A DNA stretch of 64,000 nucleotides from Hydrogenophaga pseudoflava NBRC 102511 (GTDB taxonomy: Bacteria; Pseudomonadota; Gammaproteobacteria; Burkholderiales; Burkholderiaceae_C): positions 310,001 through 374,000 of the forward strand of contig NZ_BCWQ01000002.1 in NCBI RefSeq assembly GCF_001592285.1. The letters are read 5' to 3'. Positions 1 through 64,000 of the stretch are shown here, one piece after another; position 1 is the first letter of the stretch, and each line of letters starts with the position of its first letter. The translations under genes were made by a program, and so were the position numbers. The notes beneath the pieces were generated by a model, which was not told where the DNA came from, did not search any database, and worked only from the letters and a program-made list of their open reading frames with translations.

Positions 1-441
1 GCGCGCCAGGGCCACGCGCTGCTGCTGCCCGCCCGAGAGCGAGGCCGTGCTGCGGGCGGCCAGCGCACCCAGGCCGACCTGCGCCAGCGCGGCGTGCACC
101 CGCGGGTCGCGCGCGGCGGCGGCGCTGTCCAGCCCCAGGCCGTAGCCCACGTTGCCCTGCACGTCCAGGTGCGGGAACAGCGCGTAGTTCTGGAACACCA
201 TGCTGATGGGCCGCTGGTCCGGGCCGGTGCCGGTCACGTCGCGCTCGCCGATGAACACCCGGCCAGCGGTGGGCTGTTCCAGCCCGGCCACCAGGCGCAG
301 CAGCGTCGACTTGCCGCAGCCCGAGGGCCCGAGCAGCGTGGTGAGCTGGCGCCGCGCGAACCGCAGCTGCACACCGCGCAGCGCGCGCGTGCCGTCGGCA
401 AAGGTTTTTTCCACCGCGTCCAGGCGCACCGCGTCAGGCAT
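1..441 (-). CDS. ABC transporter ATP-binding protein, 3-prime part outside the window
   Basis: The first 147 codons of an ABC ATPase are visible; the gene runs off the left edge. The translation shows Walker A (GPSGCGKST, about residues 39-47), a Q-loop (VFQNYALFPHL) and the signature LSGGQQQR just before the cut. Walker B and the C-terminal regulatory domain lie outside. The spacing and the PDQRPISMVFQ stretch resemble the PotA/FbpC/PhnT group that serves polyamine, iron or phosphonate importers; the substrate cannot be told. The ATG at 441 overlaps the end of the upstream kinase gene by 8 bp, so the two are probably translationally coupled. Confidence 0.85.
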   Translation of the reverse strand, partial: MPDAVRLDAVEKTFADGTRALRGVQLRFARRQLTTLLGPSGCGKSTLLRLVAGLEQPTAGRVFIGERDVTGTGPDQRPISMVFQNYALFPHLDVQGNVGYGLGLDSAAAARDPRVHAALAQVGLGALAARSTASLSGGQQQRVALAR

Positions 442-1498
442 GTGAGCCCCCTGCCCCGGCCGGTGCCAGGTTCCAGCGCACCACGGCATCGACACCGACC
501 ACGCGGTCGTCCTGCACGCGGTTGAACAGCTGCACCTGCGCCTGCATCGACTCGGCGATCTGACGGCAGATCGACAGACCCAGGCCGATGCCCGTGCCGC
601 CCGCGGCCGACTGGAAGGGCTCGAACAGCCGGTCCATCACCGCCGCATCGATGCCGCCGCCGTTGTCCCAGATCAGCAGCTCGGCCTGGTCCGGCAGCAC
701 CCGCACCACCATGCCCAGGGCCGAGCCGCGCGGCGCGTGGTGGATGGCGTTGGACAGCAGGTTGCGCAGCAGCTCGCCCAGCATCCAGGGGTCGGTGGTC
801 AGGCGCACCGGCACCGATTCGAAGGAAAAATCCAGCCGCTTGCGCGCCAGCAGCGGCCCGAACTCCAGGCACACCGCCTGTGCCACGGTGTCCAGGTCCA
901 CCTCCTGCCAGTGCGCCTGCGCCACCAGCTGCTCGACCTTGGCCAGCGAGAGCAGCTGCCGCACCAGCTCGCTGGAACGGTCGACGGTCGCGAGCATCTT
1001 GGGCAGGGTGTCCTTCACCTCCAGCTGGCCCGACATCGCGCCCTGCAGCTGGGTGCGCAGCACCGCGAACGGCGTGCGCAGCTGGTGCGAGGCATCGGCG
1101 AGGAAGCGGCGCTGCTGCTCGGTGGCAGCGCGCTGGTGCGCCAGCACACCGTGCACCGCGTCGGACAGCGGCTGCAGCTCGGCCGGCACCGGGCGCGGGG
1201 CGCTGCCGGCCTCGCCCGCATGGAGCTCGTCCTCCAGGTGGCGCAGCGGCGCCAGCGCGCGCCCGGCGCACCAGGCGAACAGCGGCAGCACCGCCACCAG
1301 ACGCAGCGCGCCGCCCCACAGCGGCGCGGCCGCCAGCTCGGGCAGGAAGGCCTGCAACAGCAGCTCGACCAGCAGCAGGCACAGCGCCAGGCCCAGCAGC
1401 AGCCGCACCGTGATCGACCAGGGCCGCGCGGCGGGTGCGGACGGTGTCGACGCGGGGCCTGTCATGGTCGGTGGGGTGGATGGAACAGACGACGCCAT
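434..1498 (-). CDS. TctE-like sensor histidine kinase
   Basis: A 354-aa membrane histidine kinase. There are two hydrophobic segments near residues 31-55 and 62-80 with almost no periplasmic loop between them, so it lacks a classical large sensor domain. The H-box is FLADASHQLRTP with His138 as the predicted phospho-acceptor. The N-box (LRNLLSNAIHH), G1 (DNGGG) and G2 (GIGLGLSI) motifs are intact. It starts 7 bp after the response-regulator stop and is the predicted partner of that regulator. TctE-type kinases classically control tricarboxylate uptake, and a complete tctCBA set lies just upstream in the same orientation, but a terminator-like hairpin separates the two units. The N-terminal Ser/Thr/Pro-rich 25 residues may be a start-site over-extension. 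Confidence 0.87.
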   Translation of the reverse strand: MASSVPSTPPTMTGPASTPSAPAARPWSITVRLLLGLALCLLLVELLLQAFLPELAAAPLWGGALRLVAVLPLFAWCAGRALAPLRHLEDELHAGEAGSAPRPVPAELQPLSDAVHGVLAHQRAATEQQRRFLADASHQLRTPFAVLRTQLQGAMSGQLEVKDTLPKMLATVDRSSELVRQLLSLAKVEQLVAQAHWQEVDLDTVAQAVCLEFGPLLARKRLDFSFESVPVRLTTDPWMLGELLRNLLSNAIHHAPRGSALGMVVRVLPDQAELLIWDNGGGIDAAVMDRLFEPFQSAAGGTGIGLGLSICRQIAESMQAQVQLFNRVQDDRVVGVDAVVRWNLAPAGAGGSHA

Positions 1499-1505
1499 GT
1501 GCCGT

Positions 1506-2189
1506 TCAGACCGCGACCGGCCCTTCCGTCATCGCCTCGTCGATCAGCAGGTAGCCCACACCGCGCAGCGTCACCAGCTGAGCGCCCGAGCCCTGGATGC
1601 GCTTGCGCAGCCGGTGCACCAACACCTCGATGGCGTCGGCGCCCACCGGCTCGTCGCCGAACACGGCGTGGTGCAGGTCTTCCTTGCCGACCGCCTGACC
1701 CGGCCGGGCCAGCAGCGCCTTGAGCAGGGCCAGCTCGCGGGTCGACACGTCCAGCGGCGTCGCGCCGCGGAACACGGCGCCGGTGGGCTCGTCGACGCGC
1801 AGCAGCGCGCAGCGCAGCTCCGGCGCGCCATGGCTGCGGCGCACCAGCGCCTTGAGGCGGGCTGCCAGTTCCTCGATGTCAAAGGGTTTGGTCAGGTAGT
1901 CGTCGGCGCCCTCGTTGAGGCCGAGCACCCGGTCCTGCACCGCGCTGCGGGCGGTCACCACCAGCACCGGCACCTGCGAGCCGCCGTCGCGCATCAGGCG
2001 CAGCACCTCCATGCCGTCCATGCCCGGCAGGCTCAGGTCCAGCAGCACCACGTCGGGCCGGCGGCGCCGGAACATGGCCAGCGCCTCCGCACCGTCGGCG
2101 CAGCGCGTGACCTCGAAGCCCCGGCCCTGCAGCACGCGCCCCAGCGCGTCGCCCAGGGCCAGATCGTCTTCCACCATCAGCACTTTCAT
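1506..2189 (-). CDS. TctD-like OmpR-family response regulator
   Basis: A 227-aa two-component response regulator. The receiver domain (1-115) has the acidic pair at D8/D9, phospho-acceptor D51 (VVLLDLSLPG), T79 and K101 (TKPFD). The C-terminal winged-helix DNA-binding domain ends in the typical TLRGVGYLL motif. It is the first gene of a unit with the kinase (7 bp gap) and the ABC ATPase. It begins 60 bp after the hairpin that follows tctA, so it probably has its own promoter. It closely resembles the regulator at 7681-8370, with the same D51/T79/K101 spacing. Confidence 0.9.
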   Translation of the reverse strand: MKVLMVEDDLALGDALGRVLQGRGFEVTRCADGAEALAMFRRRRPDVVLLDLSLPGMDGMEVLRLMRDGGSQVPVLVVTARSAVQDRVLGLNEGADDYLTKPFDIEELAARLKALVRRSHGAPELRCALLRVDEPTGAVFRGATPLDVSTRELALLKALLARPGQAVGKEDLHHAVFGDEPVGADAIEVLVHRLRKRIQGSGAQLVTLRGVGYLLIDEAMTEGPVAV

Positions 2190-2248
2190 GCCAACGATGA
2201 TGCCCGGCGCCCCCGCCGGACCGCATAGAGGAAACCTTAGAGAAACAC

Positions 2249-2279
2249 GAAAGCCGGACGAAATCTTCGTCCGGCTTTC
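2249..2279 (-). terminator. Hairpin terminator after the tctCBA unit
   Basis: A perfect 14-bp inverted repeat (GAAAGCCGGACGAA / TTCGTCCGGCTTTC) with a 3-nt loop lies 41 bp beyond the tctA stop. On the minus strand it is followed by a short T-rich run (GTGTTTCTCT). Position and stability fit an intrinsic terminator that separates tctCBA from the downstream regulator genes; the U-tract is imperfect. Confidence 0.8.
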
Positions 2280-2320
2280 AGGCGCCGCTCAAGGCGGCGG
2301 AGCGCGGGGCGCTCCTTTCT

Positions 2321-3814
2321 TCAGCTGCGTCTGTGCCAGGCCAGCAGGCGCGGCGTCACCAGCACCAGCAGCACGATCACCAGCAGCGTGGCCGACATCG
2401 GGCGCTCGAAGAACACGGTGAAGCTGCCCTCTCCGATGGACATGGCGTTGCGGAACTGGGCCTCGGCCAGCGGCCCCAGGATCAGACCCACGATGACCGG
2501 CGCGGTCGGGAAGTCGAAGCGGCGCATCGCCACCCCCACCAGCGCCAGGCCGAACATCAGGAACAGGTCGAACGAACTCTGGCGCATACCGTACACGCCC
2601 ACCGTCGCGAAGATGAGGATGCCGGCGTACAGCGGTGCCTTCGGAATCTTCAGCAGCTTGACCCACAGGCCCACCATCGGCAGGTTCAGCACCAGCAGCA
2701 TCACGTTGCCGATGTAGAGCGAGGCGATCAGCGCCCAGACCAGGTCGGACGAGGTCTGGAACAGCTGCGGGCCGGCGTTGATGCCGTAGTTCTGCAGCGC
2801 AGACAGCAGGATGGCGGCGGTCACCGAGGTCGGGATGCCCAGCGTGAGCAGCGGCACCAGGGTGGCCGTGACAGCCGAGTTGTTGGCGGCCTCGGGGCCG
2901 GCCACACCTTCGATGGCGCCGACCGTGCCGAACTCCTTCTTGTGCTCCGGGTCGGCCAGCTTGCGCTCGGTCGCGTAGCTCAGGAAGGTCGGAATCTCGG
3001 AACCGCCCGCGGGGATGGTGCCGAAGGGGAAGCCGATCGCCGTGCCGCGCAGCCAGGCGGGCCAGGAACGGCGCCACTCGGTCCTGGTCATGTGGGCCTT
3101 GTTCATCTTGTTCATGTTGGCCTCGCTCTTGCCCTCGTACAGGGCGTTGTAGAGCGCTTCCGTCACCGCGAACAGGCCCACCGCCACCAGCACCACCTCC
3201 AGGCCGTCCATCAGCTCGATGACGCCCGCGGTGTAGCGCACCTGGCCGGTGATCTGGTCCATGCCGACCAGGCCCATGGCCAGGCCGACGAACAGCGAGG
3301 TCAGGCCGCGCAGCGTGCTCTGGCCCAGCACGGCGGAGACGGTCGTGAAGGCCAGCAGCATCAGGCAGAAGTATTCGGGCGGCCCCAGCTTGACGGCGAA
3401 CTCGGCCAGGATGGGCGCGAACAGCGTGACCAGCACGGTGGCAATGGTGCCGGCGACGAACGAGCCGATGGCCGAGGTGGCCAGCGCAGCGCCCGCGCGA
3501 CCGTTCTTGGCCATCTTGAAGCCTTCGAGCGCGGTCACCATGGTGCCGGTCTCGCCCGGGGTGTTGAGCAGGATCGAAGTGGTCGAGCCGCCGTACATGG
3601 CACCGTAGTAGATGCCGGCGAAGAAGATCATCGAGGCTGTCGGCTCGACCTGACCGGTGATCGGCAGCAGCATGGCCACGGTCACCGCCGGGCCAAGGCC
3701 GGGCAGCACGCCGATGGCGGTGCCCAGCGCACAGCCGGCCAGCGCCCACAGCAGGTTGAGGGGGGTGGCTGCGGTGGCGAAGCCGCCCAGCAGCTGGTTC
3801 CAGGTGTCCATCAT
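2321..3814 (-). CDS. tctA: Tripartite tricarboxylate transporter large permease TctA
   Basis: A 497-aa inner-membrane protein with about a dozen hydrophobic segments; the length is that of the TctA family (about 500 aa). The N-terminal region with [17 protein letters not shown] and the [20 protein letters not shown] stretch are characteristic of TctA. It forms the transport channel with TctB and receives substrate from the TctC receptor. The start ATG at 3814 is preceded by GGGAG and lies 15 bp after the tctB stop. The gene order tctC-tctB-tctA is classical. The substrate is a carboxylate, possibly citrate-like or an aromatic acid; this is not readable from the sequence. Confidence 0.93.
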
Positions 3815-3829
3815 GCTTGTGCTCCCTGA

Positions 3830-4366
3830 TCAGATCCAGCCGGTGCCGGTCAGGCCCGGCAGGTTGACGGCGAGGAATTTGGTGAACAGCCAGTAGGTCG
3901 GTGCGGCAATCACGATGCCGGTGACCGCGTCGCGCAGCACCTGCATGGCGTTGCCGCCGGACTTGCCTTCGCTGATGCGCAGGCCCCGCACCGCGAGGGC
4001 GTAGCACAGCGCACAGCTGAGCACAAAACCGATGGTGGTGATCAGCGCCGCGTTGCCCAGGATGCCGGCCGACACCCAGGCCAGCGCGTGCCAGTCGCCG
4101 CGCGGGGCGCCCGAAGGCTCCTCCATGTTGCGGTAGCCGCCGGAGCGCACCTCCAGAATCAGCATCACGCCACACAGGCCCAGCGCGGCCGCCACCAGCC
4201 AGGGCAGGAAGTCGGGGCCCACGCCCGCATAGCCGGCGTCGGACGGGATGTTGGCTGCACCGTAGGCCAGAACGGCAGCCACCACCACGGCGGCGATGCC
4301 CATGGCCAGCTGGCCCGGGCGGTGATCGGGACGCGCCTCCTGCGCGGGGGTGGTGTCGGCATTCAT
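3830..4366 (-). CDS. tctB: Tripartite tricarboxylate transporter small permease TctB
   Basis: A 178-aa protein with four hydrophobic segments (about residues 22-42, 55-75, 95-130 and 145-170), the usual topology of TctB. I chose the ATG at 4366 over an in-frame GTG at 4378 because GGAG stands 7 nt before it. It sits between tctC and tctA and is the small membrane subunit of the same transporter. Confidence 0.88.
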   Translation of the reverse strand: MNADTTPAQEARPDHRPGQLAMGIAAVVVAAVLAYGAANIPSDAGYAGVGPDFLPWLVAAALGLCGVMLILEVRSGGYRNMEEPSGAPRGDWHALAWVSAGILGNAALITTIGFVLSCALCYALAVRGLRISEGKSGGNAMQVLRDAVTGIVIAAPTYWLFTKFLAVNLPGLTGTGWI

Positions 4367-4444
4367 GACGTGCTCCACTCGTAAAAAAATGCGGCCGCGG
4401 CGCGAACGCCGTGGCCGCTGGATCGGACAGACCGGGCCGTGTGC

Positions 4445-5410
4445 TTACACCATGCCGGCGCGGACCATGGTGGCGCGCAGGGTGGAGAAGTCCTTGTCGA
4501 CGAAGGCGTCGAATTCCTTGCCGGTCAGCAGGGCCGGGGTCCAGTTGTTCTTGACCAGGGCTTCCTGCCAGGCCTTGCTCTTGGTGGCCTTGACGATCAT
4601 CTCGGTCAGCGCGGCGCGCTGCTCGGGGGTGATGCCGGCGGCGCCGTAAACACCGCGCCAGTTGCCGATCTCGACATCGATGCCCTGCTCCTTGAGCGTG
4701 GGGATCTTTTCCAGGCCCTTGACGCGCTGGCCGGAGGTGATGGCGATCGCCTTCATCTTGCCGCTCTCGATGTACTGCTGGAACTCGCTGTAGCCGGAGC
4801 CACCGACGGTCACGTTGCCACCCAGGATGGCGGCGACGGCCTCACCGCCCCCACGGAAGGGCACGTAGTTGATCTTGGCGGCGGGCACGCCCACGGCCTG
4901 GGCGATCTGCGACGCGGCGATGTGCTCGGTGGAGCCACGCGAACCGCCGCCCCACTTGACACTGCCGGGGTCCTTCTTGAGCGCCTCGACCACGTCCTTC
5001 ATGGTGTTGAGGGGCGAGCTGGCGGGCAGCACGAACACGTTGTATTCGGTGGTCAGGCGGGCGATCGGCGTGACCTGGGTGATCGAGACCGGCGGCTTGC
5101 CGGTGATGATGCCGCCCAGCATCACGGCGCCCATCACCATCATGGCGTTCGGGTCGCCCTTGGCGGAGTTGTAGAACTGGGCCAGACCGATGGCGCCGGC
5201 AGCACCGCCCTTGTTCTCGTAGGTCACGGAAGACGCCACGCCCGCATCGCGCAGGGCCTCGCCCAGGGCACGGCCGGTGCCATCCCAGCCACCACCCGGG
5301 TTGGCGGGGATCATCATCTTGACGTTGGCACCCTGGGCCCAGGCGGCATTGGGCAGGGCACCGGCGGCGGCCAGAGCGGCCAGGGACTTGAGGAAGGTAT
5401 CGCGACGCAT
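4445..5410 (-). CDS. tctC: TctC/Bug-family periplasmic substrate receptor
   Basis: A 321-aa Bug-type solute-binding protein. The N-terminus (MRRDTFLKSLAALAAAGALP, then a WAQ cleavage site) is a signal peptide, possibly Tat-like because of the RRD. The mature start, with a P-GGGWDGTGRALGEAL pattern, is typical of Bug ligand pockets. The ATG at 5410 has GGAG 6 nt upstream. It is the first gene of tctCBA and, unlike the three other Bug genes in the window, has its permease genes next to it. Confidence 0.92.
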   Translation of the reverse strand: MRRDTFLKSLAALAAAGALPNAAWAQGANVKMMIPANPGGGWDGTGRALGEALRDAGVASSVTYENKGGAAGAIGLAQFYNSAKGDPNAMMVMGAVMLGGIITGKPPVSITQVTPIARLTTEYNVFVLPASSPLNTMKDVVEALKKDPGSVKWGGGSRGSTEHIAASQIAQAVGVPAAKINYVPFRGGGEAVAAILGGNVTVGGSGYSEFQQYIESGKMKAIAITSGQRVKGLEKIPTLKEQGIDVEIGNWRGVYGAAGITPEQRAALTEMIVKATKSKAWQEALVKNNWTPALLTGKEFDAFVDKDFSTLRATMVRAGMV

Positions 5411-5588
5411 GTTTGTCTCCGTGGGAGGTTGATCGACGGTCGTTATGTTCCTGTCGGCCGCTGTCAATCGGCTGTCGTTGCCGTCAGGAAAAACCCTATG
5501 AGGGTGCGGGATCTCCCATCACGGGGAGGACCATAATTGCACCAGCCCTCTTCACCACGCAGGGCCTTTGGCCAGACGCCCTTCGCTC

Positions 5589-7661
5589 ATGAATGCACAT
5601 GCCCATCCCGTGTTTGACGCTTGCCTGAAAGAGGCATTGGCCTTGTCGGCCGAGTGGGTGCCCCGCTGGCTGGCGGCGCTCGGCAACGCACTGCTGGAGA
5701 AGGAGGCCTCCGCCGTCGGCGCCTCCGAACAGCGCAGCGCCGGCCAGGCGCGCGCCACCCTGGCCGCCTACCAGCAGCGGGTGACCGAGCACTTTCTGTC
5801 GGCGCTGTCACAGTCGATAGGCAGCGTCGCCGACGGCGAGGGTGACCTGACCCCCGTCAGCGGCAGGACCCCGCCCCCCCGCCTGGACACACTCAGCCTG
5901 GACGACCTGGAGCTGATGGACCACCAGCAGGTGCAGCACACCGTCGAGCTGGCGCGCATCCAGCAGGTGGTGAAGATGGCGGTGGAAGAAGAGCTGGTGA
6001 AGCTCGACGCGCGCCTGAGCACCGCCCGGGGACTCACTGTGGTGAGCAGCAAGGCCAACCCGCTGCACCCCGAGGCCATCATCGGTGCGCTGATCCGCGC
6101 GCTGTCCAAGCTGCACATCGACGAGGAGGTGCGGGTGCAGTGGCTGCACATCGGCGCCCTGCCCCTCGGCCAGGAACTGCGGCGTTTCTACCGCCAGCTG
6201 GTCGACCTTCTGGACCGCTGGGGCGTGCAGCCCGCGGGCTACAAGGTCGTGCAGACCCCGGTGGGCAAGCCCGCCGACCGAGGTGCCTCCCGCCCCCGCG
6301 GGGACAGCCTGCCCGTGGAGGCGCTGAGCGACGGGAACGAGTTGCTCACCCTTGATCACCTGCACCAGCTGCTGGTGGGCAATGTCGCGCGCGGCGCGGC
6401 CGATGCCTCCGATCCGGCACAGGCGCAGGAGGCCGACAGCATGGTGCGGTCCCTGGCGGTGGAGGTGGTCGCACTGATGCTGCGCCGCATCGTCGACGAC
6501 CCCCGCCTGCTGGCGCCGGTGCGGGACATGATGCTGCGGCTCAAGCCCATGCTGCTGGAGCTGGCGCGCAACGACCCGCGCTTTTTTACCGATCGCAGCA
6601 ACCCGGCGCGGCGCCTGCTGGATGTGCTCACCGAGCGCGCGCTGGCGTTCAAGAGCGAGCGGGACTCGGGGTTCCAGGCCTACATGCAGCAGCTGCGCAA
6701 GGTGGTCCAGGACCTGCAGGTGCCGGCCAGCCAGCTGTCGCAGCGCATCAGCGAACTGCTCGCACGTCTGGTGCGCACCGACCCGGTGACACAGGCACCC
6801 GCACGGGGCCTGGCCATGCAGACCTTGATGAAGGTGGAGCAGCGCAACCTGCTGGCCGAACGGGTGGCCACGGAAATCCAGGCCAGAAACGACTTTGCCC
6901 GGGCACCCGGTGTGGTGCGCCGCTTCCTCACCGGCCCCTGGGCCCAGGTGGTGGCGCAGGCGCGCATCCAGGCGAAGGCCGCGGACAGCCTGAGCCCGGG
7001 CGATGCACCGGCGCTGCGCTACATGGACGCCCTGCCCGACCTGCTGTGGTCAAGCCAGCACGAACTGGCCAGCCTCAACCGGCCCCGGCTGATCAAGGTC
7101 ATTCCTGGCCTGCTGCGCACGCTGCGCGAAGGGCTGGAGTCCATCGACTACCCGCGCGCCCAGGCCGACTCCTTCTTCCAGGCGCTCATGGAGCTGCAGG
7201 AACCAGCCTACGCCGCCCGGCGCGACGACGAGGCGGACATGCGCGGACTGGACATGTCCGATACCTGGGTGCATCCGGCGGAAGCACGCGACTCGGGATT
7301 CATGGACGACCTGCAGATCGAGAGCCAGCCCGGCTTCCAGGACACCGAGCCGATGGACCCCGAGTGGCTGCGCCAACGCCAGACAGAGACCACCGCAAAG
7401 CCCCGCCCGCTGACGGTGGGCACCTGGGTGGACCTTCGAGACGGAGGAGAAGACCTGCGTTGCCAGCTCACCTGGGCCAGCCCGCACGGCACCATGTTCC
7501 TCTTCAACGCCGCCAACGGGCGCAGCATTTCGCTGACCCTGCGCGGGCTGGAACGACTGCGCGAGCTGGGACGCCTGACGGTGGTGGCCGACCACGGTCT
7601 GGTCGACGATGCCCTCGACGAGGTGACGCGCCAGGCCTTCCTCAACTCCGGTCGCCGCTGA
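5589..7661 (+). CDS. DUF1631 family protein
   Basis: A 690-aa cytoplasmic protein without signal peptide or membrane segments, matching the length and features of the DUF1631 family of beta- and gammaproteobacteria, which is sometimes misnamed thymidine phosphorylase. Features include an N-terminal helical region with the ELMDHQQVQHTVELARI block and a C-terminal part (about 600-690) with VGTWVDLRDGGEDLRCQL, a PilZ-like beta-rich tail. The molecular function is unknown. The ATG at 5589 is preferred to a TTG at 5568. It is transcribed away from tctC and toward the second two-component pair (19 bp gap). Confidence 0.82.
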   Translation: MNAHAHPVFDACLKEALALSAEWVPRWLAALGNALLEKEASAVGASEQRSAGQARATLAAYQQRVTEHFLSALSQSIGSVADGEGDLTPVSGRTPPPRLDTLSLDDLELMDHQQVQHTVELARIQQVVKMAVEEELVKLDARLSTARGLTVVSSKANPLHPEAIIGALIRALSKLHIDEEVRVQWLHIGALPLGQELRRFYRQLVDLLDRWGVQPAGYKVVQTPVGKPADRGASRPRGDSLPVEALSDGNELLTLDHLHQLLVGNVARGAADASDPAQAQEADSMVRSLAVEVVALMLRRIVDDPRLLAPVRDMMLRLKPMLLELARNDPRFFTDRSNPARRLLDVLTERALAFKSERDSGFQAYMQQLRKVVQDLQVPASQLSQRISELLARLVRTDPVTQAPARGLAMQTLMKVEQRNLLAERVATEIQARNDFARAPGVVRRFLTGPWAQVVAQARIQAKAADSLSPGDAPALRYMDALPDLLWSSQHELASLNRPRLIKVIPGLLRTLREGLESIDYPRAQADSFFQALMELQEPAYAARRDDEADMRGLDMSDTWVHPAEARDSGFMDDLQIESQPGFQDTEPMDPEWLRQRQTETTAKPRPLTVGTWVDLRDGGEDLRCQLTWASPHGTMFLFNAANGRSISLTLRGLERLRELGRLTVVADHGLVDDALDEVTRQAFLNSGRR

Positions 7662-7680
7662 GCCCAGGCCTCCTGTCCGC

Positions 7681-8370
7681 ATGAAGCTGCTTCTGGTCGA
7701 AGACAACCCCACCATGCAGGCCACCCTGCAGCGCACGCTGGAGCGGCGCGGCATGCAGGTGCTCACCTGTGGCGATGGTGACAAGGCCCTGCCGCTGTGG
7801 CGCTCCAGCCTGCCCGACGTGGTGCTGCTGGACCTGAGCCTGCCCGGGCGCGACGGCCTGCAGGTGCTGGGCGACGCGCGCGCCGAAGGCCTGAAGACGC
7901 CGGTGATCATCCTCACCGCGCGCGGCACCGTGGGCGATCGCATCATCGGCCTGAACACCGGCGCCGACGACTACCTGCCCAAACCCTTCGACCTCGACGA
8001 GCTGGAGGCCCGCGTGCGCGCCCTGGTGCGCCGCTCAGCCGACGCCACCGACAGCCCGGGCAACCTGCCCGCGCGCAGCGCCGGCTGGTGCGGCATGCAG
8101 ATCGACCGCGACAGCGGCGCGGTCTACCACGACGGTGAGCCGCTGGAGCTCGCCCCGCGCGAGCTGGCCCTGCTGCGCGCCGTGCTCTCCCAGCCCGGGC
8201 AGGCGATCACCAAGGAACGCCTGTTCGAGCTGGTGTTCCCCGGCGAGGCCCATGTGCAGCCCGAGGCCATCGAGGTGGTGGCCTACCGGCTGCGCAAGAA
8301 GATCGGCCACACCGGCGCGCAGCTGGTGACGCTGCGCGGGCTGGGCTATCTGCTGAAGGCCGCTGCCTGA
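7681..8370 (+). CDS. OmpR-family response regulator (TctD-like)
   Basis: A 229-aa response regulator with receiver residues D51 (VVLLDLSLPG), T79 (ILTA) and K101 (PKPFD) and a winged-helix output domain ending in TLRGLGYLL. It follows the DUF1631 gene by 19 bp and precedes its kinase by 4 bp, so it is the regulator of a second, separate two-component pair. The target genes are not evident. It is paralogous to the regulator at 1506-2189. Confidence 0.9.
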   Translation: MKLLLVEDNPTMQATLQRTLERRGMQVLTCGDGDKALPLWRSSLPDVVLLDLSLPGRDGLQVLGDARAEGLKTPVIILTARGTVGDRIIGLNTGADDYLPKPFDLDELEARVRALVRRSADATDSPGNLPARSAGWCGMQIDRDSGAVYHDGEPLELAPRELALLRAVLSQPGQAITKERLFELVFPGEAHVQPEAIEVVAYRLRKKIGHTGAQLVTLRGLGYLLKAAA

Positions 8371-8374
8371 GGAC

Positions 8375-9820
8375 ATGGCCGTGAGCGCACCGCTGTCGCT
8401 GCGCCGCACGCTGCTGCTGGGCATCCTGCTGCCGCTGTTCGGCTTTGTGGTCATCAACACCGTGGTGCTCTACCGGCAGGCGCTGGCGGGCGCCGACACC
8501 GCCTACGACCGTACCTTGCTGGCCACCGCCAAGTCGCTGGGCGAACAGCTGGAGGTGGTCAGCACCGGCGACCAGCCCAGCGTGCGCTCGTCCCTGCTCT
8601 ATTCCGCACTGGAGGCCTTCGAGGCCGACAACCGCAGCCGGCTCTTCTACCGCGTCAGCGGTTTTCGCGGCGAAATGGTCTCGGGCTTTGAAAACCTGCC
8701 GCCGCCCAGAGCCCGCCTGCCCGACCAGAAGATCTACGCCGCCCTGGTGCACTTCTACGACGACGAGTACCAGGGCGCGCCGGTCCGCATGGCGGTGCTG
8801 CTGCAGCCGGTGGCGGGCGAGGCCGGCCAGGGCATGGCCACCATCCAGGTGGCCGAGACGCTGGAGCTGCGCCAGACGCTGGCGCGGCAGATCCTGATCG
8901 ACACCCTGTGGCGCCAGGCGGCGCTGGTGGTGGTGATCGTGCTGGTGGTGGTGATCGTGGTGCAGCGCGCCACCCGCCCGGTGCGCTCCATCAGCCACGC
9001 ACTGGCCCACCGCAGCGACAACGACCTCTCGCCGCTGCCCACCAACAGCGCCCCGCGCGAGCTGCTGCCGCTGCTGGAGGCGACCAACCAGCACATGCAG
9101 CGGCTGTCGCAGCTGCTGGACCACCAGAAGCGCTTCGTGCGCGACACCTCGCACCAGCTGCGAACCCCGCTGGCCGTGCTCAAGACCCAGGTGCAGTCGG
9201 CCCGGCGCGGCGACGTGCCGCCGCTGCAGGCGCTGGACGAGATCGGGCACACCGTCGACCGCGCCACCGAACTGGCCAACCAGATGCTGGCCCTGGCCAA
9301 GGTCGAGCAGCTGCGCCAGGACCGGGACGCCCCCGTGGTCGACTGGGGCGAGGTGGTGCGCGCCGTGGCCCTGGACCTGGCCCCGCTGATCGCCGACCGC
9401 GGCCTCGACTTTTCGCTGGACGTGGTCAGTGCCCCGGTGCGTTCGCACGAATGGGCGCTGCGCGAGCTCGGGCGCAACCTGCTGCACAACGCCATCAAGC
9501 ACTGCCCGCCGGAATCGCGCCTGGCGGTGGGCATGGTCTGCGACGACCGCTCCGCCGCACTGTCCATCAGCGACAGCGGGCCGGGCATTTCCGACCACCT
9601 GCGCGAACGCCTGTTCCAACCGTTTGCCACCGACCACGGCGCGCGGCCCTCGGGCGCCGGATCGGGCCTGGGACTGGCCATCTGCCACGGCATCGTGCAG
9701 TCGCTCGGCGGCAGCATCGAGCTGGAGAACCGCATGGTGCGCGGACGCATCGGCGGGCTGGACGCCACCGTGCGCCTGCCCCTGGCGCATCCGGTCACGG
9801 AGGCCGATCATGACCAATAA
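8375..9820 (+). CDS. Sensor histidine kinase (TctE-like)
   Basis: A 481-aa membrane kinase. TM1 is at about residues 11-33, a periplasmic sensor region at 34-180 and TM2 at 181-197 (a run of V/I/L). Next come a HAMP-like linker, the H-box FVRDTSHQLRTP with His260, the N-box (GRNLLHNAIKH), G1 (DSGPG) and G2 (GSGLGLAIC). The periplasmic region resembles the TctE-type N-terminal sensor. It is coupled to the regulator upstream and overlaps hslR by 11 bp. Confidence 0.9.
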   Translation: MAVSAPLSLRRTLLLGILLPLFGFVVINTVVLYRQALAGADTAYDRTLLATAKSLGEQLEVVSTGDQPSVRSSLLYSALEAFEADNRSRLFYRVSGFRGEMVSGFENLPPPRARLPDQKIYAALVHFYDDEYQGAPVRMAVLLQPVAGEAGQGMATIQVAETLELRQTLARQILIDTLWRQAALVVVIVLVVVIVVQRATRPVRSISHALAHRSDNDLSPLPTNSAPRELLPLLEATNQHMQRLSQLLDHQKRFVRDTSHQLRTPLAVLKTQVQSARRGDVPPLQALDEIGHTVDRATELANQMLALAKVEQLRQDRDAPVVDWGEVVRAVALDLAPLIADRGLDFSLDVVSAPVRSHEWALRELGRNLLHNAIKHCPPESRLAVGMVCDDRSAALSISDSGPGISDHLRERLFQPFATDHGARPSGAGSGLGLAICHGIVQSLGGSIELENRMVRGRIGGLDATVRLPLAHPVTEADHDQ

Positions 9821-10265
9821 CGCAACCGAAGGCGGCCGGGTCCGGCTGGACAAGTGGCTCTGGGCCGCGCGCTTCTACAAGACCCGCTCGCTCAGCGCCG
9901 AAGAGATCGACAAGGGTCGCGTGCGGGTCAACGGTGCGCCCGTGAAGCCGGCGCGCGAGGTGCGCATCGGCGACGTGGTCGAGCTGCGCAGCGGCAGCGT
10001 GCAGCGCACCCTGGTGGTCAGGGCGCTCAGCGGTGTGCGCGGCCCGGCCACGGCGGCGGCCTTGCTGTACGAAGAGACCGCCGAGTCGGTGGCGCAGCGC
10101 CTGGCCGCGGCCGAGCGGCGGCGCCTGGCGCCCGAACCGGCCGACAGCATCACCCAAGGGCGACCGAGCAAACGCGACCGCCGCGAACTCGACGCCTGGC
10201 AGAAGCCGCCAGCCGAATGGAACGACCGCTGGAGCGCGTCTCTAGAAAGTGACGACGAGGACTGA
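9810..10265 (+). CDS. hslR: HslR-like S4-domain RNA-binding heat-shock protein (Hsp15)
   Basis: A 151-aa basic protein. The S4 domain at about residues 11-60 begins VRLDKWLWAARFYKTRSLS and includes DKGRVRVNG. The family (E. coli Hsp15) binds stalled 50S subunits carrying nascent peptide and rescues them. The length is slightly more than the E. coli protein because of a charged C-terminal tail (about 115-151) ending in acidic residues. The ATG at 9810 overlaps the kinase gene by 11 bp. Placement behind a sensor kinase suggests co-transcription. Confidence 0.9.
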   Translation: MTNNATEGGRVRLDKWLWAARFYKTRSLSAEEIDKGRVRVNGAPVKPAREVRIGDVVELRSGSVQRTLVVRALSGVRGPATAAALLYEETAESVAQRLAAAERRRLAPEPADSITQGRPSKRDRRELDAWQKPPAEWNDRWSASLESDDED

Positions 10266-10274
10266 ATTTCCGCG

Positions 10275-11183
10275 CTAGCGGCGCCGCAGTCCCAGCCACA
10301 TCACGGTGGCCACCACCAGCACACCACCCAGCACCTGCACCGGCGCCACCTGCTGCCCGAGCACCGCCCAGGCCAGCAGCAGCGCAAAGATCGGCTCCAC
10401 ATTCATGATCGGCGAGCCGCCCACCACGCCCAGCCTGGGCAGCACGGTGAACATGATGGTGAAGGCGGTGCCGTAGAGCACGGTCAGGCCCAGCAGGCCC
10501 CACCAGCCCGCCGGGGCCTGTGGCAGCGACCAGCCACCCTGCCCCGCGACGCCGACCAGGGCCGCCAGCGCCACGATGGCCATGGTGGCAGCCGTGCGCA
10601 CGCGGCCGTCCAGCCCCACCGTCTCGTGCTGCGTGAACACCAGCGCCAGGCCGAACGAGGCCGCGGCCGCCAGCGCGAACGCCACACCGGCCCCGATGCG
10701 CCCCCAGTGCGCCGAAGCCCCCAGGCCCGACGCCGCACCCGCCACATCCAGGGCCAGCGCCAGCCCCAGCAGCAGCACCGGCATGGCGCGCAGCAGCGCA
10801 GGCTCCACCCGCTCGGCCTTGAGCGTGCGCGCCCACAGCGCCGTCCACAGCGGGTAGGTGTTGAAGGCCAGCAGGGCCAGCGCCACCGGCAGGCGCGCCA
10901 CCGCCGAATACAGGCACAGGCTCTGCACGCTGATCAGCACACCGATCTTCAGCAGCGCCCGCTTCTGCCCTGCGGGCAGATTCACCGGCACCCCCGCCAT
11001 GCGCACGATCAGCCAGACCACCAGGGCCGTGACACCACTGCGGAACAGCACCGCGGTGGACACGGAAACCCCGTGGTCAAAGGCCAGCCGCGCCGCGACG
11101 TGGTTGGCGCCCATCATGAACGCGATGAGCAGCAGGGTGGCAAAAGCGGAACCGGAGAGGGATTTGTGAGATGGAGAAGACAT
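10275..11183 (-). CDS. EamA/DMT-family membrane transporter
   Basis: A 302-aa protein with ten hydrophobic segments arranged as two five-helix EamA repeats (roughly 12-140 and 160-300), typical of drug/metabolite exporters such as RhaT/YdcZ relatives. The substrate cannot be predicted. It converges on hslR with only 9 bp between the stops, so there is little room for a terminator. Confidence 0.87.
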   Translation of the reverse strand: MSSPSHKSLSGSAFATLLLIAFMMGANHVAARLAFDHGVSVSTAVLFRSGVTALVVWLIVRMAGVPVNLPAGQKRALLKIGVLISVQSLCLYSAVARLPVALALLAFNTYPLWTALWARTLKAERVEPALLRAMPVLLLGLALALDVAGAASGLGASAHWGRIGAGVAFALAAAASFGLALVFTQHETVGLDGRVRTAATMAIVALAALVGVAGQGGWSLPQAPAGWWGLLGLTVLYGTAFTIMFTVLPRLGVVGGSPIMNVEPIFALLLAWAVLGQQVAPVQVLGGVLVVATVMWLGLRRR

Positions 11184-11621
11184 CGGGCGATTGTGCGCGG
11201 CCTGCCCAAAAAGCGGGCAACGCTGCCGCAGGCCTTGTGCGGCGCGGACTTGGCGCAGGTGTCCGGGACATATCCACAGGCTTACCCCCTGCGGCTGGGT
11301 GCAACTTCGGCATCACCTTCGCGCGAGGAGGACGCGGACCGTCAGCCAATTCCACCAGGTCTGCGTCGAGAATCCTCATCGGCCTACAATCGGCCCCATG
11401 ACCAAACTTCTGAGCCTCACCATGACCCTCTGCGCTGACGCGCAGGTGGCGGTGTGCGCTCGTCGCGTGCAGGGCCAGGCCACGGCCCCGTGCGGCCACC
11501 GCCTTATGGCCGCACATTCCCCCGCCCGGCGATAACCCTCTCACCCTAGAACGCACACTCTTCATCGCCGGGCCCCAATCAGTGCGGGCATTGCCATCCC
11601 CTTGAGGGCGCTGGCAATTCG
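11184..11621. other. 438-bp intergenic region with promoter-like and hairpin signals
   Basis: This lies between the divergent EamA gene and the Rnk-like gene. It contains a TACAAT box (11385-11390), a 6-bp-stem hairpin (11430-11445) and a 9-bp-stem hairpin (11490-11515). A 45-codon ORF from ATG 11398 has no recognisable features. The remainder shows nothing clear. Confidence 0.6.
11396..11520 (+). ncRNA. Candidate small RNA or structured leader upstream of the Rnk-like gene
   Basis: A -10-like TACAAT at 11385-11390 would start a transcript near 11396. The transcript could fold CTGCGC/GCGCAG (11430-11445, 4-nt loop) and then GTGCGGCCA/TGGCCGCAC (11490-11515, 8-nt loop, perfect 9-bp stem). No strong -35 box and no U-tract are present, so this may equally be the 5-prime leader of the downstream gene. 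Boundaries are approximate. Confidence 0.25.
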
Positions 11622-12038
11622 ATGGAGTCGTTCTTCATGTATTCCCCCGACTGTGGTGAGCGTGTTCTCACCGAGATGGATCACGCACGTCTGACCGTGC
11701 TGAAGGGTGTTTCCGACCACCCCGACCTGTCCTCCCTGTTGTCGCTGGCCGATCTGGTACCGCCGGCGCAAGTCCCCGCCGACGTGATCACCATGCACTC
11801 GCGTGCGCTGATCCGCGACCTGGCGGCAGGCGAGCTGCAAGAGCTGACCTTGTGCTACCCCGGCGACGCGGTCGCCGGGAAGGGCTCCACATCCGTCCTC
11901 TCGCCAATCGGCGCAGCCTTGCTGGGCCGCCGTGTGGGTGACAGCGTGCACGTTCAACTGCCGGCCGGCAAAGCCCGCGACCTGCGCATCGAGACCGTGC
12001 TGTTCCAGCCCGAAGCCGACGCTGCCTGCGCAGCGTAG
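11622..12038 (+). CDS. Rnk-like GreA/GreB-family protein
   Basis: A 138-aa protein with a short N-terminal segment (LTEMDHARLTVLKG), typical of the Rnk family (regulator of nucleoside diphosphate kinase), followed by a GreA/GreB C-terminal-type domain with ELTLCYPGDA and a SVLSPIGAALLGRRVGD block near residues 95-115. Rnk binds RNA polymerase in E. coli and lacks the Gre coiled-coil cleavage arm; this protein also lacks the long coiled coil. An alternative start ATG lies at 11637. It stands upstream of a universal-stress-like gene (73 bp gap), which may indicate a stress-response context. Confidence 0.78.
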   Translation: MESFFMYSPDCGERVLTEMDHARLTVLKGVSDHPDLSSLLSLADLVPPAQVPADVITMHSRALIRDLAAGELQELTLCYPGDAVAGKGSTSVLSPIGAALLGRRVGDSVHVQLPAGKARDLRIETVLFQPEADAACAA

Positions 12039-12111
12039 CCGCGGCCGCCTGATCTTCCGCCTTTCCTGGTGGTGGCTGACCCCACCAGGCCAAACCCTGG
12101 ACATCTCTTCC

Positions 12112-13104
12112 ATGACTGCTTCCTTGTCTGCGACCTGGGCGCACGTGATCGCGCCACGCGGTGCTTCCGCGGCCACCCCTGCCGTGCCACAGTCGGCGTT
12201 CAACGCGTCCCATGCACACGACCCACCCATCCGGCGACGGGTGGTGGTTCTCACCTCGCTGTCCGTCGGTTCGAGCGGCCACCTGCTGCGGGCCGCGCAA
12301 GGCGCCGCCGCCATGGGCGCCGAACTGCAGCTGGCCTACCTGCAGCTGGAAGGGGTCGACCCGTGGAGCGATCCGATGGCCCGCCTGTCCCAACGGGCGC
12401 GCTTTCTGCGAAGGCATGTCGCGCTGCCGGTCGAAGTGGTTCCCCAGCCCGTGCAAACCAGCGCAGCCCTGTTGCTGGTGTGTCGGGACGCGAGCCTGGT
12501 CTGCCTGGTCGATGGCGAGCCCTCGCCATCGAGCATTCAGCGCCTGTCGCCGGTAGTGCGGGCGCTGCTCAGCCGCGGCAACCGCCCGGTCTGGTGGGTC
12601 CACCAGTCCGACCTGGAGACATCCACCCCTGCGCTGTGCTGCCTCTCCAGCGTCAACGCACCAGAGACCGAATGGACGGCCTGGTCGCCCCTGCTGTGGC
12701 ACCTGCCCTCGCTGCAGCTGCTGCACGTGCTGCCGGACCTGACCGAACAAGCCGTCACGGACGACATGGCGGAGTTGCTGTTGCTGGAGCACCAGCTGCG
12801 CAAGGCGCGCGTGGGCGCGCTGCAAGCGCTGGAGACCATCACCAGCACCTGGCGTGCTTCGGGGCGCCGGATGTCGCTCCAGGTGCTCCTCGGCGGATTT
12901 GAGGAGCAGCTGGTGAATCACATGGCGGCCCACAAGCCCTGGCTGGTCGTCATCGGCAGCCGCTGGCACACGCTGTCTTTCAGGACCACACTGCGGCGGT
13001 TGGCACTCATCAGGGACCAGGGGGCGGATGCGGTGATCGTTCCGCGGGAACGGCGCTCCTGGCGCTCGTGGCTATACGGCTGGATCCGGGGGGCTGTGGC
13101 ATGA
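12112..13104 (+). CDS. Divergent universal-stress-protein-like protein
   Basis: A 330-aa protein. The start at ATG 12112 is the first good start after the upstream gene. After a 40-residue leader the sequence RRRVVVLTSLSVGSSGHLLRA resembles the first strand and helix of UspA domains. The C-terminal part (about 270-318) has WLVVIGSRWHT and ADAVIVP, which resemble the closing Usp strands, though the ATP-binding GxxG motif is not clean. It is therefore at best a degenerate tandem Usp; the function is not known. The stop overlaps the next ATG (ATGA), so it is coupled to the beta-helix gene. Confidence 0.55.
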   Translation: MTASLSATWAHVIAPRGASAATPAVPQSAFNASHAHDPPIRRRVVVLTSLSVGSSGHLLRAAQGAAAMGAELQLAYLQLEGVDPWSDPMARLSQRARFLRRHVALPVEVVPQPVQTSAALLLVCRDASLVCLVDGEPSPSSIQRLSPVVRALLSRGNRPVWWVHQSDLETSTPALCCLSSVNAPETEWTAWSPLLWHLPSLQLLHVLPDLTEQAVTDDMAELLLLEHQLRKARVGALQALETITSTWRASGRRMSLQVLLGGFEEQLVNHMAAHKPWLVVIGSRWHTLSFRTTLRRLALIRDQGADAVIVPRERRSWRSWLYGWIRGAVA

Positions 13105-13976
13105 AGACCGTCGAACTGTCCAAACGCCTGGTCAAGGCCAAGAACCCCTGTGCGAACGGCTTCCGCTGGATGCTGCGGCACCACCCGGACGGCCACGACT
13201 ACCAGCCGCTGCTCGACGCCCTGGTCGCCGACGGCCGGGTCAACGACGCCCGCTGGCTGCTCGACCAGTTCGGAGCGACGAGCGATGTGCTGCGCCTCGA
13301 GACGCTCTCCGCCGAGGTCGTCGTGTTTGCGGGCTCCATCGAGGTGGCGGGCGATATCGATGTCGCGGGCATGGTGCGCGCCGGAGGCGGGGTGCGCGCG
13401 GGCGGCTCCATCCGGACGGGGGCGCATCTTGTCGCGGGAACCTCCATCGTCGCCGAGGGCACGATCGATGCGGAGTCGGTGTCGGCCGGTGCCGACGTAC
13501 ATGCCAACTCGATCGTGGTCACAGCCGGGGTGCGTGCCGGCGGTGGCCTGCGCTGTTCCCAGAGCCTGTTCTGCCACACGGATCTGGACGTGGCGGAGCA
13601 GGCCATGGTCGGCGGGATGCTGGTCGCCGGTGGACGGGTGCGCGTGGGCAGGAGCCTGCGTGTGCGGGGCGAACTCCGTTCGGGCCTGGAAGTGCGCGCC
13701 GGTGACGGCATCCAGGTCGATGGGGCGATCGAATGTGGCTCGCATCTGGAAGCCGGCTGGGGCATCCGGTCGGGCGGCGACATCGTCGCGGCCGGTGCGA
13801 TCCGCGTCGGCGAGAGCCTGCTGGCCCAGGGGGACCTGCGGGCGGGCGCAGACTACGGCATCTACGCCGGCCTGGAGGTGCAGCGCGCCAACTGGGACAC
13901 CAGTGCGCGGGTCAGCGCCGCGGTGGAACCCGAGAACCTGCTGAGCGGCCACTGGGTGGGCCGCGGAGGCCTGTGA
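13101..13976 (+). CDS. Beta-helical repeat protein, bactofilin-like
   Basis: A 291-aa protein. An N-terminal module of about 60 residues (CANGFRWMLRHH, DALVADGRVNDARWLLDQFG) is followed by about 200 residues of short hydrophobic/Gly repeats such as VAGDIDVAGMVRAGGGVRAG. This pattern has alternating V/I/L every two residues and turns every five to six, and it predicts a right-handed beta-helix as in bactofilins (polymer-forming cytoskeletal proteins). There is no signal peptide or membrane anchor. I do not recognise the N-terminal module. Translation is coupled (ATGA) to the Usp-like gene; a role as a scaffold or partner of that protein is only inference. Confidence 0.6.
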   Translation: MKTVELSKRLVKAKNPCANGFRWMLRHHPDGHDYQPLLDALVADGRVNDARWLLDQFGATSDVLRLETLSAEVVVFAGSIEVAGDIDVAGMVRAGGGVRAGGSIRTGAHLVAGTSIVAEGTIDAESVSAGADVHANSIVVTAGVRAGGGLRCSQSLFCHTDLDVAEQAMVGGMLVAGGRVRVGRSLRVRGELRSGLEVRAGDGIQVDGAIECGSHLEAGWGIRSGGDIVAAGAIRVGESLLAQGDLRAGADYGIYAGLEVQRANWDTSARVSAAVEPENLLSGHWVGRGGL

Positions 13977-14103
13977 TGAGCCTGGCGGGCACCACTGTGG
14001 ACGCCACCACCCAGGAAGACTTTCACACGCGGATGGTGCTGCTGGGTGCGGGATTTTTTGGTGCCGGCCAGCGCATGGCGCCGGATCTCGGAAAGAATAG
14101 GTC

Positions 14104-15378
14104 ATGTCGCGGCGAGCCCTCTACCTGTCTTCGTCTGTCCTGCTGGCCTTGCTCTTGATCGCCTCGCTGGCGTGGTGGAGTTGGCGCCCGCCCGAGGCAT
14201 CTTCCATCGTCGCCAGCAAGTCCCCGCTGGTGCGCACCTTGCAGTTTTCCGCCCGTGTGGCCACGTTGTCGCGGGTCGACGTGGGCAGCACCTTGACCGC
14301 CCGGGTGCGCGAGGTTCTGGTAAACGAAGGCGCACCGGTGGAGGTCGGCGATGTCCTCGTCCGGCTGGAGAGTGAGGAGCTGAAAGCCGCCCTGGCCCAG
14401 GCCGAGGCCAACGAACGGCAGGCGCAGGCTCGGCTGAGCGGGCTGCGCAGCACCGGTCGACTGGCGGTGCAGGCCAGCGTGACGCAGGCGGAATCCGTGC
14501 TGGTGGCCGCCCGCGCCGAACTGCAGCGCACGCAGGACCTGGTGAGCCGGGGCTTCCTGAGCCAATCCCGCCTGGACGAAGCCCGCCGCGCGGTGGACGT
14601 GGCGCAGGCACAGGTGTCCGCCGCCCGCGCACAACGCGATGCCAACGCCGACAGCGGCACCGATGTGGCGCAGGCACAGGCGCAACTGGCGCTCGCGTCC
14701 GCGGCCCGGCGGTCGGCGCAGGTGCGCCTGAAAGAGACCGACATCGCCGCACCCGCGAAGGGCAAAGTCCTCTCGCGCTCGGTCGAACCGGGGCAGATCG
14801 TCCAGCCGGGCCGCGCCCTGTTGACGCTGGCGTTGTCCGGTCCCCTGCAACTGGTGGCGCAAGTGGACGAGCGGTACCTGGAACAGCTCGCCCCCGGCCA
14901 GCCGGCCCAGGTGCTGGCCGACGCCTATCCCGCACAGGCCTTTCAGGCCCGGGTGCTGTCGATCGCCCCGGTGGTCGACTCGCAACGCGGGGCCATCGAG
15001 GTCAAATTTTCCCTGCCGGCAGCGGCCCCCGACTTTCTGCGCGAGGACATGACCGTGTCCATCGAGGTCGAAACCGCGCGTCGCGAACAGGCGCTGGTGG
15101 TGCCCGTGAGCGCACTGCGGAGCGAGGCGAACGCCGAACCGACCGTGTGGGTGGAACGCGATGGACGCGTGGAGGAACGCCGGGTGCGGCTGGGCTTGCG
15201 CACCCTGGCATGGGCCGAGGTGCTCGAGGGCCTGAACGAAGGTGACGCGGTGCTGTTCGGACCGGCCCCCGGCCCGGGTGCCCGGGTGCGTGCCGTGGCC
15301 GGTGCGCCGGTGGCTTCCGCGCAGGCGCCGGCCCGGGAGGACGCGGGCGCGGTGATGACCAATGCCGTGGGGCGCTGA
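14104..15378 (+). CDS. HlyD/MacA-type periplasmic adaptor subunit
   Basis: A 424-aa membrane-fusion protein. The N-terminal anchor is at about residues 7-25. The first lipoyl half contains LTARVREVLVNEGAPVEVGD. A coiled-coil hairpin rich in Ala/Gln/Arg spans about 95-205, the second lipoyl half is AKGKVLSRSVEPGQIVQPG, and a beta-barrel domain follows. It is the first gene of an adaptor-permease-ATPase unit that exports substrates or lipids across the envelope. No outer-membrane TolC-like gene is adjacent. Confidence 0.88.
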   Translation: MSRRALYLSSSVLLALLLIASLAWWSWRPPEASSIVASKSPLVRTLQFSARVATLSRVDVGSTLTARVREVLVNEGAPVEVGDVLVRLESEELKAALAQAEANERQAQARLSGLRSTGRLAVQASVTQAESVLVAARAELQRTQDLVSRGFLSQSRLDEARRAVDVAQAQVSAARAQRDANADSGTDVAQAQAQLALASAARRSAQVRLKETDIAAPAKGKVLSRSVEPGQIVQPGRALLTLALSGPLQLVAQVDERYLEQLAPGQPAQVLADAYPAQAFQARVLSIAPVVDSQRGAIEVKFSLPAAAPDFLREDMTVSIEVETARREQALVVPVSALRSEANAEPTVWVERDGRVEERRVRLGLRTLAWAEVLEGLNEGDAVLFGPAPGPGARVRAVAGAPVASAQAPAREDAGAVMTNAVGR

Positions 15379-15387
15379 GGCCGCTGC

Positions 15388-16611
15388 ATGCTGCTCGGAT
15401 TTGAAAGCCTGGTCGCCATCCGCTTCCTGCGCGAAGGAAGAATGCAGTCCCTGCTCATCATCGTGGGCGTGGCCGCGGGTGTGGCGGTGGTGGCCTACAT
15501 CTCGGCCCTGATCACCGGCCTGCAGCGCAACACGATCGAGAAGACGCTGGGCGCACAAGCCCATGTCACGGTGAGCCCGCTGGATGAGCGGGTGCTGGTG
15601 GCAGCCACGCCGCCCGGTGCAGGCGCCAGCAAGCTGGAGCAGACCCAGGCCCGCGCGCAACGCCCGCGTTCCATCGACAACTGGCGACTCCTGCTGGCCG
15701 AACTGGAGGCCATGCCGCAGGTCGCCGCGGTGTCGCCCATGGTGTCGGCGGCGGGCCTTGCCGTGCGCGGAGAGGCCTCCCGGGCGATCGCGCTGATGGG
15801 TGTCGAACTCGAGCGGTACGACCGCATCGTGAAGCTGCGGTCCAAGGTCGTGACCGGGACCGCGCGGCTCGAGCCGGGAGAAGGCCTCATCGGGCTCGAA
15901 CTGGCCCAGGACCTGGGCGTGCAGGTGGGCGACCGGATCGGCATCGTGGCCAACGGCGTCGAGGATGCCCTGCGGATCACCGCGCTGGTGGACCTCGGGG
16001 TGAAAGACCTCAACCGGCGCACCGTGATCGTGCCCTTGCGCACGGCGCAGAGCCTGGTGGGACTGCCCGGCAGCGCCACCGGCCTGGATCTTGCGCTGCA
16101 CGACATCTGGGCGGCCCAGGACCTGGCGGGCGGGTTGTCCGCGCGCTGGCCCTACAAGGCCGAGAGCTGGCAGCAGGCGAACGCGCAACTGGTGTCGGCG
16201 CTGAACGCGCAGTCGGTCAGCACGTCGGTCATTCGCGGCGTCGTGATGATCGTGGTGGTGCTGGGCATCGCCAGCGTGCTGGTCGTGTCGGTCGTGCAGA
16301 AGCAGCGGGAGATCGGCATCCTGCGCGCCATGGGCGCCACCAGGGGGCAAGTGCTGCGCGTCTTCCTGCTGCAAGGCCTCATCGTGGGTGCTCTGGGATC
16401 GGCGCTGGGCGTGTTGCTGGCGGTGGCCCTGATCTGGCTCTTCACCCATTTCGTTCGCGGATCGGACGGTCTGCCGCTGTTCAACATCACGCTGGATGCC
16501 GGACTGGCGCTGCGCATCGCGGCCCTGGCCACCGTGTGCGGCCTGCTCGCCTCTGTCGCCCCCGCGCGCCGCGCCTCCCGGCTGGACCCGGCGCAGGCCA
16601 TCCGGCTATGA
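15388..16611 (+). CDS. MacB/LolE-type ABC transporter permease
   Basis: A 407-aa FtsX-family permease with one N-terminal TM (about 22-45), a large periplasmic domain (46-270) and three C-terminal TMs (about 280-305, 330-355 and 370-395). The region REIGILRAMGATRGQVLRVF is the hallmark of the FtsX coupling segment. Unlike MacB it carries no fused ATPase; that is supplied by the next gene, which overlaps by ATGA. The architecture resembles the LolCDE and DevBCA systems. Confidence 0.9.
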   Translation: MLLGFESLVAIRFLREGRMQSLLIIVGVAAGVAVVAYISALITGLQRNTIEKTLGAQAHVTVSPLDERVLVAATPPGAGASKLEQTQARAQRPRSIDNWRLLLAELEAMPQVAAVSPMVSAAGLAVRGEASRAIALMGVELERYDRIVKLRSKVVTGTARLEPGEGLIGLELAQDLGVQVGDRIGIVANGVEDALRITALVDLGVKDLNRRTVIVPLRTAQSLVGLPGSATGLDLALHDIWAAQDLAGGLSARWPYKAESWQQANAQLVSALNAQSVSTSVIRGVVMIVVVLGIASVLVVSVVQKQREIGILRAMGATRGQVLRVFLLQGLIVGALGSALGVLLAVALIWLFTHFVRGSDGLPLFNITLDAGLALRIAALATVCGLLASVAPARRASRLDPAQAIRL

Positions 16612-17354
16612 GCGCACCGCCCGCCGCCCACCGCTCGCCTGCACTGCTGGAACTCACAGCGGTCTGCAAGCGCTACAACGTGGGCCAGCCCAACGAGGCC
16701 GAGGTGCTGCACGGGGTGTCGTTCAACATCGCCCCTGGTGAGATGGTCGCCCTCATCGGACCCTCCGGATCGGGCAAGAGCACCTTGCTGAACATCCTGG
16801 GCCTGCTCGAGCGCACGACCTCGGGCAGCTACCGGATCGAAGGCCAGGAGATGGTGGGCATCGACGACGAGGCGCTGACGCTGCAACGCCGCACCAAGCT
16901 GGGTTTCGTGTTCCAGTTCCACCACCTGCTGCCGGCGTTCACCGCACTGGAGAACGTGACCTTGCCGGCCCTGATGCGGGAGGGGCGGGTCACGTCCCGG
17001 CAGCTGGGGCGCGCACGCGCCATGCTGGATGCCGTCGGCCTGGGCCACGCCATGGACAAACGCCCAGGCGAGCTGTCCGGTGGCATGCAGCAACGCGTGG
17101 CCATTGCACGGGCCATGGTGCTGGAGCCACCGATGGTGCTGGCCGACGAGCCCACGGGCAACCTGGACACCGCCTCATCGGACGAGGTGTTCGCCCTGAT
17201 GCGCCGCATGCACGCGGAACGGAACACCTCGTTCCTGGTGGTCACCCACGACCCACGCCTGGCCGCGCGCTGCGATCGGGTACTGGAACTGGTGGACGGC
17301 CGGCTGGTGCGGGACCAGGTGTCTGGCGCTGCAGGCGGGTCGTCGGCTGTCTAG
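16608..17354 (+). CDS. MacB/LolD-type ABC transporter ATP-binding protein
   Basis: A 248-aa ATPase with Walker A (IGPSGSGKST), Q-loop (FVFQFHHLLPAFTALENV), signature LSGGMQQR, Walker B (MVLADEPTGNLD) and the H-loop (VVTHD). The FHHLLPEFTALENV-like segment is typical of LolD relatives. It powers the permease encoded immediately upstream. Its TAG stop lies within CTAG, shared with the convergent regulator gene. Confidence 0.93.
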   Translation: MSAPPAAHRSPALLELTAVCKRYNVGQPNEAEVLHGVSFNIAPGEMVALIGPSGSGKSTLLNILGLLERTTSGSYRIEGQEMVGIDDEALTLQRRTKLGFVFQFHHLLPAFTALENVTLPALMREGRVTSRQLGRARAMLDAVGLGHAMDKRPGELSGGMQQRVAIARAMVLEPPMVLADEPTGNLDTASSDEVFALMRRMHAERNTSFLVVTHDPRLAARCDRVLELVDGRLVRDQVSGAAGGSSAV

Positions 17355-18073
17355 GCCTTCACGCCCAATATCGCCGCGTCCCACACCTTGACGAAGTGTT
17401 TTTCAAACAAGGCTTGCGCCTTCTCGCCATCTCGCCGTCGCAGAACCTCCAGCATGGCCCGGTGATGGCCCAGCACAATCTCGGTGGCCGCCGGCGTGGT
17501 GATCTTTCTCACCTTGGGAGAGAGCGAGTAGAAGATGGCCGACATGGTGATCGACAGCACGTGGTTGTGTGCCGCGTCCACCTCGGCCTGGTTGCAGGCC
17601 AAGGCCGCTTCGGAAAAAGCACTCTGGTCGTTGCGCACCGATTCCGCGTGGGCAATGGCCGCCTCTATGGAGCGGTAGTCTTCGTCCTGCGCATGGGCGG
17701 CCGTCTGCACCAGCACCGCCGACTGCATGCAGCGCCAGGCGCTGAGAATTTCCTGGGTGCTCGTGCCCACCAGCGCCATCTGGATGGCCAGGGCCTCCAC
17801 CGCAGGCCGGGGGTCTCCCTCGGCGATGCGCACCCCACCGCCGGCCCCTGTGCGAACCTCCACGACACCCAGCGAACCCAGACGCCCCACCGCCTCGCGT
17901 ATGGGCAGGCGGCTGACATCAAAGCGCGACGCCAGTTCGGTTTCTGAGCCGAGAAATTCGCCGGGGGCAAACACGCCCTCCAGCACCGCCGTCTTGATCT
18001 GGCGCTCCACCCTCGATGCGGTGGTTTCGCGCTTTTCAACTTTCCAGACGTGTGCGGTTCGGGACGTGGACAT
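17351..18073 (-). CDS. GntR-family transcriptional regulator, FCD subfamily
   Basis: A 240-aa regulator from ATG 18073. The winged helix (about 10-75) contains ASRFDVSRLPIREAVGRL. The all-helical FCD domain (about 95-240) has the expected metal/ligand histidines (AEVDAAHNHVLSI, LGHHRAML, FEKHFVKVWD). FCD regulators bind carboxylic-acid effectors and usually repress catabolic genes. It stands at the 3-prime end of the meta-cleavage cluster, 106 bp after the hydrolase. The inverted repeat at 22039-22055 is a candidate operator for it. Its stop overlaps the convergent ABC gene by 4 bp. Confidence 0.88.
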   Translation of the reverse strand: MSTSRTAHVWKVEKRETTASRVERQIKTAVLEGVFAPGEFLGSETELASRFDVSRLPIREAVGRLGSLGVVEVRTGAGGGVRIAEGDPRPAVEALAIQMALVGTSTQEILSAWRCMQSAVLVQTAAHAQDEDYRSIEAAIAHAESVRNDQSAFSEAALACNQAEVDAAHNHVLSITMSAIFYSLSPKVRKITTPAATEIVLGHHRAMLEVLRRRDGEKAQALFEKHFVKVWDAAILGVKA

Positions 18074-18179
18074 GGATGTGGGGGAGCTCTTGAAGGCGGA
18101 CAGCCGCAGTGAGCAGGCCTGGGAAATCATACCTGTGCGTGACAAGGGGCTGCCGCGCCGCCCGCGGCCCTGACCGGAC

Positions 18180-20301
<2,122 letters not shown>

Positions 20302-20320
20302 CGCAGTTCTCCCGTCGTCT

Positions 20321-21346
20321 TCACTTGGCCTCGCGAGCCACCTTGATGATTTCGTTCCGGTACTCGGTCAGAACGTCGGCGGCGTTGCCCAGACCCCGCC
20401 CTTTGGCGGCATTGATCCACGCAGCCTCCAGGGGCTGCGCACGTGCCCTCATCGCCTGCACGGCCGCCTCCGGCAGCGGCGTCGGCTCCACGCCAGCCGC
20501 CTTGAGCAGGGCAATGGCTTCGGCATCGACCGCATCAAACCCCTTGCCAAACGCACGGGACAGGCGTTCGCCGCTGAGCTTGTCGATGGCGGCTTGGTCC
20601 TGCGGGGACAGGGCATCCCACACCTTCTGGCTCATGATCATGGAGAGGCTGGCCAGCGCGATCGGCGTGCGCCGCGACTCCTTCACGAACTTGTCCAGGC
20701 GGAACGACTTGACCCCTTCCAGCGGAGCCAGCACGCCGTCGACGATGCCGGTGGAGAGCATTTCGTAGGTTTCCGACACCGGCTTGGCCACCGGCACGGC
20801 GCCCAGCAGCTTCACCAGTTCCACGGCGTCCCGGCTGCCCGCCTGGATCTTCATGCCCTCCAGATCCTTGAGCCCGTTGATCGGCTTGCCCACGGTGGAG
20901 AAGTTGTTGGGACTGCCGCTCCACACCGCGATCACCTTGAGGCCGCGCATCTCGGCGAACTTCGAGAAGTACTTGTTGTGCATGCGCTGCAAGGCCACCG
21001 ACGCGGATTCACCGGTGGTTTCGGCCGGCGGGAACGGCACGCCGCTGATGGCGCTGAGCACCGGCGGATTGGGCAGGTAGCCGTCGATGACGAAGGACAC
21101 ATCGGCCAGGCCATCGCGCACGGCGTCGGCGCTCTTGGGCGGCGGCGCGACCGACTTGGGCAGCACGTCGCAGGTGACCCGGTTGGCCGTGGCCGCCGCC
21201 ACATCCGTGCACCAGGCTGTCATGGTCCGGGTGACGTGGTGATTGGGCGGCACCCAGCTGGACACCACCAGTTTGGTCTGCGCCATCACCGACCCACTGA
21301 GGACCATCAGGCCAGCCGCGGCCAGCGAGGGAATGAAACGTTGCAT
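20321..21346 (-). CDS. TRAP transporter periplasmic solute receptor (DctP family)
   Basis: A 341-aa secreted receptor with the signal peptide MQRFIPSLAAAGLMVLSGSV and an AQ cleavage site. The middle has the DctP hallmark GLKDLEGMKIQAGSRDAVEL, containing the conserved Arg that salt-bridges a substrate carboxylate, and SETYEMLSTGIVDGV. The start ATG 21346 has AGGAG upstream. Its membrane partners (dctQ, dctM) are 3.8 kb away at 25156-26936, separated by catabolic genes. An aromatic carboxylate substrate is inferred from context. Confidence 0.88.
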   Translation of the reverse strand: MQRFIPSLAAAGLMVLSGSVMAQTKLVVSSWVPPNHHVTRTMTAWCTDVAAATANRVTCDVLPKSVAPPPKSADAVRDGLADVSFVIDGYLPNPPVLSAISGVPFPPAETTGESASVALQRMHNKYFSKFAEMRGLKVIAVWSGSPNNFSTVGKPINGLKDLEGMKIQAGSRDAVELVKLLGAVPVAKPVSETYEMLSTGIVDGVLAPLEGVKSFRLDKFVKESRRTPIALASLSMIMSQKVWDALSPQDQAAIDKLSGERLSRAFGKGFDAVDAEAIALLKAAGVEPTPLPEAAVQAMRARAQPLEAAWINAAKGRGLGNAADVLTEYRNEIIKVAREAK

Positions 21347-21426
21347 TGCTGTCTCCTGCTCTTGTGTTGAGGTTGAAAAAAGGCACCGCGGGCACACGAC
21401 CCTCGGCGAAGGTCGAGCCGCCTGGC

Positions 21427-21963
21427 TCAATCGGAAGGGGTCAGGTCGACGTTGCGGGAGCAGGACTGGAACCTGCCCCGGTAGAACAGCAGCGAATCGC
21501 CGGCAGCGCTGCTTTCTTCCATGCCGACCACCTTGCCCAGGAAGATGTGGTGATCGCCCGCCTCCATCACGCTGGCGGTTTCGCAGTGAAAGCGAACAGG
21601 GCAGCCCTGCAGCAGGGGCACGCAGCCCTCGCCCTCCACCACCGGCACCCCATCGAAGCGCTGCGGCACGTTGGAGGCAAAGCGCCTGGCCAGATCGATC
21701 TGGTCTTCGCTGAGCACGTGCACGGCAAAGTGCGCCGCCTCTTTGAAATGGGGCAGGCTCAGCGACTTGTTGGCCAGGCTCCACAACACCAGGGGCGGCT
21801 CCAGCGAGACCGAGCTGAAGCTGTTGACTGTCAGGCCCACCCATTGCTGATCAATGCCGCGGGCCGTCACGATGGCCACGCCTGTCGCAAACCGCCCCAA
21901 CGCGTGGCGCAGTTGCCTGCCGTCAAAACCCGCCGTCCACACCGGCTCATCCATCAGTTGCAT
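21427..21963 (-). CDS. Flavin reductase (HsaB/HpaC-like)
   Basis: A 178-aa FMN-binding split-barrel flavin reductase. Typical segments are LRHALGRFATGVAIVT, LTVNSFSSVSLEPPLVLWSL and the GDHHIFLGKVVG block. It would supply reduced flavin to the monooxygenase at 19081-20301. The ATG at 21963 has AAGGAG 6 nt upstream, so it is preferred to ATG 21954. It is the first gene downstream of the inverted repeat at 22039-22055. Confidence 0.88.
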   Translation of the reverse strand: MQLMDEPVWTAGFDGRQLRHALGRFATGVAIVTARGIDQQWVGLTVNSFSSVSLEPPLVLWSLANKSLSLPHFKEAAHFAVHVLSEDQIDLARRFASNVPQRFDGVPVVEGEGCVPLLQGCPVRFHCETASVMEAGDHHIFLGKVVGMEESSAAGDSLLFYRGRFQSCSRNVDLTPSD

Positions 21964-22038
21964 CAGCCACTCCTTGGTGCATTCAGGTTCCAGGACTTGG
22001 AACCTTTTCAACCGCCTGGAGATAACTATATGCGTGTT

Positions 22039-22055
22039 ATACAGTCTGACTGTAT
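22039..22055. promoter_or_regulatory. Candidate operator: perfect 8-1-8 inverted repeat upstream of the flavin reductase
   Basis: The sequence ATACAGTC-T-GACTGTAT is a perfect palindrome with a 1-bp centre, 76 bp before the flavin-reductase start and 17 bp after the stop of the DUF1330 gene. TATA-like motifs (TATAAC, TATAGT) lie on the minus strand just downstream, so a protein bound here would cover a promoter. The ATAC/GTAT arms resemble GntR-FCD operators; the regulator at 17351-18073 is the obvious candidate, with LysR at 22383 as an alternative. Confidence 0.6.
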
Positions 22056-22072
22056 GGTGTTTACCCTGAGAT

Positions 22073-22369
22073 TCAGGGGCCCACGCCCTCGGCAATGACC
22101 AGGCGCATGTGGGCGGCCTGCGCCCGGGCCTGGCGCGCCTGCCGGTAGCGTTCACCGTCGTAGAAGCGCCGGGCATGCTCCACGCTTGAAAAGGCGATGA
22201 CCACGAGGCGGGCGGGCGTCCAGCCGCCCTCCACCGCGTGCACCGGCCCGCCCCTGACCAGCACCTCGCCCCCCGCTTCGGCGATGGCTTGCGTGGACAG
22301 GACCTTGTATTGCTCATAGGCTTGGGCATCGGTCACATCCACCTCTGCGATGACATAGGCACGGCTCAT
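22073..22369 (-). CDS. DUF1330 family protein
   Basis: A 98-aa small protein with the dimeric alpha/beta-barrel pattern of DUF1330 (AYVIAEVDVTDAQAYEQYK at the start, VVIAFSSVEHARRFYD, then YRQARQAR). These proteins often sit in catabolic operons; the function is unknown. It is 13 bp after the LysR gene and in the same orientation. Confidence 0.83.
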   Translation of the reverse strand: MSRAYVIAEVDVTDAQAYEQYKVLSTQAIAEAGGEVLVRGGPVHAVEGGWTPARLVVIAFSSVEHARRFYDGERYRQARQARAQAAHMRLVIAEGVGP

Positions 22370-22382
22370 GGTCGTTGGTCTC

Positions 22383-23390
22383 CTAGGGGTTGGGGGTTGT
22401 TGTGCGGTTGCGCGGCCGCCGTGGGGCGGTGCAGATCGGTTGCAGGCCCTCCAGCACGCGGACGCCTTTCCAGAAATCCTGCTGGATCAGCTGGCCAATG
22501 GCGTCGAGCAGCAGATTGCGCACCACGGACACCGCTGGCGACACCTCGTCGCGCCGGGGTGTCACCAGGCACAGGGTCCAGCTCAGCAGCGGAAAGCTGA
22601 AAGGGATGGCGACCAGTTCGCCGCGTGCGAGTTCGTCGCGCAGGCCTGCCGCGCCGAAGATGCCGACGCCATGGCCGGCGGTGACCATGCCCTTGAGCAT
22701 CTCGATCCCGTCCACCTCGAACACGAGGTTCAGCCGTTGTGCGTACCTGGCGCACAGGCGGTCGAGCAGCACACGGATGCTGTGTGGCCTGCGGTTGAGC
22801 AGCAGGGGAAGCCGGGAGAGATCCGACAGCGCATAGGACGCCGGGTACTCGACGGCTGCGCCAGTGATCGGGTCCCTGGCTGGCGCGACCACGAACAAGG
22901 GCTCCACCAGCAGGGGCTGGATGACCAGCGCCGACGAGTCTTCGGCGTTGTACATCAGGGCCAGGTCCAGCTCATCGGCCGCCAGCCACTGGTGGATCGC
23001 GTCGGAAGGCCCGGTGCGAATCACGGGCGCGAGGTCTGGAAACTGGCGTTTGCAGCGGTCGTACACCAGCGGGGCCAGAAACCGGCTCGTGGCGGGCGGC
23101 ATGGCGATCCGCACCTCGCCGCCAGGCGTTTCCAGCGCGGCGTAGACATCGCGCTCCAGGTGATCGAACCGGTCCAGCAACTCGCCGGCCCGCTCCAGCA
23201 CCACCCCGCCCGCGCTGGTGAGGGACACGCCTTTGGAATGGCGCACCAGCAGCTCGCAGCCCATGGCGTGCTCCAGCCGCTGCACCCGTTTGCTCAACGC
23301 CGACACCGCCACCCGCAATTCGGTCGAAGCCCGCGAGAAACTGCGCTGGCGGGCGACCACCACAAACGCGTTCAGGTCTTCGAAGTTCAT
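22383..23390 (-). CDS. LysR-family transcriptional regulator
   Basis: A 335-aa LysR regulator with N-terminal HTH (MNFEDLNAFVVVARQRSFSR, then SALSKRVQRLEHAMG) and a substrate-binding domain from about residue 90. The C-terminus carries an extra Arg/Pro/Thr-rich tail of about 20 residues beyond the usual 300-315 aa. It is embedded among same-strand catabolic genes (7 bp after the SDR stop) rather than divergent from its target, which is less usual for LysR. Confidence 0.88.
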   Translation of the reverse strand: MNFEDLNAFVVVARQRSFSRASTELRVAVSALSKRVQRLEHAMGCELLVRHSKGVSLTSAGGVVLERAGELLDRFDHLERDVYAALETPGGEVRIAMPPATSRFLAPLVYDRCKRQFPDLAPVIRTGPSDAIHQWLAADELDLALMYNAEDSSALVIQPLLVEPLFVVAPARDPITGAAVEYPASYALSDLSRLPLLLNRRPHSIRVLLDRLCARYAQRLNLVFEVDGIEMLKGMVTAGHGVGIFGAAGLRDELARGELVAIPFSFPLLSWTLCLVTPRRDEVSPAVSVVRNLLLDAIGQLIQQDFWKGVRVLEGLQPICTAPRRPRNRTTTPNP

Positions 23391-23397
23391 GCTTCGC

Positions 23398-24207
23398 TCA
23401 ATAGACGCCCGGGTAGGTGCCACCGTCCAGCAGGAAGTTCTGCGCCGTGACGTAGCCGCTGTGCTCGCTGGCCAGAAAGGCGCACCAGGCGCCCAGTTCC
23501 TCAGGCCGCCCCACGCGCCGCACCGGCGTGTTGCGCGCCATCTCCTGCAGCACCTCGGCGGCGCTGCGGCCGGTCCTGGCGCCGACGGCGGTGGCGTAGC
23601 GCTCCAGCCGCTCGGTGTGGAAATTGCCGGGCAGCAGGTTGTTGATGGTGACGCCATGCTCGGCCACCTCGCGCGCCAGGCCCGAGACAAAGCCGATCAG
23701 CCCCGCCCTGGCGCCGTTGGAGAGTCCCAGCAGCGGCAGGGGCAGCTTGGCCGAATAGGACGCGATGTTGAGGATGCGCCCCCAGCGGCGCTCGATCATG
23801 CCGTCCACATAGGTGCGGATGAGCTGGATCGGCGTCACCATGTTCGCATCCAGGGCGGATGCCCACTGCGCGCGGTCCCAGTCGCGGAAGTCCCCGGGCG
23901 GCGGGCCCCCGCCGTTGTTGACCAGAATGTCCGCTTGGGCGCACACCGAATGGATGCGCTCAGGCGCATCGGGCGTGGTCAGGTCGACCGCCACCGTGCG
24001 CACCGCCACCCCGGTGTCGTCCTGCAGCTGCCGGGCCACCCGGTTGAGCTTGTCGCCGTCCCTGGCCACCAGCACCAGGTTCACCCCGGCCTGTGCCAGC
24101 GCGGTGGCGCAGGCCAGGCCCAGGCCGGCGTTGCCGCCACACACGATAGCCGTGCGCCCGGCAATGCCCAGGTCGAGGCCACGGCTTCCGTGCCCAGGAT
24201 GCGCCAT
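23398..24207 (-). CDS. SDR-family oxidoreductase with altered catalytic residues
   Basis: A 269-aa Rossmann protein from ATG 24207, 2 bp after the dioxygenase stop. The cofactor motif GGNAGLG and the NNGGG element are present. Alignment by eye with FabG-type SDRs keeps the catalytic Ser (NIAS) but puts Ser where Tyr is expected and Arg where Lys is expected (LSNGARAGLIGF against NYSASKAGLIGF). It may therefore be a non-canonical dehydrogenase, or catalytically different. In a meta-cleavage cluster a cis-dihydrodiol or alcohol dehydrogenase role would be expected. Confidence 0.8.
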   Translation of the reverse strand: MAHPGHGSRGLDLGIAGRTAIVCGGNAGLGLACATALAQAGVNLVLVARDGDKLNRVARQLQDDTGVAVRTVAVDLTTPDAPERIHSVCAQADILVNNGGGPPPGDFRDWDRAQWASALDANMVTPIQLIRTYVDGMIERRWGRILNIASYSAKLPLPLLGLSNGARAGLIGFVSGLAREVAEHGVTINNLLPGNFHTERLERYATAVGARTGRSAAEVLQEMARNTPVRRVGRPEELGAWCAFLASEHSGYVTAQNFLLDGGTYPGVY

Positions 24208-24209
24208 GC

Positions 24210-25106
24210 TCACGCCGCCACCATCACCGGCTTCTTGTGGCCCCAGCGGCTGAGCTCCAGATGGGTGACCGGGTTCCACTTTTCACCGGTCGCGCCGCCG
24301 TACCCCACTTCCATCAGGTAGCCCGACGGGGTCATGGCATAGAAGGAGAACATCTCGTCCCCCTCATGCACCCCGAACGAACGCTCGATCGAGACGCCAT
24401 TGGCCACACAGCGCTCATAGGCCAGACCCACGTCGTCGAGTTGCTGGTATTCCACCATCAGGTGGCGCGTGGGCTTGGGCTGCCCGCCCGGCAGCACCGC
24501 CAGCAGGTGGTGCCGGCCACCGGCGCCGTGCAGGAAGGTGGCCACCATGCGGCGACCCTCGGGCCCCGGCGCGTCGGCGTAGCCGCTGACGCCCAGGCCC
24601 AGGACGTCCTGGTAGAAGCGCACGCTCCTGGGGTAGTCGGGCGACGTGAGCGCGGCATGCCCCAGCCCCAGCGCGCCGGCTTTGAAGCCACCACGGACCA
24701 GGGGGGACTGGAAGGCGCGGGTCGGCGCGAAACAGCGGGCTCCGCAATAGAACTCGTGCACATAGTGCAGGCAGGGGTCCTGGCAGGAGAACACCCGGTG
24801 CACGCCGCGCGCGGCGGCCAGGGCCGCATCGCCCTCCTCCACCGCGTGCCCCTTGGAACGCACCCGTTCCACCATCTCCAGCAACTCATACTCGGTCGTC
24901 AGCTCCCAGCCAAAGACCTGCAACTCGTCGTCCGGACTCTGGCGCAGCACCAGGCGCTGTTCGCAGTCGTCGACCCGGAACCCCACCGACCCGTCGGCAT
25001 GCCGACGACTGACCTGCATGCCCAGCAGATCGCACAGAAAGGATGTCCACCGGGCCGGGTCGCTGACACCCAGGACCATGTAGCCAATGGAACTGATTCC
25101 AACCAT
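24210..25106 (-). CDS. Type I (VOC) extradiol ring-cleavage dioxygenase, BphC/HsaC-like
   Basis: A 298-aa two-domain vicinal-oxygen-chelate enzyme, the length of BphC. The Fe(II) ligands in the C-terminal domain are predicted as His150 (GLGHAAL), His215 (RHLMVEY) and Glu266 (YLMEVGYG). It would cleave a catechol-type ring at the meta position. The product would go to the C-C hydrolase at 18180-19043. It is the first gene after dctM (49 bp gap). The N-terminal domain lacks metal ligands, as is normal for the family. Confidence 0.9.
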   Translation of the reverse strand: MVGISSIGYMVLGVSDPARWTSFLCDLLGMQVSRRHADGSVGFRVDDCEQRLVLRQSPDDELQVFGWELTTEYELLEMVERVRSKGHAVEEGDAALAAARGVHRVFSCQDPCLHYVHEFYCGARCFAPTRAFQSPLVRGGFKAGALGLGHAALTSPDYPRSVRFYQDVLGLGVSGYADAPGPEGRRMVATFLHGAGGRHHLLAVLPGGQPKPTRHLMVEYQQLDDVGLAYERCVANGVSIERSFGVHEGDEMFSFYAMTPSGYLMEVGYGGATGEKWNPVTHLELSRWGHKKPVMVAA

Positions 25107-25155
25107 GAAGAACCTCCAGAAAATGTCGCCCGGCGGCGGGATGTCGCGTTGGCGT

Positions 25156-26451
25156 TTACAGGTTGAGCAGACGCGGCAGGTACAGCGTCAACACCGGGAA
25201 CGCCACCAGAATGGCGATGCGGCAGAAGTCGGCCACGATGAAGGGCGCCAGGCCCCACCAGACCTCGCTGCCCTTGACCCAGGACACGGTGGCGCGGATA
25301 ACAAACACATTCATGCCCAGCGGTGGTGTGATCAGGCCGATCTCCACCACGCACACCAGCAGAATCCCGAACCACACCGGGTCGTAGCCCATGCCGGTGA
25401 CCAGCGGGAAAAACACCGGCACGGTCAGCAGGATCATCGACATGGACTCCATGAAGCAGCCCAGCACGATGTAGATGCAGCAGATGGCGACGATCACCCC
25501 CAGAGGTCCCCAGCCCAGGCCGTCGACCCAGGCCGTCAGGTCGGACGGCATCGAGGTGAAGTTGACAAAGGCGGCAAAGATCTGCGCGCCGATCAGGATG
25601 GTGAACAGCATGCCCGACGTGATGGCCGACTCCACCAGCACCTCGCGCAACACCTTCCAGCTGAGGGTTCCCCGGGCCCAGGCCACCAGGAAGCCACCGA
25701 ACGCGCCGATGCCCGCCGCCTCGGTGGCCGTGAAGAACCCGCTGTACAGGCCCCCCATCACCAGCACGAACAGGAACAGCACGGACCCCACGGCCCGCAG
25801 TGCCTTGATGCGCTGCATCCAGGTGAACCGGTCTCCCGGCGGTCCCGCCAGGGGATCGCGCGCGACCGTCCAGCGCGCCGCCAGGAGGTAGAAGGCCATG
25901 GCGATCAGCCCCGGGACCACACCGGCCGCGAACAGTGCACCGATGGAGGTCTCGGTCATCAGCCCGTAGATCACCATGATCGAGGACGGCGGGATGAGAA
26001 TTCCCAGCGTCCCGCCGGCGGCCACCGCGGCGGCTGCGAAGCCGTTCTTGTAGCCCAGGCGCTGCATTTCCGGCAGGGCCACCTTGGCCATGGTGGCCGC
26101 CGTGGCGATCGACGAGCCGCACACCGCGCCAAATCCGGCCGAGGCCACGATGGTCGACGCGACCAGGCCGCCGCGCCGGTGCCCCAGAAAGGCGTTCGCC
26201 GCCTGGTACAGGTCGCGCGAGAGCCCTCCCCGGGTGACGAAGTTGCCCATCAGGACGAACAGGGGCACCACCGACAGGCTGTAGCTCGCCACGTGCAGGA
26301 ACTCGCCCACCACGGCGGCCTGTGCGGCGTTCCAGTTGCGCACCAGCCCGATGCCCACGAAACCGACCGCTCCGATGGAAAAGCCGATCGGCATGCGGAA
26401 CAACGCCACCAGGGCGATGAAGGCCAGAAAACCCAGCAGAGAGACGGTCAT
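25156..26451 (-). CDS. dctM: TRAP transporter large permease DctM
   Basis: A 431-aa membrane protein with about 12-13 hydrophobic segments. Family motifs include SYSLSVVPLFVLMGNF, GFGAVCGSSIATAATM, and GGTLGILIPPSSIMVIYG. The start ATG 26451 overlaps the dctQ stop (ATGA). With DctQ and the DctP receptor at 20321 it forms a sodium-driven importer for carboxylates. Confidence 0.92.
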   Translation of the reverse strand: MTVSLLGFLAFIALVALFRMPIGFSIGAVGFVGIGLVRNWNAAQAAVVGEFLHVASYSLSVVPLFVLMGNFVTRGGLSRDLYQAANAFLGHRRGGLVASTIVASAGFGAVCGSSIATAATMAKVALPEMQRLGYKNGFAAAAVAAGGTLGILIPPSSIMVIYGLMTETSIGALFAAGVVPGLIAMAFYLLAARWTVARDPLAGPPGDRFTWMQRIKALRAVGSVLFLFVLVMGGLYSGFFTATEAAGIGAFGGFLVAWARGTLSWKVLREVLVESAITSGMLFTILIGAQIFAAFVNFTSMPSDLTAWVDGLGWGPLGVIVAICCIYIVLGCFMESMSMILLTVPVFFPLVTGMGYDPVWFGILLVCVVEIGLITPPLGMNVFVIRATVSWVKGSEVWWGLAPFIVADFCRIAILVAFPVLTLYLPRLLNL

Positions 26452-26936
26452 GCCACAGCTCCCTCGGGTTCCTCGCGCATCGCCACAAAGTGCGACAGGC
26501 CATCCATCAGCAGCAGCACCGCCACCAGGGCCTCCAGGGGCCAGAGGCTGATGCGCAACAAGGTGGTGGTGTCGCCGTTCTGGTGCGTGTCGACGGCGTG
26601 GTGCGCCACCAGCCAGGCACAAGCCACCATCAACACCCCGCAAAACGCTTCACCCAGTGCGTGCCGCCATGACTGCAGGCGCGCGGGAACGAAGGTGTCG
26701 AACAGTTCGATGTTGATGTGACCCCGGGCCCGGGACACCAGCGGAATGGCCGCGTACACGCTGACCAGCAGCAACTGCTCGACCAGCTCGACGCCGCCCA
26801 GCAAGGGGCGGTCGAAGAGCTTTCGGCCGACCACGTCGACCACCATCAACACCACGATGGCACACAGGGACCACAGACTCAGCTGGGTCAGCGCCACGCG
26901 CCCCCAGCGCCCCACCCGCGCGATTGCCTGAAGCAT
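26448..26936 (-). CDS. dctQ: TRAP transporter small permease DctQ
   Basis: A 162-aa protein with four hydrophobic segments and the DctQ signature VVDVVGRKLFDRPLLGGVELVEQLL. ATG 26936 is chosen; a GTG at 26942 overlapping the preceding TGA is an alternative and would add two residues. It is directly behind the FAD hydroxylase gene, linking the transporter to the first gentisate-type module. Confidence 0.88.
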   Translation of the reverse strand: MLQAIARVGRWGRVALTQLSLWSLCAIVVLMVVDVVGRKLFDRPLLGGVELVEQLLLVSVYAAIPLVSRARGHINIELFDTFVPARLQSWRHALGEAFCGVLMVACAWLVAHHAVDTHQNGDTTTLLRISLWPLEALVAVLLLMDGLSHFVAMREEPEGAVA

Positions 26937-26938
26937 GC

Positions 26939-28129
26939 TCACACCTCGACCGCATCCGCGCGGTAGGAAAACAACCAGTCGTAACGGTCGCTGATCGCCT
27001 GAGCCTGCCACTCCCGGTCGACAAACGCCTGGGCCGACGCCTCGGTGCGCAGCGCCTCGTTGTGGAAGCGCGAGGTGTTGTCCGCGGCGCCGCGCATCAT
27101 CTGGTAGGTGCGCGGGCGGCGCAGCGCGTCATAGCGGCCGAGGCCGTCCGCGATGCCGTGCTTTTCCAGGCAGCGCGACAGCACCACCGCGTCTTCCAGC
27201 GTGTGCACCGCCCCTTGCGCCAGGAACGGCAGCGTGGGATGGCAGGCGTCCCCCAGCAAGGTCGCGCGGCCCCGGGTCCAGGTGTCCAGGAAGCGCCGTC
27301 CGCACAGGGCCCAGCGGGTCACCGAAGGTGCGTGCGCGATCATGGCGAGCACGTCCTCGTGCCAGCCGCTGAACGCTGCGGCGCACTCTTCGCGCGTGGC
27401 ATCTGCCCTGTACGGCGGACCTGGCCAGGTGGCCCCCTCCAGCGTGCCGACGAAGTTCATCATCCGCCCGCCCTGGACCGGGTAGTGCACGACATGGCCT
27501 CCCGGGCCGATCCAGTTGACGGCCACGCTGCGGTTGAAGCGCTCCGGCAGCGCGTCCATGGGAATCAGGGTGCGCCAGGCCACCATGCCCGAGAACTGCA
27601 CCTCGTCCACCCCGAACAGCACCTGGCGGACACGCGAATGCACGCCATCCGCGCCGATCACCGCGTCGCCATGGAAGCTCCGCCCGTCGGCCAGCGTCAG
27701 CACCACACCGTGCCCGGTGTCTTCGATGTTCTGCACCTTGGAACCCACATGGATGCACTCGGGCGAGCGGCGGCGGACCTCGTCAGCCAGCACGCGCAGC
27801 AGGTCGGGCCGGAACACCGTGAGATACGGGTAGCCGAACTTGCGAACCGATTCGCCCCCCAGGTCGAACAGCGTCCAGGTCTGGCCGGTGTTCCACAGGC
27901 GGATTTCCTTGGAGGCCGCGTTGCACGAGAGTTCTTTCAGCGTGGAAAACACGCCGAGCACGTCCAGCACCCGATTGCCGTTGGGGCTGATCTGGATGCC
28001 GGCCCCGAACTCGCGCACCTGGTCCGACTGCTCGAACACCTCGACATCAAAACCCCGCTGCAGCAGCGCGATGGCCGAAGCCATGCCGCCGATACCGCCG
28101 CCCGCGATCAGAATCTTTGCTTTGCTCAT
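26939..28129 (-). CDS. FAD-dependent aromatic hydroxylase (3-hydroxybenzoate 6-hydroxylase/salicylate hydroxylase type), copy 1
   Basis: A 396-aa group A flavoprotein monooxygenase. FAD-binding motif GGGIGG is at residues 9-14, followed by GAGIQISPNGNRVLD, GADGVHSRVR, and the second FAD motif GDACHPTLPFLAQGA. The size and LPFLAQGA segment match 3-hydroxybenzoate 6-hydroxylase and salicylate 1-hydroxylase relatives. It is followed, in operon order, by dctQM. Upstream are the gentisate-dioxygenase-like cupin (1 bp gap) and the FAH hydrolase, so formation of gentisate or a similar para-diol is inferred. It is clearly paralogous to 30127-31317. Confidence 0.87.
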   Translation of the reverse strand: MSKAKILIAGGGIGGMASAIALLQRGFDVEVFEQSDQVREFGAGIQISPNGNRVLDVLGVFSTLKELSCNAASKEIRLWNTGQTWTLFDLGGESVRKFGYPYLTVFRPDLLRVLADEVRRRSPECIHVGSKVQNIEDTGHGVVLTLADGRSFHGDAVIGADGVHSRVRQVLFGVDEVQFSGMVAWRTLIPMDALPERFNRSVAVNWIGPGGHVVHYPVQGGRMMNFVGTLEGATWPGPPYRADATREECAAAFSGWHEDVLAMIAHAPSVTRWALCGRRFLDTWTRGRATLLGDACHPTLPFLAQGAVHTLEDAVVLSRCLEKHGIADGLGRYDALRRPRTYQMMRGAADNTSRFHNEALRTEASAQAFVDREWQAQAISDRYDWLFSYRADAVEV

Positions 28130-28130
28130 G

Positions 28131-29090
28131 TCAGGCCTGCGCCTCCCGGTAGAAGCCCAGCGCCCGCATCGTGGGTTCGTCGCACACCTCCAGGAAGCGT
28201 GCCGGCTGGTCCGCAACGATCTCGTGCGCGCACCAGCACGGCACGGCCATCACGTCGCCCGCGTTCCAGTGGATCTCGGTCTCGCCCATGCGCATGGTGC
28301 CGCTGCCCTTGATCACGGCCAGCACACGGCTGGCGGTGCTGCGCACCACCGAGCGGCGCGAGCCGGCTTCCATGTCGAGCAGGCTGATGTCCAGCGTCTT
28401 GATGTGCGGCTGCACGGGCAGCTTGAGCAGCTTCACACCCTGCCGGGCCTCCAGCGCCGCCAGTTGCGGCTCGGTCTTGGCCGGCGGGAAATAGAAGGCA
28501 TGATCCTCGGGCTCCTCGCGGACTTCCTGGGTTTTTCCCGGCAGTTCGGAGAACAGCATGGGCTCGAGTGCGTGGACCAGGGGCACGTCCAGCACATCGA
28601 TCCAGTAGGCGTTGGCGTTCCCTTCGTTGAAGTGGCTGTGGTAGCAGCCACCCGGCGTGAGCAGCACGTCCCCGGTGTGCATGGGCAGCTTCACACCGTC
28701 GACCACGGTGAAGCAGCCAGGGCCGGCGTCCAGAATCAGGCGCAGGGCATTGGGTGTGTGCTCATGGGCCCGGGCGTATTCGCCCGGCTTGATCATCTGG
28801 TAGGCCACCACCATGGTCCTGAGGGTGGAATAGTCGTTGTCGCCCACCGGGTTGAACAGCAGCAGGTTGCGCCGCTCGGCCAGTTCGGTGCCGATCCAGC
28901 GCCCGGCCTGGTCCAGCGCTGCCTTGCCCGTCTCGTAACGCCAGTGCAAGGGCCGGAATTCGGTGCGCGGCTCTTTCCAGAGCGACGGGCGCTTCTTGTG
29001 CCAGCCGGCCGTCATCCGGCTGGCGGCGAGGGCCGGGTACAGGTCGTCCAGGCCGCTGGCGTTCTCGATCTGCTGCTGCAGCGCTTCCAT
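28131..29090 (-). CDS. Gentisate 1,2-dioxygenase-like bicupin, copy 1
   Basis: A 319-aa bicupin. The N-terminal cupin has GEYARAHEHTPNALRLIL and a later TPGGCYHSH, giving the HxH...H set that binds iron in gentisate or salicylate dioxygenases. The usual TPxWxWHxH segment is altered here (GGCY in place of xWxW), so substrate specificity may differ. The C-terminal cupin (NAGDVMAVPCWCAHEI) is degenerate. It is somewhat short for the family (about 340-380 aa). Predicted reaction: ring cleavage of gentisate or a substituted salicylate. Confidence 0.8.
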   Translation of the reverse strand: MEALQQQIENASGLDDLYPALAASRMTAGWHKKRPSLWKEPRTEFRPLHWRYETGKAALDQAGRWIGTELAERRNLLLFNPVGDNDYSTLRTMVVAYQMIKPGEYARAHEHTPNALRLILDAGPGCFTVVDGVKLPMHTGDVLLTPGGCYHSHFNEGNANAYWIDVLDVPLVHALEPMLFSELPGKTQEVREEPEDHAFYFPPAKTEPQLAALEARQGVKLLKLPVQPHIKTLDISLLDMEAGSRRSVVRSTASRVLAVIKGSGTMRMGETEIHWNAGDVMAVPCWCAHEIVADQPARFLEVCDEPTMRALGFYREAQA

Positions 29091-29101
29091 GTGCGGTCTC
29101 C

Positions 29102-29986
29102 TCACGCTGCGCGAACAAATTCGTAGGGTTTCTCGAACACCCCGTTGCGCCCCAGCGAGCCCTGCACCACCGGCAGGGACATGCGCCCCACGTTGGCCAC
29201 CTCGATGGTCACCACGTCGCCCGGCAACACCCGGCCGACACCGGCCGGCGTGCCCGTGGCGATGATGTCCCCCGGATACAGCGTGGAAGCCGACGAAGCC
29301 ACCGCCACCATTTCTCGGATGCCGACGATCAGGTCGCGGGTGTTGGCCTGCTGCCGGAGTTCGTCGTTGACCCACAGCTTCATGTCCATGTTCGAGGGGT
29401 CCGGCACCTCGTCGGCGGTCACGATCCAGGGACCCACCGGCGTGAAGGTGTCGTAGGACTTGCGGAACACCCGCTCCTCCTTGCCGCGAACGGTCATGTC
29501 CATCAGGCAGGCGTAACCGAAGATGCAGTCCAGCGCGTCGGCTTCGGAGACCTGCCGGCAGGTCTTGCCGATGATCAGGGCGATCTCGCACTCGTGGTGG
29601 ATTTCTCGCCCGGGCAAATCAGGCAGCTCGATGCGATCAGACGCCCCGATGAGGGAGGCGTTCGACTTCAGGAAATACCCCTGCACGCTGGCCAGGCCTC
29701 GGCTGGCCATTTCCTTGGCGTGGTCGTGGTAGTTGACGGGGAAGGCCATCAGCTTGTTGGGCCAAGGCACCGGAGTCTCCAGGCGAACCGTCTCCAGCGG
29801 CACCCCGGCCTGCGCCAACAGCCGCTGCGACAGTTCGGCCCGCAGCACCGGGTAGTCGCGGATCAGGCGGTTGATGCCCACAGGCGGCCATTCCCCGACC
29901 GAGGACTGGCACAGGTCGCTGACGTCGACCACCTTGCGGCCGTCGGTGATCCCCACCAGTCCGCCGTCGTATCGCACAAACTTCAT
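29102..29986 (-). CDS. Fumarylacetoacetate-hydrolase-family protein (fumarylpyruvate hydrolase-like), copy 1
   Basis: A 294-aa FAH-fold hydrolase. The divalent-metal motif HHECEIALIIGK, together with MDMTVRGKEERVFRKSYDTF and GPWIVTADEV, is typical. In gentisate pathways this family splits fumaryl- or maleylpyruvate. It is the first gene of the FAH-cupin-hydroxylase-dctQM unit. No glutathione-type maleylpyruvate isomerase gene is nearby, so direct maleylpyruvate hydrolysis is possible. Start ATG 29986. Confidence 0.85.
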   Translation of the reverse strand: MKFVRYDGGLVGITDGRKVVDVSDLCQSSVGEWPPVGINRLIRDYPVLRAELSQRLLAQAGVPLETVRLETPVPWPNKLMAFPVNYHDHAKEMASRGLASVQGYFLKSNASLIGASDRIELPDLPGREIHHECEIALIIGKTCRQVSEADALDCIFGYACLMDMTVRGKEERVFRKSYDTFTPVGPWIVTADEVPDPSNMDMKLWVNDELRQQANTRDLIVGIREMVAVASSASTLYPGDIIATGTPAGVGRVLPGDVVTIEVANVGRMSLPVVQGSLGRNGVFEKPYEFVRAA

Positions 29987-30028
29987 GTTGTCTCTCTCAA
30001 ATAGATTGGCCACCACATCTGGTCGCGA

Positions 30029-30083
30029 AGCAGGAGTAGACCTGCTGGCTTTCTCGAAAAGAAGACACAAAGCGAGAAAGCCA
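30029..30083. terminator. Two adjacent hairpins between the two gentisate-type modules
   Basis: AGCAGG/CCTGCT (30029-30046, 6-nt loop) is followed directly by a perfect 11-bp inverted repeat TGGCTTTCTCG/CGAGAAAGCCA (30046-30083, 16-nt loop). They lie between the stop of the copy-2 hydroxylase (30127) and the start of the copy-1 FAH gene (29986). They could terminate the upstream unit or bind a regulator; the long loop and lack of a U-tract make the terminator role uncertain. Confidence 0.4.
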
Positions 30084-30126
30084 ACATCTCAGAAACAGAA
30101 CGCGACGGATGCGGCGCGCCCCCGGA

Positions 30127-31317
30127 TCAGACCGGCGCCGTGTTCGCGTCGTAGCTGTAGAGCCAGTCGTACCGGGCAAAAATGGGCTCGGAACTCCATT
30201 CGCGTTGCAGGTACTTTTCTGCCGACTCCTCCGTCGCCAGCTCCGGGCTGTGGAAGCGCTCGGTGTTGGCCGTGGCACCGCGCACCATGCGGCTGGTGCG
30301 GTCGATGCGCGCCGCCTCGTAGCGCGCCAGCGCGCCCGCCACATCCGCCGTGTCCACGCCTTCCAGGCAGCGCGACAGCACCATGCCGTCCTCGATCGAG
30401 TGCACCGCGCCTTGCGCCAGGAAGGGCAGCGTGGCGTGCGCCGCATCGCCCAGCAGGGAGATGCGGCCCTGGGTCCAGCGCGGGATCGGGTCGCGCTGCA
30501 TCAGGGCCCACTTGATCAGACGCGGGCTGCGCTTGATCATGGTCTGCACATCCTCGTGCCAGCCGGCGAAGTCGTTCAGGCATTCCTCTGCGGTGCCCGG
30601 GGCCGCCCCTTCGGGCACGTCCCAGGTCTTGCCTTCGATGGTGGCCACGAAGTTCATGATCTTGGAGCGGTGCAGGGGGTAGCACACCGCGTGGCCGCCG
30701 GGGCCGATCCAGGTCGAGCCCACCGACACCTGCATGTGCTCGGGCAGTTCTTCCATGGGGATCAGGCCGCGCCAGGCCACCATGCCGGAGAACTCCGGAT
30801 CACAGGGGCCCCACAAGGTGTTGCGCACCACCGAGCGCACCCCGTCGGCACCGATCAGCGCGTCGCCCGTGACACGCCGGCCGTCGCGCAGCACCAGCGT
30901 GGCCGACTGGCCGTCCTGCTCGCAACCGGCCACGCCGCAGCCCAGATGGATGGCATCGGGCTTGAGCTCGCGCACGCGGTCGGCCAGCGACTGGTGCAGG
31001 TCGGGCCGGTACACCGTCAGGTACGGGTAGCCATAGCTCTCGATCACCGCCTTGCCCAGGCTGAGCATGGGCCAGGGTTTGCCGGTGTTCCACAGGCGGA
31101 ATTCCTTGCGCACCGGGTCGCACGACAGCTCCTTGAGGCGCTTGAACACGCCCAGTGCGTCCAGCACCTTGTTGCCGTTGGGGCTGATCTGGATGCCCGC
31201 CCCCACTTCCTTGAGCTCGGGTGCCTGTTCGTACACCTCGACGTCGATGCCGCGCTGCAGCAGGGCCACCGCTGCGGACAGACCACCGATGCCACCGCCT
31301 GCAATCAATACCTTCAT
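30127..31317 (-). CDS. FAD-dependent aromatic hydroxylase, copy 2
   Basis: A 396-aa group A flavin hydroxylase, exactly the length of copy 1 and alignable without gaps over most of its length. Motifs: GGGIGG near residue 7, VGAGIQISPNGNKVLD, IGADGVRSVVR and GDAAHATLPFLAQGA. It probably hydroxylates a hydroxybenzoate. It is the last gene of a unit with the LigJ-like gene, FAH copy 2, cupin copy 2 and a Bug receptor upstream. Confidence 0.87.
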   Translation of the reverse strand: MKVLIAGGGIGGLSAAVALLQRGIDVEVYEQAPELKEVGAGIQISPNGNKVLDALGVFKRLKELSCDPVRKEFRLWNTGKPWPMLSLGKAVIESYGYPYLTVYRPDLHQSLADRVRELKPDAIHLGCGVAGCEQDGQSATLVLRDGRRVTGDALIGADGVRSVVRNTLWGPCDPEFSGMVAWRGLIPMEELPEHMQVSVGSTWIGPGGHAVCYPLHRSKIMNFVATIEGKTWDVPEGAAPGTAEECLNDFAGWHEDVQTMIKRSPRLIKWALMQRDPIPRWTQGRISLLGDAAHATLPFLAQGAVHSIEDGMVLSRCLEGVDTADVAGALARYEAARIDRTSRMVRGATANTERFHSPELATEESAEKYLQREWSSEPIFARYDWLYSYDANTAPV

Positions 31318-31354
31318 GTCTTTTCTCCTGGGATGTGCGTTGCGAGCAAGACGC

Positions 31355-32341
31355 TCACTGCTTGATCTGCGCCTTGCGGATGACGTCCGCCCACATGTCG
31401 ATCTCGGCGTGGAAGAACGACCGGAACTCGTCCAGGCCCATGTCGGACGAGGTGGCTCCGCGGGCCTTGAGGTACTCGCGGGTCTGGCTGGACTGCATCA
31501 CCTCGCGCACCGCTTCGTTGAGCTGCTTGAGGATGTGCGGCGGCACGCCGCTGCGCGCGAAGATGCCGAACCAGGTGACGGGCTTGAAGTTGCCGAAGCC
31601 CGCTTCGGCCGACGTGGGGACGGAGGGCAGCGTGTCCTGCCGGGCGTCGCTGGTGACCAGCAGGCCCTTGAGCTTGCCCGACTGGATGTGGGGAGCCAGG
31701 TTGGCCGAATCCAGGAAAATGACCGGCGCCTCGCCCTTGAGCGCGGCCAGGATGGCCGGTGCCGCGCCGCGGTACGGCACCTGCGGCAGCTGCACCCCTG
31801 CCTGGATCGCGAACAGGTCGGTCACCAGACCGGTCGAGGTGCCCGCCCCTGCAGCGTTCCACTGGCTGCCCGGCTGCTTGAGCAGCGACACCAGTTCCTT
31901 GGCCGTGCCGGCGCTGACATCGGGATGCACCGCCAGCACGAACGGCAGCCGCATGAACTGGGCGATCGGCGCGACGTCGGTCTTGGGGTTGTAGCGGGCC
32001 TGCTCCTTGTGCAGCGTCGGGTTGATGGCCGAAGCCGGGGTGTCGGTCAGCAGGGTGTAGCCGTCGGCCGGCGCCGACAGCAGGGCGTTCATGGCGATCA
32101 TGCCCATGCCCCCGGTGCGGTTCTCCACCATCACCGGCTGTCCCAGCCGCTTGCTCAGGCCGTCGGCCACCAGGCGCGTGGTGGCATCCACCATGCTGCC
32201 GGGTGCGTAGGGCGTGACGATGCGGATGGTGCGCTCGGGATAGCTGCCCTGCGCCCAGGCGCCGCCCAGCCCGCAGGCGGCCAGCAGCCCCAGGGCCAGC
32301 TTGCGCAGATGGTGACGACGTGTCGATGTGTTTGGTGTCAT
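31355..32341 (-). CDS. Bug/TctC-family periplasmic receptor (orphan)
   Basis: A 328-aa secreted receptor. The N-terminus (STRRHHLRKLALGLLAACGL, then WAQ) has a twin-arginine-like start and a hydrophobic core. The YPERTIRIVTPYAPGSMVDA segment is the standard Bug first strand and pocket loop. The ATG at 32341 has GGAG 6 nt upstream and is preferred to 32362. There are no tctA/tctB genes beside it; it may share a distant permease or act as a sensor. Confidence 0.88.
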   Translation of the reverse strand: MTPNTSTRRHHLRKLALGLLAACGLGGAWAQGSYPERTIRIVTPYAPGSMVDATTRLVADGLSKRLGQPVMVENRTGGMGMIAMNALLSAPADGYTLLTDTPASAINPTLHKEQARYNPKTDVAPIAQFMRLPFVLAVHPDVSAGTAKELVSLLKQPGSQWNAAGAGTSTGLVTDLFAIQAGVQLPQVPYRGAAPAILAALKGEAPVIFLDSANLAPHIQSGKLKGLLVTSDARQDTLPSVPTSAEAGFGNFKPVTWFGIFARSGVPPHILKQLNEAVREVMQSSQTREYLKARGATSSDMGLDEFRSFFHAEIDMWADVIRKAQIKQ

Positions 32342-32370
32342 TGGTGTCTCCAGTGGGTTCACTTGTTGGT

Positions 32371-33303
32371 TCAGGGTTGCGCGCTGCGCAGCATGTCGAA
32401 GGCCCGCATCACCGGCTCGTCGCTCACGCGGATCAGGTGGGTGTCGGCCGCCACCGTGTGGCTGAACGGTTGCCAGGCGGGCACCACGAACACATCGCCG
32501 CGGCGCCAGTCCAGCTCATGCTCGCCCACCCGGCTGCGCCCCTCGCCTTCCAGCACCGTGTAGATGGCGTTGGCGGTGCTGCGGTGCGTGCGGGAGACGA
32601 ACCCCTTGCCCATGCGCTGCGCGTGCACGGCCATGGTCTTGAGCGCCGGCGAGCCCAGCTCCACTTCCCGCTGGGCCACGCCGGAGGCGGTCTCGGGCGC
32701 GGCGTCCAGGCGCTGCATCGAGGTCTCCCAGCGCAGCGCCAGCTCGCACTCCTCCACATTGCGCACGTCCTTCTCCAGCTTGTCGGGGTGGCGCTCGAAG
32801 AACATCGGCTCCAGCAGGTGCACCAGGGGCACGTCGAGCACGTCGATCCAGAAGCACTCGTCCGGCCCCAGGCTCTCGTGCGAGTGCCAGTTCCAGCTGG
32901 GCGTGAGCAGCACGTCACCCGGGCGCATCTCGACGCGGGTGCCGTTGACCGTGGTGTAGCTGCCGCGCCCTTCCAGGATGACCCGCAGCGCGTTGGGCGT
33001 GTGGCGGTGCGAATCGGCGCACTCCCCCGGCTTGATCGACTGGTAGGCCGCCACCATGGTGCGCACCGTGGCGTACAGGTTGCCCTCGACCGGGTTGGTC
33101 ATGGTCAGGTTGCGCCGGTCCGCCATGCGGTGGTCCACCAGGTGGCCCGCCTCATCGAGGATCGGCCGCACATCGGCGTAGTGCCAGACGTGCGGCAGGA
33201 AGTTCTTGCGTGGTTCGGGCCACAGGGCGGGTGACTTGCGGTGCCAGCCACCCTCCATGTTCCTGGCGTAGATCGACGCGTGCAGTGCATCCAGGTCAGA
33301 CAT
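32371..33303 (-). CDS. Gentisate 1,2-dioxygenase-like bicupin, copy 2
   Basis: A 310-aa bicupin with GECADSHRHTPNALRVILEG and RPGDVLLTPSWNWHSHESLG. The latter is the canonical gentisate-dioxygenase iron-site segment, so this copy is closer to textbook gentisate 1,2-dioxygenases than copy 1. The C-terminal cupin (RRGDVFVVPAWQPFSH) is present. It lies 6 bp after the FAH copy 2 gene and is paralogous to 28131-29090. Confidence 0.84.
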   Translation of the reverse strand: MSDLDALHASIYARNMEGGWHRKSPALWPEPRKNFLPHVWHYADVRPILDEAGHLVDHRMADRRNLTMTNPVEGNLYATVRTMVAAYQSIKPGECADSHRHTPNALRVILEGRGSYTTVNGTRVEMRPGDVLLTPSWNWHSHESLGPDECFWIDVLDVPLVHLLEPMFFERHPDKLEKDVRNVEECELALRWETSMQRLDAAPETASGVAQREVELGSPALKTMAVHAQRMGKGFVSRTHRSTANAIYTVLEGEGRSRVGEHELDWRRGDVFVVPAWQPFSHTVAADTHLIRVSDEPVMRAFDMLRSAQP

Positions 33304-33309
33304 GGCCGC

Positions 33310-34203
33310 TCACCTCTGCTTGATGATGTCGGGCGTGTAGGGCTTGTCGAACACGGGCGTGGCGCCCTCGGTGCCCTGCACCACCTTCACGTTCATCTCG
33401 CCCAGTCCGTCGATCGTGATGCGCACCACGTCGCCGGCGCGGATCTGCCCCACCCCGGCCGGGGTGCCGGTGGCGATGATGTCGCCGGGGTAGAGCGTCA
33501 TCACGGCCGAGGCCATCTCCACCATGCCGGGAATGTCCAGCACCAGGTCGCGCGTGTTGGCGTGCTGGCGCAGCTCGCCGTTGACCCACAGCTTCATCTC
33601 GAGCTGGGTCGGATCGGCCACCTCGTCGGCCGTCACGATCCAGGGGCCCACCGGACAGAAGGTGTCGTAGGCCTTGCGGAACACGCGCTCCTCGCGGCCG
33701 CGCACCACCATGTCCATCAGGCAGGCGTAGCCGAACACGTGCTCGCGCCAGTCTTCGCGGCGGATGCCACGGCCGCCCTTGCCGATCACGATGCCCAGCT
33801 CGGCTTCGTGGTGCACTTCGCGGCTGGGCACATTGGGCAGTACCACCGGCTCGCCGGCACCCGACAGGGACGAGTTGGGCTTGAGGAAGAAACCCTGGTG
33901 GTCGGCACGGTAGCCGGCCTGCATCTCGCGCCCGTGGTCGTGGTAGTTCACGGGGTAGGCAATGACCTTGTTGGGCCAGGGAATCGGCGTGCGCAGTGTC
34001 ACGTCGCGCACCGCCACGCGGGGCAGCCCCGGCAGCGCGGCTTCGATGCGCGGACGCCAGGCGTCGAATTCCGCCACCAGGCGGGTGGGACCCACCGGGG
34101 GCCATTCGGCGGTGTCGACGCCCAGCAGGTCGGTGATGTCCACCAGGTGCTCGTCGTCGACCACCACGGCGATGCGGTTGTCGTTGAAACGGGTGATTTT
34201 CAT
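33310..34203 (-). CDS. FAH-family hydrolase (fumarylpyruvate hydrolase-like), copy 2
   Basis: A 297-aa FAH-fold hydrolase closely parallel to 29102-29986: WPPVGPTRLVAEFDAW, VNYHDHGREMQ, HHEAELGIVIGKGGRG and GPWIVTADEVADP. The metal-binding acidic residues are retained. Predicted to hydrolyse the acylpyruvate formed from cupin cleavage. It follows the LigJ-like gene by 40 bp and precedes its cupin by 6 bp. Confidence 0.86.
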   Translation of the reverse strand: MKITRFNDNRIAVVVDDEHLVDITDLLGVDTAEWPPVGPTRLVAEFDAWRPRIEAALPGLPRVAVRDVTLRTPIPWPNKVIAYPVNYHDHGREMQAGYRADHQGFFLKPNSSLSGAGEPVVLPNVPSREVHHEAELGIVIGKGGRGIRREDWREHVFGYACLMDMVVRGREERVFRKAYDTFCPVGPWIVTADEVADPTQLEMKLWVNGELRQHANTRDLVLDIPGMVEMASAVMTLYPGDIIATGTPAGVGQIRAGDVVRITIDGLGEMNVKVVQGTEGATPVFDKPYTPDIIKQR

Positions 34204-34243
34204 GGTCAGTCCAGTCGTTCAGGGCGAAGGGAAAATGCGGCGC

Positions 34244-35242
34244 TCAGGACTTCAGCCCGAAGACGAAGCGCGCGTTCTCGGAGAAGATCTTTTGCTTGTC
34301 GTCGGCGCTGAGCCATTCGAAGCTCTCGATCACCGGACGGATGTCGTCGCGCTGGCGGCCCGTCGCCGGATCGATGGTGGAACCCACCCCGGGGCACTCG
34401 GAACCGAACAGGCAGCGGTCGGCGCCCACCGTTTTGATGAGCAGGCGCAGCGCCTCTTCGCTGTACAGCACGGTGTCGTAGTAGATGTTGCGCATGCCGT
34501 CCAGGAAGTTGGTGCCGCGGCGGCCGGCGCTCGACTGGAAGCGGCCGATCTGGTAGGGGATGGCGCCGCCGCCGTGCGAGCAGACCACCTTGAGCGTCGG
34601 GAAGTCCTTGAACACGTCCGACTGCACCAGGTTGTAGACCGCCACGGTTTCTTCGTTGATGAAGTTCAGCGTGTAGGGCGAACGCTCCGAGTGGGAGCCG
34701 GTGGAGTGGATGTGCATGGGCACGTCCAGCTCGCACAGCTTTTCGTACAGGGGGTACCAGTAGCGATCGCCCATCGACGGCGGCTCGACGCCGCTGTTCT
34801 CGTAAGGATCGGGGTTGACCAGCGCGCCCCGGAAGCCCATCTTCACGCAGCGCTCCAGTTCCGGCAGCACGTTCTCCACCGGCTCGCCGGCCGCCTGCGG
34901 GAGCCCCGCCACCGGCACGAAGCGGTTGGGGATGAGCTGCGCCGTGCGCGCGATGATGTTGTTGGTCTCTTCGATGAACCAGTGCACCAGCTTGGCCGGC
35001 TTGGCGCTGTGCATCATCTGGAAGGGCCGAGGCGAGAGCATCTGCAGGTCGATGCCGAACGCGTCCATCATGTCGAGGTGGCCCTTGGGCGCCATTTCCT
35101 TTTTGTTGGCGCTGGCCAGGATCTCTTCGTCGGTGATCTCGGGCATGCGCCGGCCGTGCGCACCCCGGTGCGACAGCAGGTTGGCTTTGTAGACCCAGAG
35201 CGTGGGCGGCGGGCTGACGTGACCGTGGCAATCAATGATCAT
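34244..35242 (-). CDS. Amidohydrolase-family 4-oxalomesaconate hydratase (LigJ-like)
   Basis: A 332-aa TIM-barrel metal hydrolase/hydratase. The N-terminus MIIDCHGHVS (His6, His8) and later MHIHSTGSHSERS, VVCSHGGGAIPYQIGR and FGSECPG match the LigJ/ACMSD-like branch. LigJ hydrates 4-oxalomesaconate to 4-carboxy-4-hydroxy-2-oxoadipate in gallate and protocatechuate 4,5-cleavage. Adjacent class III dioxygenase and LigK-like genes strongly support this role; an ACMSD-like decarboxylase is the alternative. Confidence 0.82.
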   Translation of the reverse strand: MIIDCHGHVSPPPTLWVYKANLLSHRGAHGRRMPEITDEEILASANKKEMAPKGHLDMMDAFGIDLQMLSPRPFQMMHSAKPAKLVHWFIEETNNIIARTAQLIPNRFVPVAGLPQAAGEPVENVLPELERCVKMGFRGALVNPDPYENSGVEPPSMGDRYWYPLYEKLCELDVPMHIHSTGSHSERSPYTLNFINEETVAVYNLVQSDVFKDFPTLKVVCSHGGGAIPYQIGRFQSSAGRRGTNFLDGMRNIYYDTVLYSEEALRLLIKTVGADRCLFGSECPGVGSTIDPATGRQRDDIRPVIESFEWLSADDKQKIFSENARFVFGLKS

Positions 35243-35288
35243 GGTGTTCAGTCGGAGTGAGGGTTGAAAAAAAAGCGGAGGGGCGGCA

Positions 35289-36284
35289 TCAGTCCCAGGC
35301 GGTGAACGCCAGGCCGATGCCGGTGCCGACGGCGGTGCGGTAGACCGGGATGTATTCCTCGTACCGGCACTGCAGGTGGCTGGTGGCGCCGGCCATGGCG
35401 ATCCAGTTGCGGATCTCGGACGAGCCCGAGCACAGGGATTCCTGGGTCACCTGGGTCAGCGTCTGCACGTCGTGCGTGCGGATCGCCTGGAGCAGCTTGC
35501 GGTCGAAGGCCTCTTCGCACAGGAAGTGGCTCAGGCCACCCGAGGCGATCACCGCCACCTTGGCGTCGATGGGCGAGGCCGCCAGCGCGTGCGCGATGTG
35601 CGAGCCGAACTCGAAGCAGCGCGCCGCCGTGGGGTTGTTGGGCGGGAAGTAGGTGTTGATGAGCACCGGCAGCATGGGCACGCGCAGGCGCTTCATCAGA
35701 CGCTGGTAGATGAAACCGTAGGCATGGCCGAAGGCGCGCTGCCCGGGGTTGGGCACGGCGTTGGCGGTGGCCACATCCACGCCCAGACGGATCAGGCCGC
35801 GGATCAGGTCGTCCGCCAGCTGCGGCGCACCGGGGAAGCGCCGCGGCATGTCCATGCCGTACCCGGCCCAGAACGCCTTGTCGGCCCAGCTCAGGCGCGG
35901 GTGCGGCAGCGGCATTTCCTTCATCACCACCTCGGGGCCGCGGTAGACGGAGATGGCGGGCATGTTGTCGAAGCCGAACAGTTCGTCCTGGTCGTCGCCG
36001 ATCACCAGCACCACGTCCGGCTGGGCATCGAAGAGGCGCGCCTCCAGCACGTCCAGCGCGGACTCGGCCTGGCGGGCCAGGTCGGGGAAGCGCGCGGCGT
36101 CGCTCTGCTCGCGGAACGGTTCACCGCGCTCGGCCAGCAACTGGTCGTACGAGCACTTGCGGCCGTCCAGGGTGTAGAGGGCGGTCTGGCGCCGGTCGTC
36201 CTGCGCACGTTGCTCCCAGCGGTCGCCGTCAAGGACGAGGATCGGGCTGTGCGAGGTGCCGATGCCCAGCGTGATGCGTGCCAT
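35289..36284 (-). CDS. Class III extradiol dioxygenase, LigB type (gallate-dioxygenase-like)
   Basis: A 331-aa LigB-superfamily enzyme. GTSHSPILVLDGD (His12) is the first metal ligand motif; DVVLVIGDDQDELFG and VAVIASGGLSHFL are typical downstream blocks. There is no LigA-like small subunit, either fused or adjacent, unlike LigAB or GalA. With LigJ- and LigK-like neighbours and no LigC or LigI, cleavage of a trihydroxylated ring such as gallate or a methylgallate is the best inference. Confidence 0.82.
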   Translation of the reverse strand: MARITLGIGTSHSPILVLDGDRWEQRAQDDRRQTALYTLDGRKCSYDQLLAERGEPFREQSDAARFPDLARQAESALDVLEARLFDAQPDVVLVIGDDQDELFGFDNMPAISVYRGPEVVMKEMPLPHPRLSWADKAFWAGYGMDMPRRFPGAPQLADDLIRGLIRLGVDVATANAVPNPGQRAFGHAYGFIYQRLMKRLRVPMLPVLINTYFPPNNPTAARCFEFGSHIAHALAASPIDAKVAVIASGGLSHFLCEEAFDRKLLQAIRTHDVQTLTQVTQESLCSGSSEIRNWIAMAGATSHLQCRYEEYIPVYRTAVGTGIGLAFTAWD

Positions 36285-36322
36285 GTGTCAGTCTCCTTGG
36301 CGTTGGGGGGTCGAGCCAGGGC

Positions 36323-37000
36323 TCAGAAGTTGTAGAGCTCGAGCGTGCGTTCGCCCGCGGCGATGCGCTTGAGCACATCGGCCTCCTTGGCCTCGCGCTG
36401 CTCGGCCGCCTGCACCACCCCGGCCGCGCGCTCGCGCCCGATGACGACCACGCCATCGCGGTCGCCCAGCACCAGGTCGCCGGCGTGCACGGTGATGTCG
36501 CCCAGCAGCACCGGGTGGTTGACCCAGCCGCGCGCCAGGTGGTCCTTGCCGGTGCCGCGGATGCACAGCCCGGTCGCAAAGACCGGGAAGCCGATGCGCT
36601 CGAGCAGGTCGATGTCGCGCACGCCGCCGGCGATCACGAGGCCGCCCAGTCCGCGCACCTGTGCGGCGGTGGACATGATTTCGCCCCAGTAGCCGTAGTC
36701 GTGCACCTCGTTGGCGTAGACCACCAGCACATCACCGGGCTTGGCCACGTACAGGGCGCGGTGGATCCAGAGGTTGTCACCGCCGGGCGAATGGACCGTC
36801 ACGGCCGGGCCGCACAGCTTCATGGACGGGTGCATCGGCTTGATGGCGGGCGGCAGGGCCCCCACGCGACCACCGGCCTCGTGCACGGTGGCGCTGGGCA
36901 GGGCCCGGGCGCGCGCGATCAGGCCCGGGTCGACCCGGTCGATCACGTGGCGGATGGTCGGGAACTGCAGGGCCGGATCGTTCGCCGAGGACTCGCTCAT
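36323..37000 (-). CDS. 4-carboxy-4-hydroxy-2-oxoadipate aldolase-like (LigK/RraA family), copy 1
   Basis: A 225-aa RraA-fold protein. The catalytic Arg-Asp pair lies at R128-D129 (IAGGVRDIDLLERIG) and a WGEIMSTAAQVRGLGG segment precedes it, matching LigK/GalC HMG/CHA aldolases. It would split the C6 hydroxyacid into pyruvate and oxaloacetate. Start ATG 37000 overlaps the next gene's stop (ATGA). Of the three tandem copies this is the closest to true LigK. Confidence 0.84.
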   Translation of the reverse strand: MSESSANDPALQFPTIRHVIDRVDPGLIARARALPSATVHEAGGRVGALPPAIKPMHPSMKLCGPAVTVHSPGGDNLWIHRALYVAKPGDVLVVYANEVHDYGYWGEIMSTAAQVRGLGGLVIAGGVRDIDLLERIGFPVFATGLCIRGTGKDHLARGWVNHPVLLGDITVHAGDLVLGDRDGVVVIGRERAAGVVQAAEQREAKEADVLKRIAAGERTLELYNF

Positions 37001-37653
37001 GCGCCCTCCCGCGTCTGCAGCTGGTGGTAGCCCATGGCCTTGCGCGCCTCGCGCAGCGGGGTGCCGGCGCGCACCGCCTGGCGGATGGCTTCCTCGGCGT
37101 TGTGGATCGCCTCGGCCGTGTCCAGCACGTGGTCTTCGTGCTCCTTCGGGATCACGACCACGCCGTCGGCGTCGCCGCGCACGATGTCGCCGGGGGCCAC
37201 GCGGGCACCGCCGATGTTCACCGGCACCTGGGTCGCCTCGACCTGCACGCGGTCCTTGCCGGTGCGCATGTAGTTGTCGCGGCTGAAGACCGGGTACCCC
37301 AGCTCCAGGCACAGCGACACGTCGCGGTTGACGCCGTCGATCACCGTGCCGGCGATGCGGCGGTTGTGCGCCACCTCGGTCAGGATGTCGCCCCAGACGG
37401 TGGCGTTGTCCACGCCGCCGTTGTCCAGCACGATGACCGAGCCTTCGGGCACGTCATCGATGTAGTCACCCACGGTGCCCGAGGGCTTGCCGGCGGGGCC
37501 GTACAGCAGCGTCCAGGCGCGGCCGGCCATGCGGAATTCGGTCGAACGCGGCTTGATGCGGTGGCACTGTCCGTTGATGCCGCATTTGTCCAGCGCGTCG
37601 CTGAGGGTGGCGGTGTCCAGGCGCGCAGCGCGCGCCACATTCTTGTCAGTCAT
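36997..37653 (-). CDS. RraA-family protein, copy 2
   Basis: A 218-aa RraA/LigK-like protein keeping the Arg-Asp pair (R110-D111 in IDGVNRDVSL) and a VWGDILTEVAHNRRIAG segment. The RraA fold serves as HMG/CHA aldolase, oxaloacetate decarboxylase or RNase E inhibitor; context favours an aldolase or decarboxylase. It is translationally coupled to copy 1 and 10 bp downstream of copy 3. Confidence 0.8.
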   Translation of the reverse strand: MTDKNVARAARLDTATLSDALDKCGINGQCHRIKPRSTEFRMAGRAWTLLYGPAGKPSGTVGDYIDDVPEGSVIVLDNGGVDNATVWGDILTEVAHNRRIAGTVIDGVNRDVSLCLELGYPVFSRDNYMRTGKDRVQVEATQVPVNIGGARVAPGDIVRGDADGVVVIPKEHEDHVLDTAEAIHNAEEAIRQAVRAGTPLREARKAMGYHQLQTREGA

Positions 37654-37663
37654 GGCATTCCCC

Positions 37664-38341
37664 TTAGGCGGCCTCGGGCCGCAACATGAATTCGTAGTCC
37701 CGGCCCATCACCTCGGTGACCGGGCGCCCTGCCAGCAGGTCCTTGGCCATGCCCGCCTCGCGGCCGGCGATGCGCTCGGCAGCGGCGATCACCTCGGCCG
37801 CGCAGGCCGCCGGGATGAACACCACACCGCTGCCGTCGGCGATCACCAGATCACCGGGGTGCACGGTGACGCCACCGATGCACACCGGGCCGTTGACCTC
37901 GGCTTCTTCGACGCGTCCGCGCGCGGTGCGCGCGGTCAGGCTGCGGCAGTAGATGGGCAACTCGTAGGCGCGCGCTTCGTCGATGTCGCGCACCGGGCCG
38001 TCGGCCACCACGCCGGCGATGCCCTTGACCTTGGCGCCCAGCGACAGGATGCCGCCCCAGCTGCCCGCGTCGATGCCGGTGCGCTGCTCGACCACGATCA
38101 CCTCGCCCGCGGCGGCGAGCTCGATGGCGGTGGTGCCCAGGTGGCGCACCGGACCGTCGGATTTGGGCGCCTGGCCCGCGGGCACGAGGCGGTAGGTGAC
38201 CACGCGGCCGACCAGCTTGTGGGTGGTGGACTGCTGGGCCAGTCCGGTGGCGACCTGCTGGTCGATGCCCAGCCGGTCCAGCGCGTCGGACACCGCGCAG
38301 GCGTCCAAGTGGCGCAGGCGCGGCACAAGTTCTTGGTTCAT
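37664..38341 (-). CDS. RraA-family protein, copy 3
   Basis: A 225-aa RraA-fold protein with R118-D119 in DGPVRDIDEARA and a WGGILSLGAKVKGIAG segment. It is distinct in sequence from copies 1 and 2, so the array is an old duplication or assembly rather than a recent one. It follows the dppC-like gene by 31 bp. Confidence 0.8.
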   Translation of the reverse strand: MNQELVPRLRHLDACAVSDALDRLGIDQQVATGLAQQSTTHKLVGRVVTYRLVPAGQAPKSDGPVRHLGTTAIELAAAGEVIVVEQRTGIDAGSWGGILSLGAKVKGIAGVVADGPVRDIDEARAYELPIYCRSLTARTARGRVEEAEVNGPVCIGGVTVHPGDLVIADGSGVVFIPAACAAEVIAAAERIAGREAGMAKDLLAGRPVTEVMGRDYEFMLRPEAA

Positions 38342-38372
38342 CGTTGAAGACTCCTTGAAGCGAAGCGGGGGT

Positions 38373-39287
38373 TCAGTGGCGGGTGCGCGGATCGAGCGCG
38401 TCGCGCAGGGCGTCGCCCAGCAGGCTGAACGAGAAGACGGTGAGGCTGATGGCCAGGCCGGGGAACAGGATCACCCAGGGCGCGGAGGTCAGGGTCTCCA
38501 CGCTCACACCCGAGAGCATCAGTCCCCAGGCGGGCGTGGGTTCGCTCACGCCGACGCCCAGGAAGGACAGCGAGGCCTCCAGCAGGATGGTCTGGGCGGT
38601 GAAAGCGCTGACCATCACCAGCCAGGGCGAGACCAGGTTGGGCAGCATGTGGCGCACGATGATGCGCAGGTGCGAGAAGCCCAGCGCGCGGGCGGCGTCG
38701 ATGTAGGGCGAGACCCGCACCCCCATGGCGGCGGTGCGCATCACGCGGGCCATCACCGGGATGTAGGGCAGGATGATCGCCAGCATCAGGTTGAGGTCCA
38801 CGCCGGCCACCATGTTCTTGCCCAGCACGGCCACCACCACCAGCGCGGCCACGATCAGGGGAATCGACAGCAGCACGTCGTTGGCCCGCTGCAGCAGCGC
38901 GTCGATGCGGCCACCGAAGTAGGCCGAAGCCGTGCCGACGGCGGCGCCGATCAGCGACCCGATCAGGGCGGTGGAGATGCCCAGCAGCAGGGCCGGACGG
39001 GTGCCGTGCAGGATGCGCGAGAACACATCGCGACCGTAGTTGTCGGTGCCGAACCAGTGCTCGGCGCTGGGCGGTTGCAGCACCGCGTCAAAGCGCGCAT
39101 CGAGCGGGCTGAACGGCGCCAGCTGCGGGGCAAAGGAGCCCGCAACCAGCATCACCGCGATGAGCACCAGGGCGATGACGCCCAGGGGCTGGGTCCTGGC
39201 AAAACGTGCGAAGGCCTTGAAAGTGGGTGAGCCAGACATGGGTGTGTGGACCAGTTCGGTGGACGGAAGGACGGAGACGTTCGACAT
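38373..39287 (-). CDS. Peptide-type ABC transporter permease (DppC/OppC family)
   Basis: A 304-aa inner-membrane protein with an N-terminal TM (about 35-55), five further TMs, and the binding-protein-dependent loop around ARALGFSHLRIIVRHMLPN. The FGTDNYGRDVFSRILHGTR stretch is characteristic of DppC/OppC. The start ATG 39287 overlaps the dppB-like stop by 1 bp. It is part of a complete importer (38373-43945) placed inside the aromatic cluster. Confidence 0.92.
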   Translation of the reverse strand: MSNVSVLPSTELVHTPMSGSPTFKAFARFARTQPLGVIALVLIAVMLVAGSFAPQLAPFSPLDARFDAVLQPPSAEHWFGTDNYGRDVFSRILHGTRPALLLGISTALIGSLIGAAVGTASAYFGGRIDALLQRANDVLLSIPLIVAALVVVAVLGKNMVAGVDLNLMLAIILPYIPVMARVMRTAAMGVRVSPYIDAARALGFSHLRIIVRHMLPNLVSPWLVMVSAFTAQTILLEASLSFLGVGVSEPTPAWGLMLSGVSVETLTSAPWVILFPGLAISLTVFSFSLLGDALRDALDPRTRH

Positions 39288-40240
39288 CAGTGGATGCGGA
39301 TGCGGGGGTCGAGGGCGGCCTGCAGCAGGTCCACCAGGAAGCCCACGCAGACGTAGATCAGCGCGAACAGCATCACCAGGCCCTGGATGAGCGCCAGGTC
39401 GCTGAAGCTGATGGCCTGCATCAGCAGCCGGCCGATGCCGTTGATGTTGAACACCTGCTCGGTGACCACCAGGCCACCCAGCAGCCCGGCGAACTCGATG
39501 CCGATGACGGTGATCGTGGGCAGCATGGCGTTGGCCAGCGCGTGGCGCAGCACCACGCGGGCCGGGCTCACGCCCTTGGCGTGGGCGGTGCGCACATAGT
39601 CCTGGGACAGCACTTCGATCAGCGAGGAGCGCAGCAGGCGCGCGTTGACCGAGGACAGGCGCCAGCCCACCACCACGGCCGGCACCAGGATCTGGGCCAG
39701 GTGCTCCCAGGGCCGCTCGCCGAAGGGCACGGTCTCGATGGGCGGGATCCAGCCCACCGTGGCCAGCAGCGCCAGCAGCACCAGCATGGCCAGCCAGAAG
39801 CTGGGCACCGACTGTCCGGTGACCGTGCACACCCGCACGCACTGGTCCAGCCAGGTGCCGCGGCTCAGTGCCCCGACCACCCCCAGGGGAATGGCCAGCA
39901 CCAGGCCGATCACCAGCGCGGAGATGGCCAGCTTGATCGTCACGGAGAAGCGGCTGCCAATCTCGTCGGTCACGGGGTTCTCGCTCCAGATGGAGACGCC
40001 CAGGTCCATGCGGGTGAGCCCGGTGATCCAGCGCACGTACTGCGTGGCCAGCGGCTGGTCGAAACCGAAGCGCGCCTTCTGCGCCTGCAGCTGTTCGGCG
40101 GTGATGACACCGCCTTCGCTCGTGTACTTGAACTCGACCGGGTCCCCCGGCAGCACGCGCAGCAGGAAAAAGATCAGCGTGGCGACCGCCCAAAGCGTGA
40201 ACACCAGTTGCAGGGCGCGACGAAACAGGAACTTCAACAT
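39287..40240 (-). CDS. Peptide-type ABC transporter permease (DppB/OppB family)
   Basis: A 317-aa permease with six TMs. The N-terminus MLKFLFRRALQLVFTLWAVA and the DPVEFKYTSEGG periplasmic segment are typical of DppB. The coupling loop has RTAHAKGVSPARVVLRHAL. It pairs with the DppC-like protein. It begins 10 bp after the ATPase stop. Confidence 0.92.
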   Translation of the reverse strand: MLKFLFRRALQLVFTLWAVATLIFFLLRVLPGDPVEFKYTSEGGVITAEQLQAQKARFGFDQPLATQYVRWITGLTRMDLGVSIWSENPVTDEIGSRFSVTIKLAISALVIGLVLAIPLGVVGALSRGTWLDQCVRVCTVTGQSVPSFWLAMLVLLALLATVGWIPPIETVPFGERPWEHLAQILVPAVVVGWRLSSVNARLLRSSLIEVLSQDYVRTAHAKGVSPARVVLRHALANAMLPTITVIGIEFAGLLGGLVVTEQVFNINGIGRLLMQAISFSDLALIQGLVMLFALIYVCVGFLVDLLQAALDPRIRIH

Positions 40241-40250
40241 GTCGGGTACC

Positions 40251-42337
<2,087 letters not shown>

Positions 42338-42341
<4 letters not shown>

Positions 42342-43945
42342 TTCTTCGCGCCGCCTTCGAACCACACGTCTGCGAGGTCGATCTTGACGTAGTTGGAGCC
42401 GTAGTCACCCTCCAGGCCACGCAGCTGGGCGTCCATCACGCGCTTGCGGCTCTGCCAGAACAGCGGCATCACGTAGCTCTGCTCCATCAGGTAGGCCTCC
42501 AGGTCGCGCACCCGCTGCTTGCGGCTCTGCGGGTTGAAGTCCTGCAACTGGGCCTGGTAGAGCTCCACCACCTTCGGGTCGCCGAAGCGGGCCAGGTTGG
42601 CGCGGTTGGTGCTGAAGGGTTCGAAGTAGGCCAGCTGGACGGAGGGGTCGTCCGAGTACTCGGCCGGGCTGTCGAAGATCAGGTCGTAGTCACCCGAGAT
42701 GCGGCGCGCCGCGACCTGGGGGGTGTCCAGCGCCTGGTGGTCCACCGTCACGCCGATCCTGGACAGCTGATCGGCCACATAGACACCGAAGTAGGTGAAC
42801 GCGCGGTTGTTCACCACGGTGAGCTTGAGGTTGCTCTGACCGGCCGCGGCCAGCAGGCGCTTGGCTTCCTTGCGCGCGGCTTCGATGTCACGACCGAAGC
42901 CGGGCAGCCTGGCCAGCTCGGCATCGTCACGGGCAAAGGTGGAACCGGGACGCAGCAGGCCACCGACGCGGAACATGGGCGTGATCTGCTCCATGGCCTT
43001 GGAGGCGCCCCAGCGGTCCAGCGCCAGGTTGAGGGCGCGGCGCACGCGGGGGTCCTTCAGACCGTCGCGCTGGTTGTTGATGGCGAACCAGGGCAGGAAG
43101 GTCGTGGCAGCGCCACCCCCGCGGACCACCACCTTGTCGCCACGGGCGCCGGTCACCCGGGCCACCTCGGGCGGCGTCAGGCCCTGCATGGTGAAGTGCA
43201 CCTGACCGGCCAGCAAGGCGTTGGTGGCGGCGACCGGCGAGACGTTGAGCAGGCGGATGCCATCCAGATGGGGCTTGCCCGCCAGGAAGTAGTCGTTGAA
43301 GCGCTCACCGATCCATTCCGAACCCGGCGTGTGGCGGACGAAGCGGAACGGACCCGTGCCCATGACCCGCTTGGTGGGGTAGCTCGGATCGCTGGCCATC
43401 AGCTTGGCCGAGTACACGCAGGCATACGGCATGGCCAGCAACTGCAGCGCCGCCGCGTTCTTGCGCTTGAACGTGAACACGACGGTGTTGTCGTCGGGCG
43501 TCTCGATGTTGGTGATGTCGGCCAGCATGCCCTGGCGCAGCGACACCACGCCCGGCGGCGGGTTGCGCAGACGGTCGAAGCTGGCCTTGACGTCGGCGCT
43601 GGTCAGCGCGCTGCCGTCATGGAACTTCACGTTGGGATGCAGGGTGAAGCGGTAGCTCAGGTTGTCCGGCGACACCGTCCAGCTCCTGGCCAGGTCGCCG
43701 GTGACCTGGGGGAAGTTGTCGGCGTTGATCTTCAGCAGCGTGGAGTAATGCGGCGCCACGCGCCACATCACCGCCGGCGAGTTGGTGCCGTGGCAGTCGT
43801 AAGTCGAGGGCTCGCCGACGTGCACGGGCATGACCAGGGTGCCACCCTTGACGGGGCTGGCAGCGGGGGCCTGTGCATGGACACTGGCGCCGAGCGAACA
43901 GGCGAGCAGCGCGAACACTTGGGGGCGGAACACGGTGGGTTTCAT
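42338..43945 (-). CDS. ABC transporter substrate-binding protein, family 5 (SBP_bac_5)
   Basis: A 535-aa periplasmic receptor with the signal peptide MKPTVFRPQVFALLACSLGA and an AQA cleavage site. Family 5 features: LLKINADNFPQVTGDLARSW, YRFTLHPNVKFHDGSALTSADV and VMGTGPFRFV. It is the first gene of the importer. The substrate may be a peptide, or an aromatic acid or conjugate given the surrounding catabolic genes; only the context suggests this. Confidence 0.9.
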
Positions 43946-43986
43946 CTTGTCTCCTGTTGTCTTGGGGGGTTCGTGGGGGACAGGCG

Positions 43987-45204
43987 TCAGAGCATCGAGC
44001 GCCAGTCCTGCTCCTTCTCGACCACCATCGACTTCGGTGCGGTCTGCTCGTAGTCGATGGACGAATGAACGGCGAACTGCGGGGTCTCGCCCTTCATGAA
44101 CTGGCGCACGGCATTGGTCAGGCAGCGGCGCACCGCCAGCACCGCACCGTCACCGGCGCCCAGGTACTCCTGGGTGCGGTCGACGATGGGACCCATGCTC
44201 ATGATCACGGCGAAGTCCTCGGTCCCCAGCATCTGGGTGAAGCCGGTGAAGTGGCCGTTCTTCATGGCCTCGCGGTCCTGGCCCCAGTTGTCATCGGGGC
44301 TGCCCGGTGGCAGGGGCGGCCACGAGTCCGCGTCCTCGTAGTGGTGGGTCTTGTTCGGGATCAGCTTCTCGCTGTCCCGGTAGGTCATCTGCCAGTAGTA
44401 GATGTTCTCGTCGTCGATGGGCACCGAGAAGAAGATGCTGCCGCCCTTGACGTCGGTGCTGTTGGGCGAAACGATGCCGAACCAGGGCATGACGAAGCTG
44501 TTGGTGCGCACATAGGAACGCTCGTCCTTGAGCGCGCGCACCGCGGCGTAACGGAAGCCATAGGGCTTCTGCACCAGGTGGTAGACCGGCGCCATGTTGG
44601 CCGACGACAGCTCGATGTCGCCGAAGCCCACCAGCCAGCTCTGGTGCAGCACGCCCAGGTGGGCCGAGTCCATGGTGGTCTCCACCGCCTGCAGCCAGTT
44701 GGCGTTGACCTTCTGGCGGAAGACCACGAAGTTCTCGCGCGGCAGCCCGACAAAGGGCAGCGCCGGGAATTCGGGCACCTCGTCGCCCTGGCCCAGCCAG
44801 ACCCAGACAATGCCGCCCTCCTCGCGCACCGGGTAGTGCTTGAGCGGCACGTGCTTGCAGTACTCCACCTCGTTGTTGGGCTGGGTCGGCACGGCCACGG
44901 TCACGCCGTCGACCCGGAACTTCCAGCCGTGGTAAATGCAGCGCAGGCTGTTGTCCTCGTTGCGGCCGATGGCCAGCGAAGCGCCGCGGTGCGGGCAGGC
45001 TTCGTCGAAGAAACCCACGCGCCCGTCGGTGGAACGGAAGGCCACGTACTGGTGGCCGAACAGCTTGACGCGCAGGGGTTTGCCGTCCGCCTCCAGCTTG
45101 TCCGACAGGGCGGCGGGCACCCACCAGTGCTGGCGGATCATCCGGCCCATGGGCGCGTCGCCGCACACGCGTGTCAACAACTCGTTTTCTTCCTTTGAAA
45201 GCAC
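43987..45204 (-). CDS. Rieske non-heme iron oxygenase alpha subunit (phthalate dioxygenase/O-demethylase family)
   Basis: A 405-aa oxygenase. Rieske ligands: C70-P-H72 and C89-I-Y-H92. Mononuclear iron ligands: D179...H182...H187 in ETTMDSAHLGVLH. The N-terminus (ENELLTRVCGDAPMGRMIRQ) places it with phthalate 4,5-dioxygenase and LigXa-type biphenyl O-demethylase oxygenases, which need no separate ferredoxin when served by a phthalate-dioxygenase-reductase-type protein. A matching reductase lies at 53300-54268. The reaction is ring dihydroxylation or O-demethylation; which one is undecided. Confidence 0.86.
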   Translation of the reverse strand: MLSKEENELLTRVCGDAPMGRMIRQHWWVPAALSDKLEADGKPLRVKLFGHQYVAFRSTDGRVGFFDEACPHRGASLAIGRNEDNSLRCIYHGWKFRVDGVTVAVPTQPNNEVEYCKHVPLKHYPVREEGGIVWVWLGQGDEVPEFPALPFVGLPRENFVVFRQKVNANWLQAVETTMDSAHLGVLHQSWLVGFGDIELSSANMAPVYHLVQKPYGFRYAAVRALKDERSYVRTNSFVMPWFGIVSPNSTDVKGGSIFFSVPIDDENIYYWQMTYRDSEKLIPNKTHHYEDADSWPPLPPGSPDDNWGQDREAMKNGHFTGFTQMLGTEDFAVIMSMGPIVDRTQEYLGAGDGAVLAVRRCLTNAVRQFMKGETPQFAVHSSIDYEQTAPKSMVVEKEQDWRSML

Positions 45205-45270
45205 GTGGGTCTCCTTTCGCGCGGGCTCGGCCTGCGCATCAATGACGGTCGGGGGTGGGTGGAATTGGCC

Positions 45271-46062
45271 TCAGGCGGCGCGCTCGTCGGGGCGCTGTCG
45301 GCGGCCTTCGAAGAACTCGGAAATCCGGCGTGCGGAATCGACGCCGGCAGAGCGGGTCATGGCGGTGACCATGGTCTCGGCGAACAGGCCTTCGCCCATG
45401 GGCATTTCGGCGATGCGGCCGATGCCATTGATGATGGCGTAGTTGGTGGCCGGGGCGTTCTTGACGATGGACTGCGCCAGTTCACGGGCCTTGTCCAGCC
45501 CCGCACCGGGCGCCACGAGGTGGTGCGCCACCCCGAGGCGCAGCGCCTCCTGCGCATCGAACGAATGGCCGGTGAGCATCATCTCGATGACGCGGCTGCT
45601 GCCCAGCAACCGGGGGATGCGCACCGAGCCGCCACCACCCAGAAAAATGCCGCGCTGCCCTTCAGGCAGCTGGAAGAAGGCCGAACCCTCACACACCCGC
45701 ACATGGGTGGCCGCAGCCAGTTCGAAACCGCCACCGATCACGCCCCCCTTGAGCACGCTGACCACCGGCAGCTCGCCGAACTGCATCAGGTCGAACACGC
45801 GGTGCCACTGCCGCGAGCGGCGCATGCCCACCAGCACGTCGGGGCTGCGCTTGCTCATGAGCTCGAACAGGTCCAGGCCGGCGCAGAAGTGCTCGCCCTC
45901 TCCGTGCAGGATCACCGCGCGCGCACCCTCCAGACCCCGCAGGAAGCACGCTTCCAGCGCGTCCATGAGGTCGTCGTTGATGGCGTTGCGCTTGGTCGGT
46001 CGGTTGAGCTTGACCAGCGCGACGTCGTCTTCGCGCTCGATCTGCAGCAGGCTGTCTTCCAT
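45271..46062 (-). CDS. Enoyl-CoA hydratase/isomerase family protein
   Basis: A 263-aa crotonase-fold protein. The first oxyanion segment is EHFCAGLDLFEL, the second GGVIGGGFELAAATHVRV, and the acidic catalytic region is FQLPEGQRGIFLGGGG. It would hydrate (or hydrate and cleave) an arylacryloyl-CoA. It follows the feruloyl-CoA-synthase-like gene (56 bp gap), a pairing known from ferulate/coumarate catabolism (Fcs-Ech). ATG 46062 has AAGGA upstream. Confidence 0.87.
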   Translation of the reverse strand: MEDSLLQIEREDDVALVKLNRPTKRNAINDDLMDALEACFLRGLEGARAVILHGEGEHFCAGLDLFELMSKRSPDVLVGMRRSRQWHRVFDLMQFGELPVVSVLKGGVIGGGFELAAATHVRVCEGSAFFQLPEGQRGIFLGGGGSVRIPRLLGSSRVIEMMLTGHSFDAQEALRLGVAHHLVAPGAGLDKARELAQSIVKNAPATNYAIINGIGRIAEMPMGEGLFAETMVTAMTRSAGVDSARRISEFFEGRRQRPDERAA

Positions 46063-46118
46063 AGATCCTTCTTTCTTCGGAGTGGGTGTGTCTGGGTGGG
46101 TGGGTTTGCGGCCAGGTG

Positions 46119-47984
46119 TCAGCCGGCGATGACGATCACGTCGTCCGCTGGCGTGGCGTCGTAGAGGCGCTCGACCGCATCGGCCCGGCGCGCCAGCACG
46201 GCGCGCTGGTTGACATAGCCCTTGTCGGTGATTTCGCCGGCGTCCATGGAGGGCGGCTGCGCCAGCAGCAGCACACGGGCCACCTTCATGCTGCTGCCCG
46301 TGTGGCGGGCGTTGTGGGCCCGCAGGGCGTCCCGCAGTGCGCCGCGCAGCGCTTCGTGTCCGATGGCGGCCTGCGCGTCGGCGATGCCGAACCGCTCGCG
46401 GAGAGCGACCGGGTTCGGCCACGCCAGCAAGGCGACGTATTCCCGGTCCGCACCCGCCACCACCACGTCGTTGAGCAGCGGGGCGGCCGCGTTGATGGCC
46501 TCGACCCGCAGCGAACCCACGCGCACGAAGATGCCCGACTGCAGCTTGAACTCTTCGGCCACCCGGCCCGCGAAGGCCAGACCCTCGTCGGGCTGGGCGC
46601 GATCCACAAAAGTCACCGCGTCGCCCATGCAGTAGTAGCCCTCGTCGTCGAACACCGAACTTGTCAGTTCGGGCTGGTCGAGGTAACCCGGCATCACCGA
46701 AGGGCCCTTGACGCGCACCTCGAAGCGGTCGTCCTCCAGCGGCACCAGCTTGATGGTCACGCCGGGCTGCGGCAGTCCCACCAGGCCGGCCCTCTCGCCC
46801 GGCCAGTGCACCACGGTGGTGGCGGCGCAGGTTTCGGTCGATCCGTAGCCGGCCACGAACGGGATGCGGCGGCCCAGGTGCTGCACGGCCAGGGCCTGCA
46901 CCCGCGAATAGATGGCATCGGGCAGCTTGGCCCCCGACGATGTGAGGCGGCGCAGCTGGCGGAAGAAGCTGCGCGCCATGTCGGCATCGCGCTCCAGGGC
47001 ATCCACCAGCATGGTGTAGCCGGCCGGCACGCTGCTGAAGCGGGTCGGCGAGATTTCGCGCAGGTTGCGCAGCGTGCGCTCGAAGTCGCCCGGCACCGGA
47101 CGGCCGTCGTCCAGATACAGGGTGCCGCCCTCTTCCAGCACGCTGTTGAAGATGGCCGTGCCGCCCGCCACGTGGCTCCAGGGCAGCCACTCCAGCAGCA
47201 CGGCCTCGGGCATGTCGGGCGTGCGCCGGACGGTGTGGGCGTGCATGGCCATGGTGGCGCACAACATGCCCTGGGTGATGGGCACCGCCTTGGGCACGCC
47301 GGTGGAGCCGGAAGTGAAAAGGTACTTGGCCACGGTGTCCGGCGTGATCGCGTCCACGGACGCCTGCACCGCAGCACCGACAGGGGTGGCGATCAGTTCC
47401 GACCAGGGCGTCGATGCCAGACCTTCCATCGGCTCGCTCACGTGCACCACCCGGACATCGGGCGTGAGCACGGCGCGCAGCGCCTTCTGGTAGCGCGCCG
47501 CCTCCTGCACCAGCACCACGGCCGGGCGGATGAGGGCCACCATGGCCCGCAGTTTCTCGTGGTCGTTGCTGAGCAGGGAGTACGCCGGCGTCACCGGCAC
47601 ATAAGGCATGCGTGCCTGCATGGCCGCCAGTTCGAACACCGCGTGCTCCAGCGAGTTGCCGCTGAGCACCATGACGTTGCGACCGGGCACGCCCAGGTCC
47701 AGCAGCCACTGGGTGACCGCATCCACCTGCGCGCCGGCTTGACCATATGTCAGGCCCAGCCAGCCGGCATGCCCCTCCCGGCGCTGCAGCAGCCAGTGGC
47801 GGTCGGGCCGGGACTGGGCATGGCGCCGCAGCACCGCGGGCAGGTGCGCCTCCACCGTTCCCAGCGGAACACGGCTGCGCATCAGCAGCGAGCCATCGGC
47901 CCGCTCTTCCGTGGCCACATCGCGCTCCAGAAATGGCAGGTCAAGGAAAGGGGTGCAGTGCACGGGGTCCTGGTGGGCATTCAT
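46119..47984 (-). CDS. Feruloyl-CoA-synthase-like AMP-forming CoA ligase, copy 1
   Basis: A 621-aa adenylate-forming ligase. Motifs: FTSGSTGVPKAVP (P-loop), YGSTETCAATT (A5) and ITDKGYVNQR, holding the C-terminal Lys. The ERADGSLLMRS segment near the N-terminus and the overall length match feruloyl-CoA synthases. ATG 47984 is chosen; a TTG at 48008 would start within 5 nt of the operator. The operator-like box at 48013-48025 lies 29 bp upstream, implying control by a MarR repressor. It is paralogous to 54956-56800. Confidence 0.87.
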   Translation of the reverse strand: MNAHQDPVHCTPFLDLPFLERDVATEERADGSLLMRSRVPLGTVEAHLPAVLRRHAQSRPDRHWLLQRREGHAGWLGLTYGQAGAQVDAVTQWLLDLGVPGRNVMVLSGNSLEHAVFELAAMQARMPYVPVTPAYSLLSNDHEKLRAMVALIRPAVVLVQEAARYQKALRAVLTPDVRVVHVSEPMEGLASTPWSELIATPVGAAVQASVDAITPDTVAKYLFTSGSTGVPKAVPITQGMLCATMAMHAHTVRRTPDMPEAVLLEWLPWSHVAGGTAIFNSVLEEGGTLYLDDGRPVPGDFERTLRNLREISPTRFSSVPAGYTMLVDALERDADMARSFFRQLRRLTSSGAKLPDAIYSRVQALAVQHLGRRIPFVAGYGSTETCAATTVVHWPGERAGLVGLPQPGVTIKLVPLEDDRFEVRVKGPSVMPGYLDQPELTSSVFDDEGYYCMGDAVTFVDRAQPDEGLAFAGRVAEEFKLQSGIFVRVGSLRVEAINAAAPLLNDVVVAGADREYVALLAWPNPVALRERFGIADAQAAIGHEALRGALRDALRAHNARHTGSSMKVARVLLLAQPPSMDAGEITDKGYVNQRAVLARRADAVERLYDATPADDVIVIAG

Positions 47985-48012
47985 GTTGAAACAGGGGCGA
48001 TTCGTCAAACAA

Positions 48013-48025
48013 TAAGGTAACCTTA
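48013..48025. promoter_or_regulatory. MarR-type operator, site 1
   Basis: TAAGGT-A-ACCTTA is a perfect 6-1-6 inverted repeat upstream of the minus-strand CoA-ligase gene. Near-identical boxes occur at 48075-48087 and 54923-54935, each in front of a CoA-thioester pathway gene. Sequence and context fit a MarR repressor responsive to an aroyl- or cinnamoyl-CoA. Confidence 0.72.
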
Positions 48026-48048
48026 CCTCACAACAAAAACGTGTTTCA

Positions 48049-48062
48049 TAGGGGAATCCCTA
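48049..48062. repeat. Inverted repeat TAGGG-GAAT-CCCTA between the two operator sites
   Basis: A perfect 5-4-5 inverted repeat sits almost midway between the two MarR-type boxes in the divergent intergenic region. It may be a further protein-binding site or part of a promoter; nothing else is visible. Confidence 0.35.
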
Positions 48063-48074
48063 GTTTTTACAAAG

Positions 48075-48087
48075 CAAGGTTACCTTA
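48075..48087. promoter_or_regulatory. MarR-type operator, site 2
   Basis: CAAGGT-T-ACCTTA, one mismatch from a perfect 6-1-6 repeat, is the same box as site 1 on the opposite strand; the centres are 62 bp apart. A TATAGT (-10-like, 48086-48091) for the plus-strand thiolase gene overlaps its right arm, with TTTACA 14 bp before it; the spacing is suboptimal. Binding here would block the plus-strand transcript. Confidence 0.7.
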
Positions 48088-48157
48088 TAGTTTTCGAGAC
48101 CACTTCTTCTTTTCATCTCAAACGCGCCCCCAGGCTGTGGGGCGGCACCGGAGCGTC

Positions 48158-49327
48158 ATGAGCATTCACGGCAAGGCCTGCATCGCCGGCATCTACGAAC
48201 ACCCGTTGCGTCGCGCCGAAGGCGTGTCGACCGCCCAACTGCACGCCGAGGTCGCGCTGGGCGCCCTGGCCGATGCCGGGCTGACCCTGGACGACGTCGA
48301 TGGCTACTTTTGTGGCGCGGACGCGCCTGGCCTGGGCGGCCTCACCATGGCCGAGTACATCGGGCTGAACCGCCTGCGGCACATCGACACCACCGAGTCC
48401 GGTGGCTCGGCCTACCTGCTGCACGTCAGCCACGCGGCACAGGCGATCGCGGCCGGCCACTGCAAAGTGGCGCTCATCACCATGGCCGACCGGCCCCTGG
48501 CCGCCGCGGCAGGCACGGCGCTGGCGGGCATTGACCGCAACAGCATGCCCAACCTGCCGTTCCAGGCCGCGGTCCCGCCGCCGCCCATGTACGGCTACGC
48601 CATGGTGGCGCGGCGGCACATGCACGAGTTCGGCACCACGCCGGAACAGCTGGCCTGGGTCCGCGTGGCCGCCTCGCACCATGCCCAGCACAACCCCCAT
48701 GCCGTGCACCGCTCGGTGGTGAGCGTCCAGGAGGTGCTCGACTCCCCGATGGTCGCCTCACCCCTGCGCCGGCTCGACTGCTGCGTCATGACCGACGGCG
48801 GCGGCGCCGTGGTGGTGGTGCACCCCGACATCGCCAGGACGCTCAAGCGACCGGTGGTCAAGGTCATCGGTGCCGGCGAAGCCGTCAAGCACCCCAATGC
48901 GGGCCAGATCGATCTCACCTGGTCGGCCGGTGTGCATTCGGGTGCCAAAGCGTTCGCGGAGGCCGGCATCACACCCGCCGACATCGGGTATGCGTCGCTG
49001 TACGACAGCTTCACCATCACCGTCATCGTGCAACTGGAAGACCTGGGCTTCTGCGCCAAGGGCGAGGGTGGGCGCTTCGTCATGGACGGCAACCTGATCG
49101 CCGGTCAGGGGCGCCTGCCCTTCAACACCGATGGCGGTGGCCTGTGCAACAACCACCCGGGCAACAAGGGCGGCATGACCAAGATCCTCGAAGCCGTGCG
49201 GCAGTGCCGCGGCGAAGCCCACCCGGCCGTCCAGGTCCAGCGGCGCGAGTTCGTGCTGGCCCACGGCACCGGCGGCAACCTGGCCAGCGCACACGCCGCG
49301 GGCACCCTCATCCTTCAAGCCGAATAA
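48158..49327 (+). CDS. Thiolase-like (SCP2/Ltp2-type) protein lacking the nucleophilic Cys
   Basis: A 389-aa thiolase-fold protein. The region where thiolases carry the reactive cysteine reads TTESGGSAY (Glu80-Ser-Gly-Gly) with no Cys; the later His motif is kept (CNNHPGNKGG) and the final Cys motif is replaced by AHGTGGN. This pattern is seen in SCP2-type lipid-transfer/Ltp2-like proteins, some of which act as CoA-dependent retro-aldolases together with a DUF35 partner. The next gene, 3 bp away, begins with a DUF35 domain. ATG 48158 has GGAG upstream. Classical thiolase activity is therefore doubtful; aldol-type C-C cleavage is the main alternative. Confidence 0.82.
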   Translation: MSIHGKACIAGIYEHPLRRAEGVSTAQLHAEVALGALADAGLTLDDVDGYFCGADAPGLGGLTMAEYIGLNRLRHIDTTESGGSAYLLHVSHAAQAIAAGHCKVALITMADRPLAAAAGTALAGIDRNSMPNLPFQAAVPPPPMYGYAMVARRHMHEFGTTPEQLAWVRVAASHHAQHNPHAVHRSVVSVQEVLDSPMVASPLRRLDCCVMTDGGGAVVVVHPDIARTLKRPVVKVIGAGEAVKHPNAGQIDLTWSAGVHSGAKAFAEAGITPADIGYASLYDSFTITVIVQLEDLGFCAKGEGGRFVMDGNLIAGQGRLPFNTDGGGLCNNHPGNKGGMTKILEAVRQCRGEAHPAVQVQRREFVLAHGTGGNLASAHAAGTLILQAE

Positions 49328-49330
49328 GCG

Positions 49331-50998
49331 ATGGCGACCTCTCGAAACACCCTTCCCGCCCCCGTTCTCTTTCCCGGCGACGAGCCGTTCTGGGACGCCG
49401 CCCGCGAGGGCCGGCTCATGGGCAAGCACTGCCCCGCCTGCGACCGCGTGCACTACTACCCACGGATTCACTGCCCGTTCTGCGGCCATGGCCAGACGAA
49501 CTGGCGCGAGCTCTCGGGCCGGGGTCGTGTCTATTCGCACTCCATCGTCGAGCGCAGCCCCCGGCCCACCGCGCCGGCCATCATCGAACTGGAAGAAGGC
49601 ATTCGCCTGAGCAGCGTGGTGGTGGACGCCGATGTCCACGCCCTGGCCATCGGCGACGCCGTGACGCTGCGCTTCCTGCCCACCCAGGACGGCCCGCCGG
49701 TGCCCGGCTTCACCACGGTGCACGCCGAGCTGGCCCGCGCCTATTCGGCGCAGGCGCTGCGGGCGCTGAACACGCCCTCCTCCCCGCAGATCGACGCGCT
49801 CACGCAGGTGGCGGTGATCGGTTCCGGTCACATGGGGGTGGGCATCAGCCTGGCCTTCCTGCAGGCCGGTCTGGAGGTGCAACTGGTCGACCAGACCGAT
49901 GCTGCGCTGGACGCCGCAATGGAGCGCATCCGCGACACGCTGGAACATGAACGCGGCAAGGGGCGCATCGACGAGCAGGTCCGTGACGAGCGCCTGGCCC
50001 GCCTGCGCGTGTCCACCGATCTCGCCTCCGTGGCCTCCGCCGGCCTCATCGTCGAGGCCATCTGGGAAGACATGGCCGCCAAACGCGAGCTGTTCGCCCG
50101 CCTGGACGGGCTGGCGCGGCCCGACGCCATCCTGGCGACCAACACGTCGACACTGGACGTGACCGAGATCGCCCGCGCCACCCGCCGGCCCGGCGCGGTG
50201 GTCGGTCTGCACTTCTTCAACCCGGCCCAGGTCATGCGCCTGATCGAGATCGTCCGCACGCCGCTCACCGACGCCCCCACGCTGCAGGCCGCGCAAGCCC
50301 TGGCGGCCCGCATCGGCAAGACCGGCATCGTCGTGGGCGTGTGCGACGGCTTTGTCGGCAACCGGCTGATGATCGTGCGCGAACGCCAGGCCGGCCGACT
50401 GCTGCTGGAAGGCTCGCTGCCCGAACAGGTGGACCGCTTCCTGCGGGAGTTCGGCCTGCCCATGGGCACCTTCGAACTGCAGGACATGGCCGGCGGCATC
50501 GCCCTGATGCACCGCTCCCGCCAACGCCGGGGCGAACGCGACTGGCTGATCCAGCAGCTCTTCGAGCGCGGGCGCCTGGGCCTGCGCGCCGGCCGTGGCT
50601 TCTACCGCTACGAAGCCGGCAAGCGCCGCCCCATCAGCGACCCCGAGGTCACGGCCCTCATCGAGGAAGCCTCGGCGCTCGAAGGCCTGACACGCCGGCG
50701 CATCGACACCGCCGAGCTCCACGACCGGCTGATCCTGCCCATGGTCAACGAAGGCGCCAAGCTGATCCAGGAAGGCATGGTGGAGCGCGCCAGCGACATC
50801 GATCTGATCTGGCAGCTCGGCTACGGCTGGCCGCAATGGAAAGGCGGGCCGATGCACTACGCGGACCAGCTGGGCGCCGCCCAGGTGGTGGCCCGCCTGC
50901 GCGCGCTCCAGGACGTGCATGGCGATGCCTTCAAGCCGGCCGACCTGCTCGTGGAACTGGCCGCGTCCAGCGGCCGACTGACACCCCCTGCCCACTGA
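49331..50998 (+). CDS. DUF35 (Zn-ribbon/OB-fold) fused to 3-hydroxyacyl-CoA dehydrogenase
   Basis: A 555-aa two-part protein. Residues 1-135 form a DUF35 module with a rubredoxin-like zinc ribbon (C34, C37, C48, C51) and an OB-fold. From about 157 on is a full 3-hydroxyacyl-CoA dehydrogenase: VAVIGSGHMGVG (Rossmann), GLHFFNPAQVM with the catalytic His, GFVGNRL, and two C-terminal helical domains. In FadB the dehydrogenase is preceded by an enoyl-CoA hydratase domain; here DUF35 takes that place. DUF35 proteins normally partner thiolase-fold enzymes such as the one encoded just upstream, so a physical complex that oxidises and then cleaves a beta-hydroxyacyl-CoA is inferred. Confidence 0.85.
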   Translation: MATSRNTLPAPVLFPGDEPFWDAAREGRLMGKHCPACDRVHYYPRIHCPFCGHGQTNWRELSGRGRVYSHSIVERSPRPTAPAIIELEEGIRLSSVVVDADVHALAIGDAVTLRFLPTQDGPPVPGFTTVHAELARAYSAQALRALNTPSSPQIDALTQVAVIGSGHMGVGISLAFLQAGLEVQLVDQTDAALDAAMERIRDTLEHERGKGRIDEQVRDERLARLRVSTDLASVASAGLIVEAIWEDMAAKRELFARLDGLARPDAILATNTSTLDVTEIARATRRPGAVVGLHFFNPAQVMRLIEIVRTPLTDAPTLQAAQALAARIGKTGIVVGVCDGFVGNRLMIVRERQAGRLLLEGSLPEQVDRFLREFGLPMGTFELQDMAGGIALMHRSRQRRGERDWLIQQLFERGRLGLRAGRGFYRYEAGKRRPISDPEVTALIEEASALEGLTRRRIDTAELHDRLILPMVNEGAKLIQEGMVERASDIDLIWQLGYGWPQWKGGPMHYADQLGAAQVVARLRALQDVHGDAFKPADLLVELAASSGRLTPPAH

Positions 50999-51005
50999 AA
51001 CTCCG

Positions 51006-52826
51006 ATGCCCACCTACCAAGCGCCCACCGCCGACTGGCAATTTCTCCTGCACGATGTGCTCCGCATCCAGGACCACGCCCACCTGCCCGGCTTTGCCGA
51101 CCTGGCCCCGGAATTCACCGGCCAGGTGCTCGATGCCGCCGCCACCTTTCACCAGGAAGTCCTGCACCCGCTGAACATGGCGGGCGACGCCGAGGGCGCC
51201 CGCATGGTCGACGGCCAGGTGCGCACACCCGCCGGCTTCTCCGAGGCGTGGCAGGCCTACCGCGAGGCGGGCTGGCACCGGCTGAGCCTGCCCGAGTCCC
51301 TGGGCGGCGCCGGGCTGCCCCCCGTGATGGGCGTGCCCGTGAGCGAGCTGCGGGCCGCCACGGGCCATTCGTTCTCGATGTACAGCAGCTTCTGCGCACC
51401 CACCGCGAGCATGCTGTCCAAGCTGGCACCCGACTGGGTCCGCACCCACGTGGTGCCCAAGGTGTCCGCCGGCGAGTGGACCGCCACCATGTGCATGACC
51501 GAGCCGCAGGCGGGCACCGATCTGCGCCAGCTGAACACGCGGGCGGTGCGCCAGCCCGACGGCAGCTGGCGCATCACCGGCCGCAAGATCTTCATCTCGG
51601 GCGGTGACCACGACCTGACCGACAACATCGTCCACATCGTGCTGGCCAAGGTGCCGGACGAGCACGGGCGGCTGGAACCGGGCCTGGCGTCGGTCAACGT
51701 GTTCCTGGTGTCCAAGCGGATGATCGACCCGGCCAGCGGCCAGCTGGGCGCGGCCAACGGCGTCACCGCGGTGTCGATCGAACACAAGATGGGCATCGAA
51801 GGCAGCGCCACCTGCGTGCTGGAGTTCGACGACGCCGTGGCCTGGCGGATCGCGGACGAACGCCGCAGCGGCTCCTCGGCCAACATGGCCCCGATGTTCC
51901 TGCTGATGAACTACGCCCGCGTCAGCACCGCCATGTCCGGCGTGGGCTATGCCGAGATCGCCTGCCAGAACGCCGCCGACTACGCCCGCGAGCGCCTGTC
52001 CGGCCGGGCCGGCGACAAGCCACGCCAGCCCGGCAGCGTGGCCGATCCGATCATTGCCCACGCCGACGTGCGGCGCCTGCTGCTGGAGTCGCGCGCCTTC
52101 TGCGAAGGCGCCCGCGCCGGCGCCATGCGGGCCGCCCTGTGGCAGTCGCTGGCCGAACATTCCACGGACGCCGGCGAGAAGGAGCGCGCCGCCGACCTGC
52201 TGGAAGTGCTCACGCCCGTGATGAAGGCCTTCTACACCGACCGCGGGTTCGATGCCACCGTCGCCTGCCAGCAGGTGCTGGGTGGCCACGGCTACATCAA
52301 GGACTACGGCATCGAGCACTTCGTGCGCAACGCGCGCATCGCCCAGCTGTACGAAGGCGCCAACGGCGTGCAGGCCATGGACCTGGTGCAACGCAAGCTG
52401 ACCGCCCATGGCGGCCGCGCCCAGCGCGCCTTCCTCGACACCCTGCAGACCTCCGTCGCGGCGCTGGAAACCCGCGCCGACCTCGCGGAGTTCGTCCGCC
52501 CGGTGCAGGCGGCCCATGCGCGCATCGGTGAAACCCTGCGCAGCCTGGACCTGCAACGCACCGAGCGCCCCGACGCCATCGCCGGGGGTGCTTACGACCT
52601 GCTCACCGCCATCGGCATCCTGTACGTCGGCTGGAACTGGCTGGAGATGGTCGCCGCCCTGCAGGGCGAGGCGCCCTGCGAACACGCCACCCCCGCCATG
52701 CGGCAGACCAAGCCCGTGCTGGCACGGGTGTGGATGCAGCGCCAGATGCCCCTGATCGACAGCCTGTGCGACCGGATCGCCTCCGGCAACGACAGTCTGG
52801 TGGCCTTGCCGGACGCGCTGGTCTGA
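51006..52826 (+). CDS. Acyl-CoA dehydrogenase (about 600-aa DmdC/FadE5-like class)
   Basis: A 606-aa flavoprotein of the long acyl-CoA dehydrogenase class with an extra C-terminal domain. MCMTEPQAGTDLRQL, ITGRKIFISGGDHDLTD and CQQVLGGHGYIKDYGIEHFVRNARI are conserved FAD and catalytic segments. It would introduce the alpha-beta double bond into a saturated acyl-CoA, for example an arylpropanoyl-CoA, giving the substrate for the hydratase at 45271. It is 7 bp after the fusion gene. Confidence 0.88.
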   Translation: MPTYQAPTADWQFLLHDVLRIQDHAHLPGFADLAPEFTGQVLDAAATFHQEVLHPLNMAGDAEGARMVDGQVRTPAGFSEAWQAYREAGWHRLSLPESLGGAGLPPVMGVPVSELRAATGHSFSMYSSFCAPTASMLSKLAPDWVRTHVVPKVSAGEWTATMCMTEPQAGTDLRQLNTRAVRQPDGSWRITGRKIFISGGDHDLTDNIVHIVLAKVPDEHGRLEPGLASVNVFLVSKRMIDPASGQLGAANGVTAVSIEHKMGIEGSATCVLEFDDAVAWRIADERRSGSSANMAPMFLLMNYARVSTAMSGVGYAEIACQNAADYARERLSGRAGDKPRQPGSVADPIIAHADVRRLLLESRAFCEGARAGAMRAALWQSLAEHSTDAGEKERAADLLEVLTPVMKAFYTDRGFDATVACQQVLGGHGYIKDYGIEHFVRNARIAQLYEGANGVQAMDLVQRKLTAHGGRAQRAFLDTLQTSVAALETRADLAEFVRPVQAAHARIGETLRSLDLQRTERPDAIAGGAYDLLTAIGILYVGWNWLEMVAALQGEAPCEHATPAMRQTKPVLARVWMQRQMPLIDSLCDRIASGNDSLVALPDALV

Positions 52827-52845
52827 ACCCCGCACGCCGATCGTC

Positions 52846-53271
52846 ATGTCCATCGCTGCCCGCGGCTTTTTCTATGTCCAACAGGTCGAGCAGCAAGCCC
52901 GGCGGGTGCTCGACGAGTGCCTGCAGGGCGAAGGCCTGACCGCCGGCCAGTACATGGCGCTGAGCCTGGTGGTGCACCACGAGCCGGTCTCCTCGGCCGA
53001 CCTGGCCCGACGGGCCCGCATGACCGCGCAATCCATGGGTGAGTTCATCCGCACGCTCGAAGCCAAGGGTCTGGTGGAAAAGCGGGTCGACGCCGGCAGC
53101 CGGCGCTCCCTGGCCCTGACGTCCACCACGGTCGGCCGCAAGTTGCTGGTCCGCAGCGACGCCAAGGTCAACGAAGCCGAGCGCCTGTTCTTCGACTGCC
53201 TGAGCGGCGAGGAAAACGCCCACCTGCGGTTGCTGCTCAGCCGCCTGAGAAAACTGCGCACCCCGCAATAG
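52846..53271 (+). CDS. MarR-family transcriptional regulator, copy 1
   Basis: A 141-aa winged-helix regulator starting MSIAARGFFYVQQVEQ. The DNA-binding region is SSADLARRARMTAQSMGEFIRTLEAKGLV with a wing VDAGSRRSLALT. It resembles copy 2 (54314-54754) across the whole length. One or both are the likely readers of the three TAAGGTnACCTTA boxes; the effector may be a CoA thioester, as for FerC/CouR-type MarR proteins. It is the fourth gene of the thiolase operon. Confidence 0.87.
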   Translation: MSIAARGFFYVQQVEQQARRVLDECLQGEGLTAGQYMALSLVVHHEPVSSADLARRARMTAQSMGEFIRTLEAKGLVEKRVDAGSRRSLALTSTTVGRKLLVRSDAKVNEAERLFFDCLSGEENAHLRLLLSRLRKLRTPQ

Positions 53272-53299
53272 TCCCCTCCGTCCCACCCCCACACCCACC

Positions 53300-54268
53300 A
53301 TGACCGATCCCACTGCTCTGCGCCTGCGGGTGCACTCCATGACACGGCAGGCGCCCGCGATCCTGAGCCTCGTGCTTGAGTCGATCGACCACGCGCCCTT
53401 GCCGGCGGCGGCGCCCGGTGCCCATCTGGACCTGCACCTGGCGCCCGGCCTGGCACGCAGCTACTCCATCGTCGGACAGCCCGGGCGGCCCAGCCGTTAC
53501 GAACTGGCGATCGCACGGGATGCCAAGAGCCGCGGGGGGTCCCGTTTCGTGCACGAGAAGCTGCGCGTCGGCGACGAACTGACCGCTTCGGCCCCACGCA
53601 ACCTGTTTCCCCTGGACGAGAGCGCGCCCTTCAGCGCGTTGCTGGCCGGCGGCATCGGCATCACGCCGATCTGGTCGATGGTCCAGCGCCTGGAGTCGCT
53701 GCAAAAGCCCTGGCTTCTGGTGTACGCGGCCCGCAGCCGGGCACACGCCGCCTATCTTGAGGAGATCGAAGCGCTGGCGCGCCACACCCGCGTGGGGCGG
53801 CTGCACTTGCACTTCGATGATGAGCACCAGAACCAGCCGGTCGACCTGCGCGCGGTGCTGGCCGACGTGGGCCACGACGCCCACCTGTATTGCTGCGGAC
53901 CACAACCCATGCTGGCCGCCTACGAGGCCGCCACGGCCGACCGGCCACCGGCGCAGGTGCATCTGGAACGCTTCGGCGCCGATGCGGGCACGGGCCCCGC
54001 CTCGGGCTTCACGGTGGTGCTGGAACGCTCGGGCCAGAGCCTGCAGGTGCCACCGGACCGGTCCATTCTGGACGTGGTGCTGGAAGCGGGCATCAACGCC
54101 CAGTACGGCTGCATGCAGGGCTCCTGCGGACTGTGCGAAACACCCGTGCTCAAGGGTGTTCCCGAGCACCGGGACCACCTGCTGGCCGACAGCGTGAAGG
54201 CGGGCAACCAGGCGATGCTGATCTGCTGCTCGCGCAGCTGCACACCCGAGCTGGTGCTGGACCTCTAG
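53300..54268 (+). CDS. Phthalate-dioxygenase-reductase-type flavin/[2Fe-2S] reductase
   Basis: A 322-aa reductase. FMN-binding domain (ARSYSIVGQPG), NAD-binding domain (GGIGITPIWSMV, YCCGPQPML), and a C-terminal plant-type [2Fe-2S] ferredoxin domain with YGCMQGSCGLCET and a last Cys in LICCSRS. This domain order is that of phthalate dioxygenase reductase and VanB. It would pass electrons to the Rieske oxygenase at 43987-45204, although the two genes are 8 kb apart on opposite strands. Confidence 0.9.
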   Translation: MTDPTALRLRVHSMTRQAPAILSLVLESIDHAPLPAAAPGAHLDLHLAPGLARSYSIVGQPGRPSRYELAIARDAKSRGGSRFVHEKLRVGDELTASAPRNLFPLDESAPFSALLAGGIGITPIWSMVQRLESLQKPWLLVYAARSRAHAAYLEEIEALARHTRVGRLHLHFDDEHQNQPVDLRAVLADVGHDAHLYCCGPQPMLAAYEAATADRPPAQVHLERFGADAGTGPASGFTVVLERSGQSLQVPPDRSILDVVLEAGINAQYGCMQGSCGLCETPVLKGVPEHRDHLLADSVKAGNQAMLICCSRSCTPELVLDL

Positions 54269-54284
54269 CCTGCACACGCGGCCG

Positions 54285-54304
54285 CGGTGCCGTGCGGGGC
54301 ACCG
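54285..54304. terminator. Hairpin between convergent reductase and MarR genes
   Basis: CGGTGCC/GGCACCG with a 6-nt loop in the 45-bp convergent gap. It could act as a bidirectional terminator; no U-tract is visible on either strand. Confidence 0.4.
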
Positions 54305-54313
54305 GCCGCCGGC

Positions 54314-54754
54314 TCAGCCTTCCTGCTGCTGCCGCTGCTGCACCGCGTTGCGGATCCGGCTCAGCGCATGCCGCAGGGTGGCCAGCTCCTCCGGCTGCAG
54401 GCAGCTGAAAAAGTCGCGCTCTGTCTGGTCCACGGCGGCCTCGCAGCGCATCAGCACCGCCCGCCCCTCGGGCGTGGTGGAGATGAGCAGCACCCGGCGG
54501 TTGTTGGGGTCGTCGCGGCGTTCCAGCCACCCCTTGTATTCGAGCGTCTTGACGAACTCCCCCATCGACTGGGCGGTCTTGCGCGCCAGGCGCGACAACT
54601 CGGCGGAAGACAGCGGTTCGTGGTGGGCCACCAGGCTCATCACCAGGTACTGTCCGGCCGTCATGCCATGGGGCGCCAGCACTTCCTCCAGCCGTTGCTG
54701 AACCAGCTGCTCCACTTGCTGGATGTAAAAAAATCCTCGGGTATTGATGGCCAT
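54314..54754 (-). CDS. MarR-family transcriptional regulator, copy 2
   Basis: A 146-aa winged-helix regulator from ATG 54754 (MAINTRGFFYIQQVEQ), chosen because it aligns with the start of copy 1; an upstream ATG at 54898 would add 48 residues with no similarity. HTH: SSAELSRLARKTAQSMGEFVKTLEYKGWL. It is divergent from the second CoA-ligase gene, and the 201-bp region between them holds one MarR-type box and another perfect inverted repeat, suggesting autoregulation. Confidence 0.86.
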   Translation of the reverse strand: MAINTRGFFYIQQVEQLVQQRLEEVLAPHGMTAGQYLVMSLVAHHEPLSSAELSRLARKTAQSMGEFVKTLEYKGWLERRDDPNNRRVLLISTTPEGRAVLMRCEAAVDQTERDFFSCLQPEELATLRHALSRIRNAVQQRQQQEG

Positions 54755-54859
54755 CCGGGTCACTTCTTGTCTTGTTGCACGCCCAGACGGGTCGGTAAGC
54801 CCCGCCAGAAGGTCTGGGGCATGGTAGCGCGCTTCTCGCCTGCGGCTCCCGCCCATCAT

Positions 54860-54878
54860 ATATAAAGCGTGTTTATAT
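54860..54878. promoter_or_regulatory. Perfect 7-5-7 inverted repeat in the copy-2 MarR promoter
   Basis: ATATAAA-GCGTG-TTTATAT lies 106 bp before the MarR ATG and 43 bp from the box at 54921. Its outer arms (TATAAA/TTTATA) match the outer arms of that box, so it may be a second, weaker or regulator-specific site. Confidence 0.5.
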
Positions 54879-54920
54879 TTATCATCAGGGTTTTCCATAG
54901 CATTTTTTGGCCGAGATTTA

Positions 54921-54937
54921 TATAAAGTAACCTTATA
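54921..54937. promoter_or_regulatory. MarR-type operator, site 3
   Basis: TATAAAGT-A-ACCTTATA is an imperfect 8-1-8 repeat whose core (TAAAGTAACCTTA) differs by one base from site 1. It is 18 bp upstream of the GTG start of the second CoA ligase, the same kind of placement as site 1. Confidence 0.68.
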
Positions 54938-54955
54938 TTATTTGACGACCCTCCA

Positions 54956-56800
54956 GTGCCTGCTCCCTTTCGCCCCCTGCCCTTCCTCGAACGCAGTGTC
55001 GCCCTGGACGAGCGCGCCGACGGCACGCTCATCGTCCGCTGCCCGGTCCCCCTGAAGGCGCTCGAGCCCCATATCCCGCACCTGCTGCGGCGCAACGCGC
55101 AGCAGCGCCCCGACCATGTGTGGATGGCGCAGCGGCGAGGCGCGGAGCGCGCCTGGCAACGCCTGACCTACGGCGCAGCGACACCCCAGGTCGATGCGGC
55201 CACGCAATGGCTGCTGGACCTGCAGCGCCCGGGCGCGACCGTGATGGTGCTCAGCGGCAACTCGCTCGAACACGGCATGCTGGAACTGGCCGCCATGCAG
55301 GCGCACATGCCGTACGCCCCCATCACACCGGCCTACGCCGCGATGGCCGGCGACCTCTCCCGCCTCAAAGCCATGGCCGCGCTGCTCGAACCCGCGGTGG
55401 TGTTCGTGCAGAGCGCCCGCGCGCTGGAACCGGCCATCCGGGCCCTGGGCGACGACGTCTGGGTGGTCTGCGTGCAGGACCCCATCGACCGCCCCCGGCT
55501 GATCACCTGGGACCGTCTGGTGCAGACCCCGGTGACGGCCAGCGTGGGCGCATCGGTCGCCAGCATCACGCACGACACGGTGGCCAAGTACCAGTTCACG
55601 TCGGGATCGACCGGCACGCCCAAGGCCGTCATCGTGACCCAGGGCATGCTGTGCACCGCCATGGCCATGACCTCGCAGATGGTGCAGTGGGGCGACGACC
55701 GCCCGGAAACCGTGCTGCTGGACTGGCTGCCCTGGAGCCATGTGGCCGGCGGCCACGCGGTCTTCAACGGGGTGCTGGAAGACGGTGGCACGCTCAACAT
55801 CGACGATGGCCGGCCGACGCCGGCCGACTTCGCCGAGACCCTGCGCAACCTGCGCGAGATCTCGCCGGTCCGCTTCAGCGGCATGCCGGTGGCCTACGCC
55901 ATGCTCGCCGAGGCCCTGGAACACGACGAGGTGCTGGGCAAAAGCTTCTTCAAGAACCTGCGCCGGCTCACCTATTCCGGCGCGCGCCTGCCCGACGCCG
56001 TGCATGCCGCGCTCCAGCGGCACGCCGTGCGCTACACCGGGTTTCGCATCCCCCTGGTCTCCGCCTACGGCTCCACGGAGACCTCGGCGGCCGTCACCTA
56101 CGTCTACTGGGCCACCGAGCGCACCGGCCTCATCGGCCTGCCGCACCCCGGTGTGGAGATGAAGCTGATCCCGCTGCCGGACGGTGAGCGCTACGAGGTG
56201 CGCGTGCGCAGCCAGGCGGTCACGCCGGGCTACCTCAAGCAGCCCGAACTGACGGCACAGAGCGTGGACGAAGAAGGCTTTTTCCGCATGGGCGATGCGG
56301 CCAGCTTCGTGGACCGCACCCACCCCGAAGAGGGGCTGGCGTTCGCGGGCCGCGTGGCCGAGGAATTCAAGCTGCAGACCGGTGTGTTCGTGCGTGTGGG
56401 CAGCCTGCGCGTGACCCTGCTGGACGCGACCGCGCCGCTGCTGCAGGACGTGGTGATCACCGGCGCCGACCAGTCGTATGTGGGTGCCCTGGCCTGGCTG
56501 AACATCGCGGCCTGCCGCGAACTCACCGGACTGCACGACGCCGACGTGCGCACCCTGGCAGCCCACCCCCTGCTGCGCCAGCAGCTGACCGAGAAGCTGC
56601 GCGCCCACAACACGCGCCACCCGTCCAGCAGCCTGCGTCTGCGCCGCCTCTGCCTGCTGCAGGCGCCGCCGTCCATCGAACAGGGCGAAACCAACGACAA
56701 GGGCTACATCAACCAGCGCAAGGTGCTCGAGAACCGCCGCGACCGGGTGGACGCCCTCTACGCAGACCACCCCGATGAAAACGTGCTGGTGATCGACTGA
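54956..56800 (+). CDS. Feruloyl-CoA-synthase-like AMP-forming CoA ligase, copy 2
   Basis: A 614-aa ligase paralogous to 46119-47984 over its full length. Motifs: FTSGSTGTPKAVIVT, YGSTETSAAVTYVY and TNDKGYINQRKVLENR. The start is a GTG with no clear ribosome-binding site, 18 bp after the operator, so initiation may be on a very short leader. The aligned N-terminus (LPFLERSVALDERADGTL) supports this start. It activates a cinnamate-like or benzoate-like acid; the exact acid is unknown. Confidence 0.87.
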   Translation: MPAPFRPLPFLERSVALDERADGTLIVRCPVPLKALEPHIPHLLRRNAQQRPDHVWMAQRRGAERAWQRLTYGAATPQVDAATQWLLDLQRPGATVMVLSGNSLEHGMLELAAMQAHMPYAPITPAYAAMAGDLSRLKAMAALLEPAVVFVQSARALEPAIRALGDDVWVVCVQDPIDRPRLITWDRLVQTPVTASVGASVASITHDTVAKYQFTSGSTGTPKAVIVTQGMLCTAMAMTSQMVQWGDDRPETVLLDWLPWSHVAGGHAVFNGVLEDGGTLNIDDGRPTPADFAETLRNLREISPVRFSGMPVAYAMLAEALEHDEVLGKSFFKNLRRLTYSGARLPDAVHAALQRHAVRYTGFRIPLVSAYGSTETSAAVTYVYWATERTGLIGLPHPGVEMKLIPLPDGERYEVRVRSQAVTPGYLKQPELTAQSVDEEGFFRMGDAASFVDRTHPEEGLAFAGRVAEEFKLQTGVFVRVGSLRVTLLDATAPLLQDVVITGADQSYVGALAWLNIAACRELTGLHDADVRTLAAHPLLRQQLTEKLRAHNTRHPSSSLRLRRLCLLQAPPSIEQGETNDKGYINQRKVLENRRDRVDALYADHPDENVLVID

Positions 56801-56834
56801 TCACCCGGCCATTCCAACAAAGGAGACAACACCC

Positions 56835-57815
56835 ATGAAACGAAGAACCCTGTTGCAGGTGGCCGCGGGCAGCGCCGCTGCCGCATGCCTGCCCGGCGCC
56901 TACGCCCAGGGCAAGGACGTGATCCGGCTGGTGAGCGGTTTTGCCCCGGGTGGCATCACCGACGCGCTGTGCCGCATCCTGGCGGACCACCTGGCCGGCG
57001 AGCTGGGCGCCACGGTCATCGTGGAAACCAAGGCGGGCGCGGGCGGTCGGCTGGCGGCCGAACACGTCAAGAACGCACGCCCGGATGGCAACACCTTCCT
57101 GGTGGGGCCCGATGGCTGGGCCATCTTCCCCAGCGCCATGTACACCCCGGCCGAGCTGCGCTACGACCTGCTCAAGGACCTCCAGCCCGTGGCCCAGCTG
57201 GTGTCCTATCCCCTGGCCCTCGTCGTCAACGGCCAGGTGCCGGCGCGCAACCTGGCCGAGTTCGCAGACTGGCTGAAGAAGAATCCAAACCAGGCCAACT
57301 TCGGCACGCCGGCGCCCAACGGGCAGGTCCAATACGTGGGATGGATGGTGGGACAGGCCCTGGGCACACCGCTCGAACCCATCGTCTACAAGGGCAACGC
57401 GCCCATGCTGGTCGACCTGCTGGGCGGCCAGCTGCCGTCGGCCGTGCTGGTGGCCGGCGACGCCGCCAAGCACCCCCGCGAGAAGGTGCGCATGCTGGGT
57501 GTCATTGCCGAGCAGCGCTGGGCGCTGGCGCCGGATGTGCCCACCTTCAAGGAGCAGGGCTTCCCCATCCGCGTCGACGAGGCCTGGCAGGGCATGTGGG
57601 CGCCCGCGGGCACGCCCCCCGCCGCAGTGGCGCGCATGGAAGCGGCGCTGCGCACGGTGCTGGGCAAGGTCGAAGTGCAGCAAGCCGTGGCGTCCAAGCT
57701 GACGGTCACACCGGCCTTCGTCGGCGCCAGCGCGATGGACAAGCAACTGAGAGAGTCCATCACCCACTGGCGCGACGTCATCCGGCGCTCGGGCTACCGG
57801 GCCACCGGGAACTGA
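56835..57815 (+). CDS. Bug/TctC-family periplasmic receptor (orphan)
   Basis: A 326-aa secreted receptor with signal peptide MKRRTLLQVAAGSAAAACLP and AYAQ cleavage site. The mature start IRLVSGFAPGGITDALCRI is the Bug pocket loop. AAGGAG precedes the ATG. It is 34 bp after the CoA ligase and part of its operon. No TctA/B permease is near. Confidence 0.9.
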   Translation: MKRRTLLQVAAGSAAAACLPGAYAQGKDVIRLVSGFAPGGITDALCRILADHLAGELGATVIVETKAGAGGRLAAEHVKNARPDGNTFLVGPDGWAIFPSAMYTPAELRYDLLKDLQPVAQLVSYPLALVVNGQVPARNLAEFADWLKKNPNQANFGTPAPNGQVQYVGWMVGQALGTPLEPIVYKGNAPMLVDLLGGQLPSAVLVAGDAAKHPREKVRMLGVIAEQRWALAPDVPTFKEQGFPIRVDEAWQGMWAPAGTPPAAVARMEAALRTVLGKVEVQQAVASKLTVTPAFVGASAMDKQLRESITHWRDVIRRSGYRATGN

Positions 57816-57882
57816 CCAACACCAACGGCCAGCGCGGCAACGCATCGCGCCCTGGCCTTTTCACCATCCACTGGAGACAAGC

Positions 57883-58854
57883 ATGCACAACCGTAGACAA
57901 GCACTGATCGGCCTCGGCGCCCTGGCCACCACCCCTTGGATCCATGCGCAGACGGGGGACTGGCCCCGACGCACGGTCCGCATCGTCGTACCGTTCACCG
58001 CCGGCTCGCCCCCCGACCTGATCGCCCGGGCCATCGCCCCCAAGCTGTCCGAAAACCTCGGACAGCCGGTCATCGTGGACAACAAGCCCGGTGCCACCAC
58101 CATCATCGGCACCGAACACGTGGTCCACGCCGCCCCCGACGGCTACACCGTCCTGCTGACCGCGACCGGCGCGGCCTCGGTGTTCCCGGCCATCATGAAG
58201 CTGCGCTACGACCCCATCAAGGACCTGCCCCCCCTGGGCCTGGTGGCCACCTCGCAGCAGGTGTTTTTCAGCGGCGGCCCCAAACGCGCCAAGACCCTCA
58301 AGGAATTCCTCGACTGGGCCCGGCAGAACCCCGGCAAGGCCAACATCGGCTCCATCGGCATCGGCACCACCAACCACCTGGCCAGCGAGATGCTGCGCAA
58401 GGCCGCCGACATCCAGTTCACCTACGTTCCGTTCCAGTCGGCCCAGGCCGGCATGCAGGCGGTGATCAACGGGGATGTGGACCTGTTCTGCGCCGATGTG
58501 GGTGTCATCCTGGGCTTCCTCGGCTCGGACAAGGTTTCCCCCCTCGCCGTGGCCGGCGCCAGCCGCTCCGAGTACCTGCCCAACACCCCCACCTTGGCCG
58601 AATCCGGCATCAGCGGTGTGCTCTCTGCCAACCGCTTCGCCCTCTTTCTCCCCAAGGGGGTTCCTCAGCCCGTGTTCACCCGGCTCTCGACGGCGCTGGC
58701 GGCCGCGGTCAACGGGGAGGAAGCGGGTCAGGCGCTGCGCAAGCTGGGCATGACGGCCACCTACGCCCCGGCCGAAGCCGTGGCCGAAGTGATCCGCAAC
58801 GACGCCGGCACCATGGCGCCGCTGGCCAAGGCGCTGAACATCCAGATCAACTGA
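57883..58854 (+). CDS. Bug/TctC-family periplasmic receptor (orphan)
   Basis: A 323-aa secreted receptor; signal peptide MHNRRQALIGLGALATTPWI with HAQ cleavage, mature strand TVRIVVPFTAGSPPDLIARA. GGAG lies 6 nt before the ATG. Tandem with the previous receptor but clearly different in sequence, so the two may bind different acids. Confidence 0.9.
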   Translation: MHNRRQALIGLGALATTPWIHAQTGDWPRRTVRIVVPFTAGSPPDLIARAIAPKLSENLGQPVIVDNKPGATTIIGTEHVVHAAPDGYTVLLTATGAASVFPAIMKLRYDPIKDLPPLGLVATSQQVFFSGGPKRAKTLKEFLDWARQNPGKANIGSIGIGTTNHLASEMLRKAADIQFTYVPFQSAQAGMQAVINGDVDLFCADVGVILGFLGSDKVSPLAVAGASRSEYLPNTPTLAESGISGVLSANRFALFLPKGVPQPVFTRLSTALAAAVNGEEAGQALRKLGMTATYAPAEAVAEVIRNDAGTMAPLAKALNIQIN

Positions 58855-58894
58855 ACACGCGCCCTGCGTGCCCGCCCTGTCACGAATGCCTGTC

Positions 58895-59743
58895 ATGAAC
58901 AACCACGTTGAAGGAACCACGCCCGACGGCGTGGCCTGGAAGATCCACTATGAGGTGTGCGGTTCGGGCGACGACCTCATCCTCCTGCACGGTGGTGGCC
59001 CCGGCGCCACCGGCCGCAGCAACTACGGCAAGAACATCGACGCGCTGGCCCGGGCCTTCCGGGTCTGGGTCATCGACTTCCCGGGATGGGGCCAGAGCTC
59101 CAAGAACCTGAACGCCTTCGGCGGCGCCGGGCCTTTCCAGAACGGGGCGCGGGCGGTCATTGCCTTCATGGACGCGCTGGGCATCGGCCGGGCACACCTG
59201 GTGGGCAACTCCTTCGGCGGATCGGCGGCCCTGTGCGTGGCCATGGAACAGCCCGAGCGGGTGAACCGCCTGGTGCTCATGGGCCCGGGCGGCGGCACGG
59301 TGCCGGGCGCCACCGGCCCCACCGAAGGCATCCGGCAGCTGCAGGGCTACTACCTGGGCGAAGGGCCGACGCTGGAGAAGCTGACCGCCTTCATCGGCAA
59401 CCTGGTGTACGACAGCAGCCTCATCACGCCCGAGCTGATCCGGCAGCGCTTCGAGGCCAGCGCCGACCCGGCGATCTGCGCCAACCCGCCGATCGTGCCC
59501 CGCCCCACCCCGCCGGGCCCGGAGACCTTCATCAGCCGCGACCCCCGGCTGGCGAGCGTGGCGCACCGGGCCCTGTTCATCTGGGGGCAACAGGACAAGG
59601 TCAACCCGGCAGCGGGCATCGACTCGTTCAAGGTCATGCCCAACGCCGACTACGTGCTGCTCAACCACTGCGGGCACTGGGCCCAGTGGGAGCACCCCGA
59701 GCGCTTCAACGACCTGGTGCTGAGCTTTCTGAGGAATCCATGA
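58895..59743 (+). CDS. Meta-cleavage product C-C hydrolase (MhpC/BphD family)
   Basis: A 282-aa alpha/beta hydrolase with catalytic Ser106 (VGNSFGG), Asp234 (GQQDKVNP) and His261 ([11 protein letters not shown]), and the HGGGPGATGRSNYG oxyanion segment. It is the second such enzyme in the window. ATG 58895 is chosen; ATG 58886 or GTG 58868 would give a few more residues. Its stop overlaps the extradiol dioxygenase start (ATGA), and the genes that follow complete an Mhp-like pathway. Confidence 0.9.
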   Translation: MNNHVEGTTPDGVAWKIHYEVCGSGDDLILLHGGGPGATGRSNYGKNIDALARAFRVWVIDFPGWGQSSKNLNAFGGAGPFQNGARAVIAFMDALGIGRAHLVGNSFGGSAALCVAMEQPERVNRLVLMGPGGGTVPGATGPTEGIRQLQGYYLGEGPTLEKLTAFIGNLVYDSSLITPELIRQRFEASADPAICANPPIVPRPTPPGPETFISRDPRLASVAHRALFIWGQQDKVNPAAGIDSFKVMPNADYVLLNHCGHWAQWEHPERFNDLVLSFLRNP

Positions 59744-60678
59744 ACGCGACCGCCACCCAACCCGTCCTGGAACTCGGCTACCTCGGCTTTGAAGTCAGCG
59801 ACCTGGCGCGCTGGCGCCGGTTTGCCACCGAGGTACTGGGCATGATGGCCGCCGACGCAGCGGCCGATGACCAGGGACGCGCCAGCCTGCGGCTGCGCAT
59901 GGACCAGGCACCGGCGCGCCTGCTGCTGACCCAGGGGCCGGCCGACGACTGCGCGTTCGCCGGCTGGCGGCTGGCCGACGAGGCGGCCCTCGCGGCGTTC
60001 TGCGGCAAGCTGGACCGGCTCGGCCTGCCCTGGCACACGTCGTCCGTCAGCGAACGGGCGCTGCGCGGCGTGCGCGCGATGGTGCACTTTTCCGACCCCA
60101 ACGGGAATCGCCACGAGGTCTACTGCGGGCAGGAGCCAGACCCTGAACCGTTCCGGTCCGCCCCGCTGCCCCAGGGCTTCGTGACCGGGGCCGGCGGCCT
60201 GGGGCACATCGTCTACGAGGTGGACGACTACCAGGCGCAACTGGCCTTTGCCCGCGAGGTGCTGGAACTGCGGCTGAGTGACACCATCGAGTTCGAGCCC
60301 GCCCCCAGGGTGAACATCGAAATCTCCTTCTTCCACGCCAACGAGCGCCACCACTCCTTCGCGCTCGCGCCGCGGCCGCCCCGGCCAGGACCGGCCAAGC
60401 GGGTGCACCACTTCATGGTCGAGGTACCGGACATCACCCAGGTCGGACAGGCCCGCGACCGCTGCATCGCCTTCGGTCAGCCCATCAGCATGGACATCGG
60501 CCAGCACACCAACGACCGCATGGTCTCGTTCTACGCGCAGACCCCGTCCGGCATCCACGTCGAGTTCGGCTGCCAGGGTGTGCTCATCGACGACGCCACC
60601 TGGACACCCCAGGTGCACCAGGGCACCAGCATCTGGGGACACCGGCCCCGCCCACAGCCGGCCCCCACCACACCATGA
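59740..60678 (+). CDS. Type I (VOC) extradiol dioxygenase, BphC/MpcI-like
   Basis: A 312-aa two-domain VOC dioxygenase. Predicted Fe(II) ligands: His156 (GLGHIVYE), His224 (VHHFMVEV) and Glu275 (GIHVEFG). It cleaves the catechol made by the FAD hydroxylase encoded next; the product goes to the hydrolase before it. A Pro/Arg-rich tail of about ten residues ends the protein. It overlaps both neighbours by 4 bp. It is of the VOC type, whereas E. coli MhpB is class III. Confidence 0.9.
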   Translation: MNATATQPVLELGYLGFEVSDLARWRRFATEVLGMMAADAAADDQGRASLRLRMDQAPARLLLTQGPADDCAFAGWRLADEAALAAFCGKLDRLGLPWHTSSVSERALRGVRAMVHFSDPNGNRHEVYCGQEPDPEPFRSAPLPQGFVTGAGGLGHIVYEVDDYQAQLAFAREVLELRLSDTIEFEPAPRVNIEISFFHANERHHSFALAPRPPRPGPAKRVHHFMVEVPDITQVGQARDRCIAFGQPISMDIGQHTNDRMVSFYAQTPSGIHVEFGCQGVLIDDATWTPQVHQGTSIWGHRPRPQPAPTTP

Positions 60679-62222
60679 CAGACCGCCCCCCGCACATGCA
60701 CGCCGACTTCGACACCGACGTGGCCGTCATCGGCTACGGCCCCTCCGGCCTGGCCGCCAGCCTCAAGCTGGCCCACCACGGCATCCGCGTCATGGCGTTC
60801 GAGAAGGAACGCAGCATCTACCCGCGTGCCCGCGCCGTCACGGTCAACGACTGGACCATGCGCTGTTTCCAGTCGCTCGGCCTCGACGAAGCCCTGGCCA
60901 AGACCATGGACCCGACCGCCGCCCTGCGCTGGGTGACCTACGACCGCCAGGAGCTGATGCGCGTCGACTTCCCGCCCTCGAAGTTCGGCCGCCATCCCCG
61001 TTCGTACGCGATCTACCAGCCGGCCATGGAAGAGGTGCTGCGCTCCGCCGGGGAACGGCTGGCGCCCGCCCTGTCGGTGCACTACGGCACCGAAGTGGTC
61101 AATCTGAAACAGGACCACGAAGGAGCGGAACTCGAGGTCCGGGACCTCGCCAGCGGCCAGACCCGGCACATCCGCGCCCGCTACGTCCTCGCGTGCGACG
61201 GTGGCTCCAGCGCCACGCGCGAACGCCTGGGCATCCGCCTGCTGGGTGAAACCGGCGAGACCCAGTGGGTGGTGATCGATGCCCGCGTGAAACGCTGGTG
61301 GCCGCAGCGGCACATCCTCACCTTCTGGTCGGACCCGCACCGCCCGGTGGTCGACATCGCGCTCGCACAGGGCAACCACCGCTGGGAGTTCCCGCTAGGG
61401 GCCCACGAGTCGGTGGCGGACTTCGACACCCACGAGAAGCTGTGGCCGCTGCTGCGCTCGCTCGGCGTCTCGCCGGACGACATCGAGATCCACCAGCACG
61501 CGTTCTACAAGCACCATGTGCGGCATGCGCAGACCTGGCGATCGGGCCGCGTCTTCCTGCTGGGCGACGCCGCCCACCTGATGCCGCCCTGGGCCGGCGC
61601 CGGCATGCAGTCGGGCATCCGCGATGCATTCAACATCGGCTGGAAGCTGGTCGAGGTGCTGCAGGGCCGCCTGCCCGAAGCGCTGCTGGACAGCTACGAG
61701 ACGGAACGGGCACCCAATGTCGAGCTCATGACCCAGGCCGCCGTCCAGTTGGGCCGCATCATCCGCCGCGAAATCACGCCGCCCGCCCCGGACAGCGGGG
61801 CGCCTCCCATCGAACCGCCCAACCGCCGGGACCCTGCCCTGGACGCCGGCTGGGTGCGTGGACCGATCGGCGGCACCAGCGTCATCGGCAAGATGCTGCC
61901 TCAGCCGGACGTGGCCGACGCACGCGGCCGCCTGTGCCTGCTCGACGAGGTGCTGGGATCGGGCTTTGCCCTGCTGGGCGATGGCATCCACCCCGCCCAA
62001 AGTCTGTCCGCGGACGAGAAGGCCGGCTGGGACCGGCTGGGTGCGCGCTACCTGACCGTGCTCTCGCCCACCGACCAGGGCGGAGGCGGCGAGGACGTCA
62101 TCGATCTCGAAGGCGGCCTGCTGGCCTGGATGCGCGAGGCCGGTGTGCGCGTGCTGGCACTGCGGCCGGACCGCTTCGTTGCGGCCACCGACCTGCACGG
62201 CCTGGCCGTGCCCGATTGTTGA
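60675..62222 (+). CDS. FAD-dependent hydroxylase, MhpA-like (3-(3-hydroxyphenyl)propionate hydroxylase family)
   Basis: A 515-aa group A flavin hydroxylase. GYGPSG at residues 20-25 (FAD), ARAVTVNDWTMRCFQSLG, CDGGSSATRE and the GD motif VFLLGDAAHLMPPWAGAGMQ. The C-terminal thioredoxin-like domain is present. It is somewhat shorter than E. coli MhpA (about 550 aa). It would convert a 3-hydroxyphenyl-propanoate-like compound to a catechol. ATGA coupling to the dioxygenase. Confidence 0.88.
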   Translation: MTDRPPHMHADFDTDVAVIGYGPSGLAASLKLAHHGIRVMAFEKERSIYPRARAVTVNDWTMRCFQSLGLDEALAKTMDPTAALRWVTYDRQELMRVDFPPSKFGRHPRSYAIYQPAMEEVLRSAGERLAPALSVHYGTEVVNLKQDHEGAELEVRDLASGQTRHIRARYVLACDGGSSATRERLGIRLLGETGETQWVVIDARVKRWWPQRHILTFWSDPHRPVVDIALAQGNHRWEFPLGAHESVADFDTHEKLWPLLRSLGVSPDDIEIHQHAFYKHHVRHAQTWRSGRVFLLGDAAHLMPPWAGAGMQSGIRDAFNIGWKLVEVLQGRLPEALLDSYETERAPNVELMTQAAVQLGRIIRREITPPAPDSGAPPIEPPNRRDPALDAGWVRGPIGGTSVIGKMLPQPDVADARGRLCLLDEVLGSGFALLGDGIHPAQSLSADEKAGWDRLGARYLTVLSPTDQGGGGEDVIDLEGGLLAWMREAGVRVLALRPDRFVAATDLHGLAVPDC

Positions 62223-62232
62223 AAGTCCCCCC

Positions 62233-63018
62233 ATGTCCCATGACAACCGCATCGTCGCCGCCGCAGCGGCGCTTCGCACGGCCCGGCTGCAGCGCCTGCC
62301 GGTTCCCCGCATCTCAGAGGCCTATGGCATCACCGACCTCCACAGCGCCTACGCGGTGGCCGAGATCAACCAGGGCGCGCACCGCTCCGACGGCCATCGA
62401 AAGTGCGGGCTGAAGGTGGGCCTGACCTCGAAAGCCGTCCAGCAGCAGCTGGGCGTCGACCAGCCCGACTTCGGCGTGCTGTTCGACGACATGGAATACC
62501 TCGATGGCGACACGGTACCGGTCAACCGTCTCATCCAGCCCAAGCTGGAGGCCGAGATCGCCTTCATCGTCGGCCGCGACCTCGACGCGCTGCGGCCGAG
62601 CTACGGTGAGTTCCTGCGCTGCATCGACCATGCCGTGGCCGCGCTGGAGATCGTGGACAGCGCCATCGCCGACTGGAAGATCACCCTCGTCGACACGGTG
62701 GCCGACAACGCGTCCTCGGGTCTCTATGTGCTGGGCAACCAGCCCTTTGCCGTCAACGCCCTGTCGCTGGCCGACCAGACGATGACCCTGAAAAAGAACG
62801 GCCACACGGTGTCCGAAGGCTCGGGCGCCGCCTGCCTGGGACACCCCCTGCGGGCCGCCTACTGGCTGGCCTGCACCATGGCCGAGCGCGGACAGGGCCT
62901 GCGTGCGGGAGAGGTCATCCTCAGCGGCGCGCTCGGCCCGATGGTGCCCGTGGCCGCTGGCGACCAGGTCGTGGCCAGCATCGGCTCGCTCGGCACCGTC
63001 TCCTGCCAATTCGAGTGA
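62233..63018 (+). CDS. mhpD: 2-keto-4-pentenoate hydratase
   Basis: A 261-aa FAH-superfamily hydratase. [20 protein letters not shown], the metal-binding [13 protein letters not shown] (Glu pair) and the SGAALGHPxxA-like block [13 protein letters not shown] match MhpD/TesE/XylJ. It hydrates 2-hydroxypenta-2,4-dienoate to 4-hydroxy-2-oxovalerate. Its stop overlaps a GTG and is 5 bp before the ATG of mhpF. Confidence 0.9.
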
Positions 63019-63023
63019 ACACC

Positions 63024-63962
63024 ATGACCCGCAAAATCAAGGCCGCCATCATTGGCAGCGGCAACATCGGCACGGACCTGATGATCAAGATCCTGCGCCA
63101 TGGCCAACACATCGAGATGGGCGCCATGGTCGGCATCGATCCGGCCTCCGACGGCCTGGCCCGCGCCGCCCGCCTGGGCGTGGCGACCACCCACGAAGGC
63201 GTCGAGGGTCTGACCCGTCTGCCCGTCTTCGACGACATCGACATCGTCTTCGATGCCACTTCCGCCGGTGCCCACGTGAAGAACGACGCCTTCCTGCGCA
63301 GCAGGAAGCCCGGCATCCGCCTGGTGGACCTGACGCCGGCAGCGATCGGCCCGTACTGCATCCCGGTGGTCAATGGCGCGGCGCACCTGGACGCGCCCAA
63401 CGTCAACATGGTCACCTGCGGCGGCCAGGCCACCATTCCCATGGTGGCGGCGGTATCGCGGGTGGCCAAGGTGCACTACGCGGAGATCGTGGCCAGCATC
63501 TCCAGCAAGAGTGCCGGCCCCGGCACCCGCGCCAACATCGACGAGTTCACCGAAACCACGTCCAAGGCCATCGAGGTGGTGGGCGGCGCAGCCAAGGGCA
63601 AGGCCATCATCGTGCTGAACCCGGCCGAGCCACCGCTGATCATGCGCGACACGGTCTACACCTTGAGCGAACCGACCTCCGAAGACGCCATCGCCGAATC
63701 GGTGGCGAAGATGGCCGCTGCCGTGCAGGCCTACGTGCCGGGCTACCGGCTCAAGCAGGCGGTGCAGTTCGATCGCGTCGAGAACATCCGCATCCCCGGC
63801 GTGGGCGACCACCTGTCCGGGCTCAAGACATCGATCTTCCTCGAGGTCGAGGGCGCAGCCCACTACCTGCCGGCCTACGCCGGCAACCTGGACATCATGA
63901 CCAGCGCCGCGCTGCGCACCGCCGAGGCCATGGCCGAGCGCATGAGTCAAGTCGCGGCCTGA
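63024..63962 (+). CDS. mhpF: Acetaldehyde dehydrogenase (acetylating)
   Basis: A 312-aa enzyme with [20 protein letters not shown] (NAD site) and the catalytic Cys in [12 protein letters not shown], as in MhpF/BphJ/DmpF. It turns acetaldehyde, channelled from the aldolase encoded next, into acetyl-CoA. ATG 63024 is preferred; GTG 63015 overlapping the upstream stop is an alternative. Confidence 0.94.
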
Positions 63963-63973
63963 GGAGCATCCAA

Positions 63974-64000
63974 TGCAACCCGACAAGAAGATCTACATCT
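63974..64000 (+). CDS. mhpE: 4-hydroxy-2-oxovalerate aldolase, first codons only
   Basis: Only nine codons (MQPDKKIYI) are inside the window. The start is preceded by GAGGAG at a good distance and follows mhpF by 11 bp; this is the usual place of the aldolase, and IYI resembles the start of MhpE/BphI proteins. The rest is beyond the right edge. Confidence 0.6.

Follow-up and report, generated by a model that had tools for sequence, protein, structure and literature searches.

FadB enzymes are partnered by Cys thiolases, and the substrate of the benzoylsuccinyl-CoA thiolase BbsAB is an aryl β-ketoacyl-CoA. In the Shy-Sal complexes the DUF35-bearing partner catalyses the step that precedes aldol cleavage, with DUF35 as the binding part (PMC11321319, available in part), and the CtSal authors considered the flexible tethering seen there to be inconsistent with direct channelling (PMC12329534). 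Ferulate β-oxidation in Agrobacterium fabrum runs through a ligase, a hydratase and a dehydrogenase to a 'beta-keto-thiolase' that gives vanillate (PMC7797058, available in part). A 2010 report, also available in part, described DUF35 homologues fused to thiolases, hot-dog dehydratases and Rossmann-fold domains related to short-chain acyl-CoA dehydrogenases (PMC2954200). For the fusion of DUF35 to a 3-hydroxyacyl-CoA dehydrogenase considered here, literature searches aimed at this architecture returned no description, and the available parts of PMC6307125, PMC12442348 and PMC3610893 held nothing bearing on it.

This fusion lies in a stretch of 64,000 nucleotides from Hydrogenophaga pseudoflava NBRC 102511 (the window), directly behind a gene for a thiolase-fold protein. 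The two products appear to work as a pair of enzymes that shortens the side chains of aromatic acids from plants, in which the thiolase-fold protein is probably held beside the dehydrogenase that feeds it; the pair seems to be an unusual variation on the complexes known from steroid degradation. The two genes are:

48158..49327, forward strand: THL, a Cys-less thiolase-fold protein of 389 aa (NCBIfam PRK08142; Gly83 at the Cys site, Y282-D-S-F, Cys330, H333-P-G)
49331..50998, forward strand: FUS, 555 aa, DUF35 (zinc ribbon C34/C37/C48/C51 plus OB fold) fused to a two-lobed 3-hydroxyacyl-CoA dehydrogenase (S273, H294, E306, N344)

With the ATG at 48158 as start, the alignment of THL with its relatives begins at its first residue; an in-frame GTG is present upstream, at 48041. 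The protein belongs to the PRK08142 subfamily (644.2 bits, curated cut-off 462) and matches Pfam Thiolase_C_1 with 160 bits, while Thiolase_N stays under its cut-off. Its AF2 model (pLDDT 87.6) was closest in VIA-align to the aldolase CtSal (9myr, Z 51.8), with the aldolase Ltp2 (6ok1, Z 49.6) also near the top, 4u4e between them (Z 49.8) and BbsAB lower (7pyt/7pxp, Z 45.8/45.5).

The preliminary description had placed the motif Glu-Ser-Gly-Gly where the nucleophilic cysteine of thiolases should be. In an alignment that included two thiolases with the Cys (7yvy and, from the same genome, L002), the nucleophile of 7yvy falls on Gly83, and this column holds 59 Gly, 2 Cys and 1 Ala (62 rows). The missing nucleophile was thus borne out, and the second Gly of the motif takes its position, as in CtSal; Glu80 lies three residues earlier. 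Glu80 was rejected as a direct substitute for Cys, being off the column and Glu in only 23 of the 62 rows, although all 24 fusion rows have Glu here (38/73 in rows with a stand-alone DUF35). Across the clade, comprising these 24 fusion and 73 stand-alone rows, Gly83 and Tyr282, the latter replacing the thiolase His/Asn (HDxF/NEAF), are present in 97/97 rows, as is Cys330, three residues N-terminal to His333 and replaced by Ser in the 4u4e group; His333, of the GHP-like motif that thiolases share, is present in 96/97. By its residues, ordinary Cys-based thiolysis by THL is unlikely. Tyr282 aligns with the bases Y294 of Ltp2 and Y302 of Sal, and Gly83 with Gly89 of Sal, so that THL has both the Tyr base in YDxF/Y and the Gly at the Cys site at the motif positions given in PMC12329534. 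In the columns of the aldolase proton donors, Tyr344 of Ltp2 and Cys304 of Sal, THL has His333 and Ser284.

FUS begins 3 bp after THL, and its Pfam domains (zf-ChsH2 21-52, OB_ChsH2_C 58-115, 3HCDH_N 159-336 and 3HCDH in two stretches) agree with the zinc-ribbon DUF35 and complete two-lobed dehydrogenase described earlier. Since residues ~147-546 align in phmmer with the dehydrogenase half of FadB/MFE1 enzymes, DUF35 does occupy the place of their hydratase domain, as had been proposed. The NAD domain, both C-terminal lobes and the Ser/His/Glu/Asn set of FadB-type dehydrogenases are present, but FUS has DUF35 and no enoyl-CoA hydratase domain at its N-terminus, and it scores under every FadB/FadJ cut-off. 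S273, H294, E306 and N344, which we take to be the catalytic residues, and zinc Cys 34/37/48/51 are invariant in 24/24 fusion loci, suggesting that the dehydrogenase has been kept functional. From the adjoining genes, FUS is the predicted DUF35 partner of THL, in the manner of Ltp2 and Sal, with the dehydrogenase fused to it.

A search for this architecture alongside Cys-less thiolases had been proposed, and the two co-occur throughout the narrower clade of THL: all 23 other loci found for it carry the fusion (24/24 with the window), so that its presence is not due to chance. In one of them, L088, the contig ends inside the dehydrogenase part. The counts over 23 loci leave out L166/L190 (G614), almost certainly a duplicate of L082 with the same identities. 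Counts of rarity are lower bounds, at most three candidates having been scored per genome and 80 of 568 relatives kept. The fusion rows form one clade (support 100/99; 13 of the 24 in the tree). Its sister clade has an unfused DUF35, the same catalytic positions as THL and no dehydrogenase match in 57 loci; its neighbours had no common pathway among the 79 of 112 proteins listed, from 25 of the 57 loci, the commonest family being CoA_transf_3 (8/79). In two further relatives, L031 and L033, the thiolase itself carries DUF35 as a fusion, which by analogy supports the physical pairing of DUF35 with THL that had been suggested. A search with the DUF35 part for other fusions gave matches in 24 of 369 genomes. 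Three further candidates (open frames of 510-546 codons) were rejected, since none showed a dehydrogenase match and their DUF35 and thiolase-like gene lie in separate reading frames, and other long frames at the stand-alone loci were out-of-frame readings of the thiolase gene.

THL is the best-conserved protein of the module, with 71-88% identity to the other loci against 49-66% for FUS. This, the invariance of its active-site set and the finding of no second conserved thiolase among the annotated module genes argue against THL being a non-catalytic scaffold, or a condensing or acyl-transfer protein, with a dehydrogenase that works with some other thiolase; inactive thiolase-fold proteins such as PhlA do exist in DUF35 complexes (PMC2954200, available in part), and yet we consider such a role here very improbable.

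The genes around the pair are:

51006..52826, forward strand: ACAD, acyl-CoA dehydrogenase of the ~600-aa class (best PDB match 6ijc; 18/23 other loci)
46122..48008, reverse strand: FCS1, feruloyl-CoA-synthase-like AMP-binding ligase, divergent from THL (NCBIfam PRK12582; 22/23)
45274..46062, reverse strand: ECH, enoyl-CoA hydratase family (PRK08150; best PDB matches 3hin, 4izb; 21/23)
43987..45204, reverse strand: Rieske oxygenase with LigXa_C domain, candidate aryl O-demethylase (13/23)
53300..54268, forward strand: ferredoxin-NAD(P) reductase (2Fe-2S domain), which probably partners the Rieske oxygenase (10/23)
52846..53271, forward strand: MarR-type regulator (weak family matches only; relative in 16/23)
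54314..54898, reverse strand: second MarR-type regulator (weak family matches only)
54956..56800, forward strand: FCS2, second feruloyl-CoA-synthase-like ligase, 59% identical to FCS1
34244..35242, reverse strand: LigY-type hydrolase (OH-DDVA meta-cleavage-compound hydrolase 5vn5/6e6i, 516 bits, full length; 6/23 at >=75% identity)
35289..36284, reverse strand: LigB-superfamily extradiol dioxygenase adjoining the LigY-type gene, candidate LigZ (superfamily level only)
36997..38341, reverse strand: two RraA-like genes (4-carboxy-4-hydroxy-2-oxoadipate aldolase superfamily)

Together with the fusion, FCS, ECH and ACAD are, by their predicted activities, a full side-chain β-oxidation set. ECH is far nearer to 3hin/4izb (234/198 bits) than to the hydratase-lyases 6l3o/2vss (79/76 bits), and it retains both catalytic-position Glu. 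The aryl side chain that had been guessed at as substrate is consistent with the ligase, hydratase, acyl-CoA dehydrogenase and LigY-type neighbours. LigY and the LigB-type dioxygenase are near the fusion in the window and 6 loci, and gentisate genes in three Advenella loci; among the 5,5'-dehydrodivanillate cluster genes the LigY match is strong, those to LigZ and LigXa being at superfamily or domain level only. A steroid pathway was rejected: the scanned neighbours held no steroid cluster, the Rieske protein scored 59.6 bits against the methylsterol monooxygenase model (cut-off 600), and matches to 3-ketosteroid hydroxylase were weak.

What the analysis establishes is the domain make-up, the residues and how well they are kept, the linkage of the genes and the fold as predicted; the complex, the order of its steps, the cleavage chemistry and the substrate are inferred. 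We favour, tentatively, a THL-FUS complex that would oxidise an aryl β-hydroxyacyl-CoA and then cleave it by a Tyr-dependent retro-Claisen reaction of THL, perhaps to a free acid. THL and FUS would form one complex, held by DUF35, that completes C2 removal from aryl-propanoyl/propenoyl-CoA esters. After activation of the acid by FCS, 3-hydroxy-3-aryl-propanoyl-CoA would arise through ACAD, where the chain is saturated, and ECH, and the tethered dehydrogenase would convert this into the aryl β-ketoacyl-CoA. THL would split that product without an acyl-cysteine; Tyr282 would be the base and His333 the acid, a role that Ser284 or Cys330 might fill instead. In one economical form water would add to the aryl ketone and the hydrate be split as Ltp2 and Sal split the β-alcohol, giving acetyl-CoA and a free aromatic acid, not an aldehyde; in the window the Rieske, LigZ-like and LigY-type enzymes may act on this acid next, with a 5,5'-linked diferulate-type dimer as candidate substrate. 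That THL is in full a non-thiolytic retro-Claisen hydrolase, whose aldolase-derived Tyr/His site splits the hydrated aryl β-ketoacyl-CoA from the DUF35-tethered dehydrogenase and frees the aromatic acid, so that the module strips cinnamate-type side chains, including those of 5,5'-linked ferulate dimers, without an aldehyde, is rather unlikely.

The general reading is favoured by the fusion with its invariant dehydrogenase and zinc residues, by the absence of the nucleophile and presence of the Tyr base, by the linkage of FCS, ECH and ACAD in the other loci, by the affinities of ECH and by the sequence of steps in the A. fabrum ferulate route. Moreover, since the partner in Shy-Sal makes the aldolase substrate, THL should by analogy receive the dehydrogenase product.

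Its main rival is that THL is a retro-aldolase, directly splitting 3-hydroxy-3-arylpropanoyl-CoA into acetyl-CoA and an aryl aldehyde by the reaction that Ltp2 and Sal carry out on steroids, with the dehydrogenase serving another chain or a side reaction; this we hold to be possible, though doubtful. The shared Tyr and Gly columns, the best fold matches (9myr, 4u4e, 6ok1), the DUF35 partner and the shared residues of the stand-alone clade all agree with it, and for ibuprofen the removal of an aryl side chain is ascribed to retro-aldol cleavage by the thiolase-type gene pair ipfDE (PMC9195938, available in part). Retro-Claisen cleavage is weakened in turn because the characterised Tyr-bearing relatives considered here, Ltp2 and Sal, act on the alcohol, not the ketone, and because the catalytic set of the stand-alone clade implies that oxidation may not be needed for the chemistry; the flexible tethering of Shy-Sal also weakens the argument from the tether. 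CtSal with Ser at the Cys304 place is inactive, yet THL has Ser there, which also weighs on retro-Claisen cleavage. Against the aldolase, a fully conserved dehydrogenase would drain its substrate, and neither known proton donor is kept. No aldehyde dehydrogenase was present in the 24 fusion loci (484 kb), a weak point against aldolysis that we no longer treat as proof, since among three Sal control loci just one carried such a gene within ~10 kb, and at a density of 15 genes in 4.5 Mb chance predicts about 1.6 over that length.

A third reading makes THL an atypical thiolase that splits the β-ketoacyl-CoA with CoA, via Cys330 or without a covalent intermediate, to aroyl-CoA. The dehydrogenase would yield the right substrate, the GHP-like His is retained, and the invariant Cys330 could be a reactive thiol, which also weakens retro-Claisen cleavage; the Gly and Tyr replacements throughout the clade nevertheless make this improbable. 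The first 25 of 29 Pfam families assigned to 66 small proteins of the 24 loci (crude gene caller) included no 4HBT thioesterase, which also counts against an aroyl-CoA product and, with the aldehyde dehydrogenase result, would fit a free acid released directly by retro-Claisen cleavage. Overall, the preliminary interpretation, a complex that oxidises and cleaves or acts by a retro-aldol route, is partly supported, its kinship with Ltp2/Sal aldolases agreeing with the Tyr base, the Gly, the partner and the top structural matches.

If correct, DUF35 would be an adaptor plugging different β-oxidation enzymes onto Cys-less thiolase-fold lyases, and the PRK08142/4u4e group, to which the results gathered assigned no reaction, would gain testable chemistry outside steroids. 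Retro-Claisen cleavage, if true, would be unexpected chemistry for a thiolase fold. The module would also point to a way by which ferulate dimers of plant cell walls are turned into 5,5'-dehydrodivanillate, with use in lignin conversion.

Among described systems, A. fabrum ferulate β-oxidation (Atu1416-1417-1415-1421; PMC7797058, available in part) shares the order ligase, hydratase, dehydrogenase and C-C cleavage to an aromatic acid, but uses separate proteins, with no DUF35 fusion reported in that part. The Pseudomonas fcs-vdh-ech cluster (PMC12642758, available in part) likewise has arylpropanoate (phloretate) side-chain genes, the acyl-CoA dehydrogenase pcd and the thiolase-family PFLU3297; unlike ours it has vanillin dehydrogenase and a hydratase-lyase, and the available part reports no fusion. 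FUS resembles FadB/MFE1 enzymes (6ium, 1wdk) in its dehydrogenase half, with both C-terminal lobes and the catalytic residues, but differs in its DUF35 and its Cys-less partner. BbsAB combines a thiolase fold with the DUF35 subunit BbsA, although as separate subunits and with the lower fold match.

Nearer still, PRK08142 proteins with a stand-alone DUF35 share the subfamily and catalytic positions of THL but adjoin no dehydrogenase match, and 4u4e, a putative Sphaerobacter thermophilus thiolase, is the nearest solved sequence (265 bits), with YDSF and HPG in common and Ser at the Cys330 place. Ltp2-ChsH2 (6ok1) shares the fold, the YDxF Tyr base and DUF35, whereas THL has His333 for Tyr344 and Ser284 for His296, and the tethered enzyme differs. 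Compared with the bile-acid aldolase complex CtSal-CtShy (9myr; PMC12329534), THL-FUS has a 3-hydroxyacyl-CoA dehydrogenase instead of a MaoC hydratase, Ser284/His333 instead of Cys304/Gln352, a C4 instead of a Cys3His zinc ribbon and an aryl-acid instead of a steroid gene neighbourhood; the two share the fold, the Gly at the Cys site, the Tyr base in YDxF/Y and a partner whose DUF35 is followed by another enzyme domain.

The Cys-less thiolase-fold protein (THL, NCBIfam PRK08142) and the fusion protein (FUS) are encoded by consecutive genes, and the gene for an acyl-CoA dehydrogenase (ACAD) starts 7 bp after the end of FUS:

48158-49327, THL, 389 aa
49331-50998, FUS, 555 aa, 3 bp from THL

Domain matches and coordinates agree with the preliminary description, which had placed DUF35 and a complete two-lobed 3-hydroxyacyl-CoA dehydrogenase in one gene at this distance from THL: a ChsH2-type zinc ribbon and OB fold are followed by a full 3HCDH_N-3HCDH-3HCDH unit. 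The nearest PDB match of FUS (model pLDDT 90.3) was 6ium, in its dehydrogenase half (330 bits). Divergent genes upstream of THL encode a feruloyl-CoA-synthase-like ligase (FCS), an enoyl-CoA hydratase family protein (ECH) and a Rieske oxygenase, and on the downstream side a gene for a ferredoxin reductase lies between two for MarR regulators, with a second FCS after them. The cluster also contains a peptide/nickel-type ABC transporter (SBP_bac_5, permease, ATPases; 38376-43945, minus strand), which possibly serves aromatic uptake; related genes occur in 4 to 5 of the other fusion loci.

When contigs were scanned with THL as query, the best 80 of 568 relatives were used. Among these, every one of the 23 loci most similar to THL (L070-L092; 71-88% identity) carried the DUF35-dehydrogenase fusion; the 57 more distant loci (64-68% identity) had a separate DUF35 frame in 56, L103 ending at the gene, and none of the 57 gave a dehydrogenase match at E 1e-8. 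The 13 fusion rows included in the tree were monophyletic (support 100/99). Among the hosts are Comamonadaceae, Burkholderiaceae, Alcaligenaceae, Bradyrhizobium and Tropicibacter, as well as one MAG labelled actinobacterium. At least 2 of 399 family genomes have the fusion, counting the genome itself (the second, G614, is the L082 contig again), as does at least 1 of 398 phylum genomes, again the genome itself; among 243 plasmid records with a match, none covers 80% of FUS. In two fusion loci, L070 (20510-21073, minus strand) and L072 (F1 gene family, 412 aa), the flank apparently includes a further, separate gene for a DUF35 or thiolase-like protein of this kind.

The THL model (AF2, 39-row alignment A1, pLDDT 87.6) best matched the retro-aldolase Sal (9myr; Z 51.8, rmsd 2.0, 371 aligned), followed by the putative thiolase 4u4e (Z 49.8) and the retro-aldolase Ltp2 (6ok1; Z 49.6), DUF35-partnered or SCP2-type thiolases and thiolase-like proteins (Z 48.5-41), and classical thiolases (Z near 35). 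The nucleophilic Cys is indeed gone, but where Glu-Ser-Gly-Gly had been read in its place, alignment with two thiolases that retain the Cys (7yvy and L002 from this genome) puts its column on the second Gly, Gly83. Its CtSal counterpart is Gly89, and Gly at this position is described as making thiolysis impossible in CtSal (PMC12329534). Tyr282 aligns with the base Tyr302 of Sal and Tyr294 of Ltp2, and the donor columns hold Ser284 (Cys304 in Sal, His296 in Ltp2) and His333 (Gln352 and Tyr344, respectively), so that THL combines the aldolase base with a proton-donor arrangement of its own. Across 97 PRK08142 rows Gly83, Tyr282 and Cys330 are identical in all, and Ser284 and His333 in 96 each. 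Cys330, which is Ser in the 4u4e group, sits in the His333-bearing loop three residues ahead of the HPG His and may be a reactive thiol.

Gene linkage in the 23 other loci (FCS 22/23, ECH 21/23, ACAD 18/23, Rieske 13/23, reductase 10/23) was counted at identity thresholds set by us, with the duplicate L190 taken out and several loci ending at contig edges. The best PDB matches of ECH were 3hin (234 bits) and 4izb (198), well ahead of the hydroxycinnamoyl-CoA hydratase-lyases 6l3o (79) and 2vss (76). Hydratase-lyases typically lack one of the two catalytic-position Glu; ECH retains both. Together with the linkage of FCS, ACAD and dehydrogenase, this points to a route to an aryl beta-ketoacyl-CoA, whose cleavage by THL would be the natural last step. 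The order is that of ferulate breakdown in A. fabrum, in which separate proteins act and a final "beta-keto-thiolase" precedes vanillate (PMC7797058). Elsewhere in the genome, a second FCS-like/hydratase gene pair (C1:355062-357666; 40%/44% identity) has none of the genome's thiolase-like or aldehyde dehydrogenase matches nearby.

Retro-aldol cleavage would need the beta-alcohol, which the tethered dehydrogenase would consume; ketone cleavage is preferred as the least forced way to retain both conserved activities. Water would add to the aryl ketone to give a gem-diol, whose Tyr-assisted C-C cleavage would be the Sal reaction except that an acid, not an aldehyde, is released, and we infer this course for THL. 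Against it stands the sister clade with stand-alone DUF35, which has identical catalytic residues and no dehydrogenase match nearby. Twelve positions set the two clades apart, and 8 of the 12 fall within residues 111-143, which the model places between a strand (104-111) and a helix (143-158). By secondary structure this region corresponds to the pocket-lid loop described in Sal (PMC12329534), although the loop is also variable and the comparison descriptive; the split may therefore concern substrate rather than chemistry.

An HMM from eight of the genome's own aldehyde dehydrogenases found none in the 24 loci, although in the control only 1 of 3 Sal loci had one, and among 66 called small proteins of the fusion loci, in which RraA-like was the commonest Pfam family (11), 4HBT thioesterase was absent from the first 25 of 29 families. 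Both absences weakly suggest a free acid as the direct product. Candidate aromatic-degradation genes lie elsewhere in the window:

30127-34203, probable 3-hydroxybenzoate/gentisate genes (3-hydroxybenzoate 6-monooxygenase-like, TctC receptor, gentisate 1,2-dioxygenase-like, fumarylacetoacetate hydrolase-like)
34244-35242, LigY-type gene with a match at E 3e-154 to 5vn5/6e6i, the hydrolase of the OH-DDVA meta-cleavage compound; a gene for a LigB-type dioxygenase and RraA-like genes adjoin it
57883-63962, second aromatic cluster with a TctC receptor, a BphC-type extradiol dioxygenase, an FAD enzyme resembling 3-(3-hydroxyphenyl)propionate hydroxylase and an acylating acetaldehyde dehydrogenase domain

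LigY- and LigB-type genes are close to the fusion in 6 of 23 loci (72-79% identity; the L076 copies are weaker, 47/42%), and SYK-6 is described as degrading 5,5'-dehydrodivanillate via LigXa-LigZ-LigY, with a MarR regulator (PMC6874591, PMC12997858). Three Advenella loci (L085-L087) instead have, near the fusion, relatives of three genes at 30-34 kb of the window (3-hydroxybenzoate 6-hydroxylase-like, gentisate dioxygenase-like and fumarylacetoacetate-hydrolase-type). The LigXa-LigZ-LigY and gentisate lower pathways both begin with a free aromatic acid, which fits hydrolytic cleavage. Diferulate is a conceivable substrate; the literature matches listed make no mention of diferulic acid.

THL and FUS should bind each other, since DUF35 is the binder of the thiolase-fold enzyme in Shy-Sal (PMC11321319) and is fused to the N-terminus of a Cys-less, YDAF- and HPG-bearing thiolase-like protein in two further family genomes (L031:985-2655, minus strand; L033:832-2655, plus strand). 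The CtSal authors consider the flexible Shy-Sal link ill-suited to direct transfer (PMC12329534), which would count against channelling. Krishna et al. (2010) described DUF35 fused to thiolases, Rossmann-fold dehydrogenase-like domains and hot-dog dehydratases, 3HCDH not being named among the partners in the available text (PMC2954200), and no paper describing a DUF35-3HCDH fusion was found in the openly licensed literature, as judged from search listings. As an architecture, the pairing of THL with DUF35-3HCDH is real, conserved and rare; it represents a variant of the DUF35/thiolase-fold lyase complexes.
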